Positions 1 to 46,541 of a stretch of DNA of 46,541 bases are shown here, piece after piece (positions within the stretch are counted from its first letter, which is position 1; each line of letters opens with the position of its first letter). Origin of the DNA: Vicinamibacterales bacterium (lineage in GTDB: Bacteria > Acidobacteriota > Vicinamibacteria > Vicinamibacterales > Fen-181); assembly GCA_036504215.1 (NCBI GenBank), contig DASXVO010000036.1:1-46541 (forward strand). The letters are read 5' to 3'. A model generated the notes under the pieces. That model searched no databases, was not told the origin of the DNA, and was given only the letters and a program-made list of their open reading frames with translations. Position numbers and translations under genes: made by a program.

Positions 1-250
1 CTACGAACCAGGAGGTCGTCCGCCTTCGCTCGCCGGGAGATCCATGCGAGCTACGGCGAGACCACGCCGCAGCGCGAAGCGCGGAGGCGGGCAGGTTCGA
101 GTCCTGCCCTTCGACAAGCTCAGGGCACCCCGAGCCTGTCGAGGGGTGCAGGGCGCGCCATTCTTCGCTCGCCACGCATCCGGGCGAGCGTTCCATCAAC
201 GCCCCAGTCCCGACCGAGCGAAGCGAGTCGAGGGGCAGGGCGCGCCAAAT
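1..250 (+). repeat. Structured dispersed repeat, copy A (5' end may lie outside the window)
   Basis: This stretch matches the first part of copy C (from 16520) almost base for base over about 210 bp. The two visible substitutions are near 163 and 206, and copy A carries a 42-bp insertion at 108-149. It contains a perfect 5-bp stem (91-95 with 103-107) around the loop TTCGAGT. Once the insertion is ignored, AGGGCGCGCCA follows, which is what the T-arm, acceptor 3' strand and CCA of a tRNA-Arg look like. A further hairpin (GCTCGCC pairing with GGCGAGC near 167-187) is also present. No 5' acceptor strand, D-arm or anticodon arm is visible, so it is not a tRNA gene. Similarity to copy C ends near 250, so the 3' hairpin and tail seen in copies B and C are missing here. 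Confidence 0.85.
108..149. repeat. 42-bp palindromic (REP-like) insertion inside repeat copy A
   Basis: Comparing copies A and C shows a clean 42-bp insertion right after the T-arm-like stem, with the trinucleotide TGC on both sides. The insert is an imperfect palindrome: CCTTCGACAAGCTCAGGG faces a reversed-complement arm containing GAGCCTGTCGAGGGG. Short palindromes of this type are dispersed in many high-GC genomes. The clean join and the flanking TGC suggest it arrived as a unit. No coding potential. Confidence 0.75.
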
Positions 251-775
251 CAACCACTTACCGCCGCGCGTTTAGGTGCCAGCACCGGTTGTGAACAATC
301 CGGTTCGCAGGCGGCTATCGACGTCGCTCTGCCCGAACGCGTCTTCGCGAAAACCGGCCAATTCCGCCCGTCACAGGCTTTGCTCCAGACATGAGCATCT
401 GGTCGCGTACTAAACGCGGAACTCGCTCGGCATCTCGTTGACCTCTGGCGGTGCGTCGAATCGGACACGCCTCAGTCCCCACACCACGATGGCGGTCGCG
501 TCCCTCCGAGCCGCCTACCAACTGACACGATCAGACCGCTGAATCATCGATCTGCCATTCGCCCGTCGCGTGCTTGACAGTGGAAGTGCCGCCTGCCATC
601 GTCGTCATCATCGAGGGCGCGATTCCGCCTGGCGCACCTCGGTTCCCGGGCCTCACCGCCTCGACCGCGAGTTCTCGGGGCGACAGGCTGCCATCACCGA
701 GACGCCGGACCCCAATGGGCCGCCCCGCTCAGCGGACGCGGGTCGAGACGACCGATGGGGGGCGCTGGGACATTC
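251..775. other. Intergenic stretch without a recognisable gene
   Basis: About 525 bp between repeat A and the toxin-antitoxin-like pair. The short open frames on both strands show arginine/proline-rich, low-complexity translations typical of non-coding high-GC DNA. A TTGACA hexamer occurs at 574-579 but no convincing -10 box follows at the right distance. The decamer GTGAACAATC at 291-300 recurs at 1583-1592. No gene or RNA can be supported here. Confidence 0.5.
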
Positions 776-789
776 CATATCATGATATG
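776..789. promoter_or_regulatory. Perfect 14-bp palindrome at the toxin-antitoxin start (probable operator)
   Basis: The sequence CATATCATGATATG equals its own reverse complement and ends two bases before the ATG of the first gene of the pair. It is an AT-rich island in GC-rich DNA. The embedded TATCAT at 778-783 could act as a -10 box, placing transcription start near the ATG and giving a leaderless message; no Shine-Dalgarno sequence is visible upstream of that ATG. Autoregulation by the HTH protein encoded next door is the obvious inference. Confidence 0.6.
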
Positions 790-791
790 AT

Positions 792-1196
792 ATGAAACAC
801 GACGACGAGCACGGCCTTGAGTTCCTGCTCGCGTTCGATGGCCGTGTCCATCATCTGGAACGCGGCTACTGGATCAAGTTCGAGATCAGGCGTGTCGAAC
901 CGAGCGAGAAACGACCACACGGCCTGGTCTACTCCTTCACGTTGCACGGGCCAGACGGCGCGCGGTTGATCGGTTTCGACAACGCTCACCGGGCGAGCGG
1001 CGCCTCGAGGTCCATGGGGCGGCAGACGGCCAGCGACCACTGGCACCGGACGGAGAAGGACCCGGGCCGACCCTATCGATTCCAGGGCGCCGAGACGCTG
1101 CTCGACGACTTCTTCGATGAAGTCGAACGGGTTCTGGTCGAGCGAGGAATCGGAACGACGGTGCTGAGCGAGGAAGACACGCGGAGGTCAAGATGA
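792..1196 (+). CDS. TumE/DUF6516-like protein, putative toxin of a two-gene module
   Basis: A 134-residue soluble protein. Its N-terminal half has the pattern of the DUF6516/TumE family: a short strand-rich start with LEFLLAFDGRVHHLERGYWIKFEIRRV, then a conserved-looking SFTLHGPDGARLIGFDN segment. These proteins are typically encoded directly before a small HTH protein and are annotated as toxins of a type II toxin-antitoxin system; their biochemical target is not established to my knowledge. The ATG follows a perfect palindrome, and the stop overlaps the next start by four bases (ATGA), which implies translational coupling. The C-terminal half (residues 60-134) is hydrophilic and contains HWHRTEKDPGRPY. 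The family assignment is from memory of the pattern, not a search; the toxin role is inferred from family and gene order. Confidence 0.65.
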   Translation: MKHDDEHGLEFLLAFDGRVHHLERGYWIKFEIRRVEPSEKRPHGLVYSFTLHGPDGARLIGFDNAHRASGASRSMGRQTASDHWHRTEKDPGRPYRFQGAETLLDDFFDEVERVLVERGIGTTVLSEEDTRRSR

Positions 1197-1570
1197 GGCG
1201 GATGAAGGTCCAGAATCTGCGGTCCTTGCGCGAGGAGATGAAGGCGGTCGCGCGGGGCGAGCGACCGGCGCCGACTGATGCACGGACTGCGAGCTTCAAC
1301 TCGGTCGCGGCCGTCGTCAGGCTGCTGACGCCTGAGAACCGCCGGCTCTTGACCGTGATCCGGGACCGGAAGCCGCAATCGGTGGCCGACCTGGCTCAGC
1401 TGACCGGACGAGCGCAACCAAACCTGACGCGAACCTTGGCGAAGCTCGAAGCGGCCGGCTTCATCACGATCACCACGCTCGGTCGGCGGAAGGCACCCAG
1501 TGCGACGGTCAAACGAATTGTCGTGGAGATAGATCCCTATTCCGACCGGGATCGAATGCGGGTCGCGTAG
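1193..1570 (+). CDS. Small HTH transcriptional regulator, putative antitoxin partner
   Basis: A 125-residue basic protein with a MarR/winged-helix-like DNA-binding region at about residues 45-100: the segment around LTPENRRLLTVIRDRKPQS is followed by VADLAQLTGRAQPNLTRTLAKLEAAGFI, a typical helix-turn-helix plus wing, then TTLGRRKAPSATVKRIVVEID as the wing and last strand. This is the partner usually found beside DUF6516/TumE proteins (HVO_A0114-like regulator, called TumA in the toxin-antitoxin reading). Its start overlaps the upstream stop by four bases. It probably binds the palindrome at 776-789 and represses the pair, and may neutralise its partner; both are inferences. A plain transcription factor is the alternative. 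Confidence 0.7.
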   Translation: MRRMKVQNLRSLREEMKAVARGERPAPTDARTASFNSVAAVVRLLTPENRRLLTVIRDRKPQSVADLAQLTGRAQPNLTRTLAKLEAAGFITITTLGRRKAPSATVKRIVVEIDPYSDRDRMRVA

Positions 1571-1675
1571 CGGCTCAACGGCGTGAACAATCAGTGAACA
1601 ATTCGCTCCCGAACACCAGGTAACAGGCCCGTCCCATCCGAGCTGACCCCTCGAAGAACCAACGAGATAGCCTAC

Positions 1676-2005
1676 CCGTGTTCGTGCTACGAACCAGGAG
1701 GTCGTCCGCCTTCGCTCGCGGGGAAGTCGTGCGAGCTACGTCGAGACCACGCCGTAGCGCAAAGCGCGGAGGCGGGCAGGGCGCGCCATTCGACTCGCCT
1801 GTCGCGACCGACGCGAAGCGGTGCTCGCTCATGGCGAGCCACCACATCGACACTTACACCGCTCAGTCGCCGACCGATCTCGTTGTTAGCCGCGATCCAG
1901 GGGGTCGCAGCCGTCGCGCGCTGGATTCGGCCAGATTCTGCGAAGTGACCTCGGTCGCCGTCCTTCGATTACCGGGCGTTGCCCTTTTCTTGCCCTTTGC
2001 CCGCC
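1676..2005 (+). repeat. Structured dispersed repeat, copy B (diverged, T-arm deleted)
   Basis: Same orientation as copies A and C. It starts with the same CGTGTTCGTGCTACGAACC-type sequence and keeps the GGAGGCGGGCAGG and GCGCGCCA blocks. It has lost the TTCGAGTCCTGCAGG between them, a deletion across the short direct repeat CAGG. The 3' half is well conserved with copy C: a hairpin at 1889-1911 (GCCGCGATCC facing GGGTCGCAGC), then a tail through GATTCGGCCAGATTCTGCG to GTTGCCCTTTTCTTGCCCT at the end. It lies just after the HTH gene and downstream of the kdp cluster. Nothing suggests it encodes protein. Confidence 0.85.
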
Positions 2006-2147
2006 ACGGGATCTGCCCAGTTACACCGATTTCGGTTTTGGTGTCGTGCGCAGGCGCGGTCTCCTCAGGGCCCCCGGACGAGTTCGAGGGAGGGCGCGGC
2101 CATCAGTGCGCCCGCCTGTCGTCCCAGCGTTGGGGAACAGTTCGAAG

Positions 2148-2176
2148 CCGCTCCCGCCGGCCGGATCCGGCAGCGG
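2148..2176 (-). terminator. GC-rich hairpin downstream of the Kdp cluster (weak terminator candidate)
   Basis: Two nested stems, CCGCT/AGCGG outside and GCCGG/CCGGC inside, with a three-base bulge and a CCGGAT loop, lie 66 bases past the last stop codon of the cluster. No T-run follows on the minus strand, so a classical intrinsic terminator is not supported; it may only be a processing or pausing structure. Confidence 0.25.
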
Positions 2177-2241
2177 TGGCCAAGGCGCTCAACGGGGCGT
2201 GATGCCGACCCCTCTTGCCGGCAACCCGGAACGTCGTCGGA

Positions 2242-3384
2242 TCAGGCGCGGCTCGTGCGGTCGAGAGGCTGCGGTCGCGTCGACCGGTCCGCGACGATCG
2301 TGACTTGAATGCCCCGTGCGCGGTTGACGATGCGCTCGACGAACCAGGCGTCGAACCACCAGCGCGTCGCGCCCTTGCGATCGCGCGGAACGAGGATCTG
2401 TGTGACCCCGTGCAGGCGGGCGAAGTTCACGACCGTCTCGGCGAGGTCCCGGCCCTGAAGCACCCGGACCTCGATTTGCAGGCCCCGTGCGAAGTTGAGA
2501 TGCCGCTCCAGGCGCTGGCGTTCATCGAACGTCAAATGGCCAAGGTCGGATGTCTCGGACACGTAGACCGCCAGGCACTCCGCGCGGAGATAGTCAGCGA
2601 CACGTCGCCCGCGGCGGATCACAGCGGCGCTGGACGGCTCGGGCCCCACGAGCAGCAGGAGGCGTTCCTGTCGTTCCATGTCGACGTGCGCATCCGCACG
2701 GGGCTCGATGGGATCGTCTTCTGAAAGGCGGCCCTCCACGGCATACGCGGCCTGCCGCATCGCCAGTTCCCGAAGCGCCACGAGCGTGGGTTCCTTGAAG
2801 AAGTTCTCGAGCGCGGCGCGTGCCCGATCCGGGGGATAGACGACGCCGCGCGCGAGCCGATTGAGCAGCGCGCGCGGGGTGAGGTCCACCATGACCACCT
2901 CGTCGGCCTGCTTCAAGACCCAGTCCGGAATCGTCTCGCGCACGCGGACGCCGGTGCTCTGCCAGATCTGGTCGTTGAGACTTTCGAGGTGCTGCACGTT
3001 CATCGTCGTCAGCACGTCGATGCCGGCATCGAGCAGTGAGTGGACATCTTCCCACCGCTTCGGTCTCGGCGACCCGGGCACGTTGGTATGCGGGAATTCG
3101 TCGACGATCGCCACATCCGGATGCCGCAGGAGGACGGCCTCCGCGTCCATTTCCTCGAAGTGCGCTCCTCGGTACTCGAGGGTCGTGCGCGGGACGGCCT
3201 CGAGGCCCTCGCTGAGGGCAATCGTGTCCGGACGTGCGTGCGGCTCGAAATACCCGATTACGACGTCGACGCCCGCGCGCTGGAGCTCACGGGCTTCCGT
3301 GAGCATCTGATAGGTCTTCCCCACACCGGCAGCGTAGCCGAGGAACACCTTCAGACGACCGCGATTGGGTATCGAATCTGTCAC
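2242..3384 (-). CDS. Stand-alone KdpD N-terminal domain with universal-stress-protein domain
   Basis: A 380-residue protein that matches only the cytoplasmic input half of KdpD. Residues 10-220 are the KdpD domain: P-loop GYAAGVGKT at 16-24, Walker-B-like VAIVDE at 91-96 followed by FPHTNVPGS, and the signature TTMNVQHLESLND near 126-138. Residues 240-365 form a USP domain (RLLLLVGPEPSS, later CLAVYV). The membrane domain, GAF, HisKA and ATPase domains of a normal KdpD of about 900 residues are absent. Those kinase domains are encoded separately at 12157-13587. The GTG start comes five bases after the previous stop; upstream reading in this frame runs antisense-like through the neighbour and is not coding. 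In S. aureus the KdpD USP domain binds c-di-AMP; binding here is unproven. Probable role: input or regulatory subunit for potassium sensing. Confidence 0.85.
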   Translation of the reverse strand: MTDSIPNRGRLKVFLGYAAGVGKTYQMLTEARELQRAGVDVVIGYFEPHARPDTIALSEGLEAVPRTTLEYRGAHFEEMDAEAVLLRHPDVAIVDEFPHTNVPGSPRPKRWEDVHSLLDAGIDVLTTMNVQHLESLNDQIWQSTGVRVRETIPDWVLKQADEVVMVDLTPRALLNRLARGVVYPPDRARAALENFFKEPTLVALRELAMRQAAYAVEGRLSEDDPIEPRADAHVDMERQERLLLLVGPEPSSAAVIRRGRRVADYLRAECLAVYVSETSDLGHLTFDERQRLERHLNFARGLQIEVRVLQGRDLAETVVNFARLHGVTQILVPRDRKGATRWWFDAWFVERIVNRARGIQVTIVADRSTRPQPLDRTSRA

Positions 3385-3389
3385 AGACG

Positions 3390-4460
3390 CTACTGCGGAA
3401 AGACGCGCACGTCCATGCCGTCGGCGGCGCGAATGAGGCGCTCCAGCGGGGTGCCGCTGAACCGCGCTCTCCACGTCCGCCGCAGATTGTGCCCGACGAA
3501 GATCTGCGTGATATTGTGACGGCGGGCGTACTCGATGATCGTCGCCACGGCGTCGTCGCCCTCCAGCACGTCGATGTGGGCTTGCTGGGCGCGAGCCAGA
3601 GCCACGTTGCGCTCGTTCGCCATGCGATCTTCTTCTGTCAGGTGCTCCTGGGTCACGTAGATGGCGAACAGTTCCCCGTGGGACCGATCCACGTTGCGTC
3701 GCCCACTGGCCAACATCCTGGCCGCGTTGGCGCGCGGCGTCATGCACACCAGAATGCGCTCCTGGGTACCCCACGACGATTGAAACCCGTGCAATTCCAG
3801 GTACGCCTCGAGCTGGTGATCGACAACGCCGGCGACCAGCAGGAGCGTGCGTTGTCGCAACACGGACAGGCTGTGCACCGTCTCGGCCTTGGCGTCCGGA
3901 GGTGCGTCCACGACCACCACTTCGTCGGCCCGCGTGATGAACTCCTGCGGCACCGTTTCGTCGGGAACCCGACCGACCACCTCGCGCACGAACGACTGCT
4001 GCTCCTGGATGTACTCGAGGTTGACCGAGGTGATGACCGAGATGCCCGCCGCGAGGAGGTCTTCGACGTCCTGGTAGCGTCTGGCGTGCCGGCTGCCCGG
4101 AGGGTTATCGTACGCGAGACCATCGATCAGGCACACGCGCGGCCGGCGGGCGAGCAAGGCCGGCATGTCGAGGACCGGCACGCTGGCAACGTCGTGGGTG
4201 GGGATGACCTCCAGGTCGCTCACGATCTGCGCCGCGTCCGGACCCAGGGCGGGTGGCATCGCTGCGACCACGACGTCCTCACCTCGTTCGCGCCGACGGC
4301 GGCCCTCGTCGAAGAGTCGAAACGACTTGCCGATTCCGGAGGCGTACCCGAGGAAGATCTTCAGCTGGCCGAGCCCGTAGGCGCGATCTGCCGCCTCGAT
4401 CTGGCGGAGAAGCGCCTCGGCATTTCCTCGACCGGACCGGTCGCCGTCGACACCACGCAT
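3390..4460 (-). CDS. Second stand-alone KdpD N-terminal/USP protein (divergent)
   Basis: A 356-residue paralogue of the next gene. The KdpD domain has a P-loop GYASGIGKS (residues 38-46) and the tail PGSRHARRYQDVEDLLAAGI. The Walker-B-like motif reads LIDGLAYDN instead of VDELAHTN, so the acidic D-E pair is lost, and TTLNVQHLES has become TSVNLEYIQE. These changes suggest weaker or altered nucleotide handling. A USP domain occupies about residues 233-356 (ERILVCMTPRANAAR, ELFAIYV, TQIFVGHN, VRVFPQ). It has no membrane or kinase domain. The ATG has an AGGGGG ribosome site; it lies 86 bases after kdpC and five bases before the next gene, so all are probably cotranscribed. It may form a hetero-oligomer with its paralogue to feed the separate sensor kinase; that is inference. 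Confidence 0.83.
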   Translation of the reverse strand: MRGVDGDRSGRGNAEALLRQIEAADRAYGLGQLKIFLGYASGIGKSFRLFDEGRRRRERGEDVVVAAMPPALGPDAAQIVSDLEVIPTHDVASVPVLDMPALLARRPRVCLIDGLAYDNPPGSRHARRYQDVEDLLAAGISVITSVNLEYIQEQQSFVREVVGRVPDETVPQEFITRADEVVVVDAPPDAKAETVHSLSVLRQRTLLLVAGVVDHQLEAYLELHGFQSSWGTQERILVCMTPRANAARMLASGRRNVDRSHGELFAIYVTQEHLTEEDRMANERNVALARAQQAHIDVLEGDDAVATIIEYARRHNITQIFVGHNLRRTWRARFSGTPLERLIRAADGMDVRVFPQ

Positions 4461-4546
4461 CGCCCCCTAGGCTACCCGCTGCCCAGGTGCGTGTCCAGTC
4501 GAGTCGCCGGGCGACGCTGGGCCGCACTGTCGCGCGCGCGCCTCTT

Positions 4547-5287
4547 TCACTTGACCCGCGGGAACCGCCGGTCCAAGTCCAGATTAAGTTCGAGGACGTT
4601 CACACGCGGCTCGCCGAGCAAGCCGAAGGTCCGTCCCTCGGTGTGTTGCGCGATCACGGACTGCACCTGTTCCACCGACACTCCACGAGACTTCGCCACA
4701 CGGGCCGCCTGTGCCTGGGCGTTGGCCGGACTGATGTGCGGGTCCAGACCTGACTCTGACGCCGTGACGGCATCCGCCGGGATTGGCGTCTTCGGCATGA
4801 ACACCAACGGTGCCTTGGCGTCGTTGAACGCCTTGATCAGCTTCACATCATCGAGATTGCCGCGGCCGTCCCTGAATGCGTCGACAGGGAACGACGAGTC
4901 GTAGGGGAGGTCATTCTCGAGGCAGTAGTGCACGATGCGGTCCTTGATGCCATCGTAGTCGACGACCTCGTTCTTCTTGTCGTCCGTTCTCGTCGTTCCG
5001 TTCAGGAGCTTCGCGCTGGTCGGCCCCAAGTTCGAACCCGCACTGGCGGAGGCATCGTAGCCGCTGCCGGCGGCGGATGGCCGCGGGTGCACGTACTCAG
5101 GCTTTGTGAACGCCTGCCCGATCAGCCGCGATCCCACCACGTGCCCGTTCGAGAGAATCAAGCTGCCATTGGCCTGATCGGGGAAGACCACTTGGGCAAC
5201 GACGGTGATCACCGCCGGATAGACCAGCCCGGTCAGGACCGTCATCACCAGCATCATCAGGAATCCAGGCTTGAGTTGCGTGAACAT
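4547..5287 (-). CDS. kdpC: KdpC, potassium-transporting ATPase subunit C
   Basis: A 246-residue protein with one N-terminal transmembrane helix (residues 8-32, MMLVMTVLTGLVYPAVITVV), then the KdpC signature VGSRLIGQAFTKPEYVHPRPSA split over residues 51-73, and the C-terminal pattern SGLDPHISPANAQAQAARVA. KdpC is the periplasmic-facing stabilising subunit of the KdpFABC potassium pump. It is longer than the roughly 190-residue E. coli protein because of about 60 extra residues between the YHPRPS and SGLDPHIS blocks (DDKKNEVVDYDGIKDRIVHY and following); similar insertions occur in other non-enteric KdpCs. The ATG has a GGAGG ribosome site and starts nine bases after kdpB. Confidence 0.96.
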   Translation of the reverse strand: MFTQLKPGFLMMLVMTVLTGLVYPAVITVVAQVVFPDQANGSLILSNGHVVGSRLIGQAFTKPEYVHPRPSAAGSGYDASASAGSNLGPTSAKLLNGTTRTDDKKNEVVDYDGIKDRIVHYCLENDLPYDSSFPVDAFRDGRGNLDDVKLIKAFNDAKAPLVFMPKTPIPADAVTASESGLDPHISPANAQAQAARVAKSRGVSVEQVQSVIAQHTEGRTFGLLGEPRVNVLELNLDLDRRFPRVK

Positions 5288-5296
5288 GTGTCCCTC

Positions 5297-7432
<2,136 letters not shown>

Positions 7433-7435
7433 CAC

Positions 7436-9235
7436 TTAACTCCACACCGGGAACGACAGGAGCATCGTCGAAAAGAGCTTGCCCTGGTTCATGAGGAAGT
7501 GTTCGACGATCGGGCCGAGCGAGAGCGCCGGGAAGAACGTCAGGGCGCCGACGACAATGACCGTCGCCACGAGCAAGCCAACGAAGAGCGCGCCGTGCGT
7601 GGGCAGGGTGCCGGCCGAGGTCGGAATCACCTTCTTGCTGGCGAGGCTGCCCGCAATCGCCAGAGCGGGAATCATGAAGAGAAAGCGGCCGAACAACATG
7701 GCAAGACCCAGGGTGAGGTCATACCACGGCGTGTTGACGGTAATGCCCGCAAACGCGCTGCCGTTGTTCTCCGTCGCGCTCGTGTAGGCGTACAACATCT
7801 CGCTCAATCCATGCGGGCCTGAGTTGTTCAGATTGGCGATGGCCGGGCCCTGGGGATTCCAGTAGCCAGCCTTGGCGAACTGCGCCACGATACTGGTGCC
7901 GGAGAACACGAGGATCAGGAACGACGTCGCCAGAATGGCGAACAGCGCCATCTTGACTTCCTTCTGCTGGATCTTCTTGCCGATGTACTCGGGTGTGCGG
8001 CCGACCATGAGGCCGGCAATGAAGACCCCCAGGATGGCGTAGAGCAACATGCCGTAGAGACCCGAGCCGACGCCGCCGAAGATAACCTCGTCGGTCTGCA
8101 TGTTGAACAGCGGCACGAGACCGCCGAGCGGCGTGTAGCTGTCGTGCCAGCTGTTCACGGCACCACAGCTCGCATCCGTCGTGACCGTGGCGAAGAGCGC
8201 CGAGCCGGCGATCCCAAAGCGGGTTTCCTTGCCCTCCATGTTCCCGCCCGGCTGCGTGGCGGCCGGAGCGGTTGCCACGCCCAGCCTGGCGAGCATCGGA
8301 TTGCCCGACTGTTCAGCGGTATACGCCACGAAGACGCCGATCAGGAACATCAGCGACATCGCGGCGAACAGAGCCCAGCCTTGTCGGGTGTCCTTGACCA
8401 TGTGGCCGAACGTGTAGGTGAGGCCCGCGCCGAGCACGAAGATCAACAGGACTTGAACGAGGTTCGTGAACGGGGTCGGACTCTCGAATGGGTGCCCGGA
8501 GTTGGCGTTGAAGAAGCCGCCACCGTTGGTCCCGAGCTGTTTGATCGCTTCCTGGGACGCGACGGGGCCTTGCGCAATGGTCTGCGTCGCCCCTTCCAGC
8601 GTCTTGACGATCGTGTACGGATGGAAGTTCTGGATGGCGCCTTGCGAGCAGAAGACAAGGGCGGCGACGAGGGAGATCGGGATCAGAAGGTAGAGTGTCC
8701 CGCGCGTCAGATCGACCCAGAAACTGCCGATCCGGTCCGTATTCTGACGGGCAAAGCCGCGGACCAACGCAATCGCCACGGCAAGCCCCGCCGCCGCAGA
8801 CGCGAAGTTCTGCACGGCCAGTGCCGACATCTGCACCAGGTAGCTCAGCGTCGACTCTCCGCCGTACGCCTGCCAGTTCGTGTTCGTGGTGAAGCTGATG
8901 GCGGTGTTGAACGCCATGTCGGGAGGCACCTGAGACGCGCCGAAGGCCTGCGGATTCAGAGGAAGATAGCCCTGCAGCCGCTGGAGCCCGTACACGAACA
9001 AGAACGAGAAGAGGCTGAAGGACAGGAGGGACGCGGCGTATTGTGTCCACCGTTGTTCCTGATCCTCTCCGACCCCGCACAGCTTGTAGACGAGCGTCTC
9101 GATCGGCCGCAGCACCGGATGCAGGAACGTGCGCTCGCCCTGGAACAGCCGCGACATAAAGAGCCCGACCGGCTTTGTGACGAGCAGGATCAGGCCGAAG
9201 AACACGAGAATCTGGAGAAAGCCGGTGCTGGTCAT
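7436..9235 (-). CDS. kdpA: KdpA, potassium-translocating subunit
   Basis: A 599-residue polytopic membrane protein. It shows the four pore-loop regions expected of the SKT-superfamily KdpA: SFTTNTNWQAYGGE (first selectivity filter), LGTNGGGFFNANSGHPFESP (second), GGVGSGLYGML (third) and AYTSATENNGSAF (fourth). It forms the selective K+ channel that hands ions to KdpB. The start is the ATG giving MTSTGFLQILVFF, with a GAGG ribosome site; a TTG four codons upstream would overlap the kdpF stop and is less likely. Gene order F-A-B-C matches the canonical operon. Confidence 0.97.
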   Translation of the reverse strand: MTSTGFLQILVFFGLILLVTKPVGLFMSRLFQGERTFLHPVLRPIETLVYKLCGVGEDQEQRWTQYAASLLSFSLFSFLFVYGLQRLQGYLPLNPQAFGASQVPPDMAFNTAISFTTNTNWQAYGGESTLSYLVQMSALAVQNFASAAAGLAVAIALVRGFARQNTDRIGSFWVDLTRGTLYLLIPISLVAALVFCSQGAIQNFHPYTIVKTLEGATQTIAQGPVASQEAIKQLGTNGGGFFNANSGHPFESPTPFTNLVQVLLIFVLGAGLTYTFGHMVKDTRQGWALFAAMSLMFLIGVFVAYTAEQSGNPMLARLGVATAPAATQPGGNMEGKETRFGIAGSALFATVTTDASCGAVNSWHDSYTPLGGLVPLFNMQTDEVIFGGVGSGLYGMLLYAILGVFIAGLMVGRTPEYIGKKIQQKEVKMALFAILATSFLILVFSGTSIVAQFAKAGYWNPQGPAIANLNNSGPHGLSEMLYAYTSATENNGSAFAGITVNTPWYDLTLGLAMLFGRFLFMIPALAIAGSLASKKVIPTSAGTLPTHGALFVGLLVATVIVVGALTFFPALSLGPIVEHFLMNQGKLFSTMLLSFPVWS

Positions 9236-9243
9236 CGCAGGCC

Positions 9244-9330
9244 TCAAAACTTCTCAGGCTTGAACATCGCCCACCCGAGGTAGACGAGGAGAAACACCGC
9301 CACGACGCCGGAAACGATGTAGTCGAACAT
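9244..9330 (-). CDS. kdpF: KdpF-like small membrane subunit
   Basis: A 28-residue peptide, MFDYIVSGVVAVFLLVYLGW then AMFKPEKF, consisting of one transmembrane helix and the PEKF/PERF ending typical of KdpF. KdpF stabilises the KdpABC complex. It has a GGAGG ribosome site just upstream (GGAGGCCAACC before the ATG) and ends eight bases before kdpA. It is too short for ordinary gene callers, but position and ending leave little doubt. Confidence 0.9.
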   Translation of the reverse strand: MFDYIVSGVVAVFLLVYLGWAMFKPEKF

Positions 9331-9340
9331 GGTTGGCCTC

Positions 9341-9424
9341 CTACACCCGGTCGCAGAGCTTTACGATGGCCCAGAGCGCGAGGAATCCGAGGGCTCCGAT
9401 TGCGAGGTAGAACAGGTCAAGCAC
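9341..9424 (-). CDS. Small membrane peptide preceding kdpF
   Basis: A 27-residue reading frame starting at GTG after a strong AGAGGAGA ribosome site: MLDLFYLAIGALGFLALWAI then VKLCDRV. It is one hydrophobic helix with a short basic and polar tail. A second tiny hydrophobic gene in front of kdpF is common in acidobacterial and proteobacterial kdp operons. Upstream in-frame codons are arginine-rich and have no ribosome site, so the short form is preferred. Role unknown; probably an accessory pump peptide or a membrane anchor. Confidence 0.7.
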   Translation of the reverse strand: MLDLFYLAIGALGFLALWAIVKLCDRV

Positions 9425-9486
9425 GGACGTTCTCCTCTTCCACCGGTCGAACGCCGGTAGTCCTGAAGCGTCTGAGGCACGCCTCG

Positions 9487-10911
9487 CTAGAATGTGACGA
9501 GCACGGCGACGGTGACGCGGTTCTCGGACTTCTGAAGATCGGGCGCCCAATCAGGGACGCGCGATCCAGCCGGCCCGGTGTTTCCGCCGGGCGGCGTCAC
9601 GCCTCCAGGGCCCGAGAAGTACGGGACGTTGGCCGCGCGATGAGTCCCTTCAAAACGGAACGTCACGAACTGGCTCGGCATGTAGTCGAACGTCGTCTGG
9701 ACATCCCAGGCCGTGTAGGGATCGCCGGGATTTGCGGTGAAGTACGGCGTGCCCGAGAAGGCCGTTGCGCCATTGATCGGCGGCATGAGGACCAGGTATC
9801 GCCCGGGGTTGTCGATCGCGCCGCCGCCCACGGTGAAGGCGTACCGATCGTGATCGAACCACATCCGGTGGTAGGCCATGAAGCCGAGAAACGTCTGGGA
9901 AGGACTGGCCGGTGTGCCACCGCCGCAACTGACCCCGCCACCATACTCACATCCGGCATCGAACGTGAAAGTGAACGCTGCCTTCGAGATGGTGGCGTCC
10001 GGCTGGTCGTGGTACTTCACCTGGATGCTGTCATCGGTGTGAATGCGCTTGCGGTCCGGATTCCCCAACGTGTCGACGCCCCAGTAGTTGTTGGCCGTCA
10101 CCGACACCGAACCGTTCGGCCGCCACAGAATCTGGCCGCCGACCCCCGGTGCGTGGTTGAAGCGGCCGTACGACTGCCAGCCGTTGACGATCCACGGCTC
10201 GATCTTCAGCTTGTCGCTCGGGAAGAACTGGATCCGCACACCGTTGAAAAACCACGGTGTGTTCGAGGAGACATAGGACGGCTGGTAGGTCCAGTTGTCG
10301 AACTGGTAGTAGCTCCACAGGCCGACATACGACATGAAGATGCCAGCGTCGACGTTGATGCCATGCATCTTGTCCCAGTGGTAGCCGCCGTACCCTTCTG
10401 AGATGTACCGGTAGGCACTGTCGAGGTTCCACTGGCCCCGCGCCGGGCTGGCGTCGTTACGTGGCGTCGTCTGGGAGTACATCCCGAACTGGGTCATCAA
10501 CCGTCCGCGCACGTTATCGACATGAAAGTCGCCGCCGATGCCCAGCTGCGTGAGCTGCACCTCAGCGTGGCGGAAGATCTCGCTCGAACCGGAAATCGTG
10601 TCGTCCTGCGGGCGGTTGAAGCTGTACGTGTAGTTCGTGTCGACCCTGAACTCGCCCGTGAACGCCCTCGTGTCGAGCGGCGAATCCTTCGTTCGCGGGT
10701 TGCCGGTCAGCCACGTGAAGTCCGCGAACGCGAACGGCTCGGCCGGCTTGGGCTTGGCGGTGTCGGGAGGCGGAGACGGCGCCGGCCGGTCTTGCGCGGG
10801 CATTGGGGACGCAGTCTGAGCCCAGGCCGATGAGAGACCCACGTGTGCCGCCAGCAGGCCCACCAGCACTCCGCCGAGGACGGTCCCTCGCCGCCTCAAG
10901 GTATTGCTCAT
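9487..10911 (-). CDS. Outer-membrane beta-barrel porin (OmpL/BBP2-like) in the Kdp cluster
   Basis: A 474-residue precursor with a signal peptide (basic MSNTLRRRG, hydrophobic GVLVGLLAAHVGLSS, cleavage after AWA near residue 31) and a Pro-rich linker at 35-58. The rest is alternating aromatic and polar beta-strands, such as VDTNYTYSFNRP, GMYSQTTPR and QFVTFRFEGTHRAA, ending VTVAVLVTF with the terminal Phe used by the BAM machinery. It resembles the BBP2 (putative beta-barrel porin-2) group. It lies between a USP-like gene and the small kdp peptides on the same strand, which suggests an outer-membrane entry route for K+ or another cation coupled to the pump; that is inference from position. 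A Cys pair near CEYGGGVSCGGG may form a loop disulfide. Confidence 0.85.
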   Translation of the reverse strand: MSNTLRRRGTVLGGVLVGLLAAHVGLSSAWAQTASPMPAQDRPAPSPPPDTAKPKPAEPFAFADFTWLTGNPRTKDSPLDTRAFTGEFRVDTNYTYSFNRPQDDTISGSSEIFRHAEVQLTQLGIGGDFHVDNVRGRLMTQFGMYSQTTPRNDASPARGQWNLDSAYRYISEGYGGYHWDKMHGINVDAGIFMSYVGLWSYYQFDNWTYQPSYVSSNTPWFFNGVRIQFFPSDKLKIEPWIVNGWQSYGRFNHAPGVGGQILWRPNGSVSVTANNYWGVDTLGNPDRKRIHTDDSIQVKYHDQPDATISKAAFTFTFDAGCEYGGGVSCGGGTPASPSQTFLGFMAYHRMWFDHDRYAFTVGGGAIDNPGRYLVLMPPINGATAFSGTPYFTANPGDPYTAWDVQTTFDYMPSQFVTFRFEGTHRAANVPYFSGPGGVTPPGGNTGPAGSRVPDWAPDLQKSENRVTVAVLVTF

Positions 10912-10923
10912 GTAATTCGCTCC

Positions 10924-11397
10924 TCAGTCGTTCACGAACACGACGACGTAGCCCAGAGCCTCGAGCGTTCGGCGCCACCGGTCCGAGCGAGTTGACCACC
11001 AGCGGTGGCGGCCGCCAATCACGATCAGTGAATGGGCCGAAAGCACCGACGGAATCGCCTGCCGTGGATCGCGGCACAAGCAAACCCTGACGCGAGTGTC
11101 GCCGCCGTCCGCCTTGAGCCGGGCCTTGAAGTCTTCCATTTGGACCGGCGAGAGGCCGCTGGGTTCCTCCAGCGGTGCCCCGAAATCGACCGACCGGAAG
11201 TGGACGAGGGTGACTCCGCGCGTCATCGCGCGCGCCAGACGCCTGGCCACCCGAACGGCGCGCAGGGTGTCTTCGGGCGAGGTGAAGATGACGTAGACGT
11301 CGCCGAACTCGAGATGGCAGGCCTCGCGGCCGGACGAGGAGGGCCCGGCGACATCCGGGGTCTGCGAACTACGTTCGATGAGTTGCTGCATAGCCAC
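10924..11397 (-). CDS. USP-fold-like soluble protein of unknown function
   Basis: A 157-residue protein without signal or membrane segment. From residue 33 the pattern resembles a universal stress protein: VYVIFTSPEDTLRAVRVARRL (strand then helix), GVTLVHFRSVDF (strand 2), RVRVCLCRDPRQAI, then SLIVIGGRHRWWSTRSDRWR, where a USP would have its G-2X-G-9X-G nucleotide loop, and a last strand YVVVFVND. The glycine pattern of the ATP loop is not kept, so nucleotide binding is doubtful. It lies between kdpE and the porin, 12 bases before the porin start, and is probably in the same transcript. It may be another small sensor piece of the dispersed KdpD-type input; this is speculative. Confidence 0.6.
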   Translation of the reverse strand: MAMQQLIERSSQTPDVAGPSSSGREACHLEFGDVYVIFTSPEDTLRAVRVARRLARAMTRGVTLVHFRSVDFGAPLEEPSGLSPVQMEDFKARLKADGGDTRVRVCLCRDPRQAIPSVLSAHSLIVIGGRHRWWSTRSDRWRRTLEALGYVVVFVND

Positions 11398-11452
11398 TTC
11401 CCAGACAGGACCAGTCTAGGAAGCGGGACATCAGGAAGTCATAAGGAGGGCG

Positions 11453-12160
11453 TTAGGATTCTCGACCCTGTTCGGGTGGCAGGTGCAGGCGGTAGCCGAC
11501 CCAGGGCTCGGTGAGGAGGTAGGCGGGCGTAGAGGGCCTGGGTTCGAGCTTCTTCCTCAGCTGGTTGACAACCACGCGAAGATAGTCGACCTGGTCGCCG
11601 TAGTCCGGGCCCCAGACCGCTTGAAGCACCTGCCGGTGCGACAGCACCTTGTTGGCGTGCGTGACGAAATACCGCAGCACGTCGAATTCCTTCGGTGTCA
11701 GGCGCAGGCGCCGGCTTCGAGCGGTCACCTCCCGGGTGTCGAAGTCCACGGTGACCGCCCCCAGCACGACGCGTCCGGCCGGGCCTTGTCCTCCGGGGCT
11801 GCGCCGGAGCGCCGCCCGAATGCGTGCCGACAGCTCGGACGGCTTGAACGGCTTCGTCACATAGTCATCGGCTCCCGCGTCAAGGGCCTCGACCGCGTCG
11901 GCCTCGCTGTCTCGAACGGTGAGCATGATGACCGCGATCTCGGAGGTAGCTCGAATCGTCCGGCACACGTCCAGCCCGTTCATGCCGGGCATGTTGATGT
12001 CGAGCAGCACCAAGTCGAAACGGGATTCACGGAGCTTGTCGAGTGCTACCTCGCCGTTCTTGGCGTCATCGACTTCGAACCCCTGACCGCTGAACGTCAC
12101 TTTCAGCACTCGCCGAATTTGCGGGTCGTCGTCCACCACGAGAATCCGCCCGCCGCTCAT
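11453..12160 (-). CDS. kdpE: KdpE-type response regulator (OmpR family)
   Basis: A 235-residue OmpR/PhoB-type regulator. The receiver domain covers residues 5-118: acidic pocket VVDDD, phospho-acceptor D54 in VLLDINMPG, T81 in MLTVRD and K103 in TKPFKP. The winged-helix DNA-binding domain covers about 135-228 (LRLTPKEFDVLRYF, VLSHRQVLQAVWGP, DYLRVVVNQLRKKLEP). The LRVVVNQLRKKLE recognition helix and the pairing with a DUF4118 kinase are characteristic of KdpE. The start overlaps the stop of the upstream kinase by four bases (ATGA). Expected to activate the pump genes when potassium is limiting. Confidence 0.93.
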   Translation of the reverse strand: MSGGRILVVDDDPQIRRVLKVTFSGQGFEVDDAKNGEVALDKLRESRFDLVLLDINMPGMNGLDVCRTIRATSEIAVIMLTVRDSEADAVEALDAGADDYVTKPFKPSELSARIRAALRRSPGGQGPAGRVVLGAVTVDFDTREVTARSRRLRLTPKEFDVLRYFVTHANKVLSHRQVLQAVWGPDYGDQVDYLRVVVNQLRKKLEPRPSTPAYLLTEPWVGYRLHLPPEQGRES

Positions 12161-13587
12161 CGCGAGGCTCCGTCTGTCGGCAGCGACATCGTGAACGCGG
12201 TGCCCCGTTCGGACGAACTCGCCACGCTCACCGTGCCGCCGTGGGCCTGGGCAATATGTTGGACAATGGCGAGTCCCATGCCGGTTCCAGGCATTTGGTT
12301 CGCGTTCGCGCCCCGATAGAAGCGCTCGAAGAGACGACTTTGTTCGCGCTCGGGGATCGGAGGCCCAGCGTTCTGGACGACCAGGTCCACGGTGGCGGGG
12401 TTCGCGCGTCCGGTGATCGCGATCGCCGACGCCGGCGGCGAGTACTTGACCGCGTTGTCGAGCAACTGGCGCAGGGCTAGCCCGACGAGATCCCGGTCCA
12501 CCCGCGCAGGCAGCGTCTCTGGAAGGCTCGTGACAATCGTGTGGCCGTCGAGCCGCGGTTCGAACTTCCGGACCGCTGACACGACGATGGCCGAGAGGTC
12601 GTCGAAATCGACCCGCAGGTCGAAATCACCGGCATCGACTCGGACCATTTGCACCGCATCGGTCACGAGCGACTGCAGGCGGTCGAGGCCTTCGTCGATG
12701 ATGGCTGCCAATTCCTGGTTGCGCGCCCCAGGGACGCTCGACCGGAGGTCGGCAGCAGCCACGGTCATCGACGTCAGCGGGGTCTTGAACTCGTGGGCGA
12801 GCGCATCCAGCACCGTGGCGCGCAGCTCGCTGCTGTGCCTGGAGGCTTCCGCGCTCGCGGCGGCGTCCTGGCTGCGACCGCGCTCCAAGCCGATCGCGGC
12901 CAGGTTGGCGATCGACTGCACCACGGTATCGGTGAGTCCGGCGTCCGGAATGGCCAGGCTTCCGATTGGCGCACCGCCGAGCTGGATGGCCATCACTACC
13001 ATCGGTCCCTCGCGCACCGACACGGCCTGTCGCGCGACCTCCCGGAGCTTCTGGTTGATGGACGCCACCTCCGTCGGCCCCGACCACGCCACGGTCCCGG
13101 TTCGGTGATCGAACACGGCAACCGTGTCGAGGTCGAACGACTCGGCGATGTGGCGGACCATGGCCGCGGGCACCGACGGACGGGCGGGCGACAGCAGCAG
13201 CGCCCGACTGAGCGCGTAGAGGCGCTCGAGATCGCGCTGTCTGGAGAGCGCCTCGACATTCCTGTTCCGCGCGCGACCCGACAGCTGGCTGGCGACGATC
13301 GCCGTCACGACGAATCCGGCAAGGGCCACCCAGTTCTGAGGATCGGCAATCGTCAGGGTGCCGACCGGCGGCAAGAAGAAGATGTTGAAACAGAGTGTGG
13401 CGACCAGCGAGGAAGCCATCGCCTCGGCGATGCCCCATGCCGTCGCGACGAGGAGGACCACGACGACGTAGCTCAGCGCGACGGTCGTCGGGTTCACGGA
13501 CAGCAACGAGAAGTACAGCGCGGTGATCGCGGCGACTGAACCAACGGAGAGCGCGATCCGGGCGAGGAGGGCGACACGGCGGGTCAC
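12157..13587 (-). CDS. KdpD-like membrane sensor kinase lacking the KdpD/USP input half
   Basis: A 476-residue histidine kinase. Residues 7-103 hold four hydrophobic segments of the DUF4118 type found in KdpD, including the family-typical NIFFLPPVGTLTIADPQNW (68-86). A GAF-like region spans about 120-235, and the HisKA domain carries H265 in LDALAHEFKTPLTSM. The ATPase domain has N-box LRQLLDNAVKYSPP, GPPIPEREQSRLFERFYRG and G-box GTGMGLAIVQHI. It is the C-terminal half of a KdpD; the KdpD and USP input domains are in two other genes at the far end of the cluster. The start is GTG with a weak GATGAG site. It should phosphorylate KdpE, whose gene overlaps its stop. Confidence 0.92.
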   Translation of the reverse strand: MTRRVALLARIALSVGSVAAITALYFSLLSVNPTTVALSYVVVVLLVATAWGIAEAMASSLVATLCFNIFFLPPVGTLTIADPQNWVALAGFVVTAIVASQLSGRARNRNVEALSRQRDLERLYALSRALLLSPARPSVPAAMVRHIAESFDLDTVAVFDHRTGTVAWSGPTEVASINQKLREVARQAVSVREGPMVVMAIQLGGAPIGSLAIPDAGLTDTVVQSIANLAAIGLERGRSQDAAASAEASRHSSELRATVLDALAHEFKTPLTSMTVAAADLRSSVPGARNQELAAIIDEGLDRLQSLVTDAVQMVRVDAGDFDLRVDFDDLSAIVVSAVRKFEPRLDGHTIVTSLPETLPARVDRDLVGLALRQLLDNAVKYSPPASAIAITGRANPATVDLVVQNAGPPIPEREQSRLFERFYRGANANQMPGTGMGLAIVQHIAQAHGGTVSVASSSERGTAFTMSLPTDGASR

Positions 13588-14038
13588 GATGTTCTCATCG
13601 GCGAATTCCTGGAACGAGCCTACCCAACGCTGCCTGAGCTGTCAAACCGGATGTCGCTCGCGGAACGCACCCGCTCCCGGCCCCGCTCAACGAACGGCTG
13701 ACGGCGTCGGACCGCCGTGCCGCCAGACACCTGCCGCCCGCCGCCCGCCCGCTTGACGGCCCCTACTGGTCTGGGTACTGTGTCTGTTTAACCTACACTC
13801 CGCTTCGCTCGCGGGATGGGGGGAGGACGGGACCCATCCTCCTGACTTGATGGCACTGCAGGACGCTTCCGGCCAAAACCCGTCAGCTAGCCTCGGAACC
13901 CCGTCGGTCCCACGGACGCGCAGCGGCGGCGACCATTCCGCCGCCTGACAGGATGTGCTGGCGGTCATAGCAACCTGCCTCCGCCGTGGCTCGGCGTCGT
14001 CTTGTGGCCCGGTCGCTGTGAGTCCTTGAGAAGCACGC
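13588..14038. other. Divergent intergenic region between the kinase gene and the APC permease
   Basis: About 450 bp that must contain the promoters for both the kdp regulatory genes (leftward) and the permease (rightward). There is a less GC-rich patch around 13775-13800 (TGTGTCTGTTTAACCTACAC). I could not define -35/-10 pairs, a KdpE box, or a c-di-AMP riboswitch by eye. Confidence 0.4.
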
Positions 14039-16282
14039 ATGCAGACAGATAGCTCGGTTCACGCGACACCCCGCGGCCCGATCAAGGTCGTTGTCGCCAC
14101 CACGGTGTTCCTCTCGTTCATCTCGTTCTGGCGGGCTGCGGCCATCGTGCTCGGCGACCTTGGTTCGTCGGCCTTCTACGCCGGCGGGATCGCGGAGCAG
14201 GCGGTCGGAAAGGCCGCACCCTGGTTCATCCTCGGCGTCATGCTCTTTTCCTACGCCGTGCGCGCCATCTACGTCGAGAGTTCCGTGATGTTCGTGCGCG
14301 GCGGAGTGTACCGGGTGGTCAAGGAAGCGATGGGCGGCACGATGGCGAAGCTGTCGGTCTCCGCCCTGCTGTTCGACTACGTCCTGACCGGTCCGATCAG
14401 CGCGGTGTCCGCCGGCCAGTACATCGTTGGTCTCATGTCCGATGTGCTGGGACACTGGAACGCGCGCCTGCCGTTCGCCCCGAATCACGTGGCCGCCGCA
14501 TTTGCGATCGGCATCATCTCTTACTTCTGGTGGCGCAACACACAAGGCCTGCGCGAGTCGAGCCATGACGCCTTGCGCATCATCCAGATCACGACGGCCA
14601 TGGTCGTAATCCTCCTGGTCTGGTCGGTCGCGACCCTGCTGTTGCGCGGCGGCGCGCTGCCGCCTCCGCCCACGGCCGAACACCTGCACTTTTCGGACGA
14701 AGCGCTCGGCTGGCTGAAGGGCACTCCGCTTCCGACGTTTACAGTGATCGCGCTGCTCATCGGCTTTGGCCACTCATTCCTGGCGATGAGCGGCGAGGAG
14801 TCGCTCGCACAGGTGTAACGCGAGATCGAGCACCCAAAGGTGCTCAACCTCCGGCGAACCGGGCTGGTCATCTTCCGCTATTCGCTGATCTTCACGTCCT
14901 CGGATAGTTTCCTCGCCGTGGCGTTCATTCCCGACGCGACTCGTGCGAGATTCTCGGACAACCTCATCTCCGGGATTGCGATGCACTTGGTTGGTCCGCT
15001 CTGGTTGCGACTGTTCTTCCAGGGCTTCGTCGTGCTGGTGGGCTTCCTCATCCTGTCCGGCGACGTCACCACGGCGATTGTCGGGTCGAACGCCGTGCTC
15101 AACCGCGTGTCCGAGGACGGGGTGCTGCCCGAGTGGTTCCGGCATCCTCATCGGCGGTTTGGGACGTCGCATCGGACGCTCAATGTGATCGTCGGTCTGC
15201 AGTTGCTCACCGTCGTGCTGAGCGGCGGCGACATCTATCTGCTGGGCGAGGCGTACGCGTTCGGTGTCGTCTGGAGCTTCGCGTTGAAAGGGCTGGCCGT
15301 CCTGGTCCTGCGCTACAAGGAGCCTGGACCGCGCGAATGGCGCGTCCCGTTGAACTTCCGTCTGTGGAACACCGAAGTGCCCGTCGGACTGGCGTTGACC
15401 ACGCTTGGACTGTTCTCTGTGGCCCTGATTAACTTGTTCACCAAGCGTGTCGCCACGGTATCGGGCTTTGCCTTCACCATGGTGATCTACGTCGTATTCG
15501 TCGTTGCGGAACACGCCAACGCCAAGCGACGGCGATCAGCGGGCGGCGTGGATCAGTTCCAGCTGGCGCCAGCTGACGACATCGATCTCGACGGCGTCGG
15601 CATCCGCCCTGGCGGTGTGCTCGTGCCGGTTCGCGACTACAACACGCTGGCGCACCTGAAGTGGGCGCTCGGCCGGCCAGAGACCGCGCAGCGCGACGTG
15701 GCAGTGCTGACCGTGCGCCTGCTTGATCGAAGCGACACCACGACGCACAACCTGCAACAGGGTGATCTCTTCTCCGACTACGAACAGCTGCTGTTCACCC
15801 GGGTCGTCGCGGTGGCGGAGCGGGAGGGGCGACCGGTGAAGCTGCTCGTGGTGCCGGCGACCAACGTGTTCGACGCCGTCGCACGGACGACTGTCCGCCT
15901 CGCGTCGAGCGAAATCGTGCTGGGCGATTCGGCGAAGTTCAGCGCGGACAACCAGGCGCGGCTGCTCGGGGAGGCTTGGGAACGAGTCGAGGGTAGCCAG
16001 CAGCTGGCCACGCGTCTGCTGGCGTACAAGCTGACGGGTGAGGTCCAGCACTACCAGTTGGGCGCGCACGCGCCGGGGCTCACGCGAGACGACCTTGACC
16101 TGATTCACGAACTGTGGCTCGAAATGGGAGGGACGGCCGGAGATCTCCATCACCGGGACATTGTCAGGGCGGCGCTCGAGGAGTTCCACATGGACCTGAA
16201 GGGGCCACGCAGAGCCGAGGTGCTGGCCAGGGTCCGCGGTGGCCAGTCTTCAACACCAAGTGGTGAGCCCCCTCGACAATGA
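14039..16282 (+). pseudogene. APC-superfamily permease with C-terminal USP-like domain, interrupted by in-frame TAA
   Basis: The reading frame from the ATG at 14039 runs to a TAA at 14816-14818, and the same frame continues open to 16282. Together they encode about 747 positions: roughly twelve membrane segments, then a cytoplasmic region (from about residue 500) ending in a USP-like part. The protein reads EESLAQV, stop, REIEHPKVLNL, exactly where related permeases have a continuous EESxAQVYREIE-type motif, so the stop looks like a TAC-to-TAA change at one Tyr codon. No other frameshift or stop is visible. The family is amino-acid/polyamine/organocation permeases; with a c-di-AMP- or nucleotide-type cytosolic domain and the kdp neighbours, a KimA-like potassium importer is possible, but an amino-acid permease is equally open. 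Options are a recent loss of function, stop readthrough, or a sequence error. Confidence 0.85.
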
Positions 16283-16355
16283 GGGTCGCGGACGCGGCGG
16301 ACGGTGTCGTCACCGAGATTGACTCGTAGTCCGTGAAGCCTCATCCAGGGTCCAC

Positions 16356-16377
16356 GTTGCCCTTTTCTTGCCCTTTG
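16356..16377 (+). repeat. Isolated copy of the repeat's 22-bp tail motif
   Basis: The motif GTTGCCCTTTTCTTGCCCTT plus TG is identical to the tail of repeat copies B (1978-1999) and C (16868-16889), and it sits in the otherwise featureless gap after the permease. It contains the internal tandem TGCCCTTT. It shows that the tail can occur without the rest of the repeat. The remainder of 16283-16510 shows no gene. Confidence 0.8.
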
Positions 16378-16512
16378 GCGGCAGCAACACCCGGCTCCGG
16401 CCGGCAAGGAGCAGCAACGGGCGGATCCGGCTGACCGCTTGGTTCTTCAGTGGGTTGCGGTGATTCCGGCTCGGTGGGGCACGGGTCGGCAACCGGCGGC
16501 AAGGTGGGCTCG

Positions 16513-16895
16513 TTCGTGCTACGAACCAGGAGGTCGTCCGCCTTCGCTCGCCGGGAGATCCATGCGAGCTACGGCGAGACCACGCCGCAGCGCGAAGCGC
16601 GGAGGCGGGCAGGTTCGAGTCCTGCAGGGCGCGCCACTTCTTCGCTCGCCACGCATCCGGGCGAGCGTTCCATCAACGCCCCAGTCCCGAGCGAGCGAAG
16701 CGAGTCGAGGGGCAGGGCGCGCCAAATCCTTCCGGATCAACAACTTATACTGTTCAGCCACTGGTCGATCGCGTTGTAGCTGCGACCCAGAGGGTCGCAG
16801 CCGTCGCGCGCGGGATTCGGCCAGATTCTGCGAAGTGACCTCGGTCGCCGTCCTTCGATCACCGGGCGTTGCCCTTTTCTTGCCCTTTGCCCGTC
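16513..16895 (+). repeat. Structured dispersed repeat, copy C (most complete)
   Basis: About 383 bp, in the same orientation as copies A and B. In order: the head from TTCGTGCTACGAACC; a tRNA-Arg-like T-arm and acceptor end at 16609-16636 (GCAGG, loop TTCGAGT, CCTGC, then AGGGCGCGCCA); a GCTCGCC/GGCGAGC hairpin; a second GGGCGCGCCA; and an unusually good hairpin at 16779-16801, with a 10-bp perfect stem (GCTGCGACCC/GGGTCGCAGC) and AGA loop. It ends with the conserved tail GATTCGGCCAGATTCTGCG through CTTGCCCTTTGCCCG. Its head is nearly identical to copy A and its tail to copy B. No protein is likely; it could be a non-autonomous mobile element or a structured RNA. Confidence 0.87.
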
Positions 16896-17085
16896 AGGGG
16901 ACCTGTGTTGGAGCAGGTACCGATGATGAAGGTCGAGTTCACCTCCGCACCGCAGTTCCCCGTCGCTCCCAGGGCATCCATGAGCTGGGTTGGCGCGGCA
17001 ATGCGCCGAGTCGCCGACACGAGCCGCTCCCGTCGGCGACGCCGTGGAGAGACGCCCAACTCTTCGCGACTTCGAGAACTGGCCT

Positions 17086-17690
17086 CTACTCCAACCTGAC
17101 GAGCCCTCGGCGGGCCGCGACCTTGATCGCCTCCGTGCGACTCGTGACGCTCAGCTTCTCGAACAGGTGTCCAAGGTGGGTCTTGAACGTGCGGTTGCTG
17201 ATGGCGAGCGCATTGGCGATTTCCGGGTTCGCCTTGCCCTCCGCCAGCAACTGTAAGTTCGTGAGTTCTCGCGGCGTGAGCCGCACATGGGTCACGCCTT
17301 CGGCGAGCTACTCGGCCGCCGCCGGCACCAAATACGTCTTCCCGGCCAGGACCGTGCGGATGCAGCGGACGAGATCCTCCGCCGAGATGTCCTTCAGCAG
17401 GTAGGCCTTCGCTCCCGCGTTGAGCGCGCGCGCGATCTCGTCGTCGGTGTCGTCCGTCGTGAGCACGATGATGCGCGCGGCGGGATCGAGCGCGCGGACC
17501 CGCTGGACGGCCTCGACGCCCTCCATCTCGGGCATCCGGGGGTCGAGGAGCGTGATATCCGGCCGATGGTGTTCGAAGGCACGAACGGCCTCGACACCGT
17601 TGCCGGCTTCAGCTACGACCTCGCGCCTATGGCCGTCATCAATCTCGCAAACGCACCGTGCGCTCGGGCCGAAGTGGGTCGTCGTCCTTC
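17086..17690 (-). pseudogene. Broken NarL/FixJ-type response regulator
   Basis: The receiver part reads VVAEAGNGVEAVRAFEHHR, then DITLLDPRMPEMEGVEAV with the phospho-Asp, IIVLTTDD, and GAKAYLLKD. After AGKTYLVPAAAE comes an in-frame TAG (17308-17310). The same frame then continues LAEGVTHVRLTPRELTNL with a complete LuxR-type HTH (NPEIANALAISNRTFKTHL) to the stop at 17086. The first 35-40 receiver residues, including the acidic pocket and start codon, are missing; only an IDDGH-like remnant is visible. Two independent lesions make this a pseudogene. It lies directly downstream of the CheY-like gene on the same strand and may be what remains of the output regulator of that unit. Confidence 0.85.
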
Positions 17691-17692
17691 CT

Positions 17693-18190
17693 TCAGGGTG
17701 CTGAAGCGAGGGCCGAGCCGACGGCCCGCAGCAACTCGTTCGCGCTGAAGGGCTTCTGCAGCGCCGTGGCGGCACCAAGCGCCGACGCCGCCCGGAGCAT
17801 GGTCCCGCCGAACGCCCCCGATATCGCGATGATCGCGGGCCTCGGCTCGAGCTTCGCGAGCATGCCGATCGTTTCGATATTGTCCTGTTCGGGCATGACG
17901 AGGTCGGTGATGACCAGATCGGCGGCTTCAGCCTGCGCCAGCCGTAGCGCCTCGCGGCCGTCCGGGGCCTCCAACACTCGGAACCCGGCGCGCGTTAGGA
18001 CCCGGGACATCAGGTGCCGGACCGCCGCGTCGTCGTCCGCGACGACGACCGTCAATCTGCGGACGCTCTCGCTGGCGTCGGTGCGCGTACCGACCTGCTC
18101 CATCACGGCCTGCGGCCCCACCCCGCGGATGTTGTCTTCGTCGTCTGGAAGGCATGTCACGTCGATCTCCGTCGGCGACTCTGCGGTCAC
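17693..18190 (-). CDS. CheY-like single-domain response regulator
   Basis: A 165-residue protein with a 45-residue unstructured acidic N-terminus, then a receiver domain: [13 protein letters not shown] (acidic pocket 52-54), D96 in [16 protein letters not shown] and the Lys of [10 protein letters not shown]. There is no output domain. The start overlaps the stop of the large transducer by four bases, so it is translationally coupled and probably the immediate phosphorylation partner or adaptor for that transducer's kinase. Which kinase charges it is not clear, since the only CheA here lacks an Hpt domain. Confidence 0.85.
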
Positions 18191-21100
18191 ATCGAGAACT
18201 GGCCCACCAGGTTCTGGAGTTGCCCAGCCATCTTGGCGAGGGCCTGTGCCGCCGTCTGAGTCTCGGCTGCGCTCTGCGCGGCCGACTGCGCGGCGTCGGC
18301 GACGCTCGACACGTTGCGCGCGATCTCGGCCGACCCGCGAGCCGCCTCGGTGATGTTGCGGCCGATCTCGTTGGTCGTCGCCGTCTGCTCCTCGACGGCT
18401 GACGCGATCGTGTTGGACACATCGTCGACCTGACGAATGATCCCGGCGATCTGGCCGATGGCCGCCACCGCGCCCTTGGTCTCGCCCTGGATCCCCTCGA
18501 TCTTTCGGCTGATGTCCTCGGTCGCCTGCGCCGTCTGCTTGGCCAACTCCTTCACCTCGTGCGCCACGACCGCGAAGCCCTTGCCGGCGTCCCCGGCGCG
18601 CGCGGCCTCGATGGTCGCGTTGAGTGCCAGAAGGTTCGTCTGTTCCGCGATCGACGTGATGACCTTGATGACGTTCCCAATCTCGGCGGACGACTCTCCC
18701 AGCTTCTGGACGGTGTCGTTGGTCGACTCGACGAACCGCACCGCATTCTTCGCCATTTCGGCCGCTTCGTTGGCGGACTTCGAAATCTCGCGGATCGACG
18801 CGAGCATCTCCTCGGAGCTGGTCGCGATGACGGTGAGGTTCTTCGACACCTGCTCGGTGGCGGCCGAGACGACGCCGGTTTGCGTGGCGGTCTCCTCGGC
18901 GTTGGCCGCCAGTTGCTGGCTGATCGCGGTGAGTTCCTCCGACGAGGTGCCCAGGCCCTCAGCGTTCTGACCGATGTCGCGCATTGAGCCGCGCAGGTCG
19001 CGGACCATCGTATTGATCGAGTCCTTCATCGCCGCGTGGTCGCCAGCGTACGTGCCTTCCACCTCCCGGCGGAGGTCCTGCTTGGCCACGCTCTCGAGCA
19101 CCTTCGCCGCCTCCGCGATCGGCGTCGTGATGGCGTCGAGCGTCGCGTTGAAGCCGGCGATCACCTTCCGGTACTCGCCCTGGTGCTTCGTCGCGTCGGC
19201 GCGGGTCGCCATCCGGCCCTCGACGGCGGCCTGCGACAGCGTCCCGACATCGGCGACGAGCGCCTGGACGTTGGTCCGGATGGCGTTCATCCCGTTCGTG
19301 AGGATGATCTGTTTCCCCGGGAGGGGGCGCATCTCGCGGGCGAGATTGCCCGCGGCATACTCGTTCATGATCCCGATGGCCTCGACGACCGGGACCGATA
19401 TGGCGTCGAGAGCCTCGTTGATGCCTTTCGCTAGGCGCGCGTACGCGCCGGCCAGCGAGCCGACGTCGCAGCGGCTCTCGACGTCGCCGGCCTTCTGCTC
19501 GCCGATCACCGCTTCCAGGGCGGAGGAGAGGCGGGTGAGGTTGTCGATGCAGGCATTCAGATTGTTCTTGATCTCGTTGAAGTCGCCTTGGTAGATGTCG
19601 GTGATCTTCGGCGGGATGTCGCCCTTCGAGATGCGATCCACGTACTCCGCGGCCACGTTCAGCGGCCCAATGACCGCATCCAGCGTCGCGTTGACGCCCG
19701 CAATGACCGCCCGGTAGTCGCCCTGGTGCCTGGAGGCATCGGCCCGAACGGCGAGGCGGCCCTCGACCGCCGCCTTGGACAGTGTTCCGGTGTCCACGAC
19801 CAACGCTTGGATGCCTTCCATCATCGCGATGAAGGCCGGGATCAGCTCGTCGTTCTCCGAGCGGCGCCCGATCGGCTTGTACTTCGCGAGGTCGCTGAGG
19901 TCGCCGGCCGCGATGTGCAGCGCCACGCCCTGAAGGGCGAGCAGCCGTTCGCGCACCTCATCTACCGCGCGGCAGACCTCGGCGAAGATCCCCTGGTACT
20001 GCCCGGACGCGGCCAGGCGGTAGTCGTTGACAGCCATCCGCTGCAGGACGGCGTTCGCCTCGACGAGGCCGCCCAGGCCGTCGATGCACTGGTTGAGGTT
20101 GTTCTTGAGCTCGTTGAAGTCTCCCGCGTAGGCGTCCGTGATCTTCGGTGGGATGTCGCCCTTGGAGATGCGATCGACGTACTCGGCGGCCACGTTGAGC
20201 GGGCCGATCACCGCATCGAGCGTCGCATTGACGCCGGAGACGATCCTGCGGAAATCGCCGTCGTGCTTCGCGGCGTCCGCGCGGGTTGCCAGCCTGCCTT
20301 CGACCGCGGCTTTCGCGAGGGTCCCTGTGTCCTCGATGAGCGCGTTCACCGCGTCGATGCACGTGTTCAGGTTGTTCTTGATCTCGTTGAAGTCGCCCTT
20401 GTAGGGGTCGGTGATTTTCGGCGGGATGTCGCCCTTCGAGATCCGATCCACGTATTCCGCCGCGACGTTCAGGGGACCGATGACGGCGTCGAGCGTGGCA
20501 TTGACGCCCTGCACGATTGTGCCGTAACCGCCGGCGAACGCCGACGCGTCGCCCCGCTCGTCGAGCCGCCCCTCGCGCGCGGCCGCAGCCAGCCGGCCCG
20601 TCTCGGCCGCCATCCGCTGCAGCACTGCGACGGCGCGCGCGAAGTTCTGCGACAACACGTCGCGGTCCGACCTGGGCTCGATCGCGATCCCCAGGTCCCC
20701 CCGGCTGAGCGCGTCGGCCGCGGCCGCGATGCCCTTGATGTAGTCGATCGTCCCCCGGAAGGCGTCTGCGAGCCTTCCGACCTCGTCGCCGGACCGGTAC
20801 TCCACCACGTGGTCGACATCGCCGGCGGCCATCCGGTTGGCTACGTCCGTCATACGAGTGAGCGGGCGGATGGTCAGAAGCGTGATGTACGCGAGCAGGC
20901 CGCACGCTCCCAGAACCCAGACGCACGCGATCCCGCTGATCCACAGTTGCCGCCGAGACATACCGGCGACCGCCGACAGTTCTGCGTGCATCTCCGCCAC
21001 GAGACGCTGGGTGAGGCTCCCAAGCGCCTTCTTGATATCCGCTCCCTGTTTGCCGACCCGGAGCGCCTCGTCCGTGCGGCTGGTCTTCCCGCCGGCCATC

Positions 21101-21507
21101 TCGGTGTAGACGGACGAGGCGCTGGACGTGTAGGCCGAGTGCTCTCGCAACGCGTCCCCGGCGGCGACCCGCGCCGCCTCCGGCACGCGTTCGTCCCTGC
21201 GGACTTGCTCGAGCGCGGCCGCCACCAGCGCGGCCTTTTCTCCCCCGGCCTTCACCGACGCCGGATCGCCCGTCGTCACACCGGTCTCGTAGTCGGTCAA
21301 CTGCTGCTCGAAGGCAGACAGCGCGGCCTGGCCGCCCTGCGCTGCAGGGAACAGCGCGGCGGACATGTCCTCTAGTCGGTTCTGTGACGAACGGCCGCTT
21401 GCGACGACGAACGCCATCGCCACGGCGTAGCCGAGCGCGAGCGCCACGACGAGCGTGACGATCTTCCGGCCCAGACTGAACGACTGCCATTGTGACTTCA
21501 GGTTCAT
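18187..21507 (-). CDS. Poly-HAMP methyl-accepting chemotaxis protein, 1106 residues
   Basis: TM1 is at about residues 14-34 and TM2 at about 188-210, with a helical periplasmic sensor between them (four-helix-bundle-like, Ala-rich). A canonical HAMP follows TM2 ([21 protein letters not shown]), then a long array of divergent HAMP-like units in which the segment [20 protein letters not shown]-type recurs three times, and two related units with GFNATLDAI and AGNLAREM. The C-terminal signalling domain has the standard hairpin [18 protein letters not shown] then [17 protein letters not shown]. There is no CheR-docking pentapeptide. Such arrays of HAMP units are thought to relay and shape signals. 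It is the third gene of an apparent operon, after a periplasmic PBP-like protein and a porin, so those probably supply or present its ligand. Confidence 0.93.
19562..20508 (-). repeat. Three tandem-spaced copies of a 137-bp HAMP-unit repeat in the first transducer gene
   Basis: Copies at 19562-19700, 20101-20237 and 20372-20508 encode FNEIKNNLN-adjacent sequence plus the [10 protein letters not shown] and [11 protein letters not shown] units read on the minus strand. They differ by only a few bases, many of them silent. They are protein-coding repeats, not mobile DNA, but are long and similar enough to recombine with each other and with the three copies in the paralogous gene 5,820 bp away. 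Confidence 0.85.
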
Positions 21508-21563
21508 GGCTTCACCCCGCCGCCCCGAATCCGCGCAACAGGAACAGGTGCAATCACGCCAGA

Positions 21564-22742
21564 TCAGAAGGAGAACGTCGTCTTGAGTGCCAGCACATAC
21601 GAGTGCTCGGCCAGCGCATTCGTTCCCGTGGGGATCATCAGCGCGGTGCCGTGGATCTTGTGCAGCTCGGCCTTGACCAGCCAGTACTTGTTGATGTCGA
21701 CGCGAACCGCTGCGGCCAGGTCCTTGCGGAATCTGGCCACATCGCTCTTGTCGAAGCGATTGAGGTAGTAGTCCTCGTAGTAGGCACCCACCTCAGCGAT
21801 ATCGTTCAGGCGGTAGGTGCTGCTGACGTAGTACGACTCGTCGTCCTGATTCCGCGGGATGACGCCGCCCACGGTCGCTCTGACTTCCTGACGCCGGAAC
21901 TCCGCCGCCAGCACGAGGTTGCGGAACGCGTACTCGCAGGACACGTAGCTCCGGGTCAGCTTCGTGAAGTCCACCGGCAACGCAATGCCCGGGGGCAGGC
22001 CGATCCCCGGCGCCAGGGCTGTGGTCGTTACCTCGACGGTGAACGCCGTCTGGAACCGGGTCACGGCCAGACGCAGACCCTCGATCGGAGTCTGCCACTC
22101 GGCGTTCGCGACATAGGTCGTACCGCCATGAGCGTCGGTCACTTTGACGGGCAGCGCCATCTGGATGCTCTTCGCCACTCCGCCGTCCGCCACCATCGCG
22201 AGCGCGCCCATGTGCAGCTGGTACCCCAGCCGCCCGGCCTGCTTCATCGGGATCGTGCCGTAACCAGCCATCCCGGTCTGGGCGATCGTGCTCTCGCGCG
22301 CGCCATCGTCGTAGGTGCCCTGCGGCAGAAAGATGAAGGTGCGCAACGAGTCGTTGTCGCGGCTCTCGTTGTAGAGGCCGAGCGGCATCTTCACCTTGCC
22401 GAAGCGGATTCCCGTCCAGTCCCTGAGTCGGTAGTCGCCGAGCGCCCAGTCAATGGTCGGCGTGTCCTTCCCGACATCCCCTCGCGCCTGGGCGAACAGC
22501 TGCATGCCGATACGGAGCCGCGCCGTCACCTGCTTCTGGACGTTGAAGCCGAACTCGTTGAAGTTGAAGGTGCCGTCGCCGGTGCCCTTCATCACGTCGT
22601 TGCTGCTCGTGCTCTTCGCGTAGCCTTGGGACACGAACACGTGGACCTGCACGTCGTCGCCCTGCGCGAGCGATGCCGAGGGCAGGGCCGCCAGAAGGAC
22701 AGCGGCGAGAATCGGTGTCAGTCGTCTGGTTCTGGTGTTCAT
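21564..22742 (-). CDS. Outer-membrane porin-like beta-barrel (anion/phosphate-porin style)
   Basis: A 392-residue precursor with signal peptide ([20 protein letters not shown], cleavage after SLA near residue 26). The mature protein has alternating strands typical of a 16-strand porin: [43 protein letters not shown] (the RxGKxxxPxG segment seen in OprO/OprP-type and related porins), [12 protein letters not shown], and a final strand [11 protein letters not shown] ending in Phe. It starts ten bases after the PBP-like gene with a GGGAGA site and precedes the transducer by 56 bases. It probably lets the compound sensed by the neighbouring transducer into the periplasm; the substrate is unknown. 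Confidence 0.83.
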
Positions 22743-22752
22743 CGTCGTCTCC

Positions 22753-23208
22753 CTACTCGACCTTCATGGTCTTCGCCGACCCGGCCGCGGTTCCTGCCGG
22801 GACGTAGCCAATGGCGCCCGGCTCCTTCGCCACATACGCGGCGAGCGCCGCGGGATCGGCGAACGACTTCGGTGCCCCCGCCTTGCCAGTGAATACGAGC
22901 TTCTTCCAGTAGCTGTCGAACTGCGCCGGCGTCTTGCCGAGGACCTCCTGCAGGAACGCCTTGTGCGCCGCGCCGTCCTCGAGGACGACGATCTTCACCG
23001 CCGTCCCATTGCTCCACGTCGTCTTGTCGCCGAGGAACATGGCCTTGAGGTCGGTGCTGCTCACCGCCGCGCCGGGCGCGCTGCCGTTGGCGATCACCAC
23101 GTACTCCGCGGCCCACGTCGGGGACGAGACCAGCACGGCCGCCGCTGCCAGCACGGCGAGCGCAACGAGGCGCTTCGGGGTCGGTTTCCGCATCACTTGT
23201 CGAACCAT
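22753..23208 (-). CDS. Short PstS-like periplasmic binding-domain protein
   Basis: A 151-residue precursor with a signal peptide (basic start, hydrophobic VALAVLAAAAVLVSS, cleavage after WA near residue 33). The mature part shows the short PBP-like domain pattern of small phosphate-binding-protein relatives: VVIANGSAPGAAVSSTDLKA, MFLGDKTTWSNGTAVKIVVL, FLQEVLGKTPAQFDSYWKK, VAKEPGAIGYVPAG. Full PstS has about 320 residues, so this is one lobe only and cannot clamp ligand alone. I chose the ATG after AAAGGAGC rather than the ORF's first ATG 15 codons upstream. It is the first gene of the PBP-porin-transducer-receiver set with no ABC permease nearby, so a sensory or scaffolding role is likelier than transport. 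Confidence 0.8.
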   Translation of the reverse strand: MVRQVMRKPTPKRLVALAVLAAAAVLVSSPTWAAEYVVIANGSAPGAAVSSTDLKAMFLGDKTTWSNGTAVKIVVLEDGAAHKAFLQEVLGKTPAQFDSYWKKLVFTGKAGAPKSFADPAALAAYVAKEPGAIGYVPAGTAAGSAKTMKVE

Positions 23209-23221
23209 CGGTTGCTCCTTT

Positions 23222-23760
23222 CGGTTCGGCCGCCGAACGCCGATTCGCCGCACGCGCGGACGCCCGCGTGGCGAACGTCACTTCGACTCCAGCCAGGGAA
23301 TCGACCCGGCAGTTCGGTCCGGAGAGGGACGAAAATCTTGAGGCGGACTGGGAGATCCTTGAGCCTGGCGTCGTGGCTTCAGGGTTGCTCGCGGCGGCCT
23401 GACACGCCGAGGTGGGGTGCGGTTCGGATCGCGGCTAGAGCCTGGTGAGGCCCTCACGGATGGCGTACTTGGTCAACTCCGCGACACTGAGGCGCCAGGT
23501 TCTCCTCCGACCGATTGCCGCTTCAACAAGTAGCCGCGCACGCCCAGCCGCCGCGCCCTGTGGACCAGGTGCGGGTCGGCCTCCGCGGACAGCACGATGG
23601 TCCGCGCGCCGGGGAAGCGCTCCGAAGGCGGCGGATGAATGCCAGGCCGCCGTCCGGCGTGCGGAGGTCGCCGAGGGCCAGGTCTGGCGCCGCCGACTTC
23701 GCCCGGTCAAGCGCCGAGAGCCCGTCGGCGGCTTCGGCCACGATCTGGCTGCATCTTCCT
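23222..23760. repeat. Segmental duplication, degenerate copy (matches 30092-30870)
   Basis: The sequence from the upstream region of the PBP-like gene (CCGCCGAACGCCG at the left edge) through GACACGCCGAGGTGG and into a broken regulator gene matches the region upstream of cheA and its intact NarL-type regulator. Identity is high in the spacer (for example GAGATCCTTGAGCCTGG and GGCGTACTTGGTCAACTCCG in both). Identity then becomes interrupted by deletions. So the intergenic region and regulator were duplicated together and this copy decayed. Confidence 0.85.
23435..23760 (-). pseudogene. Decayed duplicate of the NarL-type regulator
   Basis: Fragments in different frames match the intact regulator at 30302-30940. 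VAEAADGLSALDRAKSAAPD then LALGDLRTPDGGLAFIRRL is a receiver piece in which the D-L-R-M-P motif has become D-L-R-T-P. A frame change is followed by remnants of GARTIVLSAEADPHLVH and LGVRGYLLKR. The DNA encoding most of the HTH is missing, and the C-terminal end LSVAELTKYAIREGLTRL survives. No start codon with ribosome site is left. Confidence 0.85.
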
Positions 23761-23963
23761 CGCCTCCGGACCGTGCCGAGTCAGACGGTGGTCGCGCGAG
23801 CGAGGGCAGAACGGCCTCGTGGACCTCGTGCGGTTTGGGGAACGAGGGCGGCGCTGACACGCGGATGGCGTCGAGGGGGGTGCGCTGCCGGGACCCGCCT
23901 GCACGAGTCCCGGCGCCATGGCACGGAGCCGACGGCGCTATCCGCGCCCGACTTCGCTGGAAA

Positions 23964-23990
23964 GACCGCTCGTGTCACGCAAGAGCGGTC
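23964..23990 (-). terminator. Probable intrinsic terminator of the cheA-cheW-transducer operon
   Basis: An 8-bp perfect stem (GACCGCTC with GAGCGGTC) and 11-base loop lie 16 bases beyond the transducer's stop codon, and on the minus strand the stem is followed by TTTCC. The T-run is short but the position fits a terminator well. Confidence 0.55.
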
Positions 23991-24006
23991 GTCGGTACGC
24001 CGACCG

Positions 24007-27000
24007 TCACATCGAAATCTCTCCGACCAATGCCTGGAGTTGTCCCGCCATCCCGGCAACCGATTTCGCGGCCTTCTCGGTGTCCGCGGCGCCCTGTGCG
24101 CCCGATTGAGCCGCTTGGGCGACGCTCGCCACGTTACGCGCGATCTCGGCCGAGCCGCGTGCGGCTTCGGTGATGTTCCGCCCGATCTCGTTGGTCGTCG
24201 CCGTCTGTTCTTCGACGGCAGACGCGATCGTGTTCGACGCATCGTTGATCTGGCGAACGATCTCGCCAATCTGGCCGATCGCGCCGACCGCGCCCTTGGT
24301 CTCGCCCTGGATCCCCTCGATCTTGCGGCTGATGTCCTCGGTCGCCTGCGCGGTCTGCTTGGCAAGCTCCTTCACCTCGTTCGCCACCACCGCAAAGCCC
24401 TTGCCCGCGTCCCCGGCGCGCGCTGCCTCGATGGTCGCGTTGAGCGCGAGGAGATTCGTCTGCTCCGCAATCGAGGTGATCACCTTGATGACGTTGCCGA
24501 TCTCCACCGACGACTCGCCAAGCTTCTGGACGGTCTCGTTCGTCGAGTCGACGAACTTCACCGCGTTTCTCGCCATTCCGGCCGCGTCGTTGGCTGACTT
24601 GGCGATCTCGCGGATCGAGGCGAGCATCTCCTCTGAACTGGTGGCGACCACCGTGAGGTTCTTCGACACCTGCTCGGAGGCCGCAGAGACGACATTGGTC
24701 TGAGTGGCGGTCTCCTCCGCGTTGGCCGCCATTTGCTGGCTGATCGCCGTGAGCTCTTCCGATGATGTGCCGAGCGCGTGGGCGTTCTGACCGATTCCCT
24801 GCATCGAGGTGCGCAGGTCCCGTACCATGGTGTTGATCGAGTCCTTGATCGCCGCGAGGTCACCCGCGTACGTCCCTTGCACTTCCGTGCGAAGGTCCTG
24901 CTTGGCGACCCGTTCCAGCACCTTCGCGGCTTCCGCGATCGGCGTCGCGATGGCGTCGAGCGTCGCGTTGAACCCTGCGATCACCTTCTGGTAGTCGCCC
25001 TCGTGTTTCGTGGCGTCTGCGCGGACGGCGAGCCTCCCCTCCGCTCCAGCCCGTGCCAGCTGCTCTCCGTCGGCGATCAGGGCCAGGAGGTTCGTGCGGA
25101 GCCGGTCCATCATCTCGTTCGCCACCACCTGCTTGCCCGGCAGCTTCTTCAAGACCGGTGTGAAGTCCCCGGCGGCATAGGCCCTCAGGATGTTCAGGAT
25201 CGTCAGGATGTTGCCGACGTGCAGTTGCACCGCTTCATTGACGCCCGCCATCATCTGCCTGTAGGCGCCGGAGAACTGGTCCACCGGCACCACCGCCTCG
25301 ATGTCTCCCGCCTTCTGGGCGTTGTGCAGCTCGCCCATCCGGCTGAGCATGGCGGTGAGTGTCTCCGTGAGCCCGTTCAGGTTGTTCTTGATCTCGTTGA
25401 AGTCGCCCGCGTAGCTCTCGGTGATCTTGGGCGGAATATCGCCCTTCGAGATCCGATCCACGTACTCCGCGGCCACGTTCAGTGGCCCAATGACCGCATC
25501 CAGCGTCGCGTTGACGCCCGCGATGACCGTCCGGTAGTCGCCCTGGTGCCTGGAGGCATCGGCCCGAACCGCGAGGCGGCCTTCGACCGCCGCCTTGGAT
25601 AGCGTCTGCGTGTCCACGACCAGCGCCTGGATGGCCTCCATCATCGCGATGAAGGCCGGGATCAGCTCGTCGTTCTCCGAGCGGCGCCCGATCGGCTTGT
25701 ACTTCGCGAGGTCGCAGAGGTCGCCGGCCGCGATGTGCAGCGCCACGCCCTGAAGGGCGAGCAGCCGTTCGCGCACCTCATTTACCGCGCGGCAGACCTC
25801 GGCGAAGATCCCCCGGTACTGCCCGGACGCCGCCACGCGGTAGTCGTTCGCCGCCACGTGCTGCAGGACGGCGTTCGCCTCGACGAGGCCGCCCAGGCCG
25901 TCGATACACTGGTTGAGGTTGTTCTTGATTTCGTTGAAGTCTCCCGCGTAGGCGTCCGTGATCTTCGGCGGGATGTCGCCCTTCGAGATGCGGTCGACGT
26001 ACTCCGCCGCCACATTGAGCGGGCCAATGACCGCGTCCAGCGTGGCGTTGACCCCCTCCACGATCTTCCGGAAGTCACCGCCGTGCTTCGACGCGTCGGC
26101 ACGTGTTGCCAGCCTCCCCTCGACGGCCGCCTTCGACAGCGCCTTCGAGTCGGTTACGAGCGCGTTGATCGCGTCGATGCAGACGTTCAAGTTGTTCTTG
26201 ATCTCGTTGAAGTCACCCGCGTAGGCATCGGAGATCTTCGGCGGGATGTCGCCCTTGGAGATCCGATCGACGTACTCGGCGGCGACGTTCAGCGGCCCGA
26301 TCACCGCGTCCAGCGTGTCGTTCACGCCCTTTACGATGTCGTGGTAGCCGCCCTGGAACTTCGCGGCGTTCCCGCGCGTGGCCAGCCTGCCCTCGACGGC
26401 CGCCCTCGCCAGCCCTCGGGTCTCGTCCGCCATCTCGCGCAGCGTCGTCGTCATCTCTCCGTAGGCCCTGGCGGCCTCCTTCAGCCGGCCAATCATGCCG
26501 TCGAACGCCTTCGCCAGTTGTCCGACCTCGTCACCGCGGTCGAGCCGGAGCTCCGTGGCAGTGACCGTCAGGCTGCGCCCGAGGTCGCCGCGCGCGAGGG
26601 CGTCGAGCTCCGCCGTCATCGTCCGCAGGTCGACGTCGCCGACCTGCTTGGCGAGAGCCACGACCTGGCCGACCGGCTTCGAGATCGACCGCGCCAGGAC
26701 GAAGCCCAGCGCGAGCGCCGCGAGGACCCCGACGCCGATCAGGATCGCCATCGTCCGCGTCGCCGCATCGGCGGTGGCCCTGTTGTTGTCGGAGATCCTC
26801 TTCGCCACCTGGATGTTGTAGCTCGTCAGAGTGTCGAAGGCATCCTGGGTCTGCCGGACCGTCGCCGCGCCCTCGTTGCGGAGCAGGGCAACCGCCTCGG
26901 CCTTCTTGTTCTGGGCCGACAGCGCGTTCAAGCGGTCCGCCAGGTTCATGTATCCCGTCCAGGCGGCCTGCAGGGCCTGGAAGTTCTGCTTGTCCTGTTC

Positions 27001-27327
27001 GTCCAGGAACTGCTTCCCGTACTCGGCCAGCTGCTTCTTCACTGCGTCGTCGGCCGCCTTGCACGCCGTGACGTACGTGCGCACCTCGTTGGGATCGGTG
27101 GCGATCATGGCGTAGGGGATGTTGGCCCGAACCGTGCCGTAGGCCGATGTGGCCCGCACGAGGTCCTCCAACGGAATCGTCACGGTCTCGTACAGCGCGA
27201 CGTCGTCGGCTTCGATCGTCCTGATCTTCGTGACGCCGACGATGCCGACGACGCCGGCAATCGCGGCGATGACGACGAAGCCCGCCGTCAGCTTGGTCCC
27301 GATCTTGAAGTTGTTCAGTGCATTCAT
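24007..27327 (-). CDS. Second poly-HAMP methyl-accepting chemotaxis protein, 1106 residues
   Basis: TM1 is at about residues 10-30 and TM2 at about 190-212 ([20 protein letters not shown]). The periplasmic sensor between them is of the four-helix-bundle MCP type ([37 protein letters not shown]). A HAMP domain follows TM2 ([15 protein letters not shown]), then an array of divergent HAMP units with three KGDIPPKI copies and the classic signalling hairpin [15 protein letters not shown]. It has exactly the length of the paralogue at 18187-21507, and the two align at a constant offset of 5,820 bp, although the sensor regions differ. The start overlaps the cheW stop by four bases. Upstream in-frame sequence runs out of frame through cheW and cheA and is not part of the gene. 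Confidence 0.94.
25382..26328 (-). repeat. Three copies of the 137-bp HAMP-unit repeat in the second transducer gene
   Basis: Copies at 25382-25518, 25918-26056 and 26191-26327 correspond one to one with those in the paralogous transducer. The stretch from about 25415 to 25860 differs from 19595-20040 by only a few bases per hundred, whereas the coding sequence on either side is clearly more diverged. Confidence 0.85.
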
Positions 27328-27869
27328 GCTTGCGCTCCGTGTCCTTCCGTGACTGTCACTCCACCGAGTCCTGCCTCGCGCGCACCCGTTCTGCCGGCTG
27401 CGACGCCGCGCTGGTCGAGCACCTGCGGCGCACCGACCGTGAGCAATAGATGGTTCTCGAGCTTGTAGACGCCGGTGGCCACAGCTCGAATGTCCTGTGA
27501 GAGGCTCTCCGGCACCGGCTCGTAGGCGGCGCCGTCCAGGTCGATCACGTCGCCGATCTCGTCCACGAGGAGGCTGACGGCCCCATCGTCGGCAAGGATG
27601 ACGACGTTCATCGGGACCTGGTTCGGCGGACGAACCTTCAGGCCAAGACGGCGGCGCATGTCGATCGCCGTCACGATCTGCCCGCGCAGGTTGATGAGGC
27701 CTACGATTGCGCCAGACGCCCGCGGCACGCGGGTCATGTCCTGGTAGTTGAGGACTTCCTGCACGCGCGACACTTCGACGCCGAACCACAGCCCATCCAC
27801 CACGAACGTCGCGAACTGCCCGCCGCGATCGGCAGTACCCGTGGCGCCCGCTACCTGGTCGCGCGCCAT
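27324..27869 (-). CDS. cheW: CheW-like coupling protein
   Basis: A 181-residue protein with a CheW/SH3-like domain: [41 protein letters not shown] then [13 protein letters not shown], and [14 protein letters not shown] followed by [13 protein letters not shown]. CheW links transducers to the CheA kinase. The ATG has a strong GAGAGGAG site and lies two bases after the cheA stop; its own stop overlaps the transducer start, so kinase, coupler and transducer form one tightly coupled unit. About 25 residues of low-complexity tail follow the domain. Confidence 0.92.
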
Positions 27870-27871
27870 GA

Positions 27872-29986
27872 TCAACTCCTCTCCGCGGCATCCGCCGCCG
27901 TGCTCCGTCGCGAGGCGACACCGGTGATGGTCCGGAGCAGGTCATCGCGGTCCGACCGCAGCACCCATCCGTCGAACCCGATCTCACCGGCCGTCTGGTC
28001 CGCGACTCGGCTGGTGAGTCCGAGCACGGGCAGGCCGGCGAGCCGCTCCCGCGTCCGCACCTCGTGCAGCAGGGTGCTCGTCTCACCACCCGGGAGGTCC
28101 AGGGCGGCGACGAGGACGTCCACCGGATTGCGCTCGCACGCCTCGAGGGCCTCGGCGACCGAGGCCGCTTCGGTCACCCGCAATCCGGCGAGTTCGAGGC
28201 TGTTCTTCAGGAGCGCCCGCGAGAAGGCCGAGGCGTCGGCCAGCACGACCGTCGTGCGGGCAGCGCCGACGGACTTCCAGGTCGGCAAGTCGCCCTGCAT
28301 CTCTTGCAGCACGGTTCCGAGGTCGAGGAAGTCCGTGACCTTCTTGCCAACAACCGCGGATCCGTTCAGCCCGAGCCTCGTCGAGGACTGTCGCACCGTC
28401 ACCGCGTCGTGCAGGATGTCGACGATCTGATCGACGATCAATCCCATCGACCGTTCGCCGTCGCTGAAGACGACCGCTGGGACCAGCTCGGGCAGGGCGG
28501 CGACGTCGAGCGGCATCCCCTCGAGGACGCACCCCACAGGCACGAGGCGCAGGAGCCCGCCGCGGTACTGGACCACCAGTGTTCCCCCGGCACGCTCCAC
28601 GCGATTCCGCGGGAACTCTTCGAGGCGGGTCACGAGCGCCAGCGGGACGGCGAGCCGGTCGAACGAGCCGGCCCTGAAGACGAGGTAGCTCTGCCGGCTG
28701 GCGTCCGCGAGGTCGCGGCGCTCCTCGGCCTGCGCCTGCGCCGGGGTGGTGTGCAGGACGCCAGACAGTTCCGCGATGCCGTGCACGTCCAGGATCAGCG
28801 CAACGCGGCCGTCGCCCATGATGGTGGCGCCGGCGTAGACGTTCATCCCCTTGAGCCGCTTGTCCAGCGGCTTGACGACGATCTCCTGGGCGTCGTGCAC
28901 GCCGTCCACGACCAGGCCGAACTCGTGGCCGTCGGCCTGCAGCACGACCACATTCACCAGGTCGGTGCGGTGCCCCTCGTCGCCGAGTGCGAGCAGCGTT
29001 CGCAGGCGGACGATCGGCAGAAGCGTCCCGCGGCGGCGCAGCACGTGCGTGCCGTGCACCACCTCGAGTTGCCTGAGCCCGTCGCCTTCCAGGCGCAGCA
29101 GCTCTCGCAGGCTGACCTGCGGAATGACGAAATGTTCCGCGCCGGCGCCGACCACGAGGCCCGGGATGATGGCGAGCGTGAGCGGGATCTTGATCTTGAC
29201 GGTGGTCCCGGCCCCCGGCCGGCTCATGATGTCCACGACGCCGCCGATGCGCTCGACATTCGTCTTGACCACGTCCATGCCGACGCCGCGGCCCGACACG
29301 CTGGTCACCGTGTCCGCGGTGGACACCCCCGGCAGGAACAGGAGATCCAGCGCCTCGCGGTCGCTGAGACGCTCTGCCTGCTCGGGCCGAAGGAGCGCCT
29401 TCTGCACGGCCCTGTCCTTCAGGTGCTGCAGATCCACGCCCGCGCCGTCATCGGTGATCTCGATGTTGACCTGTCCGCCCTCGTGAAACGCGCGCAGGAG
29501 GAGCCGGCCTTCGGCCGGCTTGCCGCGCTGGACCCGCACAGCCGGCATCTCGATGCCGTGGTCGCAGCAGTTGCGGACCACGTGCGTCAGCGGGTCCTTG
29601 ATGGCCTCGATGATGCTCTTGTCGAGCTCCGTGTCCGCGCCGTCCATCTCGACGGTGATCTGCTTCTGGAGTCTGGTCGCCAGATCACGCACGTGACGCG
29701 GCAGCTTGTTCCACACGACACCGATCGGCTGCATGCGGGTCTTCATGACCGCCTCCTGCAGCTGCATCGTGATCAGGTTCAGGCGTTGCGATGTCGACGT
29801 CAGGCCCGCTTCCTCGCGTCGGCTCGTGAACTGGATGATCTGGTTTCGGGCCAGGACCAGCTCACCCACCAGGTTCATCAGGCGATCGAGCAAGCCCACG
29901 TCGACACGGATGGTCGAATCCCCGATCCCGGTCTGGCCCGGCGATCCGTTCGACACCGGCGTGCTGGGTTCCTCGTGTTGGCTCAT
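27872..29986 (-). CDS. cheA: CheA-like kinase without Hpt (P1) domain and with a degenerate receiver
   Basis: A 704-residue protein. After a 28-residue linker it begins directly with the P3 dimerisation domain ([20 protein letters not shown]), then the P4 ATPase with N-box [13 protein letters not shown]1 ITDDGAGVD and G2 [13 protein letters not shown]5 CheW-like domain and a second CheW-like domain follow. A C-terminal receiver-like domain starts at about residue 578. The P1 domain with the phosphorylatable His, and P2, are absent. The start is fixed by an AGAGGTC ribosome site, and the upstream sequence is non-coding duplicated spacer. In the receiver, the acceptor Asp is replaced by Ala at about residue 628 ([10 protein letters not shown]), and the acidic pocket and the conserved Lys are also altered. 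The ATP site looks intact, so it could phosphorylate an Hpt protein encoded elsewhere or act only as a scaffold. Confidence 0.9.
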
Positions 29987-30091
29987 CGCGACCTCTCTGC
30001 CGGCCATGCGGCCAAGCCGGGGCGAACAAGGACCGGACCGCTCTCGCCCTGTCGCGGCACGGACTCGTGGCGGCCACGGACCTGACACCCA

Positions 30092-30870
30092 GTTGGCCGC
30101 CGAACGCCGGTTCACCGCACGCGCGAACACCCGCGTCGAGAACTTCACTTCGGCTCCAGCCAGGGAATCGACCGCCAGTTCCGTCCGGAGAGGGACGAAG
30201 ATCTCGAAGCGGGCCGGGAGATCCTTGAGCCTGGTGTCGTGGCTTCTGGGTGGCTCGCGGGCGGCCTGACACGCCGAGGTGGTGTGCGGGTCAAATCGCG
30301 GCTAGAGGCTGGTGAGGCCCTCGCGTATGGCGTACTTGGTCAACTCCGCGACACTGAAGAGCTCCAGCTTCTTCATCATGCTATGGCGGTGCGTGTCGAC
30401 GGTGGTCACGCCCACGCCCAGCGTCGCGGCAATCTCCTTGCTGGTCTTGCCTTCCGCGAGCAGGCGCAGCACATCGATCTCGCGAGAAGACAACGGCATG
30501 CGGCGGGCGGGTACCTGGGCCTCGCGGTAGCCTTCCGCGACGAGCGCCGCCACTTCAGGGCTGAAGAACGCCTGGCCGTGCATCGCGGCGTCGACCGCCC
30601 GGACGACTTCCTCCGACCGATTGCCCTTCAACACGTAGCCGCGCACGCCCAACCGCAGCGCCCCGTGGACCACAAGCGGGTCGGCCTCCCCGGACAGCAC
30701 GATGGTCCGCACGCTGGGGAATCGCTCCGAAAGACGGCGGATGAATTCCAGACCGCCGTCCGGCATGCGGAGGTCGACGATGGCCAGGTCTGGCGCCGTC
30801 GACGTCGCCTGGTCAAGCGCCGAGAGCCCGTCGGCGGCCTCTGCCACGAGCTGAATGTTCGGCTGACGCC
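30092..30870. repeat. Segmental duplication, intact copy (matches 23222-23760)
   Basis: The spacer upstream of cheA plus the NarL-type regulator gene. This copy retains a full regulator and is presumably the source or the conserved sister of the decayed copy upstream of the PBP-like gene. Confidence 0.83.
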
Positions 30871-30940
30871 CGAGCACGACCTTCAATCCGTCGCGGACGA
30901 TCTCGTGGCCGTCGACGATCAGCACGCGCGCAACATGCAT
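30302..30940 (-). CDS. NarL/FixJ-family response regulator
   Basis: A 212-residue protein with a receiver (residues 3-120: VLIVDGHEIVRDG, D56 in AIVDLRMP, TIVLSGEAD, GYVLKGN) and a LuxR-type HTH (about 145-205: PLSSREIDVLRLLAEGKTSK then EIAATLGVGVTTVDTHRHSM). The usual DD pair of the acidic pocket is DG here, which may weaken Mg2+ binding and phosphorylation. The ATG lies five bases after the stop of the hybrid kinase upstream on the same strand, so the two form a likely cognate pair. Target genes are unknown; the following cheA operon is the nearest candidate. Confidence 0.9.
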   Translation of the reverse strand: MHVARVLIVDGHEIVRDGLKVVLGRQPNIQLVAEAADGLSALDQATSTAPDLAIVDLRMPDGGLEFIRRLSERFPSVRTIVLSGEADPLVVHGALRLGVRGYVLKGNRSEEVVRAVDAAMHGQAFFSPEVAALVAEGYREAQVPARRMPLSSREIDVLRLLAEGKTSKEIAATLGVGVTTVDTHRHSMMKKLELFSVAELTKYAIREGLTSL

Positions 30941-30945
30941 CGGAG

Positions 30946-32916
30946 TCACGCCTCGACGGCTAGGCTGCCGGGGAGGGCGGCGCACAGCACTTCCCGGGTC
31001 TTACGCAGGAGCGCCTCTCCGGTGAACGGCTTCCGGATGAAGGCCAGTCCCGGCTCGAGTACGCCGTGGTGAACGATCATGTCGTCCGTGTACCCGGACA
31101 TGTACGCCATGCGGACGTCCGGGCGCTCCGCGAGCACCTGTCGTGCCACGTCTCGGCCGCCCATGCCGGGCAAGACGACGTCAGTCAGCAACATGTGGAT
31201 CGGACCGTCGTGCTCCCGCGCGAAGGCCTTCGCCTCGTCAGCGTTGGCGGCGGCGAGCACGCGGTAGCCTTGGCCGCGGAGCGTGCGCTCAATCAGCCTG
31301 CGGACATCGTCCTGGTCTTCAACGACGAGCACGGTTTCTGTCCCACCCAACGCAGGCACTTCAGGCGGGCCTGGAGTGACGGGCGAGACGGTGTCGCCAA
31401 CCGAGGGGAAATAGACCCTGAAGGTCGTGCCTCGGCCCGGCTCGCTGTGGACCCCGATCGAACCTTGACTCTGTTTGACGATGCCGTACACCGTCGCCAA
31501 CCCGAGTCCGGTGCCCCGGCCGACGGGCTTCGTGGTGAAGAACGGTTCGAACAGACGTCGCTGCGTAGCCTCGTCCATGCCGACGCCCGTGTCGCTCACC
31601 GCGATCATGACGTGCTCGCCCGTGGGGGCACCCGGATGCCGGGCGGCGTCCTCGGCAGCGAAGTCGACCGTGGCTGTTTCGATCGTGAGCAGACCGCCGT
31701 CCGCCATGGCGTCTCGCGCGTTGATGGCGAGGTTGATGATGACCTGCTCGAGCTGACCCGGATCGGCGCTCACCCGGCCGAGCGGCTCGGACAACCTCAT
31801 CGAGAGCGTGATGTCCTCCCCGATGACGCGGCGTAGCAGGGACTCCACATGGCGCAGCACCTGATTGAGATCGACGATCTGCGGTTGGAGGATCTGCCGG
31901 CGGCTGAAGGCCAGCAGTTGGCTGGTCAGGCTGGCCGCCCTCTTGGCGGCCTGGCGGATTTCTGCGAGGTCATTCTGGGCGGGATGCGACAGACCCAGTT
32001 CCTGCGCAACCATGTCCGCGTATCCGTCGATCACCACGAGCAGGTTGTTGAAGTCGTGCGCGACGCCGCCAGCGAGCCGGCCGACGGCCTCCATCTTCTG
32101 TGCCTGGCAGAGTTGCTCCTCGGTGCGGCGCAGGTCGGTGATGTCCTCGACCAGGACGGCGAGCCGTTGCGGGTGTTCTGGTTCGTCGACGACGGGAAAC
32201 ACGCGCCCCCGAACCCACCGGACCGTTCCATCGGGCCGTTGGATCCGAAACGTGCTCGACATGCCCTCCCCCGCCGGAAGCGCGGCGATAATCGCGGCCA
32301 CGTGAGGGCGGTCGTCGGGATGGATGGCTTCGAACCACACGAGCGGGTCGGCGTACGCGTCGTTCACGCGGCGGCCCCACGTGTCTTCCCACTTCTGACT
32401 GACGTACAGGGATCTGCCGTGTGGCATCTCGACGATGATGAAGGCTTCCTTGATGTTGTCGGCCAGCAGGCGAAACCGTTCCTGGCCGCAGGGGGATTCG
32501 AGGGCCCGCAGCGCCTTTCGATAGGCGCGGCGCCCGATCGCGCGCCGAACCACGGTCGAGAGTGACCCGAGATCGAGTCCCTCTTTCGCCAGGCAGTCGT
32601 CGGCGCCCTCCCGCAACGCAGCAGCCGTCGTGGTTTCGGTGGATGCCGAGGTCAGGATGACGATCGGGCTGCCCCCGGCGGACGCCGCCACCCGCCTCAC
32701 CGTACTGAGGCCATAGCTGTCGGAGAGGTCCGGATCGAGCACGATCGCATCGAACTCACCGGCGCCAAGACGGGCGACGGCGTCGTCGGCGCGGGACGAC
32801 ATCGTCACCGTGGCTGGACCCGATGCATGATGCTGAAGGCTCTCAACGACGAGCCCGGCATACGTCGAATCACCGTCCACGAGCAAAATCCGAAGCGTGT
32901 CTCTCTCCACCGTCAT
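30946..32916 (-). CDS. Hybrid sensor kinase REC-PAS-HisKA-HATPase-REC
   Basis: A 656-residue soluble kinase. The N-terminal receiver has D61 in AIVLDPDLSDSYG and K111. A PAS domain lies at about 145-262 (FRLLADNIKEAFIIVE, WFEAIHPDDRPHV, TVRWVRGRVFPV). The NtrB-like dimerisation domain has H287 in LAGGVAHDFNNLL, followed by an ATPase domain (NLAINARDAM, GVGMDEATQRRLFEPFFTTK, GRGTGLGLATVYG) and a C-terminal receiver (about 527-645, LLTDVVLPGMGG, RKPF). There is no transmembrane segment, so the signal is cytoplasmic. I placed the start at the ATG giving MTVERDTLRI. It is a close paralogue of the kinase at 35307-36965, which lacks the first receiver. Five bases separate it from the NarL-type regulator. 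Confidence 0.92.
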   Translation of the reverse strand: MTVERDTLRILLVDGDSTYAGLVVESLQHHASGPATVTMSSRADDAVARLGAGEFDAIVLDPDLSDSYGLSTVRRVAASAGGSPIVILTSASTETTTAAALREGADDCLAKEGLDLGSLSTVVRRAIGRRAYRKALRALESPCGQERFRLLADNIKEAFIIVEMPHGRSLYVSQKWEDTWGRRVNDAYADPLVWFEAIHPDDRPHVAAIIAALPAGEGMSSTFRIQRPDGTVRWVRGRVFPVVDEPEHPQRLAVLVEDITDLRRTEEQLCQAQKMEAVGRLAGGVAHDFNNLLVVIDGYADMVAQELGLSHPAQNDLAEIRQAAKRAASLTSQLLAFSRRQILQPQIVDLNQVLRHVESLLRRVIGEDITLSMRLSEPLGRVSADPGQLEQVIINLAINARDAMADGGLLTIETATVDFAAEDAARHPGAPTGEHVMIAVSDTGVGMDEATQRRLFEPFFTTKPVGRGTGLGLATVYGIVKQSQGSIGVHSEPGRGTTFRVYFPSVGDTVSPVTPGPPEVPALGGTETVLVVEDQDDVRRLIERTLRGQGYRVLAAANADEAKAFAREHDGPIHMLLTDVVLPGMGGRDVARQVLAERPDVRMAYMSGYTDDMIVHHGVLEPGLAFIRKPFTGEALLRKTREVLCAALPGSLAVEA

Positions 32917-33053
32917 ATACGGCGCCGTCCTTGGCGCCCAGACCAACGCCCGGGCCTCTCAGCGTGTCAATCAACCCCTGATGTGGAGCGGGCGATGGTC
33001 TCAGATGCACGAACACCTCGAGTTGCAGAGGGGGATCGGGTGACTTGTCCGAT

Positions 33054-33278
33054 CTATGCGGTTCCCGAACCGAGGGCCGAGTCTCGCTCCTTCATCTCGC
33101 TCTTGAGCCGGCGACCGCACTCGCCGCACATCCCGTGCGACACCGGCAGCGGTCCCTCCTTCGTGGTCTTTCCACACCACGCGCACACGACGCGCAGCCG
33201 AATCCCTGTCCGCCTGATCCCCTTCGCCAGTGTGACGTCACAGTGCATGCCTTCAGCGCCGCCAAGTGAGCCGCTCAT
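33054..33278 (-). CDS. Small stand-alone zinc-ribbon protein (CAWCGK ... SHGMCGEC type)
   Basis: A 74-residue protein in which VCAWCGKTTKEGPLP and VSHGMCGECGRRLK supply two CxxC pairs, a likely zinc site. The CAWC...SHGxCxxC pattern is best known as a C-terminal tail on PAS-type sensory proteins; here it stands alone beside two PAS hybrid kinases. The ATG after GAAGGACGA is preferred to an in-frame ATG 19 codons upstream. It may be a redox- or metal-responsive adaptor for the neighbouring kinases; inference only. Confidence 0.65.
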   Translation of the reverse strand: MSGSLGGAEGMHCDVTLAKGIRRTGIRLRVVCAWCGKTTKEGPLPVSHGMCGECGRRLKSEMKERDSALGSGTA

Positions 33279-33537
33279 GAACTCGTCCTTCGTCCGGGTA
33301 GGAGTCGCTGGTTGGTCGACCGCGATCGGCAACACCTTTCGGCGACGCCCTTGCGGCCCCGCTACCGTTCACTTCTAGAAGAGCAGAACACATGCCAACA
33401 GGCCGGCTATTCGGAAGGTGATTCAGTGGACGCCAGTTGGCCGGGTGAAGGCTCTCGTCGCGAACCCGCGACGACGCGCGGCGATTGGGGGCGGCGAGCG
33501 CCAGATGGCGAAATGAAGGCAGCAGTCCCATTCCTCG

Positions 33538-34227
33538 TCATCGTTGGAATGGTGCACCGCGCGGGTCATCCCCGCCGCAGTTGCTTGGATACTCGTCGGC
33601 GGCAGGCATGAGGCAGTGCAGCACGGGTTGCAGGAGCCGAGCGACGCTCACCTGATCCCGGTGTCGCTGCCTCGCGGCCCCGAGGACCACGGAGACGAGA
33701 ATGGTCCGGACGGCCACCGGGTCGTCGACTCGGAACTCGCCCGTTGCTTGCCCGTCCAGCAGGATCCAGTCGAACGCGCCGTTGATCTGGCGTTCCCATC
33801 GCGTGAAGTCGAATTTGGGAGCCACGAGAGACCGAATGGAGTCGGGGCTGCCGGCGAGGTCCAGGAAGTAGGGCTCGCGTTCGAGCAGCCCGCAGATGTC
33901 CTCACAGAGGCTGACGATGCGCTCGCAGCTCAACCCGCGTCGCGTCACCGCCTTCGTGGCGGTTGCGGCCAGCCGCCCCGCGCAGTCCTCGAGGATGGCA
34001 TTGATGAATCCCTGTTTGCTGCCGAAGTGGTAGTACAGCATCGGCTTGGACACGCCAGCCAGGGGAGGGACTTCCCCGACCGACACGGACGCGACTCCTC
34101 GCCGTCTGAGGAGCTCGATGCCCGCCTGGAGTAGACGACTTCGCGTGGACTCGCCGTTCAGCGCCGGGGGGGCTGTGACAGCGATGGCGCCGGCCGGATC
34201 CGCACCCGCACGCTCATCGGCGAGCAT
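33538..34227 (-). CDS. TetR/AcrR-family transcriptional regulator
   Basis: A 229-residue protein. The N-terminal HTH domain at about residues 25-72 reads TRSRLLQAGIELLRRRGVAS then VSVGEVPPLAGVSKPMLYYH and FGSKQGFINAIL. The C-terminal ligand and dimer domain is mainly helical (RIVSLCEDICGLLEREPYF, FDWILLDGQATGEFR). The P-P in VGEVPPLAGVS replaces the usual xIAxxAGVS, an oddity in the first HTH helix. I placed the start at the ATG after AGGAAAGCA; the upstream extension is basic and unlike the family. It overlaps the end of a small membrane-protein gene by 14 bases and lies downstream of the methyltransferase, either of which it may control. Confidence 0.88.
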   Translation of the reverse strand: MLADERAGADPAGAIAVTAPPALNGESTRSRLLQAGIELLRRRGVASVSVGEVPPLAGVSKPMLYYHFGSKQGFINAILEDCAGRLAATATKAVTRRGLSCERIVSLCEDICGLLEREPYFLDLAGSPDSIRSLVAPKFDFTRWERQINGAFDWILLDGQATGEFRVDDPVAVRTILVSVVLGAARQRHRDQVSVARLLQPVLHCLMPAADEYPSNCGGDDPRGAPFQR

Positions 34228-34438
34228 TGCTTTCCTGGCGCTTCCTGTACGAGGGCCGACGCACACCTTGAGCTCGAGGGCGAAGCCGCGCTTCCGTGCC
34301 CTCCGTTTCAAGCCATGTGCTTTCGACGGGAGGCGCCGGATCGACCGGCGTTTGAGACCGGGAACGGACGGCAAAGACGGCGATGGCGAGCACGCAACTG
34401 GTGAGTGTCACGAGAACAAAGACCGTATCTGCCCGCAT
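34214..34438 (-). CDS. Small single-helix membrane protein, unknown
   Basis: A 74-residue frame whose N-terminus MRADTVFVLVTLTSCVLAIA then VFAVRSR is a convincing membrane helix with a positive flank; the rest is Arg-rich and low in complexity. A GTGGAG ribosome-like site precedes the ATG. It overlaps the TetR start by 14 bases. Nothing else identifies it. Confidence 0.4.
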   Translation of the reverse strand: MRADTVFVLVTLTSCVLAIAVFAVRSRSQTPVDPAPPVESTWLETEGTEARLRPRAQGVRRPSYRKRQESNARR

Positions 34439-34531
34439 GGATTCTCCACTGTGGGTGAGTCGAGTCGCGGATCGGCGCAGGCGGCTTCCGGTCGATGCAG
34501 TCGGGCTGCCGACCGGCCCCTCCGTAGCGGG

Positions 34532-35236
34532 CTATGCCTTTACGCACGTGACGAGCGACCAGATTCGCGGAACGTTGACCTTCTCGATCGAGACGGGGTT
34601 GAGACCCGCCTGCGCGAGGAACGCGTGCAGATCGAGGTCGGCCCTGAAGCCGACGTGGATCGTGAACGGCGAGATCAGACGGTCGCACCACGACCCGAAG
34701 AGGTTCGTGCTGCGAAAGTGGTTGAGGATGATGACCTTGCCGCCAGGCCTGCACACACGGCACATCTCCGACGCGACCCGGACCGGATCGGGCACCACGC
34801 TGATCAGGTACGCCGCGTAGACGATGTCGAACGTCGCGTCGTCGAACTTCAGGTCGGCGGCGTCCATCTGCATCAGCTGGACGTTCGAGATACCCTTGCG
34901 CGCGACCCGTTTGCGAGCCTTCTCGAGCATCGAAGCGGAGAAGTCGACGCCGGTGACCGCACAGGCGCGCGGATAGAGCGCCGCGTTGATGCCGGTGCCG
35001 ACGCCGACCTCGAGGATGTGGTCGCCGGGCCTGATCCCCATCCGCTGAATGGCCTGGAGCCGGCCCGGATGCAGCGTCGGACCGAACGTCCAGTCGTATA
35101 CCGAGGCGAGGTTGCCATAGACGGCCTCGACGAAATCGTTCTCGACCGCCGTTACCGACAACGTCCGGGTTGCCGCGTCGGACGACGTCATGTAGTCGTC
35201 GCCGACGTGGGAGTAGCTCCGTCCAAACACCGTCAT
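34532..35236 (-). CDS. Class I SAM-dependent methyltransferase, PmtA-like
   Basis: A 234-residue protein with the Rossmann SAM-binding motif HILEVGVGTGINAALYP, motif II VTGVDFSASMLEKARKRV, MDAADLKFDDATFDIVYAAY, and the VPDPVRVASEMCRVCRPGGK region followed by VIILNHF. The VYDWTFG start, the EVGVGTG and the NHF motif match the phosphatidylethanolamine N-methyltransferase PmtA group of Rhodobacter type, so a role in making phosphatidylcholine-type lipids is plausible. The ATG giving MTVFGRSYSH has a GGAGAGC site; a second ATG 15 codons in is possible. It is 70 bases after the PAS hybrid kinase on the same strand. Confidence 0.85.
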   Translation of the reverse strand: MTVFGRSYSHVGDDYMTSSDAATRTLSVTAVENDFVEAVYGNLASVYDWTFGPTLHPGRLQAIQRMGIRPGDHILEVGVGTGINAALYPRACAVTGVDFSASMLEKARKRVARKGISNVQLMQMDAADLKFDDATFDIVYAAYLISVVPDPVRVASEMCRVCRPGGKVIILNHFRSTNLFGSWCDRLISPFTIHVGFRADLDLHAFLAQAGLNPVSIEKVNVPRIWSLVTCVKA

Positions 35237-35306
35237 TTCGCTCTCCACGGCGGTCAGCCGTTCAGATGGCCGAGGCAACCAGGGCAGCGAGTCTCGCCGC
35301 GCCCGG

Positions 35307-36965
35307 CTACGACCCAGGGGGTACTTCGGCGGACAGGACCTCGCGGACCTTGTGCAGGAGCGCACTGCCCGTGAATGGCTTCTGGATGAACGCGAGCCCG
35401 GGTTCGAGCACGCCGTGGCGGACGATCGCGTCGTCCGTGTAGCCCGACATGTACAACACGCGCACGTCAGCGCGCACCGTGAGGATCTCGCGGGCGATCT
35501 CGCGGCCGCTCTTGCCCGGCAGCACAACGTCGGTCAGCAAGACGTGAATCGGTCCGTCATGCACTCGCGCCACGCCGAGAGCCTCGGCGCCGTCGCTGGC
35601 GGTGAGGACGCGGTACCCGGAGCGGCCGAGTGTCTTCTCGATCAGCCCTCGAACCTCGACCTGGTCTTCAACGAGGAGCACGGTCTCCGTCCCGATCAGC
35701 GCCGGCACTTCGACCGGCGGCGCGGTGACCGGCGTGGCTACGCCTCCGACGGCCGGGAGGTAGATCTTGAAGGTCGTTCCCTTTCCCGGCTCGCTGTAGA
35801 CCCAGATCGATCCCTTGCTCTGCTTCACGATCCCGTACACGGTCGCCAGACCCAGTCCGGTCCCCCGACCGGCGGGCTTGGTGGTGAAGAAGGGTTCGAA
35901 CAGGCGCCGCCGGATCGCCTCGTCCATACCGATGCCGGTGTCGCTCACGGCAACCATCACCTGCCTTCCCGTCGTCGCGCCCGGGTGCTGGGCGGCGTAC
36001 GCGTCGTCGAGCTCGACGTCGGCGGTTTCGATCGTCAATTGCCCGCCGTCCGGCATGGCATCGCGCGCGTTGACCGCGAGGTTCATCACCACCTGCTCGA
36101 GCTGACCCGGATCCGCGTTCACCCGCCCGAGCGGATCGGATAGCCGCATCGACAGGGTGATGTCTTCACCGATGACGCGGCGCAGCATGAGTTCCACGCG
36201 CCGCAGCACCTCGTTGAGATCGAGGATCTGCGGTTGGAGGATCTGCCGCCGGCTGAAGGCGAGCAGCTGACTGGTCAAGGCCGCGGCTCTCCGGGCTGCG
36301 GCCAGGATTTCGCCGAGGTCCGTTTGAGACCGATGGGAGGAGCCGAGGTCCCGCGCGATCAGCTCTGCGTATCCCTGGATCACAACGAGGAGGTTGTTGA
36401 AGTCATGGGCCACGCCACCCGCGAGGCGGCCGACGGCCTCCATCTTCTGTGCATGCCGGAGTTGATCTTCCGTCTGGCGCATCTCCGTGATGTCCTCGAA
36501 CAGGCAGACGAGGTGATACGGGTGCTGCCATTGGTCCAGAACCGCGAACCCGCGCCCGCGAACCCATCGAGAGGTTAGGTCTGGCGGGTGGACTCTGAAC
36601 GTGGCGGACACCGTCTCCCCCGCCTGCAGCGCCAAGAAGTTCGAAACCACGGTCGGACGGTCCTCGGGGTCGATCTTCGACAGCCACCACTCGAAGTCGT
36701 TGTAGCTGAGATCCGGGACCTGCAGACCGAAGATCTCTGCCCACATCCTGCTGCGGTAGACGGCCCTGCCGCTCGACATCTCGAGGATCATGAACGCCTC
36801 CCTGATGTGGTCAGCGAGCAGTCGAAACCGGTCCTCGCTGACGTGCAGTTCGTGGGCGCGCAGCAGCTCACGGTCATCGCGGCGCTCGATCGCATGCCGA
36901 AGCGTCCTCGAGAGCGACCGAAGTGCAACCTTCACCGCTTCCATACACTCACCGTCGTCCTTCAT
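35307..36965 (-). CDS. Hybrid sensor kinase PAS-HisKA-HATPase-REC
   Basis: A 552-residue paralogue of the kinase at 30946-32916 without its N-terminal receiver. PAS is at about residues 45-162 (FRLLADHIREAFMILE, WWLSKIDPEDRPTVV), phospho-acceptor H187 in LAGGVAHDFNNLL, then the ATPase domain (NLAVNARDAM, FEPFFTTK, GRGTGLGLATVYG) and a C-terminal receiver (LLTDVVLPGKSG, QKPF). Protein identity to the paralogue is high from the HisKA domain onward, and the DNA is also alike there. The start could also be the ATG seven codons later, which has a GGTGAG site. No dedicated regulator follows; the next gene encodes a methyltransferase. Confidence 0.9.
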   Translation of the reverse strand: MKDDGECMEAVKVALRSLSRTLRHAIERRDDRELLRAHELHVSEDRFRLLADHIREAFMILEMSSGRAVYRSRMWAEIFGLQVPDLSYNDFEWWLSKIDPEDRPTVVSNFLALQAGETVSATFRVHPPDLTSRWVRGRGFAVLDQWQHPYHLVCLFEDITEMRQTEDQLRHAQKMEAVGRLAGGVAHDFNNLLVVIQGYAELIARDLGSSHRSQTDLGEILAAARRAAALTSQLLAFSRRQILQPQILDLNEVLRRVELMLRRVIGEDITLSMRLSDPLGRVNADPGQLEQVVMNLAVNARDAMPDGGQLTIETADVELDDAYAAQHPGATTGRQVMVAVSDTGIGMDEAIRRRLFEPFFTTKPAGRGTGLGLATVYGIVKQSKGSIWVYSEPGKGTTFKIYLPAVGGVATPVTAPPVEVPALIGTETVLLVEDQVEVRGLIEKTLGRSGYRVLTASDGAEALGVARVHDGPIHVLLTDVVLPGKSGREIAREILTVRADVRVLYMSGYTDDAIVRHGVLEPGLAFIQKPFTGSALLHKVREVLSAEVPPGS

Positions 36966-37074
36966 CGGGCAAAGCCCGAGTCCTTCTGCTCGATTGACCG
37001 ACGACCGGCACTCGGGAACGGCGGCCGGCCTGGGGCTGTTCACGATTCCGACCCTGGCTGCGGCGTGGCGGCGT

Positions 37075-37380
37075 TCAGGCTCGTCGTCCTCGTGTCCGGG
37101 GCGGTTCCCGTCGCGCTCGAATCGTCTCGATGACGTGGCGGTTCCTGCACCCCGACGCCTCAAGCCTGCTGCCTTGACGCCACATCCACTCGAGGAGCCG
37201 CTCGCCCTCCGTGTCGACGAACGAGACGTCCGAGAGAGAGACGGTCACGTTTGCCGCGGGGATGGTCTCGAGCATCGACCGCCAATGGCGGTCCACCAAC
37301 CCCACCCACTCGTCGGCCAGCCGGCCGTGAAGAGAGAGCGTGCAGGCATCGCCGTGGTGTTCTGTGACGATCCGCAGCAT
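37075..37380 (-). CDS. STAS-domain-like protein
   Basis: A 101-residue protein with a SpoIIAA-like fold pattern: MLRIVTEHHGDACTLSLHGR, LADEWVGLVDRHW, ANVTVSLSDVSFVDTEGERL then LEWMWRQG, SRLEASGCRN. The residue of LSDVSFVDTEGE where anti-anti-sigma factors carry a phosphorylated Ser is Thr-Glu here, so classic Ser phosphorylation at that site is uncertain. It starts at the ATG after GGAGGGCC. A paralogue is encoded at 44069-44365. No anti-sigma kinase (HATPase_c of RsbW type) is visible next to it. Confidence 0.78.
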   Translation of the reverse strand: MLRIVTEHHGDACTLSLHGRLADEWVGLVDRHWRSMLETIPAANVTVSLSDVSFVDTEGERLLEWMWRQGSRLEASGCRNRHVIETIRARREPPRTRGRRA

Positions 37381-37608
37381 CGCTGGCCCTCCCACTCACG
37401 CGCGCGCTGCCACGGTCAACTCCGTGGCACGTCGACGTGAGGGGCAAGAACGGTTCCAGCTTCGGGCGAGGCAAGGAGGGCGGGTTCTCGGCCGAATGCC
37501 TGTCGCCGCGGCGAAATGGAGGCGCGGACTGATGCTCCCGCGTCACGCGAACCCCCATTCCGGAAGACCGTGGAAACGCTCCCGCCGCCGTGGTAGTTTG
37601 GTGGCGCC

Positions 37609-39747
37609 ATGGATGACCGGGAGGCGAGTAAGCACGACGCGGGGAGGCAAGAGGCGGAAGACTGGCAATACCGGCTGGCTGTGGAGGTCATGGACTTGGT
37701 CGCCCTCCACACGCAGGTCGACCAGTTGCTGCCGGATCTCGCCCGCTGCCTCTTCCAAGCCGTCCGGTTCGATGCGATGGTGGTCGTCCTATCGAGCAGA
37801 GACGGCCGGGCCGCCGACCTTTACACGGTCGAACGGGAGCCCCTGCCTGACACGCCATCGACGCCGCGACTCGAGGTGGTGACGCTTCCTCCCCTGCACG
37901 GGACACGGTTCGCAACGCTCTCGACGACGACCGCCCCGGTCGTTCTGCATTCCCTGGAGGACCAGCCCGCCTTCCCCGAACTGCTCGGGAGCTTGCGCGA
38001 GCGCGGATACCGATCTGCCTGCCTCCTGCCGCTTACGACGGCACTGCGCCCCGTGGGAGTGGTCGGATTCCTCTCGTCGGAGGTCGGCGCCTTCGACGAT
38101 GAGGACATGGGGTTCGCCGGCCGCCTGGCGGCCGTCGTGGCGACCGCCATCGACAACGTGCGCCAACACGAGGAGTCGCTGGCACACCAACGCCAACTGG
38201 AGGCGGAACGCCGCGAGCTAGCCGCGGAACGCGACCACTGGCGGACGCTGCTCGAGATCAACAACGTCCTGGTCAGCAAGCTCGATCTCCAGGCCCTCCT
38301 GGCGGTCATCACCCCCTGTCTCCGGCAGATGGTCGTGCACGATCACACGAGCCTATTCCTGACGCGGGGAACGGATCGGATCGAACTCCTGGCAATCGAT
38401 CCGGGGCTCCCGGCCAGCCTGGTCCAGGCGGTCCCGTCCCTGAGGATGGAGGAGACGGAGTTCCCGCGTGCGGTCGGGCTTCGACGTCCTCTCGACTTGG
38501 ATCTCTCGCCGCACTCAGCCGTATCCGACGGGTTGGGGGAAATCGCACGGGTGGGTCAGAACCAGCGCATGTGCCTCGTGCCCCTGATTACGCCGCGCCA
38601 GGTTTTGGGCGCGCTGACGCTCGGACGACTGCTCCCGGAGCCATTCACGGACGACGAGATGGATCGTGCATGGCAATTGGGGGCGCAGGTCGCCATCGCC
38701 CTCGAGAACGCGCTGGCGTTCCAAGAGATTGCCGCCCTCAGGGATCGCCTCGCACAAGAGAACCTCTACCTCGAAGGCGAGATCCGCGGCAAGCAGCACT
38801 TCGAGGAGATCATCGGCGACAGCAAGGGACTCCAGCGCGTCCTCGCCCAGGTGCGCAGCGTGGCGCCCACGGACACGGCGGTCCTGCTGCTCGGCGAAAC
38901 CGGGACGGGTAAGGAACTGATCGCCCGGGCGATCCACTCGATGAGCGAGCGACGTTCCCGAACGCTCGTCACGGTCAATTGCGCGACGTCGCCGGCGGGT
39001 CTGCTCGAGAGCGAGTGGTTTGGCCACGAGAAGGGCGCATTCACGGGGGCACTCGCGCAGAAGACTGGCCGCTTCGAACTCGCTCACCAGGGCACCCTGT
39101 TCCTCGACGAGATCGGCGACGTCCCGCTGGACCTGCAGTCGAAACTTTTGCGGGCGCTGCAGCAGCACGAGATCGAGCGCCTGGGCAGCACGCGCGTCAC
39201 TCATGTGGACTTCAGGCTCGTGGCGGCCACCAACCGCGACCTCCAGGAGATGGTCGCCAAGCGGGAATACCGGGCGGATCTCTACTACCGGCTGAATGTG
39301 TTTCCGATTCGCATTCCCCCGCTGCGCGAGCGGCGCGAAGACATCCCGCCGCTCGTGCGGTACTTCGTCCAACTCTACGCAAAGCGTCTGAAGCGCCCGA
39401 TCGACTCGGTTGCACGCGAGAGCATGGACGCGCTGTGCCGCTGGCACTGGCCCGGCAACGTGCGTGAGCTGCAGAATGTGACCGAGCGCGCAGTGATTCT
39501 CTGCCAGGGGACAACGCTCCGCATCCCTCTCGCCGAATTCGAGATCCCATCTGCGCTGCCGACCGAGGATGTCCTCACCCTGGAGGACGCCGAACGCCAG
39601 CACATCCTGCGGGCACTGCACGACTGCAACTGGGTGATCGGCGGGCCCGAGGGCGCGGCAAAGCGCCTCGATCTCAAGCGCACCACCCTCGTCTCGACGA
39701 TGCGCCGCCTCGGTATCGTCCGGCCCGGGAGATGGCGGGCGAGCTGA
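37609..39747 (+). CDS. GAF-GAF sigma-54-dependent transcriptional activator
   Basis: A 712-residue enhancer-binding protein of the FhlA/NorR layout. There are two GAF-type sensory domains (about 25-180 and 215-375) joined by a coiled helix rich in Arg and Glu ([20 protein letters not shown]). The AAA+ domain has Walker A GETGTGKE (about 428-435), the sigma-54 contact loop GAFTGA (about 476-481), Walker B LFLDEIGD and the R-finger region [21 protein letters not shown] Fis-type HTH lies at the C-terminus ([20 protein letters not shown]). Each GAF could bind a small molecule or metal. It is transcribed away from the STAS gene, with about 230 bases of shared upstream region. Its targets should have -24/-12 promoters; none was identified by eye. 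Confidence 0.94.
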
Positions 39748-39982
39748 CCTCGTCTCGCCACTGTCTGCATTTCGTCATCCCGCGCCTTGCCGTCGACGGC
39801 CACCGACCAGAGGTCGCCCGGCCCCCACAAGTTGGACCCTGCATAGCTGCCTGATAGAAAACGGGTTGCCTGGACAACCGTCCTCCGGATGTCGCCGGCA
39901 CGATCGGTGCCTTTGCGTTCGACGGCAGACCGAGGCGGCCTGCGGGTCGCTCCGGTCTCGGCTAGGAAGCCAGGGTTGCAGC

Positions 39983-40267
39983 ATGCATCCCATGACAGCG
40001 TCGTCGCTTCACCACGTGCATACGAGCGCGATCGGCCGTCCTGGAACAGACGACCCCAGTGAATCCGACGCCGACGTCCCAACCGACAACGAAGTTCGTG
40101 CTGACTCACACGGCCGGAACGGGATCTCGAGAAGCGTGGCCGGTCGGCTGATGGCGGTCTTCGCGCTCGTCGTCTACCTGGCGAGCGTTGCCGTCCTGAT
40201 CGGCGAGTTCGCGCTCTGCGGGCGGGCATGGTTGACCTCGTTGTGCCAACTGCTTGGATACCGGTGA
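39983..40267 (+). CDS. Small single-pass membrane protein, unknown
   Basis: A 94-residue frame with a polar N-terminal 50 residues and one strong membrane helix near the C-terminus (LMAVFALVVYLASVAVLIGE). Two possible ATGs lie close together. The ribosome site is weak (AGGG). It could be a small stress-related membrane protein; no family recognised. Confidence 0.4.
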   Translation: MHPMTASSLHHVHTSAIGRPGTDDPSESDADVPTDNEVRADSHGRNGISRSVAGRLMAVFALVVYLASVAVLIGEFALCGRAWLTSLCQLLGYR

Positions 40268-40346
40268 AGGAGCCAAGGGAGGATTGCGAAGCGCCACCGG
40301 CCGTTGCCAGGCCCGTCGCGGCCGACTCTGGTGAAGGAGACGAACG

Positions 40347-40559
40347 ATGCCAACGGGTTGCTCTGCTACGGAAGTGCTCATGCGTCGGGTCCGCGGGGAA
40401 TTCTGGGAGATGCCCGGACTGAAACTCACCATGCCGCAGGCGCAGCGCCTGTGGGCGCTGGACGCCGCGACCTGCGAAGCGCTGTTGCTCGCCCTGGTCG
40501 AGAACGGCTTCCTCGCACCCACCCATGACGGGTCGTACGCGCGTTCGGGGTCCTATTGA
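40347..40559 (+). CDS. Small winged-helix-like protein, unknown
   Basis: A 70-residue protein with a very good GAAGGAG ribosome site. The pattern RVRGEFWEMPGLKLTMPQAQ then RLWALDAATCEALLLALVEN and GFLAPTHDGSYARS fits two helices of an HTH followed by a short wing. Comparable tiny proteins occur near stress genes in acidobacterial genomes as far as I recall. It lies 145 bases before the universal stress protein gene. DNA binding is inferred from shape only. Confidence 0.6.
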   Translation: MPTGCSATEVLMRRVRGEFWEMPGLKLTMPQAQRLWALDAATCEALLLALVENGFLAPTHDGSYARSGSY

Positions 40560-40704
40560 TCGGCGACGTCTAGGGGGCCGGCCTCAGACCGCCAAGCATG
40601 CAGAACCAGAACCGCTATTGGCCGGACTCGCGCCGCGTCAAGGGCTCGCAGACTCGAGGTAGGACATGTTGCAGGCAGCACTCGATACATCGACGGGCAT
40701 TCAT

Positions 40705-41643
40705 ATGAAATCGATTCTGCTGGCGACCGACTTCTCGCCGGCTTCCGACGGACCTATCCACCACGCGCTGACGATTGCGAAACACTACGGCGCGGTTCTT
40801 CACCTGGCGCACGCCGTCCCGTCGGTCGGCCTGAGCATCGCGGACCGTGAGGCGAGCGCGAAGGCAACCACGGCCGCCGCGATGGAACTGCTGGCACTGG
40901 AGGAGCGGCTCGCCGCGAGAAGCGCGTTCGATGGCGTCGAGCACGACCTGATCCTATGCAGTGGCCACATCTGGGTCGAGCTGCAAGCCGTGATCGAACG
41001 TGCAGCCGTTGATCTGGTCGTCATCGGCACGCACGCCCGGAGGGGCCTGAGGAAGGTGTTCCTCGGTTCGGTCGCTGAACGGATCTTCCGTCAGGCCGGA
41101 TGCCCCGTTCTCACCGTAGGCCCGTGCTCGCGCTCCGATGTGCCGACCGATGCCGGCGGAACGCCCGGTCCATTGCTCTTCGCAACCGACTTCAGCGAGG
41201 CGTCTCTGGCAGCGATGCCCTACGCGACCTCGTTCGCGAGTCAGTGGAAGACGCACGTGACATTGGCGCACATCCTGTCGCCATCCGCTCTGGTGGTGGA
41301 CCACCAGCGCTGGCCCACCGTGTCAGACGTCGCCGAGCTGGAATTGGACGCGCAGATGAACGCCCGCCTGCGGCTGGAACGCCTGGCGGAGCGGAGGGGC
41401 TGTGACAGCGACGCCGCATTCACAGTCGAATTCGGGGAACCGGCGGAGGGCATCGTGCGGGCTGCCCGCGCACTTCAAGCCCAGGCCATCGTCATGGGCC
41501 TGAAGCGTACGGCTCATACTGAAGCCGCCGCGCACGTCCGCTGGAGCACCGCCTACGACGTGGTGTGCTCCGCCGGTTGCCCGGTGCTGACGATCCGCGA
41601 AGGGCCCGGGCCAGTAGGCGCGTCCGCGCCCGCGCTTCCCTGA
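40705..41643 (+). CDS. Tandem universal stress protein
   Basis: A 312-residue protein made of two USP domains. Domain 1 (1-148) starts MKSILLATDFSPASD and has a full ATP-loop motif, GTHARRGLRKVFLGSVAERI. Domain 2 (about 160-300) starts LLFATDFSEASLAAMPYA, but its loop region GLKRTAHTEAAAHVRWSTAY has lost the glycine pattern, so probably only domain 1 binds nucleotide. I placed the start at the ATG before KSILLA; an ATG 13 codons upstream gives a non-USP extension. UspA-type proteins support survival under general stress. Confidence 0.92.
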   Translation: MKSILLATDFSPASDGPIHHALTIAKHYGAVLHLAHAVPSVGLSIADREASAKATTAAAMELLALEERLAARSAFDGVEHDLILCSGHIWVELQAVIERAAVDLVVIGTHARRGLRKVFLGSVAERIFRQAGCPVLTVGPCSRSDVPTDAGGTPGPLLFATDFSEASLAAMPYATSFASQWKTHVTLAHILSPSALVVDHQRWPTVSDVAELELDAQMNARLRLERLAERRGCDSDAAFTVEFGEPAEGIVRAARALQAQAIVMGLKRTAHTEAAAHVRWSTAYDVVCSAGCPVLTIREGPGPVGASAPALP

Positions 41644-41648
41644 GGTTG

Positions 41649-41801
41649 TCAGTCCGCCAGGAGCAGGTGGACCAGGTAAACGGCGAGTAGGAGGACGGCC
41701 AGAACCATCACGCCGAACACGAGGCTCCGCGTCAGCTTGTGTTCCGTTCGCAGTTGCCGCGCCAAGCTCAGTTCCTCGGTTTCGGCCGGAGCGTGATTCA
41801 C
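41649..41801 (-). CDS. Possible small membrane protein, antisense to the next gene's start
   Basis: A 50-residue frame from GTG: a charged N-terminal half (ETEELSLARQLRTEHKLTRS) and a hydrophobic C-terminal helix (LVFGVMVLAVLLLAVYLVHL). The composition is protein-like with high third-position GC, but there is no clear ribosome site, and it overlaps the 5' end of the phospholipase D-like gene on the other strand. It may be a real small gene placed in the gap, or chance. Confidence 0.35.
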   Translation of the reverse strand: MNHAPAETEELSLARQLRTEHKLTRSLVFGVMVLAVLLLAVYLVHLLLAD

Positions 41802-43841
41802 ATCGACGGGTTCGATGCGCACCTCCTACCCCGGTTCCCGCCGCCGATCTTGTTGGGAAGACGGCGCGGCCACCCGGTGCTCATCCTTCCTCCGGTGAAA
41901 GCGACCGTCGCGGAGCCGTTCAGGGCCATCGACGTTCCGGACCTGCTGGACGACGGCAGATCGATACGCGTCCGGGCGGAGTACGCGGTCGGCATTGGCC
42001 GCCGAACGCCAATCGCCGATCAGGAACTGGGGTTCGTGAGCGACGGTGCCGTGGTCGCCCGTGCATCGGTGCACGAGGGAAGTTGCGAGTTGGCGTCAGG
42101 GCTCGGCGATTCGCTGGGGGTGTTCCGATCTCGTGCGAACGTCAGCGCCGACGCGCTACCACTAATTGAGGCCCGGGTCTCGGTCCTCCGTCCGGGCGGG
42201 CGAGCCCTGCTGCTCTTCGATGCCGAGCTGGATGCCGCCGACCTGCGGCCGGTGCGAGATGTGCCCTGGGCGGAGCCCGTGGCCGTCCGGATTCGCTCCA
42301 CCCGCAGCTGCCGTTCACTCCGGGCCAGACTGCGCGCCGCTGGACTGCCACCGGTCGTGATCGACGCGGCCGCCGTTCTCGACGAGGGGGACACCCACGA
42401 TGTGCCGGCGCTCGTGGATGCCGTGCGGCTCGCCCGCACGGCGGCGCGGATGCGCGCGTACGGATTCCACGTCCCGGCAATCGTGTATCGGGGTCCCCAC
42501 CAACCATCGACAGTCGGCTTCAGCGCGGTCCGGCCGCAGGAATCGTCGAATCTCACTCAGTCGGCCTCGCGCGTGCCGCATGGCCGCCCGTCGCTGACCA
42601 CGCCGCTCGACACGGTGACGGGCAGCGAGGCCATCGCTGGTAATCGCATCGAGGTGGAGCTGGACAACCGGCAGGCCCGCAACTGGCTGCTTCACGCGAT
42701 CGAACACAGCCAGCGCCGCGTGCACTTTCAGGTATACATGGCGCTCGACGATGACGTCGGACGACCCGTCGAAGCGGCGCTGGCGGCAGCGGCCGCGCGG
42801 GGTGTGACGGTCAGGGTTCTCGTCGACTCGCTCCACGGGCTTCACGGTTCGTTCGGCCTGCGCAACCCGATTCTCGAGCGGCTGTCGTCGCGTCCCGGCG
42901 TCGAATTGCGCCTCGGGAAGCCGATCACGCCGGACTCGCCGCTCGAGGACCTGAAACAGCGCGACCACCGCAAGCTCGTCGTGGCGGACGGTCGCGTCGC
43001 GCTGCTCGGTGGCAGGAACCTGTCGCACGAGTATTACACCGGCTTCGAGGAGGTTCCACTGCGGCCGGAGATGACGTGGAGGATGGTGCCTTGGCTGGAC
43101 GCCGGCGCCCGTGTGGAAGGTCCGGCGGTGGCCGTCCTCGAGCGATCGTTCCTCGAAGCGTGGAGGGAGGCGGGTGGCCGCGCCTTCGACACTCCCGCCT
43201 GCCCCCCGGGCGGCACGGCCGCCGCTCGCGTCGTCGTCCATCGCGGCCTGCGGGACGCCCACACGGTTGAAGCCTACATCGCGTTGATCGAGAGCGCGCG
43301 CTCGCACGTGTATGTCGTCAACGGGTTCCCGCTCCTGCTCGAGATCCAGCACGCGCTGCTCGGAGCGCTGAAGCGGGGTGTCCGCGTCCGCACCCTCGTG
43401 GGCAACCTCACCCCGCGCCACGGCAACAGACCGCTCGAAGGGCCGTGGGCGGCGGCGCGCACGGTGGCGACGTCGCTGGTTCACTCGCGAATAGACCCGC
43501 TGGTGGACGCCGGGGGCGAATGTTACGAGTTCGTGGTGCCCAATCAGCCCGGGTGGGATCCGTCGCTCACCGAGGTCCGGCCGCACGTTCACGCAAAGAC
43601 GATGAGTGTCGACGGGCGCGTGTGCGCCGTGGGCAGTGCCAACCTCGACGTGACGGCCGGCTACTGGGAAAGCGAGCTGCTGCTGGTCGTCGAAGACGGG
43701 TCGATCGCCGCCGGAGTGGAGGCGAGGTTCGACGAGCTTCTTGCGACGTCGCGGCGAATCGACCGCGAGGATCCGGAATGGCAGCGGCGAGCCGGGTTCC
43801 GCCGCTGGATGCGGTACTGGCCTGGCGTGCTGTCCGCCTGA
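41793..43841 (+). CDS. Phospholipase D/cardiolipin-synthase-like protein with an extra N-terminal domain
   Basis: A 682-residue protein with two HKD motifs of the PLD superfamily: HRKLVVADGR (His at about 392) followed by GGRNLSHEYYTG, and HAKTMSVDGR (His at about 600) followed by GSANLDVTAGYWESEL. The spacing and GSANLD match cardiolipin synthase-type enzymes, which join two phosphatidyl groups through a phosphohistidine intermediate. Residues 1-270 form an unrecognised domain without membrane helices, with Asp-rich beta-type segments (FDAELDAADLRPVRDVPW). No N-terminal membrane anchor, usual in ClsA, is seen. The GTG start at 41793 has GGAG just before it; a GTG 18 codons upstream is an alternative. 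It is followed by STAS and UbiB-type genes on the same strand. Confidence 0.87.
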   Translation: MIHIDGFDAHLLPRFPPPILLGRRRGHPVLILPPVKATVAEPFRAIDVPDLLDDGRSIRVRAEYAVGIGRRTPIADQELGFVSDGAVVARASVHEGSCELASGLGDSLGVFRSRANVSADALPLIEARVSVLRPGGRALLLFDAELDAADLRPVRDVPWAEPVAVRIRSTRSCRSLRARLRAAGLPPVVIDAAAVLDEGDTHDVPALVDAVRLARTAARMRAYGFHVPAIVYRGPHQPSTVGFSAVRPQESSNLTQSASRVPHGRPSLTTPLDTVTGSEAIAGNRIEVELDNRQARNWLLHAIEHSQRRVHFQVYMALDDDVGRPVEAALAAAAARGVTVRVLVDSLHGLHGSFGLRNPILERLSSRPGVELRLGKPITPDSPLEDLKQRDHRKLVVADGRVALLGGRNLSHEYYTGFEEVPLRPEMTWRMVPWLDAGARVEGPAVAVLERSFLEAWREAGGRAFDTPACPPGGTAAARVVVHRGLRDAHTVEAYIALIESARSHVYVVNGFPLLLEIQHALLGALKRGVRVRTLVGNLTPRHGNRPLEGPWAAARTVATSLVHSRIDPLVDAGGECYEFVVPNQPGWDPSLTEVRPHVHAKTMSVDGRVCAVGSANLDVTAGYWESELLLVVEDGSIAAGVEARFDELLATSRRIDREDPEWQRRAGFRRWMRYWPGVLSA

Positions 43842-44068
43842 CGCGCGACGTCCACCCAGCGTCTCCCCGACTCCATTTCGTCGCGGGCGTGCCGTGGCGC
43901 CGCGCGCGATCGCCCGCAACCACCTGACCCGACAGGAGATAGGCTCCAGACGCACCTTCCGTGGCCCGGTGTCGATCTTGCGGTGTGAGGCCGACAAGTG
44001 GCGTGGCAGCAGCCAAACGGCGAGCGCCGCACTGTCGGTCAACGCATGGCGATGGCAGGGACGAACCG

Positions 44069-44365
44069 ATGCTACGAGTCATTACGCAGCAGCACGGAGG
44101 CGGCTACAACCTCGAGTTGCAGGGGACGCTCCGCGGGGAATGGGTGCCGCTCCTCGAACGACACTGGCGCGCGCTCGCGGGCGACGGTCCGTCCGCGGGC
44201 GTCACGGTCGTCCTATCGGACGTCGACTTCATCGACCCGGACGGTGAGCGGTTGCTCCGCCGGATGGCGGACGCCGGGGTGGAGTTCGTGGTCTCAGGCT
44301 GCATGAACCGGTACGTGGTCGAGAAGCTCCAGCCGAACGCACCGGCTGTGAAAGCGAGGGTGTGA
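44069..44365 (+). CDS. STAS-domain-like protein, paralogue of the one at 37075
   Basis: A 98-residue protein: MLRVITQQHGGGYNLELQGT, LRGEWVPLLERHW, VTVVLSDVDFIDPDGERLL, FVVSGCMNRYVVEKL. It aligns over its whole length with the minus-strand STAS protein near 37.2 kb, including HWR, LSDVxFxDxxGERLL and SGCxNRxV. The phosphorylation-loop position is Asp-Pro-Asp rather than Ser, so it would not be an RsbW-type kinase target. Its stop is one base before the start of the UbiB-type kinase gene, implying joint translation. Confidence 0.8.
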   Translation: MLRVITQQHGGGYNLELQGTLRGEWVPLLERHWRALAGDGPSAGVTVVLSDVDFIDPDGERLLRRMADAGVEFVVSGCMNRYVVEKLQPNAPAVKARV

Positions 44366-44366
44366 C

Positions 44367-46040
44367 GTGTTCCTGGCGCGCCACCGTCCGCATCGACGCA
44401 GCCGCGATCGGCGCACCAGCCGTTTGCGGGAGATCGCCAGCGTCGCGGTTCGTTACGGGCTGGCCGACCAGCTACGGCAGATACCCGTGGAGCGGCTGCA
44501 GCAGTGGCTGCGCGGGTCTGCCGGCGACGACATCGCGCGGCTCGGCCTTCCGGTGCGTCTCCGGCTCGCGCTGGCCGAGCTCGGCACGACCTTCATCAAG
44601 TTCGGGCAGATGCTCAGTACGCGGGCGGACCTGGTGGGCGACGACGTCGCGAAGGAACTGACGCACCTCCAAAGCGACGCGCCACCCGATCCACCCGGGG
44701 TGGCGGAGACGACGATACGGCAGGAGCTCGGCGGTGCGCCTTCCACGGTCTTCGCTTCGTTCGAGCCGACGCCGTTTGCGTCGGCCTCGATCGCGCAGGT
44801 GCACCACGCCCGGCTCCACTCCGGCGAGAATGTGGTCGTCAAGGTCCAGAAGAACGGAATCGACACGCAGATCGAGGCGGATCTGAGCATCCTGGCGGAC
44901 CTCGCACAACTGGCCGAACGGCACGCAAGCCTTGGACTGTATCACCCGGTCGCCGTGGTCGCGCAGTTCACGAGGATGATGAGGGGCGAGCTCGATTTTC
45001 TGAGCGAGCTGGGCAACATCGAGCAGTTCCGGACAAACTTCGCCGGTGACGAGACCGTCCACTTCCCGGTCCCGTATCGCGACTTCAGCACGCGCCGCGT
45101 GCTCACGATGGAGCGCCTCGAGGGCGTGCTCGTGTCGCAGATCAAGCAGTTGCCGGAACGCAATCCTGACGTCGACGAGTTCGTCAGGCGTGGCGCGAAC
45201 GTCTACCTCGAGATGATCTTCCGCGACTCGTTCTACCACGCGGATCCGCATCCCGGGAACCTCATGGTCCTCCCCGACGGAGTCGTCGGCGTGCTCGACT
45301 GCGGCATGGTGCAGCGGCTGGATGGGGACTTGCACGAGGCGGTCGAGGACCTGCTGCTGGCGATCGTGCACGGCGATGCGCGGACGGCGACCGATGCCGT
45401 GTGGGACATGTGCTCGCCGCCGCCCGCGGCGCGGCGCGACCGGCTGCATGCCGACGTCGCCGAGCTTCTCGCCGATTACTCGGGGCAGACGGTCGCCGGC
45501 CTGGACATGAGCGCGCTGCTGAACAGCCTCACCGACGTCATCCACCGAAATCGCCTGTTCCTGCCGCCCGGCGCGTCGCTGCTGATACGGATGCTTGCGG
45601 AACTGGATGGAACAGCGAAGCTGCTGAACCCGTCGTTCAGTCTCGTCACACTGCTCGAGCCGAACGCAGAGGCGGCGGCGCGCCGCCGGCTGGCGCCCAG
45701 GCGTGTCCTGCTCCAACTGCTGCGCGGCGCGCGCCAGTGGGATCGGCTGGCACGCGACATCCCGAGCGATCTCAACGAGATGCTGCAGCGCATGCGCGCA
45801 GGGACGCTCAGCGTCCACCTCGAGCATCGTCGCCTCGATCCTGTCGTGAACCGTCTCGTCCTGGGACTGCTCACTTCCTCCCTCCTCGTCGGTTCGTCGC
45901 TGCTGTGGAGCATGCACGCGGCGCCGCTCGTCGGGGACGTCTCGGTGTTCGGCGCGATCGGGTACGCCCTCGCGTCCATCATGGGCCTCCGGCTCCTGTG
46001 GGCAATCAGGCGGTCGGAGCGGCCGCCGGAACACATGTGA
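44367..46040 (+). CDS. ABC1/UbiB (AarF)-family atypical kinase
   Basis: A 557-residue protein with the family hallmarks. These are the KxGQ motif (K78, FIKFGQMLSTRADL), the Ala-rich loop PFASASIAQVH in place of a normal Gly-rich loop, the VVVKVQ Lys strand, the catalytic-loop HADPHPGN, and the metal-binding LDCGMV. Two C-terminal membrane helices follow (LVLGLLTSSLLVGSSLLWSM; VFGAIGYALASIMGLRLL), as in E. coli UbiB. UbiB-type proteins are ATPases needed for lipid-soluble quinone synthesis or lipid extraction. The GTG start is one base after the STAS stop. With a PLD-type lipid enzyme upstream, a role in membrane-lipid homeostasis is a reasonable inference. Confidence 0.92.
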   Translation: MFLARHRPHRRSRDRRTSRLREIASVAVRYGLADQLRQIPVERLQQWLRGSAGDDIARLGLPVRLRLALAELGTTFIKFGQMLSTRADLVGDDVAKELTHLQSDAPPDPPGVAETTIRQELGGAPSTVFASFEPTPFASASIAQVHHARLHSGENVVVKVQKNGIDTQIEADLSILADLAQLAERHASLGLYHPVAVVAQFTRMMRGELDFLSELGNIEQFRTNFAGDETVHFPVPYRDFSTRRVLTMERLEGVLVSQIKQLPERNPDVDEFVRRGANVYLEMIFRDSFYHADPHPGNLMVLPDGVVGVLDCGMVQRLDGDLHEAVEDLLLAIVHGDARTATDAVWDMCSPPPAARRDRLHADVAELLADYSGQTVAGLDMSALLNSLTDVIHRNRLFLPPGASLLIRMLAELDGTAKLLNPSFSLVTLLEPNAEAAARRRLAPRRVLLQLLRGARQWDRLARDIPSDLNEMLQRMRAGTLSVHLEHRRLDPVVNRLVLGLLTSSLLVGSSLLWSMHAAPLVGDVSVFGAIGYALASIMGLRLLWAIRRSERPPEHM

Positions 46041-46251
46041 AAGCGCCGTATCCGCGATGACCGGACGCCACCCGCCTTCATTTCGTCGCCAGGCCGCCAT
46101 CGTCGACTGAGCGCACCATTCACAACATCCCTGGCAGCAACGAGATCGCGGATCGCGGCCAGGTGGAACCGAAGTTGCTCATGGACACCGTGTCAATCGT
46201 GCCTACGCCGGGCCCCACGGCGTCTCGCGACCGCAGCAGAAGGAGATCACC

Positions 46252-46541
46252 ATGCCGACGACAGAGATGAATGTGACAGCCGCGAACGTGACGCACGTGA
46301 AGGCGCAGCCCTCGAAGGCACAGCCATCGGCTCCGGTGCCACCATTCGGCCTCGGCCCGTTTCGGACCCTCGAGCGGTTCGCGGACGAAGTCACGCGGAT
46401 ATTCGACGACTTCGGCCTCGGGCGTGGCTGGGGTCGGGTGCCGAACGGGGGTGACGTCATGACCTGGGCGCCTCGCGTCGATGTCACCCAGCACAAGGAC
46501 GAAGTCGTGGTCCGGGTGGACCTCCCCGGCATGGGAAGAGA
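46252..46541 (+). CDS. Hsp20-type small heat-shock protein (N-terminal part)
   Basis: The frame starts at ATG after a perfect AAGGAGATCACC ribosome site and runs off the window after about 96 residues. After a Pro/Ala-rich N-terminus come PFRTLERFADEVTRIFDDFG and WAPRVDVTQHKDEVVVRVDL then PGMGR, the N-terminal arm and first strands of an alpha-crystallin domain. These are ATP-independent holdases. The partner region and C-terminal IxI motif lie outside. Confidence 0.9.
   Translation, partial: MPTTEMNVTAANVTHVKAQPSKAQPSAPVPPFGLGPFRTLERFADEVTRIFDDFGLGRGWGRVPNGGDVMTWAPRVDVTQHKDEVVVRVDLPGMGR

Follow-up and report, generated by a model that had tools for sequence, protein, structure and literature searches.

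A probable tRNA-Arg(ACG) attachment-site scar split by a dispersed palindromic repeat in a Vicinamibacterales bacterium

Tyrosine recombinases that target tRNA genes frequently cross over in the anticodon loop, and insertion sequences of the IS1111 type enter integron attC sites. The closest published case that we found to the locus described here is that of Dehalococcoides, for which portions of one report (PMC3146451) describe tandem genomic islands behind ssrA, with a copy of the gene's 3' end bounding every island. According to the same portions, these islands target the tmRNA, involve a serine-family recombinase and a 20 bp repeat, and in some cases have no integration module (PMC3146451). 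Short palindromic repeats, REP among them, are well known in bacteria, as sections of two further papers relate (PMC2229807, PMC12306157).

We analyzed a stretch of 46,541 nucleotides (the window; contig DASXVO010000036.1 of assembly GCA_036504215.1, here C36) from a Vicinamibacterales bacterium. As in the portions cited for Dehalococcoides, islands probably stand in a row behind one RNA gene and are bounded by copies of its 3' end. Unlike what those portions describe, the target is a tRNA-Arg, the integrase is a tyrosine recombinase (PF00589), the copy extends from the anticodon loop to the CCA, and a palindrome interrupts the copies of the window. The inserted palindrome resembles the REP-type repeats of the cited sections (PMC2229807, PMC12306157) in being short, folded, dispersed, mostly intergenic and without a gene of its own. 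It differs from them in its length of about 70-100 nt, its several inner hairpins and the lack of a fixed end tag in 108 copies, and in its repeated use of tRNA attachment scars, a use of which those sections give no case. Like IS1111-type elements, it is mobile DNA that sits at a fixed position within a recombination site, but it has no transposase gene and its target is a tRNA half. In the open-licence literature, whose scope leaves most subscription journals outside, none of the papers that we found describes palindromes within displaced tRNA attachment sites.

Two pieces of the window, 16518-16536 and 16609-16636 (both + strand), together reproduced positions 32-77 of tRNA-Arg(ACG) base for base, from the anticodon loop to the CCA. 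The left piece equals positions 32-50 (19/19) and the right piece, GCAGGTTCGAGTCCTGCAGGGCGCGCCA, equals positions 50-77 with the T-arm, the acceptor strand and the CCA (28/28); between them lies a 72-nt palindromic repeat (16537-16608, + strand), placed at the variable-loop/T-stem border and marked by covariation over 46 relatives. The gene itself is located on another contig, on the minus strand of C52 (C52:5627-5703). It was the sole ACG tRNA at the 30 loci scanned, among 46 tRNA matches, and the only full-length match above 84% in the genome among the matches listed. The 14-base T-arm core alone was within chance (2 matches, 0.85 expected), whereas the full match at 16609-16636 was beyond it. 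The anticodon-loop half CTACGAACCAGGAGG recurred at 1, 1687 and 16519 (4 matches at up to 2 mismatches, 0.04 expected), and the 17-base T-arm was found exactly at 8 places in the genome, 2 of them tRNA-Arg genes. An earlier note, made from the letters of the window, had recognized the tRNA-Arg-like 3' end and had proposed a comparison with the tRNA-Arg genes of the genome, and this comparison found the same T-arm and acceptor in tRNA-Arg(ACG); its fear that the T-arm match might be limited to two copies was unfounded. The left half, the palindrome between the halves and a 21-base repeat (TTGCCCTTTTCTTGCCCTTTG) were absent from that note. Since both halves match tRNA-Arg(ACG) with the palindrome between them, the T-arm and CCA end belong to a tRNA half, of which they form the tail. 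The copy begins in the anticodon loop, like the 3'-half copies in relatives, and the tRNA part reads, from its sequence, as a duplicated attachment-site half in an island setting, the typical footprint of tRNA attachment. It is of an ordinary kind, an attachment-site scar in a probable tandem island array.

The earlier note had likened the element to a tRNA-derived mobile element or to an RNA recognized by tRNA enzymes. Such a tRNA-like RNA would account for the perfect T-arm and CCA end and for a folded, covarying structure next to them, but ARAGORN called no tRNA in the window and no Rfam family matched there, leaving neither a complete tRNA, nor a cloverleaf with acceptor stem, nor a tRNA-like RNA; a simple scan gave no promoter-like site at the element, its 5' half is missing and its pieces show no difference from the local tRNA gene. 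The 10-bp stem with an AGA loop on which the note had dwelt is real at 16779-16801 (+ strand, z = -3.95), yet this fold is confined to its own copy: the one at 1885-1921 lacks it (z = 0.38) and a third copy, at the end of C1, has additional mismatches. The covariation that the note had suggested looking for was present in a different structure, the inserted palindrome (46 copies); this hairpin is not conserved. We therefore regard a tRNA-like or tRNA-derived RNA as very improbable; mobile DNA is indeed involved, as an attachment-site half and not as a tRNA-derived retro-element. That nothing here looks coding agrees with the overlapping mechanical ORF (16439-17404), whose third codon positions carry no clear G+C excess.

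The window holds three attachment copies, all split at the variable-loop/T-stem border by a palindromic repeat of 71-72 nt. The copy at the contig start (1-160, + strand) comprises tRNA positions 33-50 (1-18), the palindrome (19-90), the T-arm (91-107) and the acceptor tail (148-160), with a second, different palindrome pair between the T-arm and the tail. The copy at 1686-1788 (+ strand) has lost its T-arm and comprises tRNA positions 32-50 (1686-1704), a variant of the palindrome (1705-1775) and the acceptor tail (1776-1788); like the first, it was recognized by its matches to tRNA-Arg(ACG) and to the palindrome. Extra acceptor tails stand behind another kind of palindrome at 235-247 and at 16686-16724 (+ strand), where reading of the sequence places this second kind at 16686-16712 and the tail copy GCAGGGCGCGCCA at 16712-16724. 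Between two attachment copies lie a TumE-type toxin gene (792-1196; PF20126) and an HTH partner (1193-1570; PF25212), both on the + strand (792-1570). A potassium-transport (kdp) segment also lies between two attachment copies (3390-16282, no single strand assigned), in which domain matches identified KdpD-like, KdpC and KdpA proteins, a response regulator, a kinase, a porin and a permease, and a P-type ATPase subunit that we took as KdpB. The 21-base repeat TTGCCCTTTTCTTGCCCTTTG occurs on the + strand at the left end (1979-1999) and the right end (16357-16377) of this segment and beyond the attachment copy (16869-16889), three matches with 0 expected, and is a possible arm-type site of the integrase. 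Because split copies bound both the TumE-type and the kdp segments, the window holds a probable tandem island array. At 14039-16282, adjacent ORFs in different frames correspond to the first and second halves of one amino-acid permease (PF13520), which is a frameshifted or split gene. At 18991-26463, chemoreceptor-type genes with HAMP arrays contain a seven-copy family of 300-nt repeats (61-88% alike), which suggests that receptor genes were duplicated.

The 16 window ORFs scanned, on the 1-16282 side and in the adjacent region, included no integrase. An integrase beside the intact tRNA, as expected of an island, was found outside the window on C52, where a PF00589 protein is encoded at C52:4215-5537, directly downstream of tRNA-Arg(ACG) and convergent with it. 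The order there is tRNA-Arg(ACG), integrase, an AbiEi-type gene and, at the contig end 5.5 kb from the tRNA, a split copy. The far boundary expected of an island is likewise present, in the window, as a copy of the tRNA 3' part, exact over positions 32-77 and split. Contigs C36, C32, C1 and C52 all terminate in one common repeat, and therefore the assembly broke there. The contig-end repeats suggest a join of C52 and C36, and the four contigs, broken within the repeat, are likely to lie in one continuous array. Related integrase pieces adjoin tRNA-Arg(TCT) on C81 and tRNA-Arg(CCG) on C33. The integrase of a relative (G022), used as query in this genome for the cognate enzyme of TTGCCCTTT-flanked segments, returned one distant match (29% identity). 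On C33 (C33:142471-142690; L078:4472-4690), two units stand in tandem behind tRNA-Arg(CCG), and in each of them a flank and a palindrome are joined by a further copy of the tRNA tail, TCGGGCGCGCCA.

An uninterrupted and a filled site could be compared within the order. In G008, tadA and tRNA-Ser come directly after tRNA-Arg(ACG) (unfilled site), and in G019 tadA and tRNA-Ser are reached past 3.8 kb of extra DNA ending in an attachment copy (filled site); none of four tested proteins of this 3.8-kb stretch matched an integrase. For the present array, tadA and tRNA-Ser lie on C40, and the 12 kb examined around them held no tRNA-Arg piece that would mark its unfilled site. We also found 12 uninterrupted 3'-half copies, one in this genome (L074) and the others at L199, L200 and L306 to L314, some of which derive from another tRNA-Arg, judged by the anticodon side. 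Plain halves outscore split ones in the search among the matches listed, and 12 plain against few split copies is accordingly not a rate. Overall, tRNA-Arg is a common island target in these relatives.

We then characterized the palindromic repeat with a covariance model built from six copies, scoring at most 150 candidates here and 21 per relative genome; since candidates were limited, the copy numbers are lower bounds. In this 5.9-Mb genome the repeat occupied at least 10 distinct places, listed in 19 rows, since a near-palindrome can score on either strand. Of these 10 places, seven are in tRNA scars, five of them Arg (C36:19, C36:1705, C36:16537, C32:9620 and C52:52) and two Asn (C60:30233 and C78:3311), and the other three (C60:26298, C85:1243 and a weak match on C59) lie outside; the copy at C36:19 may be the end copy of C32 or C52, and the safe count is therefore 6 of 9. 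The repeat is dispersed through the bacterial order, with matches at E 1e-4 in at least 59 of 198 genomes (this one included), some with at least about 20. In relatives, the flanks of 108 copies placed 104 away from tRNA scars and four within them, three in tRNA-Asn of G022 (L164, L209, L217) and one in G122 (L272).

Covariation gave no signal with six copies only. For 46 copies drawn from 112 for spread over genomes and not by score, an alignment made from sequence only had the pairs of the named structure in 96.0% of cells, against 38-51% when partners were slid by 1-3 columns. Changes on both sides of a pair numbered 35 cells against 16.5 in shuffles, and five of the six pairs of the first inner hairpin showed compensatory change. 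These results show that the repeat family has retained its fold, a finding compatible with DNA and with RNA alike. An origin as REP/RAYT elements was considered and rejected: the flanks of the 108 copies carried no invariant tetranucleotide tag of the GTAG or CGTC type, and presence of the Y1 transposase (PF01797; 96 of 149 genomes, with one weak match in this genome, G000) did not clearly track copy number, G022 and G023 having many repeat copies and no PF01797 match. A GYAGG target motif on the right flank, suspected from the tRNA cases, was unsupported as a general rule by the 108-copy flank counts, and insertion into loops of other palindromes was unconvincing (8 of 108, against 3.2 in shuffles with a maximum of 8). 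Short direct repeats surrounded 38 of the 108 copies against 7.9 in shuffles (maximum 13), an excess inflated because copies of one genome share flanks.

The tRNA-Asn locus of G022 has the same layout as the Arg locus, with an intact tRNA, an integrase and two split copies. The tRNA-Asn scars, in this genome and in another family, are split at the same point as the Arg scars, the variable-loop/T-stem border, and the orientation of the palindrome relative to the tRNA is identical in all scars. In a third family, the scar of G122, which we call tRNA-Asp-like by its anticodon loop, is split five bases further on, and 8 kb examined in that genome contained no intact gene for it. Such a recurring split of tRNA scars is unusual. 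Its position could be explained if the palindrome were a working part of the attachment site, an integron-like combination of anticodon-loop core and folded DNA carried by the islands. This would fit the point and orientation that Arg and Asn scars have in common across two families, the split copies on either side of the kdp segment and the small segments with toxin-antitoxin-type genes between sites. We nevertheless consider it quite unlikely: 104 of the 108 copies in relatives lie outside tRNA scars, there are twelve plain attachment copies, the split of the Asp-like scar lies elsewhere, and the inner hairpins vary in length and sequence between scars.

By contrast, a strong competitor is that the palindrome landed by chance in neutral displaced tRNA halves and was then multiplied by island recombination, with neither targeting nor lock, to which we give only slightly less than an even chance. 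Four tRNA-Arg split sites share a nearly identical stretch of 107 bp, and few insertion events are therefore needed. The tree of the 46 copies was poorly resolved; its well-supported branches require the label 'in tRNA scar' to change at least twice, a low number that suits chance landing, and the best tree had 6 such changes (bootstrap 5-6; shuffled mean 7.5; 43 of 500 shuffles as low). Against chance speak the 7 of 10 places in tRNA scars in this genome, the base position that Arg and Asn share, and the single orientation in all scars. The Arg copies are separate in the tree from the Asn and Asp-like copies and, together with the two forced changes, this makes at least two independent insertions likely, with Arg and Asn entered at one common point. 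These numbers do not separate targeted insertion from selection for broken scars or from chance with duplication. The more ambitious proposition, that targeting or selection placed the palindromes at one point, that an integron-like, tRNA-anchored array shuffles internally and cannot leave, and that this lock arose more than once (Arg, Asn, Asp-like), appears improbable to us.

Taken together, we are largely confident that the element is a displaced attachment copy of tRNA-Arg(ACG), derived from tandem islands and later split by a dispersed palindrome. Tyrosine-recombinase islands would recombine in the anticodon loop of tRNA-Arg(ACG), each integration rebuilding the tRNA at the near end and pushing the old 3' half, from the anticodon loop to the CCA, to the far end. 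Repeated rounds would yield tandem islands separated by 3'-half copies. These displaced halves, free of selection for tRNA function, took in the dispersed palindrome at the variable-loop/T-stem border. A split copy keeps the anticodon-loop core with the tRNA body broken, and a crossover rejoining it to the tRNA 5' half would leave no recognizable tRNA-Arg(ACG). When the 5' half was joined in silico at the anticodon loop, ARAGORN recovered a tRNA from all five plain copies, one with a changed anticodon being called tRNA-His and one (G038_att0) representing the 3' portion of a gene that is intact, and from none of the three split copies. Split copies thus yield no recognizable tRNA by computation, and restoring the gene from one should therefore be harmful. 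Such a cost to the cell, which the tRNA-Arg(TCG) gene present in the genome might soften, would hold the islands and leave exchange between split sites allowed; we propose on this basis that the palindrome may lock the array in place. The displaced copy explains a tRNA end between unrelated gene blocks. The proposed lock offers a simple and testable route to island fixation, in which the displaced half of the target tRNA is broken and leaving becomes costly, and if it is general, split tRNA scars would mark islands unable to leave and could be searched for in any genome.

A scan for the junction pattern across contigs of 84,980 species returned 6 loci, 5 of them without sign of a tRNA scar. 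The sixth (L304, Acidobacteria bacterium fen_299) has a tRNA-Asn-like left half and only the start of the palindrome, followed by other DNA that may be an insertion sequence. In 149 genomes, the pattern of palindrome end plus T-arm matched in 23; among the matches examined in context (forward only), tRNA scars occurred only in this genome and in G022, the remaining matches being judged by the matched 20 bases and by the absence of a nearby tRNA with ARAGORN. In G012 (L201:9900-10420) and G003 (L195:700-1050), a palindrome and a copy of the tRNA 3' tail, CAGGGCGCGCCA, directly follow the intact tRNA-Arg(ACG), and the palindromes ahead of such tails differ between genomes. Finally, orphan 5' halves of tRNA-Arg(ACG) ending just past the anticodon loop were observed at G007:C20:7354-7395 and G030:C40:45966-46008 (L315, L316), the counterpart of the 3' halves.

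Follow-up and report, generated by a model that had tools for sequence, protein, structure and literature searches.

A P1-less CheA paralogue in an acidobacterial genome that retains a complete sister CheA

CheA kinases that lack a phosphorylatable domain of their own have already been described. In Rhodobacter sphaeroides, CheA4 (composed of P3, P4 and P5, without P1) phosphorylates the P1 domain of CheA3 (PMC3591291, PMC2829493), and in E. coli CheA-short, which is devoid of the phosphorylation site, dimerises with CheA-long (PMC1447658). Split CheAs are rare: one survey counted 11 of them and 470 complete CheAs (PMC3591291), and a second found a CheA4-like form in no more than four other species (PMC2829493). 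The mechanism of these split forms has been worked out in very few cases. For acidobacterial CheA, our literature search found nothing useful.

Here we analyse a CheA-like protein encoded on contig DASXVO010000036.1 of assembly GCA_036504215.1, from a Vicinamibacterales bacterium (Acidobacteriota; Fen-181). This contig of 46,541 nt is the whole stretch of DNA that was analysed, and is called the window. The host genome is a draft assembly of 90 contigs; C22 (which encodes a complete sister CheA), C35, C54 and similar designations are other contigs of the same genome. The gene and its parts are the following:

27872-29986, minus strand: cheA paralogue without P1 or P2, 704 aa, P3-P4-P5-CheW-REC (Pfam, tree, AlphaFold2 model)
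29992-29997, minus strand: likely ribosome-binding site GAGAGG, 5 bases before the ATG at 29986 (sequence)
29732-29917, minus strand: P3 dimerisation hairpin, aa 24-85, sharing 85.5% identity with the C22 sister (Pfam and model)
29177-29731, minus strand: P4 ATP-binding kinase domain, aa 86-270, near-invariant residues kept 57/57 (Pfam)
28757-29176, minus strand: P5 CheW-like regulatory domain, aa 271-410, evolving faster than that of the sister (Pfam)
28307-28699, minus strand: second CheW-like domain, aa 430-560 (Pfam and model)
27917-28258, minus strand: degenerate receiver, aa 577-690, with Ala628 in place of the phospho-Asp (Pfam, alignment, model)

The Pfam content of the protein is H-kinase_dim (PF02895), HATPase_c (PF02518), two CheW domains (PF01584) and Response_reg, and the CheA structures of T. 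maritima and E. coli match it by sequence. P3, P4 (with its N, G1, F and G2 boxes) and P5, the core expected of a CheA, are all present. The AlphaFold2 model (mean pLDDT 74.8, pTM 0.45) places, from the N- to the C-terminus, a disordered stretch (aa 1-25), the P3 hairpin, P4, P5, a second CheW fold and the receiver, whose alternating fold is predicted at aa 579-703. The protein begins directly at P3, as the initial annotation had stated: the ATG at 29986 has its own ribosome site, and the disordered stretch is followed by P3.

What is missing is the N-terminal P1/Hpt domain with its phosphorylatable His. Pfam detects no Hpt/P1 in the protein, even at E<=1, and no family in the 105 in-frame open codons upstream of the ATG. 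A P1 profile made from 88 homologues, with which the complete P1 domains of the relatives score roughly 99-168 bits, finds nothing above 4.6 bits in the six frames of the window; neither this profile nor tblastn reveals a P1 remnant in another frame, and a search for PF01627 across the genome gives no match on the window contig (46.5 kb). With no match in the protein, in the upstream frame, in the six frames of the window or, by the genome-wide Hpt search, on this contig, we conclude that P1 is truly absent, which upholds the earlier claim that no Hpt or P1 is encoded. That claim had been left dependent on there being no P1 behind an alternative start or a sequence gap; this was checked, and a real loss of P1 was found instead (a P1 hidden behind an alternative upstream start was rejected because the 105-codon open frame matches nothing). 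The protein combines P3, P4 and P5 with the absence of P1, which is the composition of P1-less or split (CheA4-like) CheAs.

The surroundings of the gene in the window are the following:

17693-18190, minus strand: single-domain response regulator, overlapping MCP2 (Pfam)
18187-21507, minus strand: MCP2, 1106 aa, poly-HAMP, last 290 aa 85.5% identical to MCP1 (Pfam)
21564-22742, minus strand: exported protein, no family match, porin-like by eye (ORF list, Pfam)
22753-23253, minus strand: small periplasmic-binding-like protein, weak PstS-like match (Pfam)
23435-23860, minus strand: relic of a response regulator, from the second copy of the duplication, about 236 bp deleted internally (DNA comparison)
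24007-27327, minus strand: MCP1, 1106 aa, 4HB sensor and poly-HAMP, tip identical to the C22 receptors (Pfam)
27324-27875, minus strand: cheW, with a 4-bp overlap with cheA (ORF list, Pfam)
30095-30301, no strand: duplicated non-coding spacer, also present at about 23228-23434 (DNA comparison)
30302-30985, minus strand: LuxR-type response regulator upstream of cheA (Pfam)
30946-32946, minus strand: hybrid histidine kinase, REC-PAS-HisKA-HATPase-REC, related to the one before cheA in C22 (Pfam)

Both cheA and cheW, and cheW and mcp, overlap by 4 bp, in line with the coupling of the kinase gene to cheW and a giant transducer that had been noted before. The DNA upstream of cheA had been read as duplicated non-coding spacer. 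The duplication is real (30095-30372 against 23228-23503, 88.5% identity, longest exact run 31 bp; 30609-30853 against 23503-23747, 89.8% identity), but the spacer homology stops 109 bp before the cheA ATG and the other copy carries a response-regulator relic. There are two copies of the response regulator with its downstream spacer: the one before cheA is intact, the one before the small binding protein is a relic. The gene directly preceding cheA in C22 is a hybrid kinase; in the window, the response regulator and the spacer come between a related hybrid kinase and cheA.

A duplicated segment just upstream of cheA, in a draft genome of this many contigs, could also mean that an upstream P1 was lost from the assembly through a misjoin at the repeated spacer. 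We regard such an artefact as extremely improbable, since the homology ends before the ATG at the distance given above and its longest exact run is so short in copies that are only 88.5% identical; additionally, no orphan CheA-type P1 is present elsewhere in the assembly and the window cheA has a ribosome site in front of its start codon.

Elsewhere in the window, the hybrid histidine kinases at 30946-32946 and 35307-37163 are paralogous (73.8% DNA identity over 1.6 kb), the PstS-like and porin-like genes at 21564-23253, located between the two giant receptors, are perhaps an input module for MCP2, and a putative kdp potassium-transport operon with KdpD/KdpE-like regulators was recognised by eye at 2242-12160. 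A non-coding-looking repeat is found at 1-251, 1680-2015 and 16500-16910, with more copies on C32, C52, C1 and C60 (99-100% identity over 107-126 bp on two of these contigs).

Homologues were surveyed among the best 80 matches of a genome collection and among the hits from 193 genomes at class level and 396 at phylum level. P1 is present in every homologue with a readable 5' end (about 100 loci), with the reservation that a scan of the best 80 matches may miss rarer P1-less forms. The clade of P1-less relatives with the same neighbours for which the initial annotation suggested looking did not emerge among these loci: the window CheA stands alone, and its P1-less locus was seen in one genome only, with no other strain showing it. 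Other candidates for P1-less loci were rejected, as L068, L073, L086, L121 and L129 are cut by contig ends and L128 is partial, while in L090 the P1 lies in a different frame, beside an N gap. Four Planctomycete CheAs (L053, L064, L084 and L092) have two tandem P1 domains, the opposite of the window CheA. A tree of 90 CheA cores pairs the window CheA with the C22 CheA as sisters (SH-aLRT 99) and nests the pair within five P1-bearing acidobacterial relatives; the window CheA has a branch about three times as long as its sister (0.55 vs 0.19).

The kinase had been said to have lost both phosphoryl-acceptor sites. P1 is indeed absent and residue 628 is Ala at the position where Asp is expected, leaving the receiver without the conserved phospho-Asp of an active phospho-acceptor, but this is not one event, as the Asp is missing throughout a P1-bearing clade. 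At this position the C22 sister has Ser, as have L038, L039, L042 and L044 (all P1-bearing), L040 has Ala together with a P1, and the receiver of L138, also with P1, reads VAALDLP, exactly like that of the window CheA. Most P1-bearing acidobacterial relatives have Ser or Ala here, and L042, which is placed in Myxococcota, also lacks the Asp; relatives from Thermodesulfobacteriota and Alphaproteobacteria retain it. Since P1-bearing acidobacterial relatives lack the Asp too, its loss is separate from that of P1, and the idea of a second event linked to P1 loss was rejected. The ancestral receiver of this acidobacterial group thus already lacked the Asp, and of the two losses only that of P1 is specific to the window CheA. 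The Asp-less receiver would thus be an inherited structural domain, outside the P1-loss event.

Regarding the kinase core, the window CheA keeps all of the near-invariant columns (104/104, at >=95% conservation across homologues), including 57/57 in P4, and the ATP-binding boxes are intact, as had been reported. Rare residues number 6 at 244 conserved P3-P5 sites, which is mid-range among P1-bearing homologues. Three E. coli residues proposed as P1 contacts, R265, K349 and R471 (PMC10653900), correspond to R27, K108 and R233 (mapped via 6s1k), all of them retained; E. coli K391 corresponds to Val in the window CheA and to Arg in C22, at a position that varies throughout the family. The core, as far as its sequence tells, shows no decay, and part of the P4 conservation may be older than the P1 loss. 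P5 is the only domain that is clearly faster, with 16 unique changes vs 1 in C22 (p=0.0003), and this acceleration, together with the long branch, may reflect weaker or altered array binding. Close to the ATP lid, residue 221 (at about 29326-29324), the Phe of PGFST in 92% of the family, is Val in the window CheA and Leu in C22; this change is not tied to the loss of P1, since C22, which has P1, also deviates.

The long branch, the accelerated P5, the broken response-regulator copy nearby and the detection in a single genome would fit a decaying duplicate, which lost P1 recently and whose remainder is yet to erode. We consider this quite unlikely for a gene with a clean start codon and ribosome site, 704 open codons, all near-invariant residues and the cheW and mcp overlaps still in place.

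The complete CheA of the same genome (C22:31717-34395) is 65% identical to the window CheA, has the same domain order and carries an intact Hpt (57.4 bits). Its operon is cheA-cheW-cheR-mcp-mcp-cheY-cheB-cheR, with motAB ahead of it; the cheR after cheW is a CheR-like gene, the two mcp genes encode giant poly-HAMP receptors, and a free Hpt and a hybrid kinase also lie around cheA. C54 encodes a third, more distant CheA, accompanied by a cheB, a cheR and a receptor of its own. CheB and CheR are encoded only on C22 and C54 and are absent from the window, confirming the earlier statement that neither is nearby. The P1 profile detects only two CheA-type P1s in the genome, those of C22 (about 155-159 bits) and C54 (101 bits), each of them part of a CheA with its own P3 and P4, and a CheA3-like partner (P1 and P5, no P4) was not found in the same genome. 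Contamination of the bin was rejected, given the GC contents (0.662 for the window vs 0.668 for C22), the tetranucleotide correlation (r 0.85) and the recurrence of the window repeat on other contigs of the genome.

A CheA with an intact P4 but no P1 of its own implies either an acceptor in trans or a scaffold role, and to this extent the initial annotation, according to which the kinase must use a free Hpt, use another acceptor or act as a scaffold, holds. The search for free Hpts that it proposed yielded two, of 115 aa (C22:27751-28098) and 113 aa (C35:268069-268410), both with the His-x-x-Lys-Gly motif and the first of them within the sister che locus. There is, nevertheless, only a slight chance that either is the substrate, as they do not resemble a CheA-type P1 (15.7 bits for C22 and 10.5 bits for C35 with the P1 profile, vs 159 for the C22 P1) and the C22 Hpt adjoins a hybrid histidine kinase, a usual type of phosphorelay partner. 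A free Hpt is moreover unnecessary, since the genome has a complete sister CheA on C22, which is the candidate P1 donor.

On balance, the sequence comparisons and the analogy with described systems make it probable, if only somewhat, that cheA was duplicated, that one copy lost P1, and that its product phosphorylates the C22 P1 in trans, feeding the signals of its own receptors into the sister pathway. The window cheA is a duplicate of a complete Hpt-P3-P4-P5-CheW-REC cheA, which still exists on C22. After duplication, the 5' part for P1 and the linker was lost, and the response-regulator/spacer segment is now found directly upstream; a rearrangement that put this segment before the truncated cheA is a plausible route. 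The protein retains the domain for dimerisation, the complete ATP-binding kinase domain and the domains for receptor/CheW binding, and could act on the C22 P1 in heterodimers or between neighbouring dimers; CheA4 is the biochemical precedent for this (PMC3591291), and CheA-short that for mixed dimers (PMC1447658). The signals of the two window receptors would then reach the CheY and CheB of C22, perhaps also the window response regulators, and adaptation would be supplied by the CheR and CheB of C22.

Partnership within chemosensory arrays is set by the receptor tips and by the P5/CheW contacts. Over 41 residues, the tips of both window receptors and both C22 receptors are identical, while that of the C54 receptor differs, and the window and C22 CheWs are identical at 95 of 164 positions. 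Mixed arrays and heterodimers of the window and C22 CheAs are plausible, given these identical tips and a P3 identity of 85.5%. The same evidence would also place in these arrays a non-catalytic component, whose homo- or heterodimers lower or tune the output of the C22 CheA and whose P4 is kept for fold and allostery. The lack of a P1 in cis and of its own CheB/CheR agree with such a role, as does the enzymatic inactivity of E. coli CheA-short homodimers (PMC1447658). We find it unlikely, as a scaffold on a long branch would be expected to lose some of the near-invariant P4 residues, ATP boxes included, that are here kept in full. Also improbable, to a similar degree, is a stricter form of trans-phosphorylation, in which mixed dimers in common arrays are obligate, one set of receptors acts on the P4 of the truncated subunit, the other set on the complete subunit, and the single P1 becomes a coincidence detector for two groups of stimuli; if true, gene duplication and domain loss would have produced a two-input kinase.

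The window CheA had been proposed as the best candidate for an undescribed signalling arrangement, a claim that does not stand against CheA4 (PMC3591291, PMC2829493) and CheA-short (PMC1447658): it is a rare truncated CheA of a kind already known, and not a new signalling principle. With the CheAs of acidobacterial relatives (C22; L038-L041, L044, L138) it shares the domain order after P1, the Asp-less receiver, a cheW downstream and, on contigs that extend far enough, an MCP as well; unlike it, all of these have P1. Where contigs are long enough, cheY and cheB are also present (L038, L039, L044, C22), as is cheR in L038, L039 and C22. Similarly to E. coli CheA-short, the window CheA has no phosphorylated His and keeps P3-P5 (PMC1447658). 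CheA-short, however, is translated from an internal in-frame start within the gene of the full-length form, whereas the window CheA is the product of a separate paralogous gene, 35% diverged, with its own cheW and receptors. R. sphaeroides CheA4 is likewise a P3-P4-P5 protein without P1, from one of several chemosensory loci (PMC3591291, PMC2829493, PMC6829392), and its need for a P1 in trans (PMC3591291) is also expected for the window CheA, which differs from it by an extra CheW-like domain and the Asp-less receiver. The CheA4 partner, CheA3, has only P1 and P5, while the likely partner of the window CheA is the full-length sister from C22. The case suggests how a split CheA may originate, by duplication of a complete cheA followed by a loss of P1 that spares the kinase core, and the survival of both copies in one genome makes them a natural pair for the study of trans-phosphorylation and subunit mixing.
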